A DNA stretch of 44,787 nt from an uncultured Verrucomicrobiota bacterium (lineage in GTDB: Bacteria; Verrucomicrobiota; Verrucomicrobiia; Limisphaerales; UBA9464). Of the stretch, positions 1 to 44,787 are shown piece by piece. The position numbers and the translations under genes are program-made. How positions within the stretch are numbered: position 1 is the stretch's first letter; each line of letters begins with the position of its first letter. Below the pieces are notes generated by a model. The model saw nothing but the letters and a program-made list of their open reading frames with translations, was not told where the DNA came from and did no database searches. The stretch covers positions 1 through 44,787 of the forward strand of contig CAIRNV010000107.1 in the NCBI GenBank assembly GCA_903880005.1. The letters run 5' to 3'.

Positions 1-229
1 GCTCGCTCCTCACAGACCTCTGCGGGTCTGCTCGTCTCTCGCGCCTCGTTGGACACGAAAATCCCTCGCGGCGAAACACCAGCCATTTGTGAGATACGAC
101 ACTAGGGCCCGCGCGGGGCTTTCGACCTGGCATCCACCAGGCTACTGGCGCCGCGCGGGCCGGGGGTACGATTTCGGGCAGGGCAAGCCCCGTCCGCCGA
201 AGCCGATGCCGGTTCCACTCCCGCACCCA
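1..229. other. left-edge sequence downstream of the DGR
   Basis: No convincing gene is seen between the left edge and the end of the reverse transcriptase reading frame. On the minus strand, positions 384 to 142 stay open through the template repeat and beyond. The peptide is VR-like only over the repeat, and I read it as a by-product of the template, not a gene. Confidence 0.5.
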
Positions 230-1429
230 TCAAGGGTCGGTGGAGCTGGGGCGAGGACAGGCCGGAATCCGACGTTGTCGTTGCGGTTGCCCGGCGGGTT
301 CGCGTTGCGGTTCGCGCAGCGGCAGTTCCGAGGAAGGTTGTTCCAGCTGCCGCCGCGGAGCACGCGTTGCACGCCCGTCGGCATCGGTCTCCAGTTTCAC
401 CAGCACACCCCGGCGCCAATCCAGCGCCCGGGCGCACCGGGTGAATTCGCACAGCGCCAAGGAACGACGCTGAAAATCCAGTTCCGTAACGGCTCCGTCG
501 CTCAACCGGGCGTACAGGTCTCCCAGACGGGTGACGAACCGCCGCTTGGAACGTCGGGCCAGCGTCACCCAAACCCGTCGTCGGCCCTCGGCGACGTCCG
601 GGGCATGCCGGACTCGGTAGCCGAGGAAATCGACCCCTCGGGCAAGGCTGCATTCGCGGGAAGCCTCCTTGAGCCGGAGACGTAGCTGGGTTGCCAGCAT
701 CGACTCGACCTCCCGTTTCATTTCCAGCAGGCCGACCCGTTCATTCCCGAAAACAAGGAAATCATCCATGTAACGCACGTACCCCCTGCATCGTCGGTCC
801 GCCATGACCCAGCGGTCCAAGGGGTTGAGGTAGAGGTTGGCAAGGCATTGGGACGTCAGGCTGCCGATGGGCAATCCGCGTTGGTCCCCCGTTGAGTAGC
901 TGGCGAGGATGTCCCAAAACACCTGAAGTACGCGTGCGTCCTTGATCCTCCGTTCCAACATCCCAAACAGCACGCGGTGGTCCACCGAATCGAAGTAGGC
1001 CCGGATGTCGAGCTTGAGCACGCGATCGGCGCGCCGGGCACACCGTACCGCCTGGCGCAGGGCTCCTGTCCGTCCCATCCCAACTCGGCATGCATACGTG
1101 TGGGATATCAGGGCGCCCTCCAACACCGGCCCACAGACGGCCATCAAGGCATGATGCACCACTCGCTCCTCGAACCGCGCCGCCGCAATGCGCCGACGCT
1201 TCGGGTCGTGAATCTCGAAGTACGTGAACCGCCCGAATTGAAACGTCCCAGATTGCAGCTCGTCGCGAAGCTGGTCCGTGCGGCTCTCGAAGTTTTCAAG
1301 GAATCCGCTGACGCTCGCGCGACCGTGCTTGCCCCGGGCGGCTCGCAACACTGCACGCCGCATGTTGTCAGGGGCCAGAACGTGCTCCATCAGGTGCCCG
1401 ACCCGCGTCATCTCACGTCGCGCCTCCAT
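230..1429 (-). CDS. DGR-type reverse transcriptase
   Basis: RNA-directed DNA polymerase that would copy the template repeat RNA into adenine-mutated cDNA for transfer to the variable repeat. The 399-residue product shows the RT palm in order: an early block with RRRIAAARFEERVVHHAL (about 78-95), THE first catalytic aspartate in LKLDIRAYFDSVD (D141), the DGR hallmark PIGSLTSQ (187-194) where group II intron and retroviral enzymes have a QG pair, and YMDD (220-223). No maturase or endonuclease domain is present. I chose the ATG at 1429 because GGGAG lies 7 bases upstream; a second ATG at 1411 sits directly after the HRDC stop codon. The gene overlaps the HRDC gene by 17 bases, implying translational coupling. 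The last roughly 45 codons (from about residue 351) run through the template repeat in a different frame, so the C-terminal tail may not be a conserved domain. Confidence 0.93.
   Translation of the reverse strand: MEARREMTRVGHLMEHVLAPDNMRRAVLRAARGKHGRASVSGFLENFESRTDQLRDELQSGTFQFGRFTYFEIHDPKRRRIAAARFEERVVHHALMAVCGPVLEGALISHTYACRVGMGRTGALRQAVRCARRADRVLKLDIRAYFDSVDHRVLFGMLERRIKDARVLQVFWDILASYSTGDQRGLPIGSLTSQCLANLYLNPLDRWVMADRRCRGYVRYMDDFLVFGNERVGLLEMKREVESMLATQLRLRLKEASRECSLARGVDFLGYRVRHAPDVAEGRRRVWVTLARRSKRRFVTRLGDLYARLSDGAVTELDFQRRSLALCEFTRCARALDWRRGVLVKLETDADGRATRAPRRQLEQPSSELPLREPQREPAGQPQRQRRIPACPRPSSTDP
246..378 (-). repeat. DGR template repeat (TR)
   Basis: The 133-bp segment, read on the minus strand, aligns without gaps to the variable repeat at 3219-3351. 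All 13 mismatches are at TR adenines; none of the 108 other positions differ. Of 25 TR adenines, 13 are substituted in the VR. In the VR frame the TR holds nine AAC codons and one CAA; eight AAC codons and the CAA are changed in the VR. AAC codons are typical of DGR templates because they can diversify widely without yielding stop codons. The TR lies inside the 3' end of the RT gene, downstream of the catalytic domain, not in a separate spacer. Confidence 0.95.
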
Positions 1430-1901
1430 CGCCGTTCTCCCGGACAGGACCCGACATGGACTCCAGCACGGCAAGTATAGCCCTCCCATACCTTTCCACC
1501 CGCGCCGTCCCGATGCCGGGAACCTCCCCCAAGGCGGCCATAGACATGGCCTTGCGCTCAACAATCTGCGACAACTGCTCGTTGGTGAGGATCGAGAACG
1601 CCGGGACACCCTCCGCGTCAGCCACTTTCTTGCGATAATCCCGCAGCGCCCGGAACACCTTGAACTGCTCCGGCGTGAGCTTTTGGGCGTAGTCGATCTT
1701 CGGACCGCGGCCAGCCTCCGGAACGCCACCAGCCGAGCGAGCCTCAACACAAATTGTCCAGAACGAGTTGTCGCCGTCCGCCACGAATTCCTTCCTCAAC
1801 GACAGCACCGTTGCGGACTCCAAATAGCGATTCAGCGCGGCCGTGCCCTCTTCAGGATCCCAGACGCGGATACAAAACACTCGGACCTCATGCTTGCTCA
1901 T
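1413..1901 (-). CDS. HRDC-domain DGR accessory protein
   Basis: Predicted protein of 162 residues. The C-terminal half, from about residue 70 (KLTPEQFKVFRALRDYRKK) through VPAFSILTNEQLSQIVERK to GEVPGIGTARVERYG, matches the HRDC fold (helicase and RNase D C-terminal), a small nucleic-acid-binding helical domain. HRDC proteins are known as alternative accessory genes in some DGRs that lack avd. The N-terminal half (VRVFCIRVWDPEEGTAALNRYLES) is not recognised and may be RT-specific. I chose the ATG at 1901 because GAGG lies 7 bases upstream; earlier in-frame starts at 1931 and 1985 lack such a site. The 3' end overlaps the RT start by 17 bases, so the two are probably co-translated. A role in cDNA synthesis or strand transfer is inference. 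Confidence 0.85.
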   Translation of the reverse strand: MSKHEVRVFCIRVWDPEEGTAALNRYLESATVLSLRKEFVADGDNSFWTICVEARSAGGVPEAGRGPKIDYAQKLTPEQFKVFRALRDYRKKVADAEGVPAFSILTNEQLSQIVERKAMSMAALGEVPGIGTARVERYGRAILAVLESMSGPVRENGDGGAT

Positions 1902-2496
1902 CGGCTTGCCTCGACGGTTTGGCGACGACATCGACGCATGGACCACATCTGTCCCGTTCAATGCCCCGCCGCAGCGACCACCCAAGCAAACACGATCACA
2001 ATCTCAAGCTCGAAGGCCCCCCATGGATGCCGAATCGACACCTTACCCAGTCGGTGAGGAAGGCCATCGGCTCTTATGGCGTCCGAAGTTCCAGTGGCAC
2101 CGGGGGGTCAAGGTGTTGGCCGTCCCACTCCTTGATTTGGCTTGAATTCGGCCGCCTTAACCGGACTTCGCGTCGCGCAGGGGGGGTATTCGCAGGGGGG
2201 GGTGCTGCGCAAGCACACGCGCAGCACGGGAATGGCGCCGTCCATCGGCCACTTGAAGGCAAAAAATGCAACAACAACGTCCGGGCAGGCCCTGCCCCGG
2301 AATCACAACAGAGAACCCCGTCCCCGGGGACAACTCAACACTCCCATCCATCACGGCGCCGAATGTGAGCGATCCTTCGTGGCGGCCGAAACCGCAAGCC
2401 CGCACGTCCGTCGCACGTCGCAATACCCATGCGACGGCGTTGCGGATCCATGCCAGTCCAAGAAACGCACCCCAGGACGTCGAGTGGGACACGAGC
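1902..2496. other. intergenic, no supported gene
   Basis: This 595-base stretch separates the HRDC gene from a small plus-strand gene. Several frames are open on both strands, as expected at this GC content, but none gives a peptide with recognisable domains or a good start site. A promoter for the HRDC-RT-TR operon would be expected near 1905-2000; no clear -35/-10 pair was seen. Confidence 0.4.
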
Positions 2497-2829
2497 ATGC
2501 ACCCAGGCATCCGCATCACCCACCTCCCCCTCGCAACCAAGATTGAAATCTACCTCGGGATGGGGCTGGACCGCGACACAACCGTGTCCCCGTCGAAGTG
2601 GGACGAGTTTGTTCGTGATGTTGTGGCCGTCGAGTTCGCAGACGGGTCATTCACCGTTGGCGGCGTGGGCGTCTATCAGGGTGCTTCGGAGCCGAGCCGC
2701 AAGATCGAGGCCGTCGTGGTCGGCGATCCGCTGCCGAGCGTAAGATCGATCGCCTCCGAGTGGCTCTTCCGCGCCCATCAAGCCGAGGTGTTCGTCATCC
2801 TGACGCCACTCCTTGGGGCTGTTCCATAG
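2497..2829 (+). CDS. small DUF3574-like protein
   Basis: Predicted 110-residue protein on the strand opposite the DGR genes, lying between target gene and HRDC gene. The core from KIEIYLGMGLDRDTTVS through KWDEFVRDVVAVEFADGSFTV to PSRKIEAVVVGD follows the pattern of the DUF3574 family (strand, conserved W and F, FxDGxTV, then a PSK-like turn and a second alpha/beta unit). Function of that family is unknown to me. The frame is open further upstream to 2266, but that extension looks like intergenic sequence, so I start at the ATG at 2497; no good ribosome site is visible and the start is uncertain. It might be a cargo gene or simply a resident that the retroelement surrounds. Confidence 0.55.
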   Translation: MHPGIRITHLPLATKIEIYLGMGLDRDTTVSPSKWDEFVRDVVAVEFADGSFTVGGVGVYQGASEPSRKIEAVVVGDPLPSVRSIASEWLFRAHQAEVFVILTPLLGAVP

Positions 2830-3192
2830 CCGGCACTCCCCTTGCCACGGGCCATGGCCCGAGGTCCCGGAGCCGGCACCAGGCCAGCATCCGCTCGCAA
2901 GCCGTTGGTGAGGGCGCCCCACGCCCTTTCCATCGGCTTCCGTTCGGAGCAATCATCCAATCGGGGAACGGCCTCCCGCCCAGAGCAGAGATCCAATCCG
3001 TCGGGTAGATGAAGCAACACGGGACAGGCCGCCCCCGCTGGGGCATCAAGCAGGACTCGCGGGCGTCATCCATGGATGGCGCCCGCCGACCTGCATCGCG
3101 AGCCCAATATCCCGTCGCGCACGCTCCGCACCCCGTCCACCGCGCCTGCGGCTCGTCCCTCGCCTGCGGCCGCGGCGGCCCGGGTGCTCCGC
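2830..3192. other. spacer downstream of the DGR target gene
   Basis: There is no gene here. The stretch lies just 3' of the VR in the target-gene direction. It holds a 24-bp inverted repeat (3061-3084) and a GC-rich block with potential to fold at about 3165-3185. Confidence 0.45.
3061..3084. repeat. 24-bp near-perfect palindrome
   Basis: The two 12-base arms, centred on CCATGG, match at 11 of 12 positions. It lies about 110 bases past the target stop and 135 bases past the VR 3' edge. Hairpin or cruciform structures 3' of the VR help target recognition in the Bordetella phage DGR, so this may serve the same role. It is farther away than in that example and could instead be part of a terminator, although no T tract follows. 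Confidence 0.5.
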
Positions 3193-6100
3193 TCACCCTC
3201 CCCGACCTGCTTCTGGAACTGGGGCGAGGACAGGCCGGAATCCGACGTCGTCGTGGCGGTTGCCCGGCGGGTACGCGCTGCGGAACGCGCAGCGGCAGTC
3301 CCGAGGAAGGAGGAACCAGCTGCCGCCGCGGAGCACGCGAAGCACGCCCGTGTCCCCGGCAAGGCGCGCCGCCTGCCTCTCGTAGTCCTCGGGATAGTCG
3401 CGGCCGCCATGTTCCACCCATGCCGTCTGGCACCACTCCCAAACCAAACCACTCATCTCTTCAACGCCGCACCATGACGCGGTGCCCGTCCCATCCCACT
3501 CCACCGGTGTTGTGGACAGAAACTGCCAACCGCAATTCACCCGCTCTCGAATCTCCTCTTCCGTCGCCCATCCCCACGGCACGCGCATCCGCCCCGGCCC
3601 CGGGCACGGGGGTTCATGCTCCTCCGGACCACGAGCTGCAAATTCCCACTCTGCCTCGGTCGGCAAACGCAAGATCCACGAAAACGGGTCCGACCTAACC
3701 TCGGCCGGGAGATCCCCTTCCCAAACACCCTCCCTGATGAGCCGAGTTGCCTCCTCGCACCATCGAGTCGCCGTCGCCCAATCCACTCCCACCACCGGAT
3801 GCGTCGGCAATTGAAATACCGGAAGGCGCCATGCTCCATGAGCGGTTTCGTAGGACGACGCATTCAACCCGGCTGCCCTGCCGACCCGATGGAACCCCTC
3901 CACGGAAACCGGAAGGCGACTCATGTAAAACGGAGCCCTCACGAGGTCACAACTCCGGCTGCCGCCGCCACCCCCCGTCTTGTCATCTCCCATCCGAAAT
4001 CGGAGCCGCCCATTTTCACCGACCTTGCACCATGTCGATCGGTCGCCCGGCGGCGTCGGCCGCTCACGCGCCGGCATCCCCACCAGCCCATGGCTTGTCG
4101 TCGGGTCAAGGATGCCCACAAGACTCGCGGCTGCAGCACGATTCCAACGTGTTTCCCCCTTCGAGTCTCGGACGCGTTTTGCGAGGTCCACCAACCGGCT
4201 CACGTCCTCCCCATGCAGCCGATCCCAGCGGGCAGGGACCCGATCGGCCGGGCATGTCCATTGCCCGGCATCCATCGCCAGTTCTACGGCCGACCTCAAA
4301 AGCGGCATCGCCGACTGCCCCTCCTGGAGTCGTCGCCGAGCAACGGTGACCCAAACATCTTGAAAGCCGCCAACGGGGTTTTCCCCAACGGCACAGGCGG
4401 CGGCAAAACTCATGGTCTGCCTCACGTGCTCAGGCTCGAGGGAGTCCGTTTCGGCTTCCTCAAGAACCTCGTGCAAACCTTGGTGAACCAGCTCGGCAAG
4501 AAACAGCGCAGGCCCTGTTTGGGACGCCACACGGAGTTGTTCGTTCACATCCCTCGGCACGGGTCGCTTCTTTGCCAGGAATTCCGCAGCGAGGAAGTTC
4601 CGATAACTCCGGACAGGAAACTCAAAGCAGCGGACCGCCAAGCCTCGCACCCTCACTTCAACGGGCCGGACGAGGCCGGCGTGATCATCCAAGGCCTCTA
4701 TCAACGACTTTTTTGCATCCGAAGATACGCCCTGGAGCTTTGCTTGAAGTTCATCCCGACCGAAGTCGCCCAGCCCCTTTCTTCCCAAGGACTGAAGCGC
4801 CAGCTCACCGAGGATGTCCCGCAGCCATGAATTCTGCTTGCCTGCAGCCCTCAGGGCATCCGCGAGGGGCCCCGAATTCCTTCCCGCACGATTCGCCTCC
4901 CATCGATAAAGCATGAGGTCCACGGTTTCCGACAGGACCTGAACTCGCAGCTTGGGCAATGGCTCCTGCTTTGGGCCTTTCCATCGGTCACGGGCGAGAC
5001 GCACCAAGGCGGCCAGCAGCAACGGGTCTTTGGCCATGTCCTCCAACTGTCCCCCTCGAATGGCGTGGAACACCTCCCCCGCGCGGGTCTCGGCATCCGT
5101 CACACCAAACGCTTGGAGGAATCCCAGCAGGAGTTCCCGCTGTTGCATCGGGTCGAGGGGCTCCAGGTGCCACAGCCCAAAGCCGTCAATGCACCAGTCG
5201 GCACTGAGCCTTGATGCGCCTTCCGGGTCGGCGGGCGGGTATGCCGTCGGCCTTGTAGTCACGAGGGAAAAGGCACCCTTCCCCGCCTCTTTCATCCAGC
5301 CTGCAAGGCCCTTGGCAAAAGCTGGCCGCGAATCCTCGCCCAGCTCATCCATGCCATCCCAAATGACCACCAAATCCTGCCGCTGAACCTGCCCGGCAAC
5401 GGATCCGAGGGCCGCCGTCACACACGCTTCAATCAGGTTGCTCAGGATTCGTGGATCGTTGCGGGAAACTTGTCCTTCCCACCGGCCGCGCACATCACGA
5501 AGACGCAGAAAAACCGGCACCCGCCCCCGCATCAGTTCGGCCCGCTCAAACAATGCCTTGAGCTTGCCTTCGCCGGCTCGGTGCCCGGGTGCTGCCAAGG
5601 CCAGCGCCACGAACTGGGCGACGGTGCTCTTCCCGCTCCCCGCGCCGCCCGCCAAGACCACGCCGTGTCCGGATTGCAGGGCGTCCCACACCATCGGCCG
5701 CTCCACCAACCGGATAGCACCCGAGTCCAACAGGTCATTCAAGGAACGGCACATGTCCTTGCAAAGAGCTAGCTGGCCGTCGTTGAGGGTGCCCGGGGCC
5801 GGCTCGGTATGTCGTTGGGGACCGGCACAGTGAGTGACTGCCGCTCGAACACACTCCAGCAAGCGGGAGCCTACTGCGTCGGTCTTCTCACCCAACTTTA
5901 AGGTTTTGTAATCGGGCAGTTGGTGGCCCGACAGCTGAAACCCGCCTCGATAACCCTCATACAGGTCCCGCTCAACCTCGGGTCGCAAGCCCCCAGGTCC
6001 CGGGAGCCCCGCGTCGCCGTCCATCGCCGCCCCAGCCCGGGCATGGAGGCTCACAAACACGCGGATGAAGGTGGCCTCGTCGTCCGAGGCGATGGGCGAA

Positions 6101-6957
6101 GATCCCTCGACATGCGACGCGTTCTCCCTCGCTGAATCCAGCAAGGGGACGAGGAGTTGGTGGACTTGGTTGCGGATGTTGCCCAGGTGCTCCGCAACGC
6201 ATTCCGGCGGCAGGTCCCGGGCATCCATGGATGGCATCTGCGACCGAATCCCAGGCTGGCCCTTCAACCAACCCAAAATCGCCCCGGCCCCTAGAACGGT
6301 CGCCGTGGGGGCTCGTTCGCCCCCCAAGCGGGCCAACCCGATGCAGAAAGTCCCGTGATGGGAGTGCACCATGACCGGCCCTCCGCTCATGCCCTCTGCA
6401 ACCCCCCCGCCTGGTAGTCGGAACATGCTGATTCCATCCTCCGTGGACACCTCGAACATCGCCAACTGCGCCCAGCTTCTCTCCTTAGCTCGGCTCCAGT
6501 GCGTCACAACCCGAGGGTGCGGATCGGCCGCCGGGTAGCCATGGGCCGTCACCCGCGTTTTTGTGAGGCCCGTCCGCTCCAAATGCGACGCATCCAATCC
6601 ATCCAACCACACGACCGACGCCGGCACGTCACCGTTGCCGCCCTCCTCGATTCGCAGGACCGCCGCATCCAACGTCGGGTTCTCGGGACGCAGGATCTCC
6701 ACCACGCGAGCCTCGCGTGCCATGTTGTCCCCGTTCTTCAATCCGGACACCGGCCATGACACCGCAAACTCGGCGCGCTCGGAGAATGAAAGGAATTCCC
6801 AATAATCACCAACCTTCTGCGCGTACTTCGCATCGAGGCAATGTCGCGCCGTCAGCAAATGGTTGGGGGCAATCCGGAATGCGGTGCCAACCCGCTGCCA
6901 TGGAGACGTTGTGTCAGGCCGGGAGAACAGGGGGCACACAAGCGGGATGGATGACAT
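3193..6957 (-). CDS. DGR target: trypsin-NACHT-FGE/CLec sensor protein
   Basis: Predicted 1254-residue multidomain protein. Residues about 1-235 form a trypsin-like protease: H39 in TARHC, D97 in TLDAAVL, S191 in GMSGGP, so the triad is intact. Residues about 420-800 form a NACHT-type STAND ATPase, with Walker A AGGAGSGKST (436-445) and Walker B VIWDGMDEL (531-539). From about 965 to the end is a formylglycine-generating-enzyme-like C-type lectin fold, with RLPTEAEWEFAARG (1097-1110) and VWEWC (1172-1176). Codons 1203-1247 are the DGR variable repeat, in the usual RVLRGGSW position of such targets. The plan is that of an NLR-like sensor: a hypervariable C-terminal binding surface, an oligomerising ATPase and a protease effector. 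I chose the ATG at 6957 because the protease starts there; the frame is open to 7122. No signal peptide is seen, so a cytoplasmic site is likely. The function is inferred from architecture; similar DGR-diversified NACHT proteins are known in multicellular purple sulfur bacteria. Confidence 0.93.
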   Translation of the reverse strand: MSSIPLVCPLFSRPDTTSPWQRVGTAFRIAPNHLLTARHCLDAKYAQKVGDYWEFLSFSERAEFAVSWPVSGLKNGDNMAREARVVEILRPENPTLDAAVLRIEEGGNGDVPASVVWLDGLDASHLERTGLTKTRVTAHGYPAADPHPRVVTHWSRAKERSWAQLAMFEVSTEDGISMFRLPGGGVAEGMSGGPVMVHSHHGTFCIGLARLGGERAPTATVLGAGAILGWLKGQPGIRSQMPSMDARDLPPECVAEHLGNIRNQVHQLLVPLLDSARENASHVEGSSPIASDDEATFIRVFVSLHARAGAAMDGDAGLPGPGGLRPEVERDLYEGYRGGFQLSGHQLPDYKTLKLGEKTDAVGSRLLECVRAAVTHCAGPQRHTEPAPGTLNDGQLALCKDMCRSLNDLLDSGAIRLVERPMVWDALQSGHGVVLAGGAGSGKSTVAQFVALALAAPGHRAGEGKLKALFERAELMRGRVPVFLRLRDVRGRWEGQVSRNDPRILSNLIEACVTAALGSVAGQVQRQDLVVIWDGMDELGEDSRPAFAKGLAGWMKEAGKGAFSLVTTRPTAYPPADPEGASRLSADWCIDGFGLWHLEPLDPMQQRELLLGFLQAFGVTDAETRAGEVFHAIRGGQLEDMAKDPLLLAALVRLARDRWKGPKQEPLPKLRVQVLSETVDLMLYRWEANRAGRNSGPLADALRAAGKQNSWLRDILGELALQSLGRKGLGDFGRDELQAKLQGVSSDAKKSLIEALDDHAGLVRPVEVRVRGLAVRCFEFPVRSYRNFLAAEFLAKKRPVPRDVNEQLRVASQTGPALFLAELVHQGLHEVLEEAETDSLEPEHVRQTMSFAAACAVGENPVGGFQDVWVTVARRRLQEGQSAMPLLRSAVELAMDAGQWTCPADRVPARWDRLHGEDVSRLVDLAKRVRDSKGETRWNRAAAASLVGILDPTTSHGLVGMPARERPTPPGDRSTWCKVGENGRLRFRMGDDKTGGGGGSRSCDLVRAPFYMSRLPVSVEGFHRVGRAAGLNASSYETAHGAWRLPVFQLPTHPVVGVDWATATRWCEEATRLIREGVWEGDLPAEVRSDPFSWILRLPTEAEWEFAARGPEEHEPPCPGPGRMRVPWGWATEEEIRERVNCGWQFLSTTPVEWDGTGTASWCGVEEMSGLVWEWCQTAWVEHGGRDYPEDYERQAARLAGDTGVLRVLRGGSWFLLPRDCRCAFRSAYPPGNRHDDVGFRPVLAPVPEAGRGG
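3219..3351 (-). repeat. DGR variable repeat (VR)
   Basis: The VR is a copy of the TR at 246-378 within the last 52 codons of the target gene. Codon changes from TR to VR, in coding order: Q to L, N to F, N to L, N to D, N to F, N to S, N to Y, one N unchanged in the PPGNR motif just after an N-to-Y change, then N to H and N to D. Every base change is at a TR adenine. The invariant 3' part, coding VGFRPVLAP, ends at a C/T difference (245 versus 3218) where TR and VR begin to diverge. This end is the likely initiation-of-mutagenic-homology (IMH) site. Confidence 0.95.
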
Positions 6958-7160
6958 GGAAACCTGGGGGTGCTTTTCGGGACCGTGGACCCGGCGACGG
7001 AACCGAAGGCATGCCTCCCTGTCAAGACTCGCACCGCCTAACCCTCCGAGAACCCATCCCTGAGCAACGCTCGGGGACCAGCAGCGGGGTGTCTCAGCAA
7101 GCCAGGGACCACTGTCGAGCAACCTGCCATCTTTCGCTCGGCAAAGTCGCGGGCCGATGC

Positions 7161-7250
7161 GCCCTCAGACTTTCACGCCGCTCCAGCACGAACTTCGCGC
7201 CCAAGGTGGTGAAGAAGCTGGAGCCCAAGGACCTGATCACGCTGATCGCA
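7161..7250 (-). pseudogene. degenerate duplicate of the nadK 3' end
   Basis: Read on the minus strand this stretch encodes VIRSLGSSFFTTLGAKF, then a shifted match and a TGA at 7165-7167. The real nadK C-terminus at 9089 reads LIRPEGSSFFATLRTKF. The DNA similarity continues through a GCTGGAGCGGCG block, the stop codon and a few bases beyond. There is no upstream kinase domain, so this is a fragment, not a gene. It lies in the same orientation as nadK, about 1.9 kb away. Confidence 0.6.
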
Positions 7251-7532
7251 AAAGGGCAGTTAACGAGGGCTCCACGGCTGGGCAATCGCCGTCCCTTCAA
7301 GGCAAAGAGGTCTATTGGGATCCATCCGAGACCTCATCCTGCGGGTGAGCTGGGACTGGGCCGGTCAGGGTTGTAGGCCGGGTGCCCTTACCCGGCAGAA
7401 AGGGGGGGCTGAACAGGATCGCCTCTGGATGGAACAAAATCAGAGATAGGATGCCGCGGACACGTTGCCACGCTGCAAAAGCCACGTTCGTGGCATGCCC
7501 CACGCCGTTCGTTGAAGGGAATGTCGCGTTTC

Positions 7533-7811
7533 CTCAAGCCCGGGCTCGGGTTGCTCGAAGGAAAGCTCTTCCCCCTTCAACACCTGGTGTTCCCCTTCGA
7601 GGAAATGCTCTTCCCCCTTGAGCAAGTTCTCCTCGCCTTCAAGCCCCCGCTCTTCCCCTTCGAGCCCGAGTTCCCCGGGCTCAAAGGAATGCTGTCCGGC
7701 CTTCAACGTCCGCGAGATGGCTTCAAGCCCCTGCTACCCGGCATGAAGCCGGAAGAGTTCCGCCTTCAACCCGAAGAGCATTTCCTCGAACCCCCTTCAC
7801 TCGGGCTTCAA
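7533..7811. repeat. 14-unit degenerate repeat with exact 21-bp period
   Basis: A YTBRAR-like hexamer (for example CTTCAA, TTCGAG, CTCGAA) recurs every 21 bases for 14 units. In the plus frame from the ATG at 7521 each unit encodes a hydrophobic residue followed by E, Q or K at exact 7-residue spacing (for instance LFPLQHL, VFPFEEM, LFPLEQV). The minus strand is also open across part of it and reads GLEGEE-like heptads. A plus-strand peptide of 132 residues could start at 7521 with AAGGGA directly upstream, but that spacing is too short for a normal ribosome site. I therefore list it as a repeat. It could be a small coiled protein gene or an array of helically phased DNA sites. Confidence 0.7.
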
Positions 7812-8062
7812 CAACCAAGGTACGGACTCCTTCATCCACCGCGCCCGAAGGAGGATCAGCGATGCCCAGGACCCGGCATCGTCCCCCAACGCTCCCAACC
7901 GGCGGTCTGGATGGAGTGACATCATGAGCCGCGCGATCCCACCCTGAAACGGACCGGATGAACCGACTGGGGAGGGAATCGCCCGCGGAGGGGGATGCCT
8001 GCTGTCACGGGTTTGGATGGGCCCCGTTGGCCCCGGGGGAAGCGACTGATGGAGAACCTCGC

Positions 8063-8090
8063 GCCGAGACGCAGAGACGCGGAGACATGA
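8063..8090. repeat. AGACGCGGAG-type dispersed repeat, copy 1
   Basis: Purine-rich unit containing GAGACGCAGAGACGCGGAGA. Other copies lie at 8552-8576, 8665-8690 (reverse orientation) and 16357-16382. Such units are common between genes in several environmental phyla; I know of no assigned function. Confidence 0.6.
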
Positions 8091-8228
8091 GGAAAAACAG
8101 CTCTCCAACGGTGTCGAAGGATTCCAGAGAGGGCGTGCCATCGCCATCCAGCAACCGACCCACGCGATGGCCCCGAACCTGCGATGCCTGCCATGACCCG
8201 GTAGCGCCAACGGCGCGACACACTCCAG

Positions 8229-8247
8229 CCCGGGGCAACGCCCCGGG
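8229..8247. repeat. GC-rich hairpin
   Basis: Perfect 8-bp stem CCCGGGGC / GCCCCGGG with a three-base AAC loop. No T-run follows in either direction, so it is more like a REP-type palindrome than an intrinsic terminator. Confidence 0.55.
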
Positions 8248-8423
8248 TTGGCCCGCCCACCACCGATCCAAGCCCTGAAAGGGCGGCCCAAACCATGGTT
8301 CATGGCGACATTCCAAAAGAACATCGAGCCGACGGACCGATGGCATCGTGACCCACGCGGAACCCAAAACCCCCGCGGCTCTACGTCTCGGTGGGAGATC
8401 TTACTCCAGCCAATGTGCATCGC

Positions 8424-8497
8424 TGTAGGCCGCGTGCCCTCACGCGGCGGCAAGGATGGTGCCCCCCCGAGCGCCGGGTGAGGGCACCCGGCCTACA
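8424..8497. repeat. 74-bp inverted repeat (REP/MITE-like)
   Basis: Two 26-base arms, starting TGTAGGCCGCGTGCCCTCAC and ending in its near reverse complement, match at 24 of 26 positions around a 22-base centre. Single arms occur at about 7373-7395 and 8889-8907, so the arm is a dispersed unit. No transposase is nearby. Confidence 0.7.
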
Positions 8498-8551
8498 AGC
8501 ATGGAAGGCCCATCCCAACAGGACGCTTTCCACTCCCCGAGGCAGAGCCGC

Positions 8552-8576
8552 CCGCAGAGACGCGGAGACGCAGAGG
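8552..8576. repeat. AGACGCGGAG-type dispersed repeat, copy 2
   Basis: Contains CCGCAGAGACGCGGAGACGC and is in the same orientation as the copy at 8063. It lies next to the 74-bp inverted repeat. Confidence 0.6.
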
Positions 8577-8664
8577 TTGGAAGGTGAGGACTTGCAGGAT
8601 TCGCAAGCGCGATGGCGTCCATGCAGGTGGGTTCGCGCCACGACGCGCGGCCGCGCCGGCACAT

Positions 8665-8690
8665 GTCTCCGCGTCTCCGCGTCTCCGCGC
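8665..8690. repeat. AGACGCGGAG-type dispersed repeat, copy 3 (inverted)
   Basis: Contains GTCTCCGCGTCTCCGCGTCT, the reverse complement of the unit at 8063 and 8552. Copies 2 and 3 could pair as a long stem with about 90 bases between them. Confidence 0.6.
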
Positions 8691-9088
8691 GAGATTCCTC
8701 CCCCAGCCCGTTCACAGAGAGCCGGGAGGTCGCCTCCATGGCGAATGTCCAACGGGCACACGCTGGGCAGGAACCCCTGTGATCCCTGCCATCCGTGGTC
8801 CTTGGCTCCTCGCTATCTTCAGCCGTCGCGCAACACGGATTCGGGAGGCGGATCTCACGATGCTGAACCGTTGTGGGTTGAGCGCGGACGGAGCACGCGG
8901 CCTACAACATGCCCGGAGCGTTGGAATCCGCCGGAATGGTTGGGCGACTTCATCCCCGACCGCCGTCTTGAGCCTGAAACCAGCGTGATGCCGCAACAGG
9001 GCCCGGTGGGGCATGCGCCCGCCATGGGGACCCTCCGAACACACCCTGCTGGCCCGACACGGAATCGCCGTCGAGCGGCACGTGCCCT

Positions 9089-9976
9089 TCAGACCTTCCC
9101 GCCGCTCCAGCCGAACTTCGTGCGCAAGGTGGCGAAGAAGCTCGAGCCCTCGGGCCGGATCAGGCGGATGGAACGTCGGGAGCGCCTCACCTCCACGGCG
9201 TCGCCGGCGCCCAACGCGCTTTGCACCTGGCCGTCGGCCGACAGCGAAACCTCGCCGTGCACACGGCACAGACGCACCCGCACCGTCGAGGCCAGGCTGA
9301 CCACGATGGGCCGAATGGACAGGGTGTGCGGGCAGATGGGCGTCAACACGAGTACCTCGGCGTCCGGGCTCACCACGGAGCCGCCCGCCGACAACGAGTA
9401 CGCCGTCGAGCCCGTGGGCGACGACACGATCAACCCGTCGCACCGGTACCGCGTCACGATCTCGTCGTTCACGGCCACCTCCAGCTCGATCAACCGCGAG
9501 GCCGCGCCCCGGCTCAGGACGAGGTCGTTGAGGGCCGTCTCCACCGACACGTGCGCGGACCGCTGCACCCTCGCCTCCAGCAACGCCCGCTCGTCGAGGG
9601 AGAAGCGCCCCTGCCCCAGCAGGCCCAGCGTCTCCTCCAGCGCCGCCGGGGCCACCGACGTGAGAAAGCCAAGGTGCCCGACGTTGACGCCGAGGATGGC
9701 CACGTCGTGTCCCGCCACCACGCGCGCCACCCGAAGCATCGTCCCGTCCCCCCCGAACACGAGGATCGCGTCCACCTCCGCGCCCATCGCCTCCAAGGGC
9801 ACCGCGCGATGGCGACGCCCGACGCCCGCCCGGCGGGACGTGTCGGATTCCATCACCACCACGAGGCCCTGCCGGGCGAGCCATGCGGCCGCCCGCCGAA
9901 CCAAGGCGCCGGTGCGCGGCTTCTCCGGGTTGGCGACCAGTCCAAAGCGTCGGAGAATCGGCAGGGCCTTCTTCAT
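9089..9976 (-). CDS. nadK: NAD kinase
   Basis: ATP-dependent (or polyphosphate-dependent) phosphorylation of NAD to NADP in the cytoplasm. The 295-residue length is usual for the family. It shows the GGDGTML motif (about residue 75), NVGHLGFLT (about 98-106), ALNDLVLSRG, and DGLIVSSPTGSTAYSLSAGG in the C-terminal beta domain. The ATG at 9976 overlaps the tlyA stop codon by four bases (ATGA), so the two are probably translated together. A tlyA-nadK pairing is common in bacteria. The end resembles the fragment at 7161-7250. Confidence 0.95.
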   Translation of the reverse strand: MKKALPILRRFGLVANPEKPRTGALVRRAAAWLARQGLVVVMESDTSRRAGVGRRHRAVPLEAMGAEVDAILVFGGDGTMLRVARVVAGHDVAILGVNVGHLGFLTSVAPAALEETLGLLGQGRFSLDERALLEARVQRSAHVSVETALNDLVLSRGAASRLIELEVAVNDEIVTRYRCDGLIVSSPTGSTAYSLSAGGSVVSPDAEVLVLTPICPHTLSIRPIVVSLASTVRVRLCRVHGEVSLSADGQVQSALGAGDAVEVRRSRRSIRLIRPEGSSFFATLRTKFGWSGGKV

Positions 9977-10719
9977 GGGGTTCTTCGCAGGTGGGCGACA
10001 AACTCCCGGTTCCCGGCCGGTCCAAGCAAGGGGGATTCCACGGACCCCATCCATTCGAGCCCCATGCGGCCGCCCGCCGCCGCGGCCTCCAGCTCGTCCA
10101 GCACGCGCCGATGCACGGCAGGATCGGTGATGACGCCCGCCCCGCGGTCGGCCTCCTCGCGGCCGGCCTCGAACTGCGGCTTCACGAGCGCCAGCACGGA
10201 CGCCCCGGGCCGCAGCAACGGCGGGAGGACCGGCAGGACCTTGCGCAGGCTGATGAACGAGCAATCCACGGCCGCGACGTCGAAGGGCAACGCGCCCGCA
10301 TCGAAGGCAGCCGCCGACAACGACCGCGCGTTGACCCGCTCCATCACGACGACCCGGGGATCCTGCCGCAGCGTCCACGCGAGCTGGCCATGGCCCACGT
10401 CCACCGCATGGACGCGCGCGGCCCCGTGCTGGAGCAGGCAATCGGTGAAGCCACCCGTGGAGGCGCCCACGTCGATGGCACGCGCGCCGACCACCGAGAC
10501 GCCAAAGTGGCGGAGGCCGTGCTCCAGCTTGTGCCCGCCGCGCGACACGTAGCGGTCGCGCGACGCCAGCTCGACGGCGACGTCGGGCGGGACGTTCTCG
10601 CCGGGCTTGGTGGCGACGCGGCCATTGACGCGCACCTGGCCGGCCATGATGGCCGCCTGCGCCTTGCTGCGGGTGGGCAGCAAGGCTCGGTCCACCACCA
10701 GTTGGTCCAGGCGCGGCAC
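9973..10719 (-). CDS. tlyA: TlyA-family rRNA 2'-O-methyltransferase
   Basis: Predicted 248-residue protein: an N-terminal S4 RNA-binding domain (RLDQLVVDRAL, SKAQAAIMAGQVRVNG) and an RrmJ-like methyltransferase domain with the SAM site AIDVGASTGGFTDCLL. Residues of the expected catalytic set are visible: K in SRGGHKLEHGL, D in VDCSFISL and K in LVKPQFEAG. TlyA proteins methylate 16S and/or 23S rRNA cytidines; they are often mislabelled as hemolysins. No ATG fits the N-terminus, so I chose the GTG at 10719, which begins just before the S4 domain and 24 bases after the aminotransferase stop. Confidence 0.9.
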   Translation of the reverse strand: MPRLDQLVVDRALLPTRSKAQAAIMAGQVRVNGRVATKPGENVPPDVAVELASRDRYVSRGGHKLEHGLRHFGVSVVGARAIDVGASTGGFTDCLLQHGAARVHAVDVGHGQLAWTLRQDPRVVVMERVNARSLSAAAFDAGALPFDVAAVDCSFISLRKVLPVLPPLLRPGASVLALVKPQFEAGREEADRGAGVITDPAVHRRVLDELEAAAAGGRMGLEWMGSVESPLLGPAGNREFVAHLRRTP

Positions 10720-10742
10720 GGGGCGACGGGGCCGCCGGGGGC

Positions 10743-11918
10743 TCAGGAACGCAAGGAACGCACGAACCGATCCATGCGCTCCAACCCCTTCACGATGTTC
10801 TCCAGGCTCGTCGCGTACGACAGCCGGATGTAGTCGTCCGCCCCGAACGCGATGCCGGGGACGGCGGCGACCTTCTCGGACTCCAGCAAGCGCGCGCAGA
10901 ACTCGGACGAGCGGAGGCCGGTGCCGCGGATGTTGGGGAAGAGGTAGAAGGCGCCCTTGGAGTTCACGCAGGAGACGCCGGGCATCGCGTTGAGGCGTTG
11001 CCAGGCCTCGGTGCGGCGGCGCGCGTACTCCGCGAGCCATCGCGGCAGGTGGTCCTGGGGCCCGTTCAACGCCGCCACGGCGCCCTTCTGGGCGAAGCTG
11101 GTCGGGTTGGACGTGCTGTGCGACTGGAGGGCGTCGATGGCCTTGGCAACGGGCTCCGGAGCGGCGAGGAAGCCGAGCCGCCAACCCGTCATGGACCACG
11201 CCTTGGCAAACCCGTGGACGATGATGGTGTGATCCTTGTGGGCCGGCGAGAACGACGCCACGGACCGATGCACGGCGCCGTCGTACAGGAGGTGCTCGTA
11301 GATCTCGTCGCTCATGATGAGCACGCCCTTCTCGACGCACACATCGCCCAGCGCCCGGATCTCGTCCGGCGTGTACACCGTGCCCGTGGGATTGGACGGC
11401 GAGTTGAGGATGAAGAGCCGGGTCCGGTCCGTGATGGCCGCGCGGAGCTGCGCCGGCGTGACCTTGAACTCGGTCTGGTCCGTCGTGGGGAGGATCACGG
11501 GCGTCGCGCCGGCGAGCTTCGCCATCTCGGGATAGGAGAGCCAATACGGCGCCGGGATGATGACCTCGTCGCCCTCCTGGCACGTGGCGAGGATCACGTT
11601 GAAGCACGAGTGCTTGCCGCCGCAGGAGACGATGACCTGGGACGGCTTGTACGAGAGACCGTTCTCGCGCTGGAACTTGTCGGCGATGGCCTGTCGCAGC
11701 TCCGGGATGCCGCTCGAAGGCGTGTACTTGGTGAAGCCGGCGGCCAGGGCGGCCGACGCCGCGTCCTTGATGTGCTGGGGCGTGTCAAAGTCCGGTTCGC
11801 CGGCCCCAAACCCCACCACGTCGTGGCCCTCGGCCTTCATCTGCTTGGCCTTCGAGTCGATGGCCAGGGTGAGTGACGGGGACAGCGACGCGGCGCGACG
11901 AGCAATATGGTACTGCAT
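10743..11918 (-). CDS. class I aspartate-type aminotransferase
   Basis: PLP-dependent aminotransferase of 391 residues, the AspB-like (subgroup I gamma) type. Visible motifs: GAGEPDFDTP near the N-terminus, SPSNPTGTVY, SDEIYEHLLYDG, and the PLP lysine in HGFAKAWSMTGWRLGF. The C-terminal arginine motif is IRLSYA. It probably transaminates aspartate/2-oxoglutarate; related enzymes also act on prephenate or aromatic acids and sequence alone does not decide. I chose the ATG at 11918 (MQYHIARRAASLSPS); the TTG upstream has no support. First gene of an apparent aminotransferase-tlyA-nadK operon. Confidence 0.92.
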   Translation of the reverse strand: MQYHIARRAASLSPSLTLAIDSKAKQMKAEGHDVVGFGAGEPDFDTPQHIKDAASAALAAGFTKYTPSSGIPELRQAIADKFQRENGLSYKPSQVIVSCGGKHSCFNVILATCQEGDEVIIPAPYWLSYPEMAKLAGATPVILPTTDQTEFKVTPAQLRAAITDRTRLFILNSPSNPTGTVYTPDEIRALGDVCVEKGVLIMSDEIYEHLLYDGAVHRSVASFSPAHKDHTIIVHGFAKAWSMTGWRLGFLAAPEPVAKAIDALQSHSTSNPTSFAQKGAVAALNGPQDHLPRWLAEYARRRTEAWQRLNAMPGVSCVNSKGAFYLFPNIRGTGLRSSEFCARLLESEKVAAVPGIAFGADDYIRLSYATSLENIVKGLERMDRFVRSLRS

Positions 11919-12226
11919 AGCAAAACGGCCGGGAGGGTGCGCCCGTCGCAAATCCCCGCAAGGATGAAGTCACGGTGCCCGAGCCCCGCCCCGAGCCCCG
12001 CGGTGCATCCCGAGGTTGTGGGTGGCATCGGGGCGGGTAGCGGGGACCTGACCGGTCCCGCAGGACGGGCGCATGGAGTGGCGGCCGGGGACGGCCGCGC
12101 TCCCAGGGTTGAGCGCACACGACGTCCTCGGGATCATCCTTGCGTCTTGGCGCGAAACATCACGCCGCCCCACGCGCTGCTTCCGTGATGCGTGAGGCGG
12201 GCAATTCCTCGCGCCACGACCCGAAA
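11919..12226. other. intergenic region with dispersed repeat
   Basis: This 308-base stretch lies between the aminotransferase and the DUF1552 gene. It holds GC-rich inverted segments at about 11985-12050 and one copy of a roughly 80-bp repeat that recurs upstream of the DUF1592 gene. No gene is seen. Confidence 0.5.
12136..12222. repeat. dispersed ~80-bp repeat, copy 1
   Basis: Shares a TTGGCG(C/T)GAAA...CAC(G)...CCCA(C/T)GCGCTG(C/A)TTCCGTGA...GCGGGCAAT(T/G)...pattern with 16153-16240 in the same orientation. It lies just past the end of the DUF1552 gene. Confidence 0.65.
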
Positions 12227-13570
12227 CTAGATCCCGGCCAGCTCCCCGGTGCTGTCGCCCAGTTGCACGGTGGGCAGCTCCATGCGGTTCAGCATCGAGA
12301 GCCACAGGTTGTTGAGCGGGGTCTCCTTGGCGAACACCCTGTGATGCCCGGGCTTGAGCGTGCCGCAGCCGTGCCCGGCCAGGAGGATGGGCAGGTCGTC
12401 GTGGTTGTGGGCGTTGCCGTCCGAGTTGCCGCTGCCGTAGGCCACCATGCAATGGTCCAGCAACGTGCCGTCGCCCTCGCGCACGGACCGCAGGCGCCCG
12501 AGCAAGTACGCGAGCTGCGTCGTGTGGAAGCGATTGATCCGCGCGATCTTGGCCTTCTTCTCGTCGCTGTTCCCGTGGTGCGAGAGGTCGTGATGACCCT
12601 CGCGGACATCGATGAAGGGGTACGGCTTGTTGCTGCCCTCGTTGGCGATCACAAACGTCGCCACGCGCGTGCTGTCGGTCTGAAACGCCAGCACCATCAA
12701 GTCCATCATGAGCCGGATGTGCTGCTCGTAGGTGTCGGGGACGCCCTTGGGCTGCACGACGCCCTCCGGCGTCTGGATCTCCGGCAAGCGAGCCGCCTGC
12801 TCGATCCGCCGCTCCAGGTCGCGCACGGCCGAGAGGTACTCGTCGAGCTTGCGCTGGTCGCCGCGTCCCAGCTTGCCGTTCAGGTCGGAGAAATCATCGC
12901 GGACCAGGTCGAGGACGGACTTGCGCCGGGCGTCGCGGCGGGCGCGCTCGGCCTGCGATCCGGACCCAAAGATCCGCTCGAAGACGAGCTTGGGGTTGAC
13001 CTCCTTGGGCAGGGGCTGCGTGGCGGAGCGCCACGCCATCGTGGACGAATAGACGCACGAGTAGCCGGAGTCGCAGTTCCCCGCCATCGACCCGGCCTCC
13101 GTGCCCACCTCGAGCGAGGGCAGGCGGGTTCGCTCGCCGATGCGTGCCGCCGCCACCTGGTCCACGGAGATGCCGGCGCGGATGTCGGTGCCGTCCGTCT
13201 TGCGAGCCTGGCACCCGGTGAGGAACGCGGACAACGCCCGCGCGTGGTCCCCCGCGCCGTCGCCATTGGCCCTGGCCTTGTCCGCCGTGAGCCCCGTGAG
13301 GATGGAGAAGTGGTCCCGATGGTCCGCCAAGGGCTCCAGGATGGCGGGAAGCTTCTGCGGGAGGGGGCCCGCCTGCCCTGGCCGCCAGTCGGCCATGTTC
13401 TTGCCGTTGGGAACGTACAGGAAGGCCATCCGGTTCGGGGCGGCCTGGCCGGCGGGCGTCGCGCCGCGCGCCCACGAGGTCAGCGGCCCCATGGCTTCGA
13501 GCCAAGGCAGGGCAATGACCGTTCCGAGCCCGCGAAGGGCCGACCGACGTGAGAGGAGGAGCTTGCTCAT
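12227..13570 (-). CDS. DUF1552 protein with Tat signal
   Basis: Predicted 447-residue exported protein. The N-terminus MSKLLLSRRSALRGLGTVIALPWLEAM has a twin-arginine signal, and the body matches DUF1552 (RMAFLYVPNGKNMADWRP, LTGCQARKTDGTDIRAGISVDQ, SHHGNSDEKKAKIARINRFH). The family is abundant in Verrucomicrobiota and Planctomycetes, nearly always next to a DUF1592-type cytochrome; a role in periplasmic catabolism or electron transfer is suspected but unproven. It sits 79 bases downstream of the DUF1592 gene, so the two form an operon. Confidence 0.92.
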   Translation of the reverse strand: MSKLLLSRRSALRGLGTVIALPWLEAMGPLTSWARGATPAGQAAPNRMAFLYVPNGKNMADWRPGQAGPLPQKLPAILEPLADHRDHFSILTGLTADKARANGDGAGDHARALSAFLTGCQARKTDGTDIRAGISVDQVAAARIGERTRLPSLEVGTEAGSMAGNCDSGYSCVYSSTMAWRSATQPLPKEVNPKLVFERIFGSGSQAERARRDARRKSVLDLVRDDFSDLNGKLGRGDQRKLDEYLSAVRDLERRIEQAARLPEIQTPEGVVQPKGVPDTYEQHIRLMMDLMVLAFQTDSTRVATFVIANEGSNKPYPFIDVREGHHDLSHHGNSDEKKAKIARINRFHTTQLAYLLGRLRSVREGDGTLLDHCMVAYGSGNSDGNAHNHDDLPILLAGHGCGTLKPGHHRVFAKETPLNNLWLSMLNRMELPTVQLGDSTGELAGI

Positions 13571-13649
13571 GTGCGATGGGGATGTGGTTTGGTGAGAAAT
13601 GGTTCCTTGATGTCCAGCATGGTTGCCGTGGTGCCGTCCAAGCCGCGCT

Positions 13650-15992
13650 TCAACTGCCCTTGTCCTTGCCCTTGCCTTCCTCGGCGCCCGCCGCGCGGTC
13701 GGCGGCGAGGCCGCGCCGCATCCGGAAGGGGTCGCTTTGCACGATGGACAGGATCATGGATGAGAAACGGTACTCACCCTGGGCGGTGCCTACGAGGACC
13801 TTTTTGATCGCAGGCTCGTCATAGAACTCCAGCCCGCGCCCGGTCGCATACGTCATCAACTTCTCGGCGAGGTTCCTGGCCACCAGTTCCTTCCGGCCCT
13901 TGAGGATGCCCCGGAGCCCAGCCGCGCCGTCGAAGGCGCTGCCATCGGGCAACGTCCCCGAGGGATCGATCGCCTCCTTGCCGTCCTTCGCACGAAATCG
14001 CCCGATGGCATCGAAGTTCTCGAAGGCGAAGCCCATGGCGTCCATTTGCTGGTGGCAATTGGCGCATGCGGGATTCGACCGGTGTTGCTCCATGCGTTGG
14101 CGGAGGGTGCCCTTCAGCTCGTGCTGGGCCTCCAGCTCGGGGACGTTGGGGGGAGGCGGTGGGGGAGGCGTGCCCAGGATTTGCTCCAGGACCCAGCGGC
14201 CCCGCTTCACGGGCGACGTGCGCGTCGGGTTGGACGTCGCCGTCAGGATGCTGGCCTGGGTCATCAAGCCGCCCCGCTTGCGATCCTCGAACGTGACCCG
14301 GACGAACTCGTCCTGGCCCGCGCCGTCCTTCGGGATGCGCACTTCCATCCCGTAATGACGGGCCAACGCCCGGTTCACGTAGGTGAAGTCCGCGTCCACC
14401 AAGTCCAGGATGCTGCGGTCCTCGCGGACGATCTCTGCAAGGAACAACTCCGTCTCGCGCAGCATCGCCCGGCGGAGGCGGTCGTCGAAGGCGGGAAACA
14501 GCGTGGCGTCGGGCTGGAACGTCGCGAGGCGCTGCAACTGGAGCCATTGCAGCCCGAAGTTTCGCACCAACGCCACCGCGCGCGGGTCCTTCAGCATCCG
14601 TCGCACCTGGGGCTCCAGCTCCGCCGTCAAACGCCCCTTGTCCGCCAACGCCATCAAGGTCTCGTCCGGCATCGTGCTCCACAGGAAGTAACTCAGGCGG
14701 GACGCCAGGGCATGGTCGCCCAGGGGGCGTGCCTTGGTGGACCGCGGGGCGTCGTCGTCCTCGACCCGGAACAGGAACTTCGGGGACACCAGGGCGGCAC
14801 GGACGAGATCCTGCACGCCCGCCTCAAGCTTGCCGCCGCCGTCGGCCCGGCCTTGCTCGACGACGCGGGCGTACCGCGCGACCTCCTCCGGCGTGGGGGG
14901 CCGGCGGAACGCCAGGCGGAGGAACCACGACGTGACCTCGGTCGCCCGCTTGGCCTCGGGGATCCCGGCCAACCGTCCATCCACGCGGCGCATGAACGTC
15001 GTGCGGGTGTCCGTCGGCCCGATGACCTTGAACTCGTTCAGGAACAGGGTGGAGCCAGCCGGGAGGCTATCACGGTTGACCCAACGCGCGGCGAAGCGCC
15101 GATCGCCGGGCTCGATGTCGAGCTGCACCTCGAACACCTTCCATGCGTCCGTCGAGTTCGTGACGACCACCACCTCCAGCTCGCGGTCGTCCATGCGCAA
15201 CGCCATGCGGACCGGGTCGGCCCCGGGGGCGTTCGTGGCCCCGGCTCGGACCCTGAAGGTGTAGCGGCCGGCCACCTTGATCTCGTGCCGGGCATGCAAC
15301 TCCGCCGCGGAGTTGGTGACGGGGCGGGTGCTGACCTCGGACCCGCGCACGCGGGGCTCGAGGAACAAGCCCGACGTCGTGCGCGTCGGAGGCTTCGGCA
15401 GCTCCAGCAAGACCACCCGCCGCGCGATGGCGTCCGCCGCGTCCAGGTACCGCTCCAGGTGCACCGGGGACATGCTGAGGACGTCGCCGATGTTGTCGAA
15501 GCCGTGCCCGATGTCGTCCGCAGGGAAGTTCTCGGAGGCGGAGAAGTCGGTGGAGAGGAGGTCGCGGACCGTGTTGTCGTACTCGGTGCGGTTGAGGCGG
15601 CGAGCGGTGACGCGGCCGGGGTCCACGGGTGCCTTGGACTGGGCCTTGGCGATGGCGTTCTCCAAGGCCGTGTTGAAGGCCGTGACGTCGGCGGCGGACG
15701 GATGGGACTTGGCCTTCTTGGGGGGCATCTCGCCCGTGTTGACCTGCTGGAGGACGGATCGCCAGGTCTTGATGTCCTGCAGCAGCCTCGACTCGTCCTT
15801 GAAGCGTGACAGGTCGAGGTCCGCCTTGGCCTTGGTGGGCCCATGGCATTCGTGGCAATGCTGCTGGAGGAAGGCCTGGGCCTGCTTGAATCCGGGCTGC
15901 GCCGCCGTGGCCCCGCGCCACGACGCCGAGCATGCGAGGGCCGCCAACAACATGGCCGACACGAACCGGGAGGGCATGGGGGGAGGCGTCAT
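13650..15992 (-). CDS. DUF1592-family c-type cytochrome
   Basis: Predicted 780-residue secreted protein with signal peptide MPSRFVSAMLLAALACSASW. A first heme site CHECH lies near residue 42 in a Planctomycete-type cytochrome C domain, followed by the DUF1587, DUF1592, DUF1588 and DUF1585 series, with a second CxxCH in NPACANCHQQMDAMGFAFEN (about residue 675) and the final RFSSMILSIVQSDPFRMR. Heme-dependent redox function is likely; the substrate is unknown. I chose the ATG at 15992, with GAGAG 8 bases upstream, over the later ATG at 15977. It precedes and probably partners the DUF1552 protein. Confidence 0.93.
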   Translation of the reverse strand: MTPPPMPSRFVSAMLLAALACSASWRGATAAQPGFKQAQAFLQQHCHECHGPTKAKADLDLSRFKDESRLLQDIKTWRSVLQQVNTGEMPPKKAKSHPSAADVTAFNTALENAIAKAQSKAPVDPGRVTARRLNRTEYDNTVRDLLSTDFSASENFPADDIGHGFDNIGDVLSMSPVHLERYLDAADAIARRVVLLELPKPPTRTTSGLFLEPRVRGSEVSTRPVTNSAAELHARHEIKVAGRYTFRVRAGATNAPGADPVRMALRMDDRELEVVVVTNSTDAWKVFEVQLDIEPGDRRFAARWVNRDSLPAGSTLFLNEFKVIGPTDTRTTFMRRVDGRLAGIPEAKRATEVTSWFLRLAFRRPPTPEEVARYARVVEQGRADGGGKLEAGVQDLVRAALVSPKFLFRVEDDDAPRSTKARPLGDHALASRLSYFLWSTMPDETLMALADKGRLTAELEPQVRRMLKDPRAVALVRNFGLQWLQLQRLATFQPDATLFPAFDDRLRRAMLRETELFLAEIVREDRSILDLVDADFTYVNRALARHYGMEVRIPKDGAGQDEFVRVTFEDRKRGGLMTQASILTATSNPTRTSPVKRGRWVLEQILGTPPPPPPPNVPELEAQHELKGTLRQRMEQHRSNPACANCHQQMDAMGFAFENFDAIGRFRAKDGKEAIDPSGTLPDGSAFDGAAGLRGILKGRKELVARNLAEKLMTYATGRGLEFYDEPAIKKVLVGTAQGEYRFSSMILSIVQSDPFRMRRGLAADRAAGAEEGKGKDKGS

Positions 15993-16152
15993 GCGACTTG
16001 CTCTCGTTGACTGATACGCGTGCGTCCTATTGGACTCCCTTTCCCCCAAACCAGCAAGCCCCGACCTCGGGGCGCGAGCACCGCGTAAGCGGCTTTTCAG
16101 TGGACGGTTCTCGCCTCACGCGATGCCGCCGGAGGGTTGAGACGGCGGGTCC

Positions 16153-16240
16153 TCTTGCCGACTTGGCGTGAAAAGACCACGTCGTCCCATGCGCTGATTC
16201 CGTGAGGCACGAAGCGGGCAATGTCTCACACCAAGTGATG
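16153..16240. repeat. dispersed ~80-bp repeat, copy 2
   Basis: Related to 12136-12222 in the same orientation. With that copy it brackets the DUF1552-DUF1592 operon as direct repeats. Confidence 0.65.
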
Positions 16241-16301
16241 GCGGAGCCGTCTCGGCTCTGGCCTGGGCACGACCCGCGGCAGGATGCCGCTGCGGCACTA
16301 G

Positions 16302-16321
16302 CGCACGGAGGTGCGGGAGCC
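16302..16321. repeat. 20-base direct repeat, copy A
   Basis: Reads CGCACGGAGGTGCGGGAGCC. A second copy with one difference lies at 16499-16518. Confidence 0.7.
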
Positions 16322-16356
16322 TTGCCGCTTCGTAGATCGCCGGGAGGAGATTGGCC

Positions 16357-16382
16357 CGCAGAGACGCGGAGACGCGGAGATC
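16357..16382. repeat. AGACGCGGAG-type dispersed repeat, copy 4
   Basis: Contains CCGCAGAGACGCGGAGACGC, the same unit seen three times between 8063 and 8690. Confidence 0.6.
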
Positions 16383-16498
16383 GGGGCCCTGACACTCCGC
16401 GCCGCTGTGCCGCAGCGGGCGGTTCTGCCCCATGACGTGGAAGACGTTCGTTTGGAGCGGGGCCTGTCCGCATGGCAGGCAGGGTGCGCGTCACCGGG

Positions 16499-16518
16499 CG
16501 CACGGAGGCGCGGGAGCC
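16499..16518. repeat. 20-base direct repeat, copy B
   Basis: Matches 16302-16321 at 19 of 20 bases. It lies just past the stop codon of the oxidoreductase gene. Confidence 0.7.
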
Positions 16519-16548
16519 TCGCCGCGCGTGAGGGCCTTGTCCTCGCGT

Positions 16549-17610
16549 TCAGCCGGGATGCTCGGGACGCCCCGCCCGGCCGATCTGCCGGATGATCTCG
16601 AAGGCGACGTCCAGGGCGGCCTTGGCTTGCTCGCCGGAGACGCGGGGGCTTCGCCGCTCGCGCACGCACTCCACGAAGTGACGGATCTCGCAGGCCAGGG
16701 GCTCCTCCTTCGAGATGGGCACGGGCTCGCGCACGATCTTGCGACCAGCATGCTCGCTGATGATCGCGCTCTCGCCCCCGCGCAGCAGCTTGTGCAGCAG
16801 GGAGCTTTCCTGCGCGCCCTCCTCCGCCAGTCGATACACGAACCCTTCCTGGGCGCGGTAGTCGAGGGAGACGTAGCTCGGGGCCTCGCCGCCGCTGAAC
16901 ACCCGGACCTTGCGCACCCGCTCGGGCGAGATCCGGCTCGCGGTCAGGTTGGCCACGCAGCCGTCGGCAAAGCGCAGCCGCGCGTTCGCGATGTCCTCGC
17001 TTCGGCTCAGGACGGGGATGCCCACCGCCTCCACGGACAGCAACGGCGACTTCACGAAGGCGAGGACGACGTCGAGGTCGTGGATCATCAGGTCCAGGAC
17101 GACGCCGATGTCCGTGCTTCGCTTGGGGTAGGGCGACAACCGATGGCACTCGATGAACCGGGGGTGCATGGCGGCTTTCTCGAGGTATTGGAAGACGGGG
17201 TTGAACCGTTCCACGTGGCCCACTTGCAGCACCACGCCCCGTTCCCTCGCCAACGCCACCAACGCCTCGGCGGTCGCCGCCGTGTCGGTCATCGGCTTTT
17301 CCACTAGGACATGCCGCCCGGCTTGCATCGCCCGCATCGCCAGCTCGGCGTGGGTGACCGTGGGGGTGACCACGCTGAGGGCATCGCACGACGCAATGGC
17401 CTCGTCCACGCTGTCGAAGGCCCTCGTGCCATGCTTGGCGGCGTGCTCCCGGGCCTGGGCTGGCAGGGTGTCGTACACGCCGCCGAACCTGATCAAGCCC
17501 TCCGAGGCCAAGGCCCCGTAGATGCGGGCATGTTCCTTGCCCAGCGAACCCACCCCCAGCACGCCCACGGTCGGCAAGCCGCCGTGCTTCGAGACGTCCG
17601 AACTCTTCAT
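16549..17610 (-). CDS. Gfo/Idh/MocA family oxidoreductase
   Basis: NAD(P)-dependent dehydrogenase of about 353 residues. The Rossmann motif GVLGVGSLGKEHARIY lies near the N-terminus, followed by the family signature AGRHVLVEKPMTDTAATAEAL and VGHVERFNP. The HDLDV motif in IGVVLDLMIHDLDVVLAF is the usual substrate-binding region. A sugar or nucleotide-sugar substrate is typical, but it cannot be named here. I chose the ATG at 17610 because GGAG lies 6 bases upstream; an in-frame ATG at 17622 is also possible. It follows the TPR gene by about 20 bases, so they may be co-transcribed. Confidence 0.9.
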   Translation of the reverse strand: MKSSDVSKHGGLPTVGVLGVGSLGKEHARIYGALASEGLIRFGGVYDTLPAQAREHAAKHGTRAFDSVDEAIASCDALSVVTPTVTHAELAMRAMQAGRHVLVEKPMTDTAATAEALVALARERGVVLQVGHVERFNPVFQYLEKAAMHPRFIECHRLSPYPKRSTDIGVVLDLMIHDLDVVLAFVKSPLLSVEAVGIPVLSRSEDIANARLRFADGCVANLTASRISPERVRKVRVFSGGEAPSYVSLDYRAQEGFVYRLAEEGAQESSLLHKLLRGGESAIISEHAGRKIVREPVPISKEEPLACEIRHFVECVRERRSPRVSGEQAKAALDVAFEIIRQIGRAGRPEHPG

Positions 17611-17632
17611 GATTGTCTCCATGACCCGCTTC

Positions 17633-19483
17633 CTAACCCTTTCTCACGCCCGCGAGCATCCGGTCCAGCCACGCCTCCTGCACGGGAAGCAACTGGGACC
17701 GGTTGATCTCCCCCGCGCGCGCCGTCGCCTCGGCGCGCCTCCCCTCCCGCATGAGCAAGGCCACCCATGCCAGATGAAGGTTGGCCTCCTGCGCGGGCGA
17801 CATCCCGGCCGCCGCCAGCCCCTCCAGGATGCGCCGTGCCTCCGGGACCCGGTCGTTGTCCATCAACGCCAACGCATGGTTGACCTGGTAGGGACGTTCC
17901 CCGGGAAACAGCGTCACGCTCTGGAAGGTCAGCCGGACCGCCTCCGCCGCGTCGCGACGCGCGAGGAGGAGCGCCACGGCGCGGTTGTTCCTCAACCGCC
18001 GGTCGTCGCGCGCCAACTCCAGGGCCCGTCTGCTGCTCTCCAGCATGTCTTCGAGGTCGTTGGCCATGCCGGCCGCCGTGGTCCTCTGGGCCCAATAGGC
18101 GGCGGAAGCGCTCAAGGCGGGCTCCGCCCTCCTCATCAAGGCCACGGCCGCGCCTCCAAGTCCGGCATCGGCAAGCCATTCCGCCAGCCGGATCGTCAAC
18201 CCCGGGTCGCCCGCCGGGGCGCCGGCGAGCCCCTCCGCCGTCGCGCGCGCCAAGCTCACCTGCTTCAGCTTGGCCTCCGCGATGGCCCGTAGCGCTTGCG
18301 CCGCCAAGGTCGCGTCCACGCCCGGCACCGCGCCGGAGCCCAGGCTCAGCGCAAGGTCCTTGAGATCCTCCCACCGACCCCGCGCCCGCAAGGCCTCCGC
18401 CCGCAGCATGCCCAGGCCGAGGTCCCGGTGCTGCAACGCCCGGCGGGACTCCAAAAGCTCCAGGGCTTGATCCACCATCCCCAGCGTCAGCAACGCCTGC
18501 GCCAGCATGCGCGTCGGCTTCACGGCTCGACACTCGAGGATGGGCACCACCTCCGTGGCGGACCGGATCGCCTCCTCCCGGCGACCGGAGGCCGCCATGA
18601 GCAACCACAGCTCCACGTATTCGCGGACCCCCGCCGTGCCGTCCGCGATCTCCTCGCGCAGCAATCGCTCGTGCTCCGCGACGTCCGCCCGGGTCACGGC
18701 CAGCTTGCGGGCCAAGGCCATCGCCAACCTTCGGGTCTTGGGATCCCCCTGGGCGGTCGTCAGGCGATCCATGCCCTCCCGCGCCGTGGAAGGAGGGCCC
18801 CATTGCGCCTTCCATGCCTCGCGACGCAACCCCAGCTCGGGGTCCGATGCGAAGGCCGCGCCATGCCGCGCCCACAACGCATCAAACGCCGCCATGTCCG
18901 CCACGTCGAAATACGCCCGGGCCATCCATCCCGCCGCCTCCGACCCCAGCGACGCCACGAACGGCTCCCCGAGCCGCACCATCTCTCCGACCATCTCCAG
19001 CCTCCACATCAAGCGCATGGTCAACTCGACGTCCGCCACGTTGGTGCCGCCCCATTGCAGCAATCGAAGGGCCTCGGGCAACGGGGCCCCCGTCTCCCTC
19101 AGCGTCGCATCGTCCGCCGCCGCCGCCGCGCCCACCCACCCGCGAAGGACCTCCAGGTTGCCGGGGTTGTTCGCCACCGCCCCACGCCACGCCAAGGCCG
19201 AACCGCGCCGATCCCCCGCCTCGGCTGCCTCCAGCGCCCGGCGGTACAGCATCCGGGATTGCGCCATGTCCAGCATGCTCACCCGGAACACGGGGAGGAA
19301 CCCGTCCGGGGTCACGCGCCACGCCTTGACCAGGAAGCCGCACGACCCCGCCACGAACACGCCCAGGATCCACAACGGGGCCCAGCCCGCCCGCCTGATC
19401 CCAGCCCATGGCCCCCTGCGACCCGCCGCACCCGATGTTCCCAACGCACCTCGTCGTGATGTACCCACGGCATCCTTAGTCAT
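17633..19483 (-). CDS. membrane-anchored TPR-like protein
   Basis: Predicted 616-residue protein with one N-terminal membrane segment (APLWILGVFVAGSCGFLV, about residues 35-52). The rest is alanine-, leucine- and arginine-rich helical sequence in TPR-like pairs (ALEAAEAGDRRGSALAWRGAV, RMLAQALLTLGMVDQALELL, QVNHALALMDNDRVPEARRIL). The soluble part probably faces the periplasm and mediates protein contacts; no catalytic motif is seen. I chose the ATG at 19483 with GGAAG upstream; the open frame extends to 19774, but that part is repeat-derived. It lies beside the FG-GAP/UnbV gene, a frequent neighbour type in this phylum. Confidence 0.85.
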   Translation of the reverse strand: MTKDAVGTSRRGALGTSGAAGRRGPWAGIRRAGWAPLWILGVFVAGSCGFLVKAWRVTPDGFLPVFRVSMLDMAQSRMLYRRALEAAEAGDRRGSALAWRGAVANNPGNLEVLRGWVGAAAAADDATLRETGAPLPEALRLLQWGGTNVADVELTMRLMWRLEMVGEMVRLGEPFVASLGSEAAGWMARAYFDVADMAAFDALWARHGAAFASDPELGLRREAWKAQWGPPSTAREGMDRLTTAQGDPKTRRLAMALARKLAVTRADVAEHERLLREEIADGTAGVREYVELWLLMAASGRREEAIRSATEVVPILECRAVKPTRMLAQALLTLGMVDQALELLESRRALQHRDLGLGMLRAEALRARGRWEDLKDLALSLGSGAVPGVDATLAAQALRAIAEAKLKQVSLARATAEGLAGAPAGDPGLTIRLAEWLADAGLGGAAVALMRRAEPALSASAAYWAQRTTAAGMANDLEDMLESSRRALELARDDRRLRNNRAVALLLARRDAAEAVRLTFQSVTLFPGERPYQVNHALALMDNDRVPEARRILEGLAAAGMSPAQEANLHLAWVALLMREGRRAEATARAGEINRSQLLPVQEAWLDRMLAGVRKG

Positions 19484-19654
19484 CCATTGCTTCCATACGT
19501 TCGGGACCCGGCACCCTTGGATGGACCCGGCCCGACGTATCCGCGCGCCGCGAACCCTCTCGACGTTCGACACCCAATTGCAATTCCTCCTTATCAAGAC
19601 GCTCGGGGGGCATGGGCCATCCGCCGAGGCCGGCCCCGCCTCGCGGTCAGCCGC

Positions 19655-19795
19655 AACGATGAAGTTGGTGGGGAGGTGATTGCGAAGCAGATGCTTACGC
19701 AAATCGAGGAGTGAACGAGGCGCGGGATAACCCGTGAAGGACGAAGGATTTGCGGAAGCAGATCCAGCAGGCACGACCGATCCAACTGCCTCGTT
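19655..19795. repeat. MITE-like element, copy 1
   Basis: About 141 bp with terminal inverted repeats AACGATGAAGTTGG and CCAACTGCCTCGTT (12 of 14 pairs). The interior shares GTGATTGCGAAGCAGATGCT and ACGAAGGATTTGCG blocks with 23573-23727. No transposase is included, so it is non-autonomous. Confidence 0.75.
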
Positions 19796-19837
19796 CCAGC
19801 TACGGCAACGGCATCGGCATCATGGCCGCATCCCGTC

Positions 19838-22800
19838 CTACCGTTGCATCGCCCCGTCGGCGGCCACGGTGACCTCGCGAGCCTGCTCCCCCAGGTCGGC
19901 CTGCGTCACCTTGCCGCCGGGCCATCGCACCTCGATGCCCGTGGGCACGCCGGGGCTCGCCAGCACCAAGACCGGCGAATCCTGGGAGCCATAGCCCCCG
20001 CCGCCCGTCACCGCCCGCGCCGGCCCCCAACGGGTTCCCGTCCGCAGCCGGACCGTCGCGCCCAGGCCACACGGGTTGCCCGGAGGCCCCGCCAACCGCA
20101 CCCGAATGCCCGCGGCCGCCTTCTGGTTTCTCAGCAACACCGTCTCCTCCCCGTTCTGCGCCACGACCAGGTCGGGACGGCCGTCCTCGTCGAAGTCCCC
20201 CGTCGCCGCGCCCCGTTGCTCCCCGACCAACCGGATCCCCGACTCGACCGCGCCGACCGCGCTCCATCCGCCTCGACCGTCCCCGCGAAGCATCAAGCCC
20301 AGCCCGGCGTCCATGCGCGTGTCGTCCGGCCTTACGGCGAACCAGTTCTGGGCCAGGAACAAGTCCTCCTTCCCGTCCCCGTCGAAGTCCCCCACGACGA
20401 TCCCCGAGACCGGGGTGCGCTGCGCCTCCGGCGGCAGGTCCACCCGGATGAAATGATCCCCGCGATTGAGCCATGCGCAGGTCGCCAGCGCCTCGGCCCG
20501 CACGGCCACCGCGTCCTTGGGCATCCACCCGCGAACCTCCGTCCCGGCATACGACGCATAGGTCAACCCCTTCCCCTCTAGCTCCGGATGCGCCGCCAAC
20601 ATCGTGTCCTTGTCCCGCCAAGGCAGCCAACGGCCATCCTTCCCCACGCGCGCCTCCATCCAAACGGGGGCGCCTTGGCCGGGCACCTGCCCGTAGATCA
20701 GTGCCGCCGAGTTGGTCGCCCAGATCGCCCACTCGGAGTTCAACCCCCAGTTCCCCGCCACCAAGTCCAGCCGTCCATCCCCGTCCAGGTCTGGCGTCGC
20801 CACGCTTCGCCACCAACCGGTCCCGGAACCCGGCTGCACCGGCTTGGCCCTTCCCGTGCGCCCGTCCAGCAACCGCACCGTTCCCCACTCCGAGGCCAGC
20901 ACCAGCTCGGGAAACCCGTCCCCGTCCATGTCCGCCCACGTCGCGGCCGTCGCCCCCGGCACGGCTGGCCCCGCCGGCTCCACCGCTCGAACCCGAGACA
21001 ACGAGCCGCCCTGCCACCGCCAAATCGCCCCGGTCCTCCCGTTCCCCGCGAAGACGTCCACGACGCCGTCGCCGTCGGCATCCGATGCCGCCAACGCCAC
21101 GGGCAGCCAACCCTCCGTGCCCGCGGCTGTTCCATCCACCTTGCCCAAGGCCTTCCCAGCGCCGTCCATCACGGCGAGCGCCACGCCCTTCTCCATCCCG
21201 GACTCAAGCCCCGACAACGCCGTCCAAACCTGCACGCCCCCACCCGCCCCACCCGCCCCGCCCGTCCGCAGCGCCAGCAGGCCCAATCCATCGTCCGACA
21301 ACGGCTCGCCCAACGTCTTTGGCTTCCACCCGCCCTTCCCGTCCCCCGCCAACCAACCCACGGCCTGGCCCTTGCCCCCCGCCACCAGAACGTCCTCATG
21401 GCCATCGCCATCCACGTCGGCCACGGCCAACCCGGGCCCTTGCTGGCTGAACCGCCGCGGCATGGAGGGAAACATCCCGAAATCATCGAAGGGCTCCTCC
21501 TGGTGCCGATGCGGCGTCTCGATGCTCCATCGCTCAAACCACGGGGCGACCTGGCCCGCAGCCTTCGGCGCCTCTTCCGGCTGCCTCGCCGCCAGCGCCT
21601 CGTCGATCCGGTACTCGTGGTTCGCCTGGATCCCCTCCACGCGGGTCACACCCCCATCGCGCCAACGGACCTCCAACGTCATCGGGCCCGTCCCCGCCGC
21701 GAACGTGCGCAAGGGCTCGCTGCCGCTCAGGTACAACCCACCGCCCAGGATTTCCTGTTCCTGCTTCACGGGCCCGCCCAGCAGGCGCACCCGGGCGCCA
21801 ATCGCCTGCACGTTCGGCAGGCGCCCTCGCAACCGGACTGCCACGCGGGGCGCCGTGCCCCGGTTCCGGTAAACCAACGGCGGCCCGTCCATGCACGACA
21901 TCACCACGTCCAGGTCGCCGTCCCCGTCCAGGTCGGCCAAGGCCGTGCCATGGGCCGGACGCCTCGATTGGAACCCCCATGCCTCCGAGACGTCCTCGAA
22001 GGTGCCGTCGCGCCGGTTCCGAAACGCCACCTTCGCGGCGTCGATGGGCGGATACTCCGCCAGGATCGAGCGTTCCCCTCGCATCGACGTGCGCCGCTTG
22101 CCCCCCGCCTTGCCGCCCACGTCGCGGTCGTTGACGTCGTGTCGGAAACCATTCGACACCAGCAAGTCCTCCCACCCGTCCAAGTCCACGTCCAGGAACA
22201 CGGGCGCCCAGCTCCATTCGGTGGCCGCCACCCCGGCCTGGCACGCGATCTCCTCCCACGTGTTGTCGCCGCGGTTCCGAAACAACCCGTTTCGCGGCAC
22301 ATCCTCGCGGTCCAGGCCCAGCCCCGGCATCCGCGCCCTGGGAACCAAGGCCGGGAAGCTCCGGAGGTGCCGCTCGTGGTCGCGCCTCAGCATCTCCACC
22401 GTGTAGAAGTCCAGGTGCCCGTCCCGGTCGATGTCCGCGAAGTCCACCCCCATGCTCGCATAGCTCATCGAACGCAGCGCGTGCCGCGGCGCCGCCCGGA
22501 AACGTCCCTTCCCATCCCCCAGCCACATGCGGTCCGGCGTCTGGAAGTCGTTGCACACGTAAATGTCCGGGTTGCCGTCCCCGTCAATGTCGCGCACCTG
22601 CACCGCCAACCCAAAGTCGGGCGGGGCCTCCAGCAGCGGCCTTCCATCCTCGTCCACGAAGCTCTCCGCCCACACGGCCGGTCGCAGCCGGCCATTCCCA
22701 ACGTTCCAATACAGGACATCCAGCTCGCCCAGCTCGAAGTACCGCCCGTCGATGATCCGCACCCGCTTCGCCCATCGTCCCGTCACCGTCGGGACGCCAT

Positions 22801-23440
22801 TCACCATGCGCTCCGACAACTCCGCGCCGTCCCGCAACGGCGAGGTGGTCCCAAAGTTGCACCAGTACACGTCCAGGTCCCCGTCCCCGTCCAGGTCTCC
22901 CACCGCCATCGACGTCGCCCCCGTCCTCGACCCGATCCCGGCCGTCGCGGTGCCATCCGTGAAATGCCCTTTGCCGTCCCCTACCCAGAACGCATGGGGA
23001 CCCCCAAAGCTCGTCACCATCAGGTCCAGCGCGCCATCGCCCGTGATGTCCGCCAGCAACGCGCCGCACACCATCATGTTCGTCAACGCCACCCCCGCCG
23101 ACTGCGTGATGTTCGTGAACCGCCACCCCCCGAGGTTCCGGTAAAGGGCCGAGACGCCGTCCCGATGCGCAAAGAACAGGTCCACCAAGCCGTCCCCGTC
23201 CACGTCGCCCGCCGCGACACCCGTCCCGTTCATCAGGTTCTGGAACGCCGACAACCGCTCGAAGCGCAGGCCGTTCGTGAAGTCAATCCCCAGCCCGGCC
23301 GCCGGCAACAGCTCGAGGCCCGGGCCCGACGACGGCCCCAGCGTCAACGGTGTGGAGCGAACCCCGGCGACGTCCGCGAGGCCGCCCTCCATCCACAGCA
23401 GCCACGCAACAAACCAGGCACGAAGCACTCGGAAGATCAT
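19838..23440 (-). CDS. secreted FG-GAP/VCBS protein with two UnbV domains
   Basis: Predicted 1200-residue exported protein with signal peptide MIFRVLRAWFVAWLLW. It carries many calcium-binding FG-GAP/VCBS repeats (GDVDGDGLVDLFF, GDLDGDGDLDVYW, DLDGDGDLDVVM, GDFDGDGKEDLFL), suggesting a beta-propeller. An ASPIC/UnbV domain follows the first propeller (about 570-655: GARVRLLGG to LEVRWRDGGV) and a second closes the protein (GATVRLRTG to IEVRWPGGK). The family resembles CRTAC1 and is expanded in Verrucomicrobiota and Planctomycetes; its role is unknown, with adhesion or carbohydrate binding suspected. I chose the ATG at 23440 for the signal peptide; a GTG at 23473 is possible. MITE-like copies flank the gene. 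Confidence 0.9.
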   Translation of the reverse strand: MIFRVLRAWFVAWLLWMEGGLADVAGVRSTPLTLGPSSGPGLELLPAAGLGIDFTNGLRFERLSAFQNLMNGTGVAAGDVDGDGLVDLFFAHRDGVSALYRNLGGWRFTNITQSAGVALTNMMVCGALLADITGDGALDLMVTSFGGPHAFWVGDGKGHFTDGTATAGIGSRTGATSMAVGDLDGDGDLDVYWCNFGTTSPLRDGAELSERMVNGVPTVTGRWAKRVRIIDGRYFELGELDVLYWNVGNGRLRPAVWAESFVDEDGRPLLEAPPDFGLAVQVRDIDGDGNPDIYVCNDFQTPDRMWLGDGKGRFRAAPRHALRSMSYASMGVDFADIDRDGHLDFYTVEMLRRDHERHLRSFPALVPRARMPGLGLDREDVPRNGLFRNRGDNTWEEIACQAGVAATEWSWAPVFLDVDLDGWEDLLVSNGFRHDVNDRDVGGKAGGKRRTSMRGERSILAEYPPIDAAKVAFRNRRDGTFEDVSEAWGFQSRRPAHGTALADLDGDGDLDVVMSCMDGPPLVYRNRGTAPRVAVRLRGRLPNVQAIGARVRLLGGPVKQEQEILGGGLYLSGSEPLRTFAAGTGPMTLEVRWRDGGVTRVEGIQANHEYRIDEALAARQPEEAPKAAGQVAPWFERWSIETPHRHQEEPFDDFGMFPSMPRRFSQQGPGLAVADVDGDGHEDVLVAGGKGQAVGWLAGDGKGGWKPKTLGEPLSDDGLGLLALRTGGAGGAGGGVQVWTALSGLESGMEKGVALAVMDGAGKALGKVDGTAAGTEGWLPVALAASDADGDGVVDVFAGNGRTGAIWRWQGGSLSRVRAVEPAGPAVPGATAATWADMDGDGFPELVLASEWGTVRLLDGRTGRAKPVQPGSGTGWWRSVATPDLDGDGRLDLVAGNWGLNSEWAIWATNSAALIYGQVPGQGAPVWMEARVGKDGRWLPWRDKDTMLAAHPELEGKGLTYASYAGTEVRGWMPKDAVAVRAEALATCAWLNRGDHFIRVDLPPEAQRTPVSGIVVGDFDGDGKEDLFLAQNWFAVRPDDTRMDAGLGLMLRGDGRGGWSAVGAVESGIRLVGEQRGAATGDFDEDGRPDLVVAQNGEETVLLRNQKAAAGIRVRLAGPPGNPCGLGATVRLRTGTRWGPARAVTGGGGYGSQDSPVLVLASPGVPTGIEVRWPGGKVTQADLGEQAREVTVAADGAMQR

Positions 23441-23572
23441 CACAATCGTGGAAAAACGGCACGATCGTGACACCCCCCTGACACGTGCGTCGAGTCCCCA
23501 CTTCCCCCGTGCCTTTCAAAGGATGGCAAGTCCCTGCACTCGAAATTGTTACGCAGGACAAAACTTAGCCGG

Positions 23573-23727
23573 AACGATTCAGTTGGGAGGGAAGTGATTG
23601 CGAAGCAGATGCTTGTGCAAGCCGAGGAGTGATCGAGGCGCACGCCGGTACGAGGCCCGTAACGAGCGAACGACGAAGGATTTGCGCAAGCAGATCGAGC
23701 AAGCACGACCGATCCAACTGAATCGTT
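23573..23727. repeat. MITE-like element, copy 2
   Basis: About 155 bp bounded by perfect 14-bp terminal inverted repeats, AACGATTCAGTTGG at 23573-23586 and CCAACTGAATCGTT at 23714-23727. The interior matches the copy at 19655-19795 in the same orientation. Confidence 0.8.
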
Positions 23728-23840
23728 ACGGCTTAGACGCCAAGCCCCCCTCACGCGGCAGGGCGATGGGGCGTGGGCTTGGAACGGCGGGTTGAAAAAC
23801 CCGCCCTCCTTCCTGCATCCGAGCGGCGCGGACAAAGTGG

Positions 23841-23859
23841 CAGCGGCATCATGCCGCTG
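23841..23859. terminator. possible terminator hairpin after the CAP gene
   Basis: CAGCGGCAT and ATGCCGCTG form a 9-bp stem around a single central base, 27 bases past the CAP gene stop. No T-run follows, so it may be a REP-like palindrome and not a true intrinsic terminator. Confidence 0.3.
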
Positions 23860-23885
23860 AGCTCGGCCACCTGTCCGCCTGTGGC

Positions 23886-25934
23886 CTACTTCAGGGTCCG
23901 CACCCTGAAGTACCCCTGCTGGCCACCCGCCTCCACCCTTCCCCGAAACCGCCCACCCCCCAGGCTCGTCACGCCCGTGACCGGGGTCTCCTCCCAACCC
24001 ATCACCGCCGAAACCCCACCCGCGCGCTCCACGACGTACGGCCCCGTCGCCGCCCCCGTCGCCGCCCACTCCAGGACGAGCATCCCGTCGGGACCCACCA
24101 CCGGGGCGGCCCATGACAGGCCCGGCAACGATCCCGGCGCAAATGCCTCCACCCGACGCCCACTGCCGTTCCCCCCGAAGTAATCCCCGAACACGATCGG
24201 TCCCGCCTGAAGGAGCCATGCGCCCGCCTCCGGGGCGGCAAAGGCAAACTCCGCCTTCCCGACATCCGAGGTGGTCGCCTCCCCAAGCTCCTCCGCCTCC
24301 GTCACGCGCACCGTGTCCAGGTAGAAGCCCACGCCCGACATCGTCTGCGGGAAGTAGGTTCCGCGCGCCTCGTAGAGGAAACGAACCCGGACGGTCTTCC
24401 CCTGAAATCCCGCCAACGACACCGCAACCGGATCCAACGTCACCGCCGACAATTGACCGGACCCCGATCCCGTCTCCGTCCAGACATCCCGCCACGTGCC
24501 ACCCACCTCCACCTGCGCGCGGGCGACCTGCCCCGTTGTTGCAACCCCCAGCTTCTTCTCGAACCGAAGCTCCGACGCCGGCCCCACCAGGAAGGTCCGG
24601 CCCAGCGCCAAGGACTGCACGGACGGCGTCGGGTGCGCCAGGTGGTAGCACCAGCCCCCCTCCGCGAGTGGCTCCTGCACGCGCACGTCGTAGCCGGCCG
24701 AGACCGCCACCTGCATCCCATCCCCAGCATCCTCGCCTCCCCACGTCTGGACCGAGGGCGACAGCCGCGCCCGACTCCACCTATATCCACTCGCCTTGGG
24801 CACTTCCGGGACCACGTAGGACGCAGCCACTCCCACCTCCACCTGCGCCGCCCCTGTGGGCCTCGTGTCCACCGTGTCCGGGCCGAGTCGCGCCGGGTCG
24901 AAGACCACCACCTGGGTTTGGAACGCCCGCCATTGGCCTCCCACCCACACCCCGCCCACCGTCACGGTATAAGTCAGGTCGTGCTCGGGCGCCGGATGGT
25001 CCGCCGCGTCGGGGTTCATGCCGGACGGAATCCACACCAGCGTGTTGTCGCCCGCGCCGGCTCCCACGGGCTCGATCGACACCCCGATGGCCGCGCCATC
25101 ACGGGTCATGGAGACCGTTGCGCTTCCGAAGTCCGCACCCGGATAGGAAAAGGACCACCTGCCCGGCACGAGGGAATGCGGCACGTGTCCATGCGGCGGC
25201 CATTGGACCCAAGGCTCCCGCGTCGCCGGGCGCTCGGGGCTTTGGTCCGCGTCAAAGACCCACAGGGCATTCGCCCCCCACACGCCCGCCCCGCCGGGAA
25301 TGTCCCCCGTCCCCATGTGCCGCGTGTTCGGATACAGGATCCATCGCCGATGCCCCACCAGCGCGTTGTTCGCCCCGGGGTCCACCATGTAGCCATCCAC
25401 GGAGGCCGGGCCGAAGCCCCCGAGGTATAAGTTCGAGCTTCCCGCCGCCTCGGCCCCATCGTCGGTATAGAACAACCAGGTCGGAGGGGGCGTATGGCTC
25501 AGGCTGCCGTTGGCGCTCATCATCAAGGCCGCCTGCTGCGCCTTCGCCCCGTACACCGCCGAACGTTCCACCCACGCGGGCACCCCGCACAGCGCCCGGA
25601 AGTAGTTCACCCGCCGCATCACGGCGTCCTGGAACTCCACGGACGTCTGGCCCGCGATGCCTTGAGACACGTCCCCGTTCCAACCGTCCGCCACCCCATC
25701 CGACGCCGCATGAACCGTGAGGTGGAACAGCCGGACCTCCTCGCGGCTGGATGGATCCACCAAAAAGCCACCGACGGCCGACCTTGGCCCCAGCCCGCCC
25801 CCGCCGCCCCCTGCGGAGGGACGCCACCACGAGGGCGGCGTCGGGGCCTCGTTCATCCACGGCCCATCGGATGCGTGCGCCGCGGCCGCCACCCACGTCA
25901 CGCCCAGCCAAGCCCATCGGTTCGCCCGTTTCAT
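23886..25934 (-). CDS. secreted CAP (SCP/PR1) domain protein
   Basis: Predicted 682-residue exported protein with signal peptide ending in VAAAAHA. Residues about 95-215 fit a CAP domain (VNYFRALCGVPAWVE, AQQAALMMSANGSLSH, GHRRWILYP), a fold found in secreted proteins with lipid-binding or proteolytic roles. The long C-terminal part is beta-rich, with immunoglobulin- or jelly-roll-like segments, and ends in YFRVRTLK, typical of Verrucomicrobial surface proteins. Function is unknown. The start at 25934 has GGGAG 5 bases upstream. Confidence 0.85.
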   Translation of the reverse strand: MKRANRWAWLGVTWVAAAAHASDGPWMNEAPTPPSWWRPSAGGGGGGLGPRSAVGGFLVDPSSREEVRLFHLTVHAASDGVADGWNGDVSQGIAGQTSVEFQDAVMRRVNYFRALCGVPAWVERSAVYGAKAQQAALMMSANGSLSHTPPPTWLFYTDDGAEAAGSSNLYLGGFGPASVDGYMVDPGANNALVGHRRWILYPNTRHMGTGDIPGGAGVWGANALWVFDADQSPERPATREPWVQWPPHGHVPHSLVPGRWSFSYPGADFGSATVSMTRDGAAIGVSIEPVGAGAGDNTLVWIPSGMNPDAADHPAPEHDLTYTVTVGGVWVGGQWRAFQTQVVVFDPARLGPDTVDTRPTGAAQVEVGVAASYVVPEVPKASGYRWSRARLSPSVQTWGGEDAGDGMQVAVSAGYDVRVQEPLAEGGWCYHLAHPTPSVQSLALGRTFLVGPASELRFEKKLGVATTGQVARAQVEVGGTWRDVWTETGSGSGQLSAVTLDPVAVSLAGFQGKTVRVRFLYEARGTYFPQTMSGVGFYLDTVRVTEAEELGEATTSDVGKAEFAFAAPEAGAWLLQAGPIVFGDYFGGNGSGRRVEAFAPGSLPGLSWAAPVVGPDGMLVLEWAATGAATGPYVVERAGGVSAVMGWEETPVTGVTSLGGGRFRGRVEAGGQQGYFRVRTLK

Positions 25935-26011
25935 GCCCGCTCCCTACCGCCCCGCCACCGCGATGGCAAGGCATGGCACCAACCCCCAACGCTTCCCTGC
26001 GCCGTCCACCG

Positions 26012-26935
26012 TCACTCCATCAACTCAAAGCCCCCCGGCCACAGCCGCGCCCTCAACCCCCATGGCAGGCTCCGCTTGCTCGCCTCGTGCCCGTACTCGT
26101 ACCCCATGACCACCGGCACGCCCAACCCGCCCAGCAGCTCCCTCGCGATCTCGCCCAATTCCAGCCAACCCCCGCGCCGGTCCGCCGGCCCGCAATCCGT
26201 GAATTGCCCCAGCACCACCGCCGAAACCCGCGCCAGGCAACCCGCCAACCGCAACTGCACCAACAAGCGATCCACCCGGTGCAAGTGCTCGTGGATGTCC
26301 TCCAGCACGAGGATCGCGCCATCCATCACGGGCAGGTGGCTCGTCCCCATCAAGGAACCCACCAAGGACAAGCACCCGCCCACCAACGGCCCCTCGGCCG
26401 ACCCAGGCACGATCACCTCCCAAGGCTTTCCCTCGGGATTGCCAAGGTCCAAGCCCCTCGTCTCCCCCTCCACCAACCTCCAGAAGGACGCCTCCGTGAA
26501 GGCGTCCACGCCCGACGCCAGCTCCACCCCCGCCATCGGGCCCGAGACGCTCACCAACCCGCACCGGGCCAACAGGGACAACTGCAACGCGGTCACGTCG
26601 CTATAACCCACCACCCACTTCGGGTCCCGTCGCACGGACTCCACGTCCACCCCTTCCAGCAACCGGCCGCACCCATACCCGCCACGCACCGCCATCAACA
26701 TCCGTACCTCAGGATCCGCCAGCATCGCGTTGAGGTCCGACAACCTCTCCGCATCCGTCCCCGCGAACGCCCCGTGCCGCGACCTGGCATGAGCCCCGAT
26801 CTTCACCCGATACCCGCGCGCCTCCAACGCCCGCCGTCCCGCATCCACGCGTCCGGGGTCCAGCGGCGCGCCCGCCGGGCAGATCAACCCGACCGTATCC
26901 CCCGGACGCAACGGCCTAGGCCTCGTCAACCTCAT
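26012..26935 (-). CDS. LD-carboxypeptidase (peptidase family S66)
   Basis: Peptidoglycan-recycling peptidase that removes the terminal D-alanine from muropeptide tetrapeptides. About 307 residues. The nucleophile serine is in VVGYSDVTAL, with the Glu in VLEDIHEHLHRVDR and the His in YEYGHEASKRSLPWG, so the Ser-Glu-His set is intact; RGGYGCGRLL is the usual preceding motif. No signal peptide is seen, so it is cytoplasmic. The ATG at 26935 or the one at 26944 could be the start. It follows hpt by about 40 bases. Confidence 0.9.
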   Translation of the reverse strand: MRLTRPRPLRPGDTVGLICPAGAPLDPGRVDAGRRALEARGYRVKIGAHARSRHGAFAGTDAERLSDLNAMLADPEVRMLMAVRGGYGCGRLLEGVDVESVRRDPKWVVGYSDVTALQLSLLARCGLVSVSGPMAGVELASGVDAFTEASFWRLVEGETRGLDLGNPEGKPWEVIVPGSAEGPLVGGCLSLVGSLMGTSHLPVMDGAILVLEDIHEHLHRVDRLLVQLRLAGCLARVSAVVLGQFTDCGPADRRGGWLELGEIARELLGGLGVPVVMGYEYGHEASKRSLPWGLRARLWPGGFELME

Positions 26936-26973
26936 GCGTCCCATCCTGCGCGCCCCCGTGCCCCGCGTCACGC

Positions 26974-27534
26974 TCACGCGCCCGCCCGTAGCACGTACAC
27001 GGACGGGTAATTCGTCCGCCACGACCGGTCATCCATCCCGTACCCGGTGAACCATTCCCGCCCCTCGTACCGGAACGCCGCATGGTCCGGCGTGTGGAGG
27101 CTCTCCGGGATCACGCGATGCACCAGCACCGCCGTTCGCACCGACGCCGCGCCCCGGGCCCGGCACAACGACGTCAGCTCCGCCAACGTCCGTCCCGAGT
27201 CGCAGATGTCGTCCACCACCAGCACCTCCCGGCCTGACAGGTCCGCGTCCAGGCCCTCCACCTTCAACTGGGACGCCATTTGGCCGTTCACGCCGACCTC
27301 GTAGCCCCGGCAGCGGCAGTAGGCGGCCTCCACGGACACCGGGATCGCCTTGAGCAGGTCGGCGAAGAAGAAAACCGCGCCCCGCAGGACGCACAGCGCC
27401 AGCACCTGCTGGCCGCCCCGCCCGAGGACGTCCCCCGCCCACGGCGCGATCTCCGCCGCCACCCGTGCCACCCCCGCCGTCACGGCCTCCGCCGTGAACA
27501 CCTCGTCGTAATGCTCAGGAACCGGTCTCGTCAT
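26974..27534 (-). CDS. hpt: hypoxanthine phosphoribosyltransferase
   Basis: Purine salvage: hypoxanthine (and usually guanine) plus PRPP gives IMP or GMP. The 186-residue length is normal. The PRPP motif is VLVVDDICDSGRTL (about 115-128), with VLRGAVFFFADLL near the N-terminus. The start at 27534 has GGAGG 6 bases upstream. It overlaps the SIS gene by 20 bases, so these genes form one minus-strand operon. A purine-scavenging cluster lies divergently at 30375-38640 and could supply its substrate. Confidence 0.94.
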   Translation of the reverse strand: MTRPVPEHYDEVFTAEAVTAGVARVAAEIAPWAGDVLGRGGQQVLALCVLRGAVFFFADLLKAIPVSVEAAYCRCRGYEVGVNGQMASQLKVEGLDADLSGREVLVVDDICDSGRTLAELTSLCRARGAASVRTAVLVHRVIPESLHTPDHAAFRYEGREWFTGYGMDDRSWRTNYPSVYVLRAGA

Positions 27535-28585
27535 GTGCGTCCTCCCATCTTGAAATCCCATACAACCCGCCGTCCATCCCCTTCCCCGGCCAGTTCACTT
27601 GGTCCACCCCCAACCGCCGCGCCAATCCCACCAGCACCGGGTTCAACAGCAACTCGGCCGCGAGCGGCGCGAGATCCCCGTCCCCAGGCAACGGCACCCG
27701 CCGCACCCTCAACCCCGCCTGCCTCGCCACCCCCTCGGCCCGTCGCGACACCGCGCAGTCCCCCAACACCCACAATGGCTCAGGCCTCGCCACCAACTGC
27801 TGCAAGGGCCCGTGCGCCAACCCCAGAAAGTCCACCATCCGCGGCCCGCGCCAGTACAAGCCCTCCACGAACTTCGCCACCACGTTCTCCGCGCACCCGC
27901 CCAACCCGGGCCCCGTCGCCAAAACGAAGCCACCCCGGTGCGCCTCCAACTCCGCCGCCATCGCCTCCAGCATCTCCCCGGGCCACGGCCCGGCGCCCCA
28001 CTCGTCCAGCCTCCCCACGATCGCGCCCGAGGGCGGCAGGTCGTTCCCTGGCACCGACGCCACCAGGCGCCACGCCGCCGCGAAGCCACACAACGGCCCG
28101 ACCAGCCGCACGAGGATCGTGTACTCGTCCTCCACCGGGAATCGTTCCACGCGGCATCCCTCCACGCCCAGGCGTCGCAGCCACGCGGCCCGCTCGGGGC
28201 GTCCCGCGCGCTCTTGGCCCTCCTCCGTCGCGGCCGTCACCAGCACCACCGATCCAAAGCCCGCGCGCCTCCCCAGGGGGACTTGGGCGTTCGCGGCGAG
28301 CCCTTGGCTGAACACCACCAAGGTTCGCCCCCGGCAGGACGGGCCGGGGAACGCCGGTTCCAGGAACGCCGACAACGGCTCGAACCACGCCGGCACGGAC
28401 GTGTGCCGCCGGAGCAACCCCACCAGGTACCGCGCGTGCGCCTCCGAGCTGCCCACGCCCGTCGCCACCACCCCGCCCGCGCATGGGGCCCATGTCGACA
28501 CCGGCGGGGACAACATCACCTGGCGGGCCAACGGCCACGCCTCCGCCGCGCGCCGCTCCATCAACCCATGCCCCATCGCGTCCAT
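27515..28585 (-). CDS. double SIS-domain protein (sugar isomerase-like)
   Basis: Predicted 356-residue cytoplasmic protein with two SIS domains. The first shows VVATGVGSSEAHARYL; the second shows VLATGPGLGGCAENVVAKFVE and GLAHGPLQQLV, resembling the GlmS isomerase and FrlB-type deglycases. A phosphosugar ligand is likely; the reaction is unknown. It begins 6 bases after the GTP cyclohydrolase-like gene and overlaps hpt, so it is tied to nucleotide metabolism by position. The ATG at 28561 is an alternative start. Confidence 0.8.
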   Translation of the reverse strand: MDAMGHGLMERRAAEAWPLARQVMLSPPVSTWAPCAGGVVATGVGSSEAHARYLVGLLRRHTSVPAWFEPLSAFLEPAFPGPSCRGRTLVVFSQGLAANAQVPLGRRAGFGSVVLVTAATEEGQERAGRPERAAWLRRLGVEGCRVERFPVEDEYTILVRLVGPLCGFAAAWRLVASVPGNDLPPSGAIVGRLDEWGAGPWPGEMLEAMAAELEAHRGGFVLATGPGLGGCAENVVAKFVEGLYWRGPRMVDFLGLAHGPLQQLVARPEPLWVLGDCAVSRRAEGVARQAGLRVRRVPLPGDGDLAPLAAELLLNPVLVGLARRLGVDQVNWPGKGMDGGLYGISRWEDAHDETGS

Positions 28586-28591
28586 GGCCCG

Positions 28592-30205
28592 TCAATCCGA
28601 CACGTTGCGATCGTCGAGGAAGATCCACTTGTGCACCTCGATCCCGTGCGCGTTCAACGCCTCGGCATATTCCTTCTTCCGCACGAGGCTTGAAGGCGAG
28701 TTCATCACCATCTGGATCTTGCCCGTCGGGTAATGATGCCGCACCAGGCGCATGATCGAGTCGTAGTCCCGGCTGTCGTAGCCCACGCCGAGCTTCCGGT
28801 ACGACTCGTCGCTCGAAAACGACATCCCCTGCTCCGTCAACATCCGGTCCGTCGCATGCGCCCCGAAGCCCGCGCCGCGCCCGTCGAAGTACAGGAGGAA
28901 CACCGCCCCCACCCCGTAGTGGACGATGTGCTGGACCGACTTCTTGAACTTCACGCGGTTGTCCACGCTCACCAACGGGAGCCGGTTGAACAGCGACTCG
29001 CTCTGCACCCGGAGCACCGCCACGTCGTAGAGCAGGGGTTTCCCGTACGTCAGCACCACCATTTCCTGGCCCGTCACGATGTCGAAGTACACGTGGACCC
29101 GGAACCAGTAGGGGGTCGTGAGGAGCTCGGTCACCGCGGACCCCGGATGCCGCTCCTTGTGGCGGGCGAGGTTGCCAGGGTCGATCCGCACCAGCAGCCG
29201 GTTCCCGCGGATGACGTAGTAATCCTTCACCAACGGCGCGTCCCCCTCCATGAGGCGCTCCACGGGCGTCTCGCGGAACACCTCGTGGAAACGCGCCTCG
29301 GACAACACGACCTCGCCGTCCACCGGCTTCACGGGGAGGAAGTAGGAGGCCGCATAGATGAACCGCTGCGCTCCGGGAAGCGCGTGCGGCCGGAACGGCA
29401 TCACCGGCTCCGGCGGCAGCGCCCGCCTCACCTCGCCCGCCGTGGCCTGCTTCAGCTGGTGCCCCGAGTCGGCCTTCGACGCGAGGTACGCCACGTTGAA
29501 GGGCGACGGCTCGAACTCGAGCGCCTCCGTGCCCGCCACCACCAGGCCCTGGGCCGTCAACGCGGCCACCTTGTCCGGGTTGTTCGTCAACAACACGAAC
29601 GGTGCCCGGACCCCAAGCAGGAAGCAGACGTCCGCCACGTCCTCGTACCCGCGGTGGTCCTTCTTCAACCCCATGCACCGGTACGCCTCGAACGTCGAGA
29701 TGCGGTCGTGGGACGACTGCACCAGCATCCGGTCCCGCGCCTTGGCCACGTAGCCCACCCCGCGTCCCTCCTGCATCAGGTAGAACAAGATCCCGTTGCC
29801 CTTGCGCTGGATCACCTCCAGCGCCCCCTCCAGTTGCTGCACGCAATCGCAGTCGCATCCCCGCAGCGTCTCGCTCGTGATGCACGAGCTATGGATCCGC
29901 GCGTAGAGCACCGACGCCCCCGTGATCTCCCCCGCCGCCAGCGCGATCACATACCCCTTGTGGATCACGTCCTGGAACACATGCGCGGTGAACGGCCCCA
30001 TCCGCGTCTCCACCGAGCAGCTCGCGAGGAACAAGGTCGTGCCGCGCAACGGCCGGTCCTCCATCCCCGCGCGGTTCAACACCGAGCCCGCCGGGTGCTG
30101 CAATTGATCCACCAACTGCCGCAGGACGTCCGGCAACCGCGCCGCCTCGCCCTCCCCTTCCCCAGGCCTCGCCGAGTTCATTCCTTCATCGCACGCAGCC
30201 CGCAT
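28592..30205 (-). CDS. tandem GTP cyclohydrolase II-like protein
   Basis: Predicted 537-residue protein. The first half is a full GTP cyclohydrolase II domain: zinc cysteines C108, C119 and C121 with the usual spacing (HSSC...CDC), QEGRGVG (145-151) and VLLTNNPDKV. The second half repeats the fold (VHVYFDIVTGQEMVV to YFDGRGAGF, 442-446) but has SES where the zinc site should start, so it is probably inactive. The enzyme normally opens the GTP imidazole ring for riboflavin; no other riboflavin gene is nearby. Duplicated relatives such as URC1 act in pyrimidine breakdown, which is an alternative role. The start is uncertain; an ATG at 30181 is also possible. Confidence 0.85.
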   Translation of the reverse strand: MRAACDEGMNSARPGEGEGEAARLPDVLRQLVDQLQHPAGSVLNRAGMEDRPLRGTTLFLASCSVETRMGPFTAHVFQDVIHKGYVIALAAGEITGASVLYARIHSSCITSETLRGCDCDCVQQLEGALEVIQRKGNGILFYLMQEGRGVGYVAKARDRMLVQSSHDRISTFEAYRCMGLKKDHRGYEDVADVCFLLGVRAPFVLLTNNPDKVAALTAQGLVVAGTEALEFEPSPFNVAYLASKADSGHQLKQATAGEVRRALPPEPVMPFRPHALPGAQRFIYAASYFLPVKPVDGEVVLSEARFHEVFRETPVERLMEGDAPLVKDYYVIRGNRLLVRIDPGNLARHKERHPGSAVTELLTTPYWFRVHVYFDIVTGQEMVVLTYGKPLLYDVAVLRVQSESLFNRLPLVSVDNRVKFKKSVQHIVHYGVGAVFLLYFDGRGAGFGAHATDRMLTEQGMSFSSDESYRKLGVGYDSRDYDSIMRLVRHHYPTGKIQMVMNSPSSLVRKKEYAEALNAHGIEVHKWIFLDDRNVSD

Positions 30206-30374
30206 GCCATCCGTCTGCCCGCCGCCGCCGGCCGCGCCGCCGTGCGTCCTTCACGCCATCCACCCATCTGGCCCGCCGGTTGCTTCACCCTCAAACGCCC
30301 GCGTTGGCGGGTCCGCCGGTTCACAAATGACCCGGCGAAAGCACCGTGATGTCCATATTTAGCCTGCCTGCTCA
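30206..30374. promoter_or_regulatory. divergent intergenic region, likely promoters
   Basis: This 169-base gap separates the minus-strand GTP cyclohydrolase-like gene from the plus-strand TonB receptor, so both promoters should lie here. A CATATTTAG box 13-21 bases before the receptor ATG is the only AT-rich motif. No matched -35 box, riboswitch or ribosome site was seen. Confidence 0.35.
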
Positions 30375-32756
30375 ATGAAGACCCTCCTGCTCCCCGCCTC
30401 GCTCGCCAGCCTGACCTTCTCGGCCGGCATGCTGGCCCAATCCACCAACGCGACCCCCTCCAACCTCGACCGCATCGTCGTCGAGGGCATCCCGCTCGAG
30501 GAGCAGGTCGTCCCCACCGTGCGGCCCTTCAACTCCGTCTATGGCTCCGACCGCCCCATCCTCGAGACGCCGCGCAACGTCACCATCATCTCCCGCGAGC
30601 AACTCGACGCGATCAACATCTACGACGTGCGGGACTTCTCGAAGCTGACCTCCAGCTCGTACACCCGGTCCAACTTCGGCGCGCCCACCACCCCCGACAT
30701 CCGCACGCAGATCGCCGACACCTTCGTCAACGGCATGCGCCAGGGCCTCACCTCCAACGGCAACGGCCTGCCCGTCAACTTCAACTCCGTCGAGTCCGTC
30801 AACATCGTCAAGGGGCCCGCCTCCTCCGTCTATGGCCCCTCGCAGTACGTGGGCGGCTACGTGGACCTCATCACCAAGCGCCCCTTCTACGACGGCTACC
30901 ACGGCGAGGCGTCCACCACCTTCGGCATGTTCCAGCAACGCCGCTGGACCGTGGACGTGGGCGCCCCGCTCCCGGGCAAGACCGCCGCCTGGCGCCTCAG
31001 CTACGCCGGCGAGGACTCCGGCAGCTACTACTACGACGGCTTCCGGAAATCCCAGGCCGCCTATGGGGCGCTGTCATGGCAGCCCAACGAGAAGTACGAC
31101 GTCTTCTTCAACACCGAGTGGTACTGGGCCAACTACACCGAGAACTTCGGCGTGAACCGCCCCACCCAGCAGCTCATCGACAGCGGCCTCTACCAGACCG
31201 GCGTCAACAACAACCCCGCCCCGGACTTCGCCGCCTACCCCTTCGGCTACGTCGATGCCTCCGGGAACCCCATCTCCTTCTCCAACATCAACGTGCCCGC
31301 CGGAGCCGCCGCGCCCTCCTCCGACCCCCAAAACAGCCGCTGGGTCACCTCCGGCTACCCCGTCGTCAACCGCATCGACCCCGGGCCCCTCGTGAAGCTG
31401 GACCGCCGCCGCCGCCTCCTCCGTCCCGGCGACGACTCCGAGGGCTTCTCCTACAACGCCCAGGCCGTCCAGACCTACCACGCCTCCGACTCCGTGGACA
31501 TCGCCAACAACACGCTGTTCCGCTACGTCGATCGCCAGACCGAGTCCTCCTACTACTACTCCGAGATCATCGACCCCTCGTTGGCGATCGAGAACCGGAC
31601 GGAGGTCCGCATCAACCTCGAGAAGCACTCCATCAACACCGGCGCCGACGTCCGCTACCAGTACGTGCGCGCCTTCAACGACTTCTTCACCGAGCCCGCC
31701 AACGTCTGGGACCTCTCCCGCGACCTCTCCTACGTCAACATCCGCAACTCGGTCAACTTCCCCAACCCCTTCACGTCCGTGCCCGTCCCCGGCCATCCCG
31801 GGCGCTACTACACCCCGGACAACGGCGACTCCGGCATCTCGCACTCGCTCTTCACCGGGCCCTTCTACCAGCACGACTTCCGCATCACCGACCGCTGGTC
31901 CGTCCTCGGCGGCGGTCGCCTCAACGTCGTCAGCCTCGACTACTCCGACCCCGCCAAGTTCCTGCCCGGCGACTCCGTGACCCTCGGCCTCCCCAGCGCC
32001 AACGCCTCCACCGTCTATAAATTCACGCAACGCCTCTCCGGCTACTTCACCTATAACTGGTCCCAGAACCCGGTCGGCTCCGTCGGCAACGGCGGCGGCT
32101 ACACCACCGCCGGCCTGTCCCGGTTCGCCAACCGCAACCTCCGCAACGAGGCCCAGCTCTTCGAGGTGGGCTCCAAGGTCTCCCTCTACGACGGCAAGCT
32201 CTTCCTCGGCGGCGCCCTCTTCGAGCAGACCCGCGCCGACGCCCAGCTCAACCGCTCCGTCGTCGAGTTCAACACCCGCGGCTTCGAGGTCGAGGCCAAC
32301 TACCAGCCCACCCGTGAGTTCTACCTCACCCTCGGCTACTCCTACCTCGACTCCACCGTCAACCAACCCCAGTTCGACGTGGGCAACACCACCCTCACCT
32401 CCCCCGGCGACCGCTTCTTCGCGATGTCCGGCGACTCCTTCCGCCGCCAGGGCGTGCCTTCCCACCTCCTCAACTTCCTCACCACCTATCGCATCTACAA
32501 GGGACTCGGGGCCTCCGCCAACCTCGTCTTCACCTCCGAGATCAACAACAACGTCGCCGGCACGATCGTCATCCCCAACCAGTACACCCTCGACCTCACC
32601 GTCTTCTATACCGCCCCGCGTTGGGACGCCCGCGTCATGCTGATCAACCTCACCGACGAAAAGAACTGGTCCGCCCCCAACGCGGTCTATGGCAACGAGT
32701 CCATCGTCGCCGACCTCCCCTTCCGCCTCGAAGGCCGCGTCACCCTCAAGTTCTAG
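30375..32756 (+). CDS. TonB-dependent outer-membrane receptor
   Basis: Predicted 793-residue receptor with signal peptide MKTLLLPASLASLTFSAGMLAQ. A TonB-box-like DRIVVEG lies near residue 33; the plug domain follows (RNVTIISREQLDAINIYDV, VESVNIVKGPASSVYGP) and then the beta-barrel, ending VTLKF with the usual terminal Phe. It imports a large or scarce solute with TonB energy. Its place at the head of five purine genes suggests a nucleoside or purine-containing ligand. That is inference; the family alone would suggest a siderophore. Confidence 0.93.
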   Translation: MKTLLLPASLASLTFSAGMLAQSTNATPSNLDRIVVEGIPLEEQVVPTVRPFNSVYGSDRPILETPRNVTIISREQLDAINIYDVRDFSKLTSSSYTRSNFGAPTTPDIRTQIADTFVNGMRQGLTSNGNGLPVNFNSVESVNIVKGPASSVYGPSQYVGGYVDLITKRPFYDGYHGEASTTFGMFQQRRWTVDVGAPLPGKTAAWRLSYAGEDSGSYYYDGFRKSQAAYGALSWQPNEKYDVFFNTEWYWANYTENFGVNRPTQQLIDSGLYQTGVNNNPAPDFAAYPFGYVDASGNPISFSNINVPAGAAAPSSDPQNSRWVTSGYPVVNRIDPGPLVKLDRRRRLLRPGDDSEGFSYNAQAVQTYHASDSVDIANNTLFRYVDRQTESSYYYSEIIDPSLAIENRTEVRINLEKHSINTGADVRYQYVRAFNDFFTEPANVWDLSRDLSYVNIRNSVNFPNPFTSVPVPGHPGRYYTPDNGDSGISHSLFTGPFYQHDFRITDRWSVLGGGRLNVVSLDYSDPAKFLPGDSVTLGLPSANASTVYKFTQRLSGYFTYNWSQNPVGSVGNGGGYTTAGLSRFANRNLRNEAQLFEVGSKVSLYDGKLFLGGALFEQTRADAQLNRSVVEFNTRGFEVEANYQPTREFYLTLGYSYLDSTVNQPQFDVGNTTLTSPGDRFFAMSGDSFRRQGVPSHLLNFLTTYRIYKGLGASANLVFTSEINNNVAGTIVIPNQYTLDLTVFYTAPRWDARVMLINLTDEKNWSAPNAVYGNESIVADLPFRLEGRVTLKF

Positions 32757-32843
32757 CCCCGTACCCACCCTCCAGGCGGCCCGGACGGACACCCGTTCCG
32801 GGCCGCCCATCCTTCGCCGCCCGCACCGAGCCCTCGCCGCCCC

Positions 32844-33884
32844 ATGCGTCTCCCAGCCCTCCTGCTCCCCCTCGCGCTCACGATCCCCCTCCTCCCCTCC
32901 CGCGCCGCCCAACCGATCCGCCCCAAGGTCGTCGTCGTCGCCACCTTCGAGATCGGGGCCGACACCGGCGACAAGCCCGGCGAGTTCCAGTTTTGGGCCG
33001 AACGCGAGAACCTCTCGCAATCCCTTTCCCTCCCCCACCTCTCCCGGCCCCTCCGGTACTCCACCAACGGCGTCTTCGGGTGCGTCTCCGGCACCACCGT
33101 GCGTGCCGCCACCGAGATCCTTGCGCTCGGGTTGTCCCCGGAGCTTGACCTGTCCCGGACCTATTGGCTCGTCAACGGCATCGCCGGCGTGGACCCGGAG
33201 GACGCCTCGGTGGGCTCGGCGGCATGGGCGCTGAACGTGGTCGATGGCGACATCGCCTACGAGATCGACTCCCGCGACGCCCCGGCCACCTGGCCCTACG
33301 GGCTCGTGCCCATCGGGGGCAAGGCCCCCAACGTGATCAACCAGGACGCCACCTGGGCCCCAAAACCCATGGCTTGGCCCCTCAACGCGGGCCTCGTCCG
33401 CTGGGCCTTCGACCTCACCCGCGACACGCCCATGCCGGACTCCGACGCCGCCCGCGTCCATCGCGCCCTCTACACCTCCCACCCCGCCGCGCTCAGGCCC
33501 GCCTCGGTCCTCCTCGGCGACAGCCTCGGCTCGTGCCGCTACTGGCATGGCGCGGCCATGACGCGCTGGGCCAACGACTGGACCCGTCTCCACACCGCCA
33601 GCCAGGGCAACTTCGTCATGACCAACATGGAGGACCACGGCATCGCCCACGCGCTCCGGCAGCTCGACCGCATGCGAAAGGTGGACTTCAACCGCGTCCT
33701 CTTCCTCCGCACCGGCTCCAACTTCTGCACGCCGGCCCCGGGCAAGTCCGCCGCCGACTCCATGACCGAGGAATACAGCGGCATGTTGCCCGCCCTCGAG
33801 GCCGCCCACCGCGTCGGCAGCCGCGTCGTCCACGAGCTGGTTTCGCATTGGCCCAAGTACGAGTCCGCCCCACCCTCGCGCTAG
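32844..33884 (+). CDS. NUP-family purine nucleoside protein
   Basis: Predicted 346-residue exported protein (signal peptide MRLPALLLPLALTIPLLPSRAA). It matches the NUP family, first known as fungal purine nucleoside permeases: RPKVVVVATFEIGADTGDKPGEF, YWLVNGIAGVDPEDASVGSAAWA, GNFVMTNMEDHGIAHAL. Although called a permease, this protein has no membrane segments beyond the signal, and the motifs resemble the nucleoside phosphorylase fold, so a nucleoside-binding or -cleaving periplasmic role is more likely here. It follows the receptor by 87 bases. Confidence 0.85.
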   Translation: MRLPALLLPLALTIPLLPSRAAQPIRPKVVVVATFEIGADTGDKPGEFQFWAERENLSQSLSLPHLSRPLRYSTNGVFGCVSGTTVRAATEILALGLSPELDLSRTYWLVNGIAGVDPEDASVGSAAWALNVVDGDIAYEIDSRDAPATWPYGLVPIGGKAPNVINQDATWAPKPMAWPLNAGLVRWAFDLTRDTPMPDSDAARVHRALYTSHPAALRPASVLLGDSLGSCRYWHGAAMTRWANDWTRLHTASQGNFVMTNMEDHGIAHALRQLDRMRKVDFNRVLFLRTGSNFCTPAPGKSAADSMTEEYSGMLPALEAAHRVGSRVVHELVSHWPKYESAPPSR

Positions 33885-33940
33885 CCGCGTCGCCCCCGCC
33901 GGACGGCACGATCACGAAACGTCACGAGCCGCGTCCATCC

Positions 33941-35338
33941 ATGAAGCTCATCGCCCTGTTCATCACCCTCGTCGTCTCCATGGCCCGCGCCGACGACTTC
34001 GCGTCCCGGTTCGAGTCGTTCAAGGCCCAGGCCAGCCCGGCCGACCTTTACCGGCTCCTGTACGCCATGCCCAAGGCCGGCGACCTCCACCACCACGCGG
34101 GGGGCTGCTGGCGCATGGAGGACCTCTTCCAGGTCGCCACCAACGCCACGCGCAACGGCGGCAACCGCTTCTATACCCGGGTCAAGGCCGGCACATGCCC
34201 CGACGACGCCACCCCGTGGCGCCGCTTCACCACCATCGCCGCGTTCACCTGGAAGGGCCTCACCCCGTGCCAGCAATCCGAGTACCTCGCCCTCGACGAG
34301 CTGCCGCCCAACCTCCGGGCCGAGTTCATCGACTCCCTCCGCCTCGACAAGCCCGGCGAGGGCCGGCAGGAGTTCTTCGAGGAAATCTGGCCGCGCCTCG
34401 GCGCCCTGGGGCGAAGCATCGACGTCTTCCTGGAGATGACGGTCGAGACCATGAAGCGCTACGGGGCCGAGGGCGTTCGCTACCTCGAGCCGCAGACCCT
34501 CCCCATGGGCATGCTCGACGGCAACGGGGCCGTGGTGGACCCCGACGCATTGCATCAACGCCTTGCGCGTCGCCTCGCCCAACCCGACGCGCTCGCCACC
34601 GGCGTCGCCGTCCGCTGGCAGGTGGTGGTCATCCGCTTCCTCCCCACGGCCGAGCGCGCCGTCGAGGAGGCCTATGACTTCGTCTCGCGGCATCGGGACC
34701 TCTGGGTGGGCATCAACATGGCCGGACGCGAGGACAACGACAAAGGCCACCCCCGACGCTTCCTCGACGTCTATCGCCGGATGCGCCTACGACACCCTGG
34801 CGTGGGCCTCGCCATCCACGCCGGCGAGGTGGACGAGCCCAACGCGCACATGCGCGACACGCTCCTCCTCGGCGCCACGCGGCTCGGCCATGGCAACAAC
34901 CTCCTCACCGACGACGACCTCGTCCTCCACCTCCGTTCGCGCGTCGCCTTCGTCGAGGTCAACCTGGTCAGCAACCTCGTCCTCGAATACGTCTCGGACT
35001 ACCGCCAGCATCACTTCGCCGAGATGCTCCGCACCGGCATCCCCTGCGGCCTCTCCACCGACGACTCGGGCATGTGGGACTCCAACATGACCGACGAGTA
35101 CATGACGGCCGTCCGCGAGTTCAACCTGACGTGGGACGAGCTGGTCCAATGCGGGAGGGCCTCGCTCGAATGGTCCTTCGCGGAGCCGGCCCTGAAGCGA
35201 CGGCTGATGGAGGCCTACGAGCGCGACGTCCGCGCCTTCGAGCAGCGGTTCTCGGCGCCCGACTGGGCCCCGCTCCTCCAATCCGTGAAGCCCGTCGCCT
35301 ATGGCTTTGCAAGGCGCCGGTGGAACCTGGCTTTCTAG
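33941..35338 (+). CDS. exported adenosine deaminase (ADGF/CECR1-like)
   Basis: Predicted 465-residue protein with signal peptide MKLIALFITLVVSMARA. It shows the zinc deaminase motifs: GDLHHHAGG (about 48-55), GLAIHAGE (about 290), RLGHGNNL (about 315) and STDDSGM (about 373). It would deaminate adenosine to inosine. Most bacterial adenosine deaminases are cytoplasmic; the signal and length match secreted growth-factor-type enzymes. I chose the ATG at 33941 for the signal; the frame is open further upstream inside the NUP gene. Gaps of 56 and 10 bases to its neighbours indicate an operon. Confidence 0.9.
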   Translation: MKLIALFITLVVSMARADDFASRFESFKAQASPADLYRLLYAMPKAGDLHHHAGGCWRMEDLFQVATNATRNGGNRFYTRVKAGTCPDDATPWRRFTTIAAFTWKGLTPCQQSEYLALDELPPNLRAEFIDSLRLDKPGEGRQEFFEEIWPRLGALGRSIDVFLEMTVETMKRYGAEGVRYLEPQTLPMGMLDGNGAVVDPDALHQRLARRLAQPDALATGVAVRWQVVVIRFLPTAERAVEEAYDFVSRHRDLWVGINMAGREDNDKGHPRRFLDVYRRMRLRHPGVGLAIHAGEVDEPNAHMRDTLLLGATRLGHGNNLLTDDDLVLHLRSRVAFVEVNLVSNLVLEYVSDYRQHHFAEMLRTGIPCGLSTDDSGMWDSNMTDEYMTAVREFNLTWDELVQCGRASLEWSFAEPALKRRLMEAYERDVRAFEQRFSAPDWAPLLQSVKPVAYGFARRRWNLAF

Positions 35339-35348
35339 CCACGCCCCC

Positions 35349-36338
35349 ATGCGACCCGTGCACGCCGAGACCCGTCGTCCCGCCCAGGCCGTCCTCGCGG
35401 CCGCCAGCCTCCTCCTCCTTGCCGGGTCCTCCCTCGCCTCGGGCACGCTCGTCTTCCTGTCCGACTTCAGCCTCAAGGACGGCGCCGTCTCCGCCATGAA
35501 GGGCGTCGCCCACGGCGTGGACGCGGCCCTGCAATTGTTCGACGTCACCCACGAGATCCCGCCCTTCAACGTCTGGGAGGGATCCTTTCGCCTCGCCCAA
35601 GCCGCCCCCTACTGGCCCTCCAACACCGTCTTCGTCTGCGTCGTCGATCCCGGCGTCGGCACCGACCGCCTCCCCGTCGTCCACCGCACCCGATCGGGCC
35701 ATCTGTTCGTGGGGCCCGACAACGGCCTCTTCACCCTCGTGGACGACGTCCTCGGCCATGACCGCACCTTCGTCATCGACGCCTCGCGCCACCGGCTCCC
35801 GGGCTCCCAGGCCAGCTACACCTTCCATGGGCGCGACCTCTTTGCCCACGTCGGGGCTCGCCTTGCCTCCGGCCAGATGGCCCCGGCCGACGCCGGCCCC
35901 CCGGCCACTCACCCTCCCGTGCGCATCCCGTACCCGGTGGCGTCCTGGAAGGACGGCGTCCTCTGCGGCGTGATCCCCGTGCTCGACGTCCAATACGGGA
36001 ACGTCTGGTCCAACATCGGCCCCGAACTCGTCGCGCAGGCCGGCCTCCGCGTCGGCGACGTCGTCGAGGTGACGTTCCTCAACGCGGGCCGCCGCGTCGC
36101 GCGGCTCAAGGCGCCCTTCGTCGAGACCTTCGGCTCCGTTCCCAAGGGCAAGCCCCTCGTCTTCGTCAACTCGCTGCTGCAACTCTCCGTGGCGCTCAAC
36201 ACCGACAACCTCGCCGCCCGCTACAAGGTGGGTTCCGGGCCCAACTGGTCCATCCAGTTCCGCGTCCTGCGTTCCACGGCGTGCCCTTCCCCGTCCGCCG
36301 TTCCCTCCACCGCCCCGTCCTTCCAACGCAAGCCATGA
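35349..36338 (+). CDS. exported SAM hydroxide adenosyltransferase (DUF62)
   Basis: Predicted 329-residue protein of the SAM hydrolase family, which splits S-adenosylmethionine with hydroxide into adenosine and methionine. Motifs: TLVFLSDFSLKDGAVSAMKG, VVDPGVGTDR, GPDNGLFTL and a C-terminal barrel with FVNSLLQLSVAL. A signal peptide (MRPVHAETRRPAQAVLAAAS then LLLLAGSSLAS) precedes the domain, which is unusual for this family. It would supply adenosine to the deaminase encoded just upstream. The start at 35349 fits the signal; the stop overlaps the AzgA start by four bases (ATGA). Confidence 0.88.
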   Translation: MRPVHAETRRPAQAVLAAASLLLLAGSSLASGTLVFLSDFSLKDGAVSAMKGVAHGVDAALQLFDVTHEIPPFNVWEGSFRLAQAAPYWPSNTVFVCVVDPGVGTDRLPVVHRTRSGHLFVGPDNGLFTLVDDVLGHDRTFVIDASRHRLPGSQASYTFHGRDLFAHVGARLASGQMAPADAGPPATHPPVRIPYPVASWKDGVLCGVIPVLDVQYGNVWSNIGPELVAQAGLRVGDVVEVTFLNAGRRVARLKAPFVETFGSVPKGKPLVFVNSLLQLSVALNTDNLAARYKVGSGPNWSIQFRVLRSTACPSPSAVPSTAPSFQRKP

Positions 36339-37657
36339 ACCCCTTCCAACTCCAAGCCCACGGCACCCACGTCCGACGCGAGATCGTGGCCGGCATCACG
36401 ACGTTCGCCGCGATGGCCTACATCCTCGCCGTCAACCCCTCCATCCTCTCCGCCGCCGGGATGGACAAGGGAGCCGTCATCACCGCCACCGCGTTGGCGT
36501 CCGCCCTCATGACCGCCCTCATGGCGATCTTCACCAACTATCCCATCGCCCTCGCCCCGGGCATGGGGATCAACGCGTTCTTCGCCTTTTCCGTCTGCGG
36601 GGCCCTCAAGGTCCCGTGGCAGGCCGCCCTCGGCCTCGTCTTCTATTCCGGCCTCGTCTTCTTCCTGCTCTCCGTCACCGGCATCCGGCAACGGCTCCTC
36701 GCCGCGATCCCCCGGGACCTCAAGATCGCCATCACGTGCGGCATCGGCCTCTTCATCGCCTTCATCGGGCTCAAGAACGGCAACGTGATCGCCGCCAGCC
36801 CCGCCACCTTCGTCACCCTCGGCAACCTCCAGTCCCCCGTCCCATGGCTCGCCCTTGGCGGGCTGCTACTCACCGCCATCCTCGTCCAGCGCAAGGTCCC
36901 CGGAGCCATCCTCCTGGGCATCGCCGCCATCACCGGGGTCGGCCTCTTCGTCTCCACCACCTCGCCCGACGGCTCCGTCGCCACTCTTACCGCATCGCCC
37001 AAGTCCCTCGTCGCGTTGCCCGCCTCCCTCGCCCCCACCTTCCTGAAGCTCGACCTCGCCTACTTCTGGCAACACCCGCGCGAATCCATCCCCATCGTCC
37101 TCGCCCTGCTGTTCGTCGATCTCTTCGACAACATGGGAACCCTCATCGGCGTCTGCCATCGCGCCGGGCTCCTCGACGCCCAGGGCAACCTCCCGCGCAT
37201 CGGACGCGCCCTTGCCGCCGACGCCACCGCCGCCATGGCCGGCTCCACGCTCGGGACCTCCACCGTCACGAGCTACATCGAGTCCGCCGCGGGCGTGGAG
37301 GCCGGCGGGCGCACCGGCCTCACCGCGCTCGCCACCGCCGCCTGCTTCCTCCTCGCCCTCTTCCTCCACCCCCTCATCTCCATCATCCCCGCCGTCGCCA
37401 CTGCCCCGGCCCTCGTCATCGTCGGGGTCTTCATGATGCAATCCATCGCCGAGATCGACCTCCGCGACTTCACACGCGCCCTTCCCGCCGTCCTCACGCT
37501 CGTGGCCATGCCCCTCGCCTTCAGCATCGCCGAGGGCATCGCCATCGGGATCTCCGTCCACGTCCTCTTCAATGCCGGCATCGGCCGCGCCCGCTCCATC
37601 CCACCCGTCGCATGGCTCCTCGCCGCCCTCTGCCTCGCCCACCTCTACTTCCGTTGA
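36335..37657 (+). CDS. AzgA-type purine base permease (NCS2)
   Basis: Inner-membrane transporter of 440 residues with about 12-14 hydrophobic helices. Family marks are IVAGITTFAAMAYILAVNPS near the N-terminus, LAPGMGINAFFAFSVC, FVDLFDNMGTLIGV and STVTSYIESAAGVEAGGRTG. AzgA members import adenine, guanine or hypoxanthine with protons. Here it would carry hypoxanthine produced outside the membrane into the cell. The start codon overlaps the previous stop, so translation is coupled. Confidence 0.93.
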   Translation: MNPFQLQAHGTHVRREIVAGITTFAAMAYILAVNPSILSAAGMDKGAVITATALASALMTALMAIFTNYPIALAPGMGINAFFAFSVCGALKVPWQAALGLVFYSGLVFFLLSVTGIRQRLLAAIPRDLKIAITCGIGLFIAFIGLKNGNVIAASPATFVTLGNLQSPVPWLALGGLLLTAILVQRKVPGAILLGIAAITGVGLFVSTTSPDGSVATLTASPKSLVALPASLAPTFLKLDLAYFWQHPRESIPIVLALLFVDLFDNMGTLIGVCHRAGLLDAQGNLPRIGRALAADATAAMAGSTLGTSTVTSYIESAAGVEAGGRTGLTALATAACFLLALFLHPLISIIPAVATAPALVIVGVFMMQSIAEIDLRDFTRALPAVLTLVAMPLAFSIAEGIAIGISVHVLFNAGIGRARSIPPVAWLLAALCLAHLYFR

Positions 37658-37716
37658 GAACATAACCCATCGCCCCCCGCCCCCCGCCCCCTGAACCCTG
37701 CACCCTGACTGACCCC

Positions 37717-38640
37717 ATGCGTCTCCTCGCCCTCGCGCTCGTCCTCCTCGCCTTGGGATGCGCCGCCCGACCCGCGCCTCGCACCCGGTTCGTCGCCGTC
37801 ATGGGCGCCTACGGGCCCGAGCTTCAGGCCAACCGAGCCGCCCTCGCCGGCACCAACGCACCCCTCCACGTCTGGACCCACAACGGCGTGCGCTTCGAGC
37901 ACCACCGCTTCCACGGCCTCGACCTCCTCCTGTTCCCCTCGGGGGTCAGCATGGTCAACGCCGCCATGACCACCCAGCTCGCCCTGGATCGCTTCAACGT
38001 CTCCCATGTCCTCTTCGCAGGCATCGCGGGCGGCATCGATCCCGCCCATCACATCGGCGACGTGATCATCCCCGCCGAATGGTTCCACCACAGCGAGGCC
38101 GTGTACGCCAACCCGCGCCCGGATGGAACCGGGCACGTCCTTCCCTCCTACTTCAAGCCCCCCTACGAGAACTTCGGGTTCATCTACCCCGACCACGTCA
38201 GCGTCATCCGGTCCGGCATGAACCAACCCGCCGACGTCCCATCCTTCCCCGCTGACGCCGAGCTTCTGGAGGCGGCCCGAGGTGCCGCGCGTGACCTGCC
38301 TCCCATGCGTTGGTCCACGCATGCCGCCCGAGTCCACGTCGGCGGCACCGGCATTTCCGGCCCCGTCTTCATGGACAACCGCGAGTACCGCCGCTGGGCC
38401 TTCCGGGTTTGGAAGGCCGGCTGCCTGGACATGGAATCCACGGCCATCGCGCAGGTGTGCTGGGCCAACCAAAAGCCCTTCCTCGTCATCCGCGGCCTCA
38501 GCGACCTCGCCGGCGGACAAGAAGGCCTCAACGCCGCCGACACCACCGAGGTCCCCATCTCCACCCATGCCGCCACGGTCCTCCGGGCCACCTTGATCCA
38601 CATGGCCTCGCCCGAGATGACCACGTCGGGGGCGCGATGA
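37717..38640 (+). CDS. nucleosidase/phosphorylase-fold lipoprotein
   Basis: Predicted 307-residue lipoprotein: signal MRLLALALVLLALGCAA with lipobox LALG|C. The body is a PNP/UDP phosphorylase-type domain (VAVMGAYGPELQANRAAL, VLFAGIAGGIDPAHHIGDVIIP, CLDMESTAIAQVCWANQKPFLVIRGLSDLAGG), closest to MTA/SAH or AMP nucleosidases. It should split the glycosidic bond of a purine nucleoside or thionucleoside, here in the periplasm. The DMES and SDLAGG motifs at the active site are intact. It is the last gene of the purine cluster. Confidence 0.9.
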   Translation: MRLLALALVLLALGCAARPAPRTRFVAVMGAYGPELQANRAALAGTNAPLHVWTHNGVRFEHHRFHGLDLLLFPSGVSMVNAAMTTQLALDRFNVSHVLFAGIAGGIDPAHHIGDVIIPAEWFHHSEAVYANPRPDGTGHVLPSYFKPPYENFGFIYPDHVSVIRSGMNQPADVPSFPADAELLEAARGAARDLPPMRWSTHAARVHVGGTGISGPVFMDNREYRRWAFRVWKAGCLDMESTAIAQVCWANQKPFLVIRGLSDLAGGQEGLNAADTTEVPISTHAATVLRATLIHMASPEMTTSGAR

Positions 38641-38664
38641 TGGCAGCAAGAGCCCGCCGCCCGT

Positions 38665-39102
38665 TCATCCCTCTTCGACGGGATTCCACACGCAGTCGAA
38701 TCCGAACCCTTCAAAGTCCTTCACGTTCGTCGTCGCCAGCTCTTGGACGCCGTGATGACGAAGGGTGAGCGCGATCCGTGCGTCGTAGATCCGGCGGCGC
38801 GCCATCCCCGGCAGGGCGGACGCCGTCCACACGTCGGCCATCAACCCGCCCGGATCATCCACCAACTCCCAACGCGGATGGCTGCGCAACCGCTGGATCA
38901 GATCCACCGCCATCGGTGCATCCAACGGACGCTTGACCACGTCGGGATTGCGGAGAAGCCCGTAGAGATCCACCAGGCAAAGCTCGCACAGGACAAGGTC
39001 GGGATTGTCCGACTGGCGGGTCAGCCATGCGGCGGCCGACCGATGCCATGCATGGTCACAATTCAATCAGGCGCACAGCAGGTTCGTGTCCACGGCGGTC
39101 AT
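38665..39102 (-). pseudogene. VapC-like PIN toxin interrupted by an in-frame stop
   Basis: From the ATG at 39102 (GGGAGGG upstream) the frame reads MTAVDTNLLCA, then TGA at 39067-39069, then LNCDHAWHRSAAAWLTR to the natural end. With the stop read as a sense codon, a standard PIN domain appears: DTN near the start, and later acidic residues in MADVWTASALPGMARRRIYDARIALT and TTNVKDFEGF. A single CGA-to-TGA change would explain it. A re-start at the TTG at 39066 would lose the first catalytic aspartate. It overlaps the antitoxin stop by four bases. Sequencing error is possible. Confidence 0.75.
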
Positions 39103-39437
39103 GGCCGATCCCTCCCGACGTGAGATGGAACGGAGCCCGGCTCATTGGCGAGCAACCGCCACTCGTCGTCGCCCACCGGACCGCTCATGCCGAGGCTCAA
39201 CGGCTCGGGTGGTTTCCATCCGGCGTCCTTGGGCGGATAAGCCGGCAACGTCCGCTCCAGACTCCGGCGCACGACCTCGGCGAAGCTCATCTCGTACTGG
39301 GCCGCCACCCGCTTGGCCTCCCGATAAAGCGCGTCGGGAATCTGAACTTGCGTCTTGATAATGATGGCAAATTGCCATGCTGCTGTTTTGCCGTTCAAAA
39401 CCAAAGCCACTCCCAACCCGGCGTTCCCCCCCGTCAT
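39099..39437 (-). CDS. VapB-like antitoxin
   Basis: Predicted up to 112 residues. The core IIKTQVQIPDALYREAKRVAAQYEMSFAEVVRRSLERTL is a ribbon-helix-helix DNA-binding domain, followed by a proline-rich tail that would bind the toxin. The ATG at 39437 is far upstream; the domain would normally begin about 25 codons later, near 39363, where only ATC/ATT codons are seen. A palindrome at 39364-39378 supports a later start. The stop codon overlaps the PIN gene start (ATGA). Confidence 0.75.
   Translation of the reverse strand: MTGGNAGLGVALVLNGKTAAWQFAIIIKTQVQIPDALYREAKRVAAQYEMSFAEVVRRSLERTLPAYPPKDAGWKPPEPLSLGMSGPVGDDEWRLLANEPGSVPSHVGRDRP
39364..39378. promoter_or_regulatory. candidate antitoxin operator palindrome
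   Basis: ATGGCAAATTGCCAT: 7-base arms around one central base, just before the ribbon-helix-helix domain codes begin. Toxin-antitoxin operators of this size and place are typical of autorepressed vapBC pairs. Confidence 0.45.
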
Positions 39438-39823
39438 GCAGCCTCTCCAACGGACCCTTCACGCCAGCCAGCCATGAACCTTGCCACAACCCACTCACCC
39501 TCCACCCCACACCCAGGCAAACGGGCGGGTCCCCGTTCGCATCAGGCACCGGGCATCCGGGGGCAGCAGGTGCTGCGGCACGGAAAGAGCAAGGAGGGCA
39601 CCTCCAAAGCTTTGACAATATCCCGCGGTTCGGACCGAACACGATCATCGATCGACCACCGAGCGCCTGGGTGCCCGGCGACTGCTACACTCCCATCTGC
39701 CGTGTCAATCGCGGAGAACGCCTCTTGTACTCAGACGACGATCTGCGCCGGTTCCCCGGCCGAATCTCCAAATTGCCCGAACACCTCGAGGCAGCGTTGC
39801 ACGAAAAAGCAAAGCCTTGGATG
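39438..39823. other. intergenic, no supported gene
   Basis: This 386-base stretch lies between the NACHT gene and the antitoxin gene. A plus-strand frame reads DDDLRRFPGRISKLPEHLEAALHEK near 39740-39810, but no start site or known family supports it. Confidence 0.4.
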
Positions 39824-42727
39824 TCACCCCGTTGCCCTCGATGACCGAAAGGCCTTCAACTGAGCACTGAATGCACCAGCCCAATCAGGCAAATTCGACA
39901 ATTCAAGGTTTTCATCGTGCCCGAACCACCACTTGCTTAATGCGTAGCGCGCCTCTTTGTCCCCATCTTCCACGGCCGACAATAGAAGTCGCAAACCCGC
40001 CGCTTTGTGCGCATCGCCATCACGGCTGAGGAAGTGCTCACCCAGCATGCACCGTGCCTCGACGCAGTTGCCTTCTAGAGCTTGGAGGATTGTCAAAGAT
40101 TCAACCATGTCGCTGTGGACATTGGGTTCCGCCAACAACCAGCGGGCTAGCTCGAGACTGCCGTGTGTATCCCCTGACTCATGGGCATTGCGAAGCCACC
40201 GGACCAAGGCTCCGTCATCGCATGGCACGGTGTCGTCCAAGCCATCGAGAAGATTTCGCTCACGGAGCAAGCGAATGGCCCGGCCATAGCATGTCCACGC
40301 CTTGGCAAAGCCCGACCGGCACGCACGTTCCAGCCATCGAACAAGGACTGCACAGTCCTCGTCAGTTCCATCATTGATGAGGGTATCGATGCCAACATTG
40401 ATGATCGCGTTTAGAACCCGACCTGGCACCAAACGCGACTCGCAAAACTGGCTTCCCGTGTATCCAGCCAATGCCGCCACAAGTACCCGCCATGCCTTGA
40501 GGTGCTCGAGCACGTCGATCACGGCCGCAGTGGCTGCAAACAAAGCCTCCTCATCGGTAGATCCATTGGCTTGCGCCCCGTGTGCAAACAATGAGGATAT
40601 TCCCCGGAAAAAGGCATTTCCAATCGCTTGGGACGAGTCGGGTTGCAGATTTCCAGATGCCTCATCGGGTTGCAATTCCTGCCAAGAGCTGATGAGCTTC
40701 CACTGATCAAGCATGCCCTGCCTAATGCAATCTGGTCGCCCCAATGATGCTAGGACGGTTAAGCATCGACTCGCCTCATGAGCCCCCTTTGAATCTCGAA
40801 TCTGGGATGACAGGCAATGATGTGCTGATTCGGCAATGACCTCAGCTAGGTCGGGTGTCCTGTCTCCGGAGTCAAGCCAGAGTAGCCATGCAAGGGGTGG
40901 ATTCTTTTCAGCGCCCTTCCTGATCAGGGAATCGTGGGTGCATGTAAGTGCAGCGAAGTATCTAATGGCAGCAATCCACCCAGGATTACCAAATTGGCTT
41001 ATCGCCATGCTCACACCCACACCAACAACCTCGGCCTCACGCCTCCCTAACTCAGTGGCGGTCAAGTAGTCCAAAATAAACTCATGTGTGAAAATGCCCC
41101 TTTCCTCGTCAATGCGCTTGAGCAAACCATGCTTGAAAGCCTCGGCAAGGAACGCCTGAACATCGAGGGAACTGGCGCCGATCTTGATCCTCGCGCTCAT
41201 CAGATTCTGTTCCATGCGCATTCTCGTGAAGGCGGAGCCTCCTTGGCTTTTCATCGCAAATGCCAACTTCGCCAACATGGCCTCGCTAGTCTCGATATCG
41301 TAACGAGCATTTGCTCCCAGTCGCATCGCACCCCGTATGCAGCGCCGGGCGAGAGTCAAAAAATTGTCTGCCGACGGCATTTCCAATTTTTCGAGGTGAG
41401 AAATAAAAAGGCGCGCATGCGATGGAATCCGAAGCCAACCTGCTGTACTACGGTTTAGCGTAAGGTGGGTACAGATATTCCTTCGTAATGATTCGGTTGG
41501 CCGGGCCTCCTCAATGAGCGTGATGATTTGATCGTCGTTCAGCGATTGCAGGACCCAAACTTTGTCTGGCGTGGTATCCAGGTAGGCCTCGGGTCGTGCA
41601 ACAATCACCACGCGTGTCTTGGGGTGCCCTTTGACCAAGTCATGAAGCTCGGCGGTATAACGCCTTCGACTGCGCTCTTCAAGGTGATCGAGACCGTCTA
41701 AAAGGAGAACCAACATCTCCCATGGGATCATACCGGTGCCCTGGGGCCAGAGGTTGACCTCAATGGCACGTTCAATCGTCTGATTACGGTGCGCGATAAG
41801 GTCAATGTCCAAGTAAACGGGGAGCGCGCCCATCTGTGCGTCAAGCAATTCACACGCCTGCTTCCATGCCAGATATTTGAGCAGGATGGTTTTCCCGGAG
41901 CCGGCTTCGCCTGCGATGTAAAACAGGCTTCCGTGCTGATTCAGCAGTTGTGACATGGGCACGCAAGACACTTCGGTTTCCCTTAGCCGACTGGGAACGT
42001 AGGTTGGATACCATGATCGCCCGGATTGAGGTTCCAATACTAGATCCAAGGATCGACTCACCTCGGACTCAAATGATTTTTTGATTAACTCAAGATAGGT
42101 CTTGTGATGAGAGCCGATGAGGGCGACATGGATGTCCCTGAAGTGCTTGTAAACGACATAGACAACGACCACGCAGAAGCTCTGGATGATTTGAGCTTGT
42201 TCCAATTTGTTGCGAATGGTAGCACGGTGACTTTCATCATTTTTTCGGACATACACACATGCGAGGTGCTTCAGGTAGTATGGCTGGCCAGTCCAGTCGA
42301 TGCTCGGCAATGATAGCCATTTTGCGCGGGCGAATATTTCAAGTTGGCGATTGTCGCAGAGACCGAGACCGTCGCGCTTCAGTAGGAATCCCGCACCTTT
42401 ACCCTTGGATTCTTGATAGATTCCGGGGCGAATCAAGGACAGCAGGAGTTGGAGGAATGGCTCATAATTCTTGGCTAATGCATCATCGAAAATACCTCCC
42501 TCAAACCATTTCGCCAGGCCCTGTTCCATCAGTCGGCCCACGGCCCCAATGTCTTTATCATCAGTTTGGTACCGGAGAACACGCAGCATCAGCCGCACGG
42601 AATCACCCATTTCGTTGTCGCTTATGCTGGGTATGGCGGTGCTGAATTCCCGTTGGATTTCCCGGATGATCTTGTCTGCGAGGTCTTTTGTATCCTCGCT
42701 TGAGCTGTTTGGTGATGGCATCTTCAT
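39824..42727 (-). CDS. NACHT NTPase with C-terminal Sel1/TPR-like repeats
   Basis: Predicted 967-residue STAND-type protein. Walker A is AGEAGSGKT (272-280), Walker B LVLLLDGLDHL (339-349), where the usual DE is DH, and a TSRP-like sensor motif is VVIVARPEAY. The N-terminal 250 residues (DNRQLEIFARAKWLSLPSID, YKHFRDIHVALIGSHH) match no effector that I recognise. The C-terminus holds Sel1-like helical pairs (GNCVEARCMLGEHFLSRDGD, DGDKEARYALSKWWFG). The gene is lower in GC than its neighbours, which suggests transfer. With the adjacent SNF2 helicase it looks like a defence-island member. The ATG at 42727 lacks a ribosome site; one at 42721 is possible. Confidence 0.85.
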   Translation of the reverse strand: MKMPSPNSSSEDTKDLADKIIREIQREFSTAIPSISDNEMGDSVRLMLRVLRYQTDDKDIGAVGRLMEQGLAKWFEGGIFDDALAKNYEPFLQLLLSLIRPGIYQESKGKGAGFLLKRDGLGLCDNRQLEIFARAKWLSLPSIDWTGQPYYLKHLACVYVRKNDESHRATIRNKLEQAQIIQSFCVVVVYVVYKHFRDIHVALIGSHHKTYLELIKKSFESEVSRSLDLVLEPQSGRSWYPTYVPSRLRETEVSCVPMSQLLNQHGSLFYIAGEAGSGKTILLKYLAWKQACELLDAQMGALPVYLDIDLIAHRNQTIERAIEVNLWPQGTGMIPWEMLVLLLDGLDHLEERSRRRYTAELHDLVKGHPKTRVVIVARPEAYLDTTPDKVWVLQSLNDDQIITLIEEARPTESLRRNICTHLTLNRSTAGWLRIPSHARLFISHLEKLEMPSADNFLTLARRCIRGAMRLGANARYDIETSEAMLAKLAFAMKSQGGSAFTRMRMEQNLMSARIKIGASSLDVQAFLAEAFKHGLLKRIDEERGIFTHEFILDYLTATELGRREAEVVGVGVSMAISQFGNPGWIAAIRYFAALTCTHDSLIRKGAEKNPPLAWLLWLDSGDRTPDLAEVIAESAHHCLSSQIRDSKGAHEASRCLTVLASLGRPDCIRQGMLDQWKLISSWQELQPDEASGNLQPDSSQAIGNAFFRGISSLFAHGAQANGSTDEEALFAATAAVIDVLEHLKAWRVLVAALAGYTGSQFCESRLVPGRVLNAIINVGIDTLINDGTDEDCAVLVRWLERACRSGFAKAWTCYGRAIRLLRERNLLDGLDDTVPCDDGALVRWLRNAHESGDTHGSLELARWLLAEPNVHSDMVESLTILQALEGNCVEARCMLGEHFLSRDGDAHKAAGLRLLLSAVEDGDKEARYALSKWWFGHDENLELSNLPDWAGAFSAQLKAFRSSRATG

Positions 42728-42837
42728 GATGATCTATTAGGAGGTTTGCCGGGAGGCTCTGATTACTAGCGGGCTTGAACGGTTCGGCACCTGAATTGGT
42801 GGATAGGATTGTCTCGGTTTTGTGTTGCCCATACTCA

Positions 42838-44787
42838 TCACCAGCCACGTGACAAGATTTCCCTGCTGCAGACCCGGTTCAGCACCGCCGTGCAGCTTTC
42901 CCAGTCGGCGTCCTCGACCTTGCTGTACTTGATGTCGAAGGGGTTTCGGACGGCGGCGGTGCGGTCGATGAGCTGGCGGGCGGCTTGCTCGTCATGGAGG
43001 GCCACCTGCACCCACACGTCTTCAAGGGTATCTGGGATTTGGCCGAAGAGCCCATGGATGGCCTCAAGGCGGTCGGCAAGGACTTGGTGGACGCGGTCCT
43101 CGACGGAGTCGCGGTAGCGAAGGTTGGCTATCCACACCTCGCTGCGCGCCTGCCCGATGCGCTGGATGCGTCCCTTGCGTTGCTCCAGTCGCGTGGGGTT
43201 CCACGGGAGGTCGATGTTGATGAGGGTCCCCAATCGCTGGAGATTGAGGCCCTCCGACGCCGCATCAGTTCCCAAGAGCAGCCGGAGGTCGCCGTTGCGA
43301 ACACGCCCCTTGAGGGTGTCGCGGTCGCAACGCTGGAATCGTCCCGCACGCCAAAACCCCGAGCGGTTGCTGCCGGCGTAGAGGCCGATGTCCATCTGGG
43401 ACAACTCAGGACGGCGCGCGAGCTCGTCACCCACCCATCGAACGGTGTCGTAGTACTGGGAGAAGAGGATGCAGCCGAGGTCGAGCCATGGGCGGGTGCC
43501 GGACGGATGGGTGCCGACGAGGTAATGGAGGATGGCCGCGAGCTTGGGGTCCTTGTTGCCGCCCTGCCGGAGCAAGTCCAGGCAGCGACGCAACGACGCC
43601 ATCTCCGCGCCGGTGAAGTTCATCACGTCTGTGGCGGCCGATGGCGGCCGGCCGCCATGGCTTGGGTTTTCCTCCTCCTCGTCCTCCTCCTCGTCGGCGG
43701 CATCCGGAGACCCGGGCTCTTCGCCGAGGAGCTTGGCGAGGGTCCGACGCCCGGCCTCCATCGAGCTGCCGAGCCGCCGCAGGAGCAGCGTCTTGAAGAA
43801 GCCCGCGCTTCGGACGCGTTGCTGGAGGAGCTGGGAGAAGGCCTCGGCTTCCTGGTACGCCTCGCGAAGGTATCCACCGAGGACGAGGGCGCCTTCGTGA
43901 TCCTCGCCAAAGAGCCGGACCGTGACCTTGGGCAGGAGATAGCTGCCCGTCAGCGGGTTGAGGGTCGTCTCGAGGTAGGCACGGGTGCGGCGGACGATGC
44001 AACGGAGCAAGGGATTGAACCGCTCGCCATACATGGGCAGGAGACCGTTGCGTAGCTGCACCCGCCGGATCGCCGGCGACAACGTCTCGATCGTTTCCGG
44101 GGCGAATTGCCATCGGTCGTCGTCGGCTTCCAATCCTCGTCGAATGCGGTCGAAGGCCGGGTCCTCATGCCGGGACGGCATCGGATCCCGCACGTACTGC
44201 CATCCTTCCCGGTCATCGTCGGATGGAACGGCGGCGGCGCCGGTGGCGATGTCGAGGCACTGGCTCGGGCGAAACCATGGGCTGGTCTGGGTCCATCCGC
44301 CGAGAACGGCGTCGTTCCCGTGCGAGAGGATGTGCAGAAGGTCCCATGCCTCAACGGGGTGAAGCTGAACGGGCGTGGCGGTGGCGAGCAGCATGCTCTG
44401 GGTGCGAGGACCCAATTCGCGCAGGAAAGCCATGAGGCGATTGGGTTCCGCCTTCTCGTTGACCTTGTCGGGGGTGGCATCGACGGGCGGGACGTTCCGG
44501 CGTCGGGCGCGATGGGCTTCGTCCACGATCACGCAGGTGTATCGCCGCGCGAGGAGCGCGTTCAACGCGTCCGAATGTCCACGCACGACGAGCCCTCGCG
44601 ACACCAGCCCGATGCGGCGCGGGCATTTCCCGAGGGACCGCATGCCCTCGGAGGGATGTTCCATGTCGTTCTCGTCCACCCATGCGCGGCCGTTCCAACG
44701 GGCCGACGGGACCGCGAGGAGTTCCATCAACTCATCCTGCCATTGTTGGAGCAACGGCCTTGGAGCCAGGACAAGGATGGGGCCGCC
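42838..44787 (-). CDS. SNF2-family helicase, partial at the right edge
   Basis: The gene runs off the window with at least 649 residues visible, starting in motif Ia (PILVLAPRPLLQQWQDEL). Motif II is VIVDEAHRA, motif III LLATATP, and motif VI EQRKGRIQRIGQ, with the SNF2/RapA-like insert and an acidic DEEEDEEEE stretch between the two RecA folds. It would be an ATP-driven DNA or chromatin-like remodeller. Such proteins occur in DISARM-like and other phage defence loci; without the rest of the locus the system cannot be named. It ends 111 bases before the NACHT gene. Confidence 0.9.
   Translation of the reverse strand, partial: GGPILVLAPRPLLQQWQDELMELLAVPSARWNGRAWVDENDMEHPSEGMRSLGKCPRRIGLVSRGLVVRGHSDALNALLARRYTCVIVDEAHRARRRNVPPVDATPDKVNEKAEPNRLMAFLRELGPRTQSMLLATATPVQLHPVEAWDLLHILSHGNDAVLGGWTQTSPWFRPSQCLDIATGAAAVPSDDDREGWQYVRDPMPSRHEDPAFDRIRRGLEADDDRWQFAPETIETLSPAIRRVQLRNGLLPMYGERFNPLLRCIVRRTRAYLETTLNPLTGSYLLPKVTVRLFGEDHEGALVLGGYLREAYQEAEAFSQLLQQRVRSAGFFKTLLLRRLGSSMEAGRRTLAKLLGEEPGSPDAADEEEDEEEENPSHGGRPPSAATDVMNFTGAEMASLRRCLDLLRQGGNKDPKLAAILHYLVGTHPSGTRPWLDLGCILFSQYYDTVRWVGDELARRPELSQMDIGLYAGSNRSGFWRAGRFQRCDRDTLKGRVRNGDLRLLLGTDAASEGLNLQRLGTLINIDLPWNPTRLEQRKGRIQRIGQARSEVWIANLRYRDSVEDRVHQVLADRLEAIHGLFGQIPDTLEDVWVQVALHDEQAARQLIDRTAAVRNPFDIKYSKVEDADWESCTAVLNRVCSREILSRGW

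Follow-up and report, generated by a model that had tools for sequence, protein, structure and literature searches.

A candidate operon for periplasmic scavenging of purine nucleosides and adenosyl-sulfur compounds in a Verrucomicrobia-related bacterium, with a putatively exported SAM hydroxide adenosyltransferase

Six co-directional plus-strand genes (positions 30375-38640) in the window, the 44,787-nucleotide stretch of DNA from a Verrucomicrobia-related bacterium that was analysed here, probably form an operon for the periplasmic scavenging of purine nucleosides and of adenosyl-sulfur compounds (SAM and MTA). The basis for this reading lies at the sequence level, in gene order, protein families, signal-like N-termini, catalytic residues, conservation and co-occurrence, from which we infer the location of the proteins, their substrates and the reaction of the NUP protein. 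Open reading frames and Pfam matches bear out the gene set given in the initial annotation: a TonB-dependent receptor with a signal-like N-terminus (30375-32756; barrel PF00593, 6.1e-15, and plug PF07715, 4.3e-10, both over their cut-offs), a NUP protein (32844-33884; PF06516, 5.8e-97) and an adenosine deaminase (33941-35338; PF00962, 6.8e-33), both with a predicted Sec signal, a SAM hydroxide adenosyltransferase, or SAM-HAT (35349-36338; PF01887, 2e-48; PF20257, 2.7e-16), an AzgA/AZG1-type purine base permease (36335-37657; PF00860, 1.2e-42) and an MTA/SAH-nucleosidase-like lipoprotein (37717-38640; PF01048, 1.2e-34). The intergenic gaps are, in gene order, 87, 56, 10, -4 and 59 bases, the start of azgA overlapping the SAM-HAT stop by 4 bases. 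For the deaminase we took the signal-giving start at 33941 within a longer listed frame (33164-35338); SAM-HAT has an alternative start at 35301. A scan of the operon for promoters returned no promoter-like site, and the two terminator-like sites found are nothing above chance, since shuffled sequences gave a mean of 2.9. Near the operon, Rfam detected no SAM riboswitch, the sole match being a snoRNA below threshold; a near-mode search of plasmid DNA with the operon gave no match, and viral contigs held one SAM-HAT relative and zero NUP relatives.

In the proposed pathway, the receptor, as the outer-membrane entry point, would bring in nucleosides and probably SAM. In the periplasm, SAM-HAT would cleave SAM to adenosine and methionine, the deaminase would convert adenosine to inosine, and NUP, a putative distant relative of nucleoside phosphorylases, may take inosine to hypoxanthine; both adenine and hypoxanthine would then be carried inward by AzgA. 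When SAM decays spontaneously it yields chiefly MTA, and the lipoprotein may release adenine from MTA or SAH. The initial annotation had proposed the route from SAM through adenosine, inosine and hypoxanthine to AzgA; gene families, signals and synteny are consistent with the route itself, but the lipoprotein resembles MTA/SAH nucleosidases, so that the inosine-to-hypoxanthine step would fall to NUP, and the lipoprotein more likely feeds adenine to AzgA through a side branch than completes the inosine route. The same annotation had placed salvage by Hpt at 26974. The gene there (26974-27561, minus strand, outside the operon and opposite to it; PF00156, 9.1e-20) encodes a plausible phosphoribosyltransferase and possibly the cytosolic hypoxanthine salvage step, but not a proven Hpt, because its best NCBIfam model, TIGR01203, scores 90.2 bits against a cut-off of 150.

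The lipoprotein scores 73.4 bits with TIGR01704, 0.4 under the cut-off of 73.8, and its E35, E240 and D263 align with the solved MTA/SAH nucleosidase 5dk6, where we take them to be the active-site acids. It shares the fold family and these three acids with Pfs/MTAN, from which it differs in being a lipoprotein and in having an insertion between its two matched stretches; a function as MTA/SAH nucleosidase would thus be, at most, assigned by inference. For NUP, we propose that it attacks inosine in the periplasm as a purine nucleosidase or phosphorylase. By hhalign it matches the PNP-type lipoprotein of the same operon with a probability of 92.6 (E 4.5e-7) when a 13-row profile is used and 0.4% with 4 rows, and PF01048 is touched by 3 of 13 NUPs (best E 0.0025). 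A sequence search of NUP against solved structures gave nothing usable, and an AlphaFold model built from two alignment rows (pLDDT 29.8) supports no fold claim. The protein shares PF06516 with the 'purine nucleoside permease' family of the Candida NUP, which is described as a permease (PMC9431476), whereas we read the window NUP as an exported, soluble member of the phosphorylase superfamily with nucleosidase function. The deaminase, the sole PF00962 protein found in the genome, exceeds the family cut-off (114.6 against 27 bits) and misses that of the equivalog TIGR01430 (113 against 216.55 bits), so its adenosine specificity is only putative. Its H293, E296, H317, D374 and D375 align with solved deaminases and, with H50 and H52, are invariant in the window protein and three relatives; these are presumably the zinc-binding and catalytic residues. 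AzgA matches the AZG1 structure 8irl (E 1.2e-70) and is in this respect like the known AzgA/AZG purine base permeases; what would set it apart is that it appears to be fed by exported enzymes of its own operon.

Both SAM-HAT domains lie well over their curated cut-offs (PF01887, 164.3 against 26.3 bits; PF20257, 60.1 against 25.5). A water-activating His-Arg-Asp triad is given as the mark of SAM hydroxide adenosyltransferases in PMC10491745. The corresponding residues of the window protein, D100, R107 and H160, are invariant in two alignments (13/13 and 20/20 sequences) and correspond to those of the Thermotoga maritima protein 2zbu, so family and triad together suggest the reaction SAM + H2O to adenosine + methionine. 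An AlphaFold model (pLDDT 84.6) has halogenases and SAM-HATs, which are of one fold, as its top structural matches. The best PDB sequence match is the halogenase SalL, and the fold is common to SalL, ClA1 and the fluorinase; nevertheless, a chlorinase or fluorinase identity is rejected because the Asp-Arg-His triad is intact, the same positions being Tyr, Thr and Tyr in SalL and ClA1, and the fluorinase model TIGR04507 gives 69.8 bits against a cut-off of 400. The protein thus shares domains, triad and fold with the DUF62 hydrolases (PH0463, MJ1651, 2zbu) and differs from them in its signal-like N-terminus, its separate clade and its setting in a salvage operon; the matches to the hydrolase chains 2zbu, 1wu8, 2wr8 and 2cw5 begin at residue 3-5 of the chain, although these constructs may be trimmed.

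The four soluble enzymes begin with a basic n-region and a hydrophobic core, followed by a predicted AXA-type cleavage site in NUP, the deaminase and SAM-HAT and by the lipobox ALGC in the lipoprotein, whose Cys15 is invariant in 6/6 sequences. As had been claimed initially, all four window enzymes appear to carry export signals, by a home-made test that is crude and lenient (a signal counted from whichever start codon ahead of the domain gave one, in controls as well, and matches beginning past query residue 60 were skipped). Of the operon enzymes in the window and its relatives, 45 of 50 tested positive (NUP 16/16, lipoprotein 11/12, deaminase 13/16, SAM-HAT 5/6), as against 0/18 cytosolic controls; taken with the conserved gene order, this puts the operon pattern beyond chance.

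In a tree, the window SAM-HAT falls in a separate, signal-bearing clade (branch length 2.19, SH-aLRT 100). Broken or contig-end rows (L027, L032, L080, L107) and rows below 200 residues after trimming were left out of the tree, and its exported rows were thinned to about half. This exported type is a large clade, not peculiar to the present operon, as judged from its members' sequences: it occurs in records labelled with seven phyla among the 80 top-scoring relatives out of 566 confirmed, a set skewed to the exported type by the retention of the best matches. In two less biased samples, a signal was called in 5/5 exported-type and 6/24 other SAM-HATs (35 places, 29 loci scored), and in 10/10 and 0/19, respectively (47 places, 29 loci scored along with Edwardsiella).

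Loss of gene order among relatives had been named beforehand as grounds for refuting the pathway. Within the genus, the two contigs that cover the whole region (L018, L020) both have the full six-gene order, with consistent partial runs at the contig ends of L019 and L027, and in relatives a receptor 50-95% identical stands directly before NUP and the deaminase, except where it is cut off or absent at contig ends. Thus, the inclusion of SAM-HAT in the operon holds within the genus, but outside it the gene is usually not clustered: in other genera the remaining five genes frequently stay together without it, and SAM-HAT occurs with none of them in the fetched flanks. For this reason the conserved core is receptor-NUP-deaminase-AzgA-lipoprotein, to which SAM-HAT would be joined as an input that co-occurs with it. 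The same facts, and a complete core lacking SAM-HAT in L131, L189, L190 and L191, can be read to mean that the operon serves ordinary extracellular nucleosides from the turnover of DNA, RNA and ATP, with SAM-HAT a chance insertion in this genus that has another function. We regard this as unlikely. Across 24 genomes of the family, exported SAM-HAT and deaminase are both present in 11 and both absent from 11, and each occurs alone in one (Fisher p 1.1e-4, the genomes being related and hence not independent); the two co-occur even when unclustered, also where genera (g1 and g3) are split within themselves. In this count, a 37%-identical match of cytoplasmic type in G012 (L028) was scored as absence, and a partial one in G014 (50% identity, E 1.0e-25, one internal stop) as presence. 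Moreover, SAM-HAT is again close to the core in L130, which belongs to a different family. The two single-partner genomes (G011, G021) count against the scavenging reading; of eight further genomes of the genus that were searched, four have neither gene.

Neighbourhoods elsewhere in the exported clade bear on what SAM-HAT is for. In L065, a TonB receptor, an amino-acid permease and SAM-HAT are followed by a SAM riboswitch, metH and metF, and L073 repeats the receptor-permease-SAM-HAT run before its contig ends; both would suit an enzyme that is mainly a scavenger of sulfur, splitting external SAM for the uptake of methionine with adenosine as a by-product. The neighbours in the window, as in L089 (TonB receptor, NCS2 nucleobase permease, 8-oxoguanine deaminase, SAM-HAT), are however purine genes rather than methionine genes, and we consider a mainly methionine-directed role improbable. 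A detoxifying rather than nutritional role, in which the enzyme would clear (R,S)-SAM or a different adenosyl sulfonium because of its toxicity, seems highly improbable: StDUF62 does prefer (R,S)-SAM and the nearest NCBIfam models are (R)-SAM hydrolases, but the window protein falls far short of these (NF058624, 125.2 against 350 bits; NF053629, 101.9 against 470), such a role is doubted by the authors who described StDUF62 (PMC12120602), and it leaves the transport and salvage genes unexplained. Finally, cleavage is here a matter of sequence prediction, so that the hydrophobic N-termini might stay uncleaved and anchor the enzymes on the cytosolic side, making the whole pathway cytoplasmic. 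The recurrence of AXA sites or lipobox cysteines across relatives, and the contrast in signal calls between exported-type and other SAM-HATs in both samples, make this exceedingly improbable.

For periplasmic scavenging, the wider neighbourhood evidence is mixed. Among the best 80 of 566 relatives, a TonB receptor adjoins SAM-HAT or lies one gene off at 10/80 loci, three of these receptors (L065, L095, L109) having been family-scanned and the rest named by clustering with them; since the receptor model was built from receptors that it then found, it shows only two further such ORFs in 91 loci. In a Bacteroidota set chosen regardless of context, a receptor is next door in 2/9, divergently transcribed. 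A family scan of 48 neighbouring proteins in 29 loci (28 of the 80 and L022, with Aeromonas neighbours not included) returned mostly proteins unrelated to salvage, a point against the scavenging reading; clusters c1 and c4, reverse-strand shadow ORFs of operon genes, were excluded from the neighbour counts. Rfam searches of 18 other loci gave the one SAM riboswitch of L065 and one small SRP RNA (L068); the rarity of the riboswitch and its absence near the window operon also speak against the scavenging reading, as do the equivalog scores of SAM-HAT, the deaminase and the lipoprotein, all under their NCBIfam cut-offs.

The gene families are known, while their compartment, the clade and the combination appear undescribed in the literature searched; in agreement with the initial annotation, that literature yielded no account of an exported route based on SAM hydrolase. 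What a cell gains from hydrolysing SAM, a costly compound, has been a puzzle of the DUF62 family. Export would resolve this paradox for one clade, in which foreign SAM would be food: if so, splitting it would waste nothing of the cell's own. We put forward, more tentatively than the function of the operon itself, that bacteria of many phyla may feed on external SAM, which would enter through a TonB receptor and be split in the periplasm by the exported DUF62 clade, methionine and purine being salvaged separately. If true, much of the DUF62 family would thereby acquire its physiological role. The reach of the clade into Escherichia coli makes such a role directly testable there: strain K-12 MG1655 has no annotated gene between uvrD and yigE, the site of the homologue in other E. 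coli, and a homologue with 60-80% DNA identity is found in 2374 of 5426 complete genomes.

The window is one entire contig (C107) of a 5.0-Mb genome in 492 contigs and carries, at 30375-38640 on the + strand, six co-directional genes with intergenic gaps of 87, 56, 10, -4 and 59 bases, coding in order for a TonB-dependent receptor, a NUP protein (PF06516), an adenosine deaminase (PF00962), a SAM hydroxide adenosyltransferase (SAM-HAT; PF01887 and PF20257), an AzgA-type permease (PF00860) and a lipoprotein (PF01048). The SAM-HAT, deaminase and lipoprotein fall under all listed NCBIfam equivalog cut-offs and are assigned at the family level only. We used a crude export test, which seeks a hydrophobic core, a basic n-region and an AXA site or lipobox and accepts any upstream start yielding a signal. 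Applied to the window and its relatives, it predicts signals for 16/16 NUPs, 11/12 lipoproteins, 13/16 deaminases and 5/6 SAM-HATs, and for 0/18 cytosolic controls; the misses are one protein at a contig edge, one lipoprotein and three proteins that fail on n-region charge despite a visible hydrophobic stretch. Cys15 of the lipoprotein is unchanged in 6/6 sequences. Moreover, all six genes occur in the same order in L018 and L020, the two same-genus contigs spanning the stretch; contig edges end two further runs in the genus, from deaminase through lipoprotein (L019) and from receptor through SAM-HAT (L027). The co-directional genes, the signal test and the synteny in relatives bear out the gene set of the initial annotation as a real, conserved and export-tagged operon.

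SAM-HAT and deaminase are both absent from four of the eight other same-genus genomes. Beyond the genus, a complete core of receptor, NUP, deaminase, AzgA and lipoprotein is found at L131, L189, L190 and L191, and the core without the lipoprotein at L193. Receptor-NUP-deaminase is separated from AzgA-lipoprotein in two genomes, G017 (L192, L194) and G020 (L126, L195), and stands alone within the stretch examined at L127, L128 and L129, the receptor of the last being clipped at the contig start; L196 has solely AzgA-lipoprotein. A tandem pair of NUP genes separates receptor from deaminase in G017 (L192 10053-12097), and at L127 the receptor gene, not the NUP gene, is doubled. At L130, from another family, the core has one extra gene, and a SAM-HAT lies about 1.1 kb past the lipoprotein, separated from it by a single ORF on the opposite strand; between deaminase and AzgA (10904-12883) is a 659-residue ORF that by eye is a hydrolase of the CocE type and that bears a signal-like stretch close to its N-terminus. 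Of 24 family genomes, 11 have both the exported SAM-HAT and this deaminase, 11 have neither and two have just one (G011, G021; Fisher p 1.1e-4, the genomes being related and so not independent), and genera g1 and g3 each hold both kinds of genome. In family genomes beyond the genus, the two genes are on separate contigs, or about 36 kb apart in G020.

A His-Arg-Asp triad is described as strictly conserved among DUF62 proteins and missing from halogenases (PMC10491745, accessible text). The triad of the SAM-HATs studied here, D100, R107 and H160 in the window, is invariant in 13/13 rows of one alignment and 20/20 of another; T. maritima SAM-HAT 2zbu has D, R and H at these positions, whereas SalL and ClA1 have Tyr, Thr and Tyr. 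The predicted SAM-HAT structure (pLDDT 84.6) has 40 structure matches at E <= 0.001, all halogenases or SAM-HATs, with ClA1 first and 2zbu second. H293, E296, H317, D374 and D375 of the deaminase are in register with solved deaminases. The initial annotation had proposed a periplasmic route from SAM through adenosine and inosine to hypoxanthine, with import by AzgA; judged from the genes, this chain is kept as the best reading of the operon, with the lipoprotein moved to what would be a side branch.

NUP carries a permease name, and CaNUP is described as a transporter of adenosine and guanosine (PMC9431476, accessible text). Bacterial NUPs are soluble in appearance and mostly have predicted signals, seen by eye in most of the distant NUPs. 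A 13-row NUP profile matches the lipoprotein profile with 92.6% probability, GIAG, ME and R..S(N/D) being aligned, whereas a 4-row profile gives only 0.4%. The NUP of the window has Asn where the nucleosidase (the lipoprotein) has Asp; in distant NUPs, the position is Asp in two and neither residue in one. Since Asn at this position in purine nucleoside phosphorylases accompanies 6-oxopurines such as inosine, our reasoned guess is that NUP would act after the deaminase, with MTA/SAH as the substrate of the lipoprotein. What makes the MTA branch attractive is that SAM decomposition at neutral or slightly acidic pH is described as yielding chiefly MTA (PMC10491745, accessible text).

Searches of open-access full texts on DUF62, SAM uptake and salvage, TonB receptors for nucleosides, exported deaminases and NUP gave no description of an exported SAM hydrolase among the papers listed; in the main text of PMC12120602, the words periplasm, signal peptide, secreted and extracellular are all absent. 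A scan of genome contigs confirmed 566 SAM-HAT relatives. In the best 80 of these, 76 SAM-HATs have a predicted signal, and the record labels are Verrucomicrobiota, Bacteroidota, Pseudomonadota, Bacillota, Fusobacteriota, KSB1 and Fervidobacterium (Thermotogota), those of MAGs being possibly wrong. Samples not picked for export agree with a signal-bearing type. PF01887 is present in 34/240 genomes of the window's phylum; among 29 loci scored there, signals are predicted for 5/5 SAM-HATs with the DGAV motif and for 6 of the remaining 24, 18 being without. These six (L136, L140, L142, L143, L150, L160), which fall outside the exported clade, five of them with a lipobox-like Cys by eye and five from one family, f65, perhaps represent a second route to export. 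Among 296 Bacteroidota genomes, scores are 447-496 bits for 10 (the search centre being one of them) and at most 187 for the other 37 listed; a signal is predicted for 10/10 DGAV-type SAM-HATs (nine from Bacteroidota and one from Edwardsiella) and 0/19 of other types, one locus missed by the motif pattern being unscored. In 299 Pseudomonadota genomes, the search centre alone passed E 1e-50, which makes the clade patchy in that phylum. In a SAM-HAT tree built by a 'quick' method from rows in part chosen by similarity, a branch of length 2.19 with support 100 divides the 59 exported rows from the rest.

In 2374/5426 complete E. coli genomes, the Edwardsiella gene finds a match at 60-80% identity (71-72% in the ten best rows). 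The E. coli gene, an exported-type SAM-HAT, sits between yigE and uvrD (L133 6920-7822, L134 6920-7822); in K-12 MG1655, these two are adjacent, 146 bases apart, with no gene annotated between. The SMS-3-5 copy is intact and its protein begins, by eye, with a clear signal; an internal stop interrupts the KE47 copy. One IMG/VR contig, which may be host DNA, encodes an exported-type SAM-HAT relative of 50% identity (L132 5001-5885).

In some lineages, the exported clade lies next to TonB receptors and to methionine- or purine-related genes, which opens the unexplained function of DUF62 to direct tests. Receptors of one cluster, other than that of the window's receptor, are near the SAM-HAT at 10 of the best 80 loci: immediately upstream at L091, L095, L101, L106, L108, L109 and L110, separated from it by an amino-acid permease at L065 and L073, and downstream at L068. 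In Bacteroidota loci sampled irrespective of context, a receptor of that cluster is present, divergently, in 2/9. Beyond the SAM-HAT of L065 lie a SAM riboswitch (RF00162, 71.7 bits, cut-off 44.4), absent from the 17 other loci of 18 searched, MetH (2032.2, cut-off 1497) and MetF (300.1, cut-off 293.7). At L089, the exported SAM-HAT is accompanied by a homologue of the window's receptor, clipped by the contig edge, an 8-oxoguanine deaminase (687.7 vs 532) and an NCS2 nucleobase permease (TIGR00801, 302.8 vs 291.8), for which the nearest subfamily, xanthine permease, does not reach its cut-off (356.9 vs 414). However, of 48 proteins scanned in the neighbourhoods of 29 loci, most are unrelated (among them DnaK/DnaJ, UvrD, exonuclease, PHP, HemN-like, PriA, RecQ and glycosyltransferases), which counts against a salvage context. 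Just upstream of the exported SAM-HAT of L094, at 8676-9842, is an aminofutalosine synthase, MqnE (TIGR03700, 450.6 vs 434.55 bits).

Elsewhere on the - strand of the window, a NACHT-domain protein (39824-42727; PF05729, 4.2e-9) adjoins a helicase fragment lying at the end of the contig (42838-44754; PADLOC PLD_Helicase, 5.9e-145), and the two probably form a defence island. Two adjacent small ORFs (38665-39066 and 39099-39437, - strand) resemble, by eye, a PIN toxin with its antitoxin and have no match in Pfam or PADLOC. At 23886-25934, also on the - strand, a 682-residue protein begins with a signal-like stretch and contains a CAP domain (PF00188, 1.7e-10).
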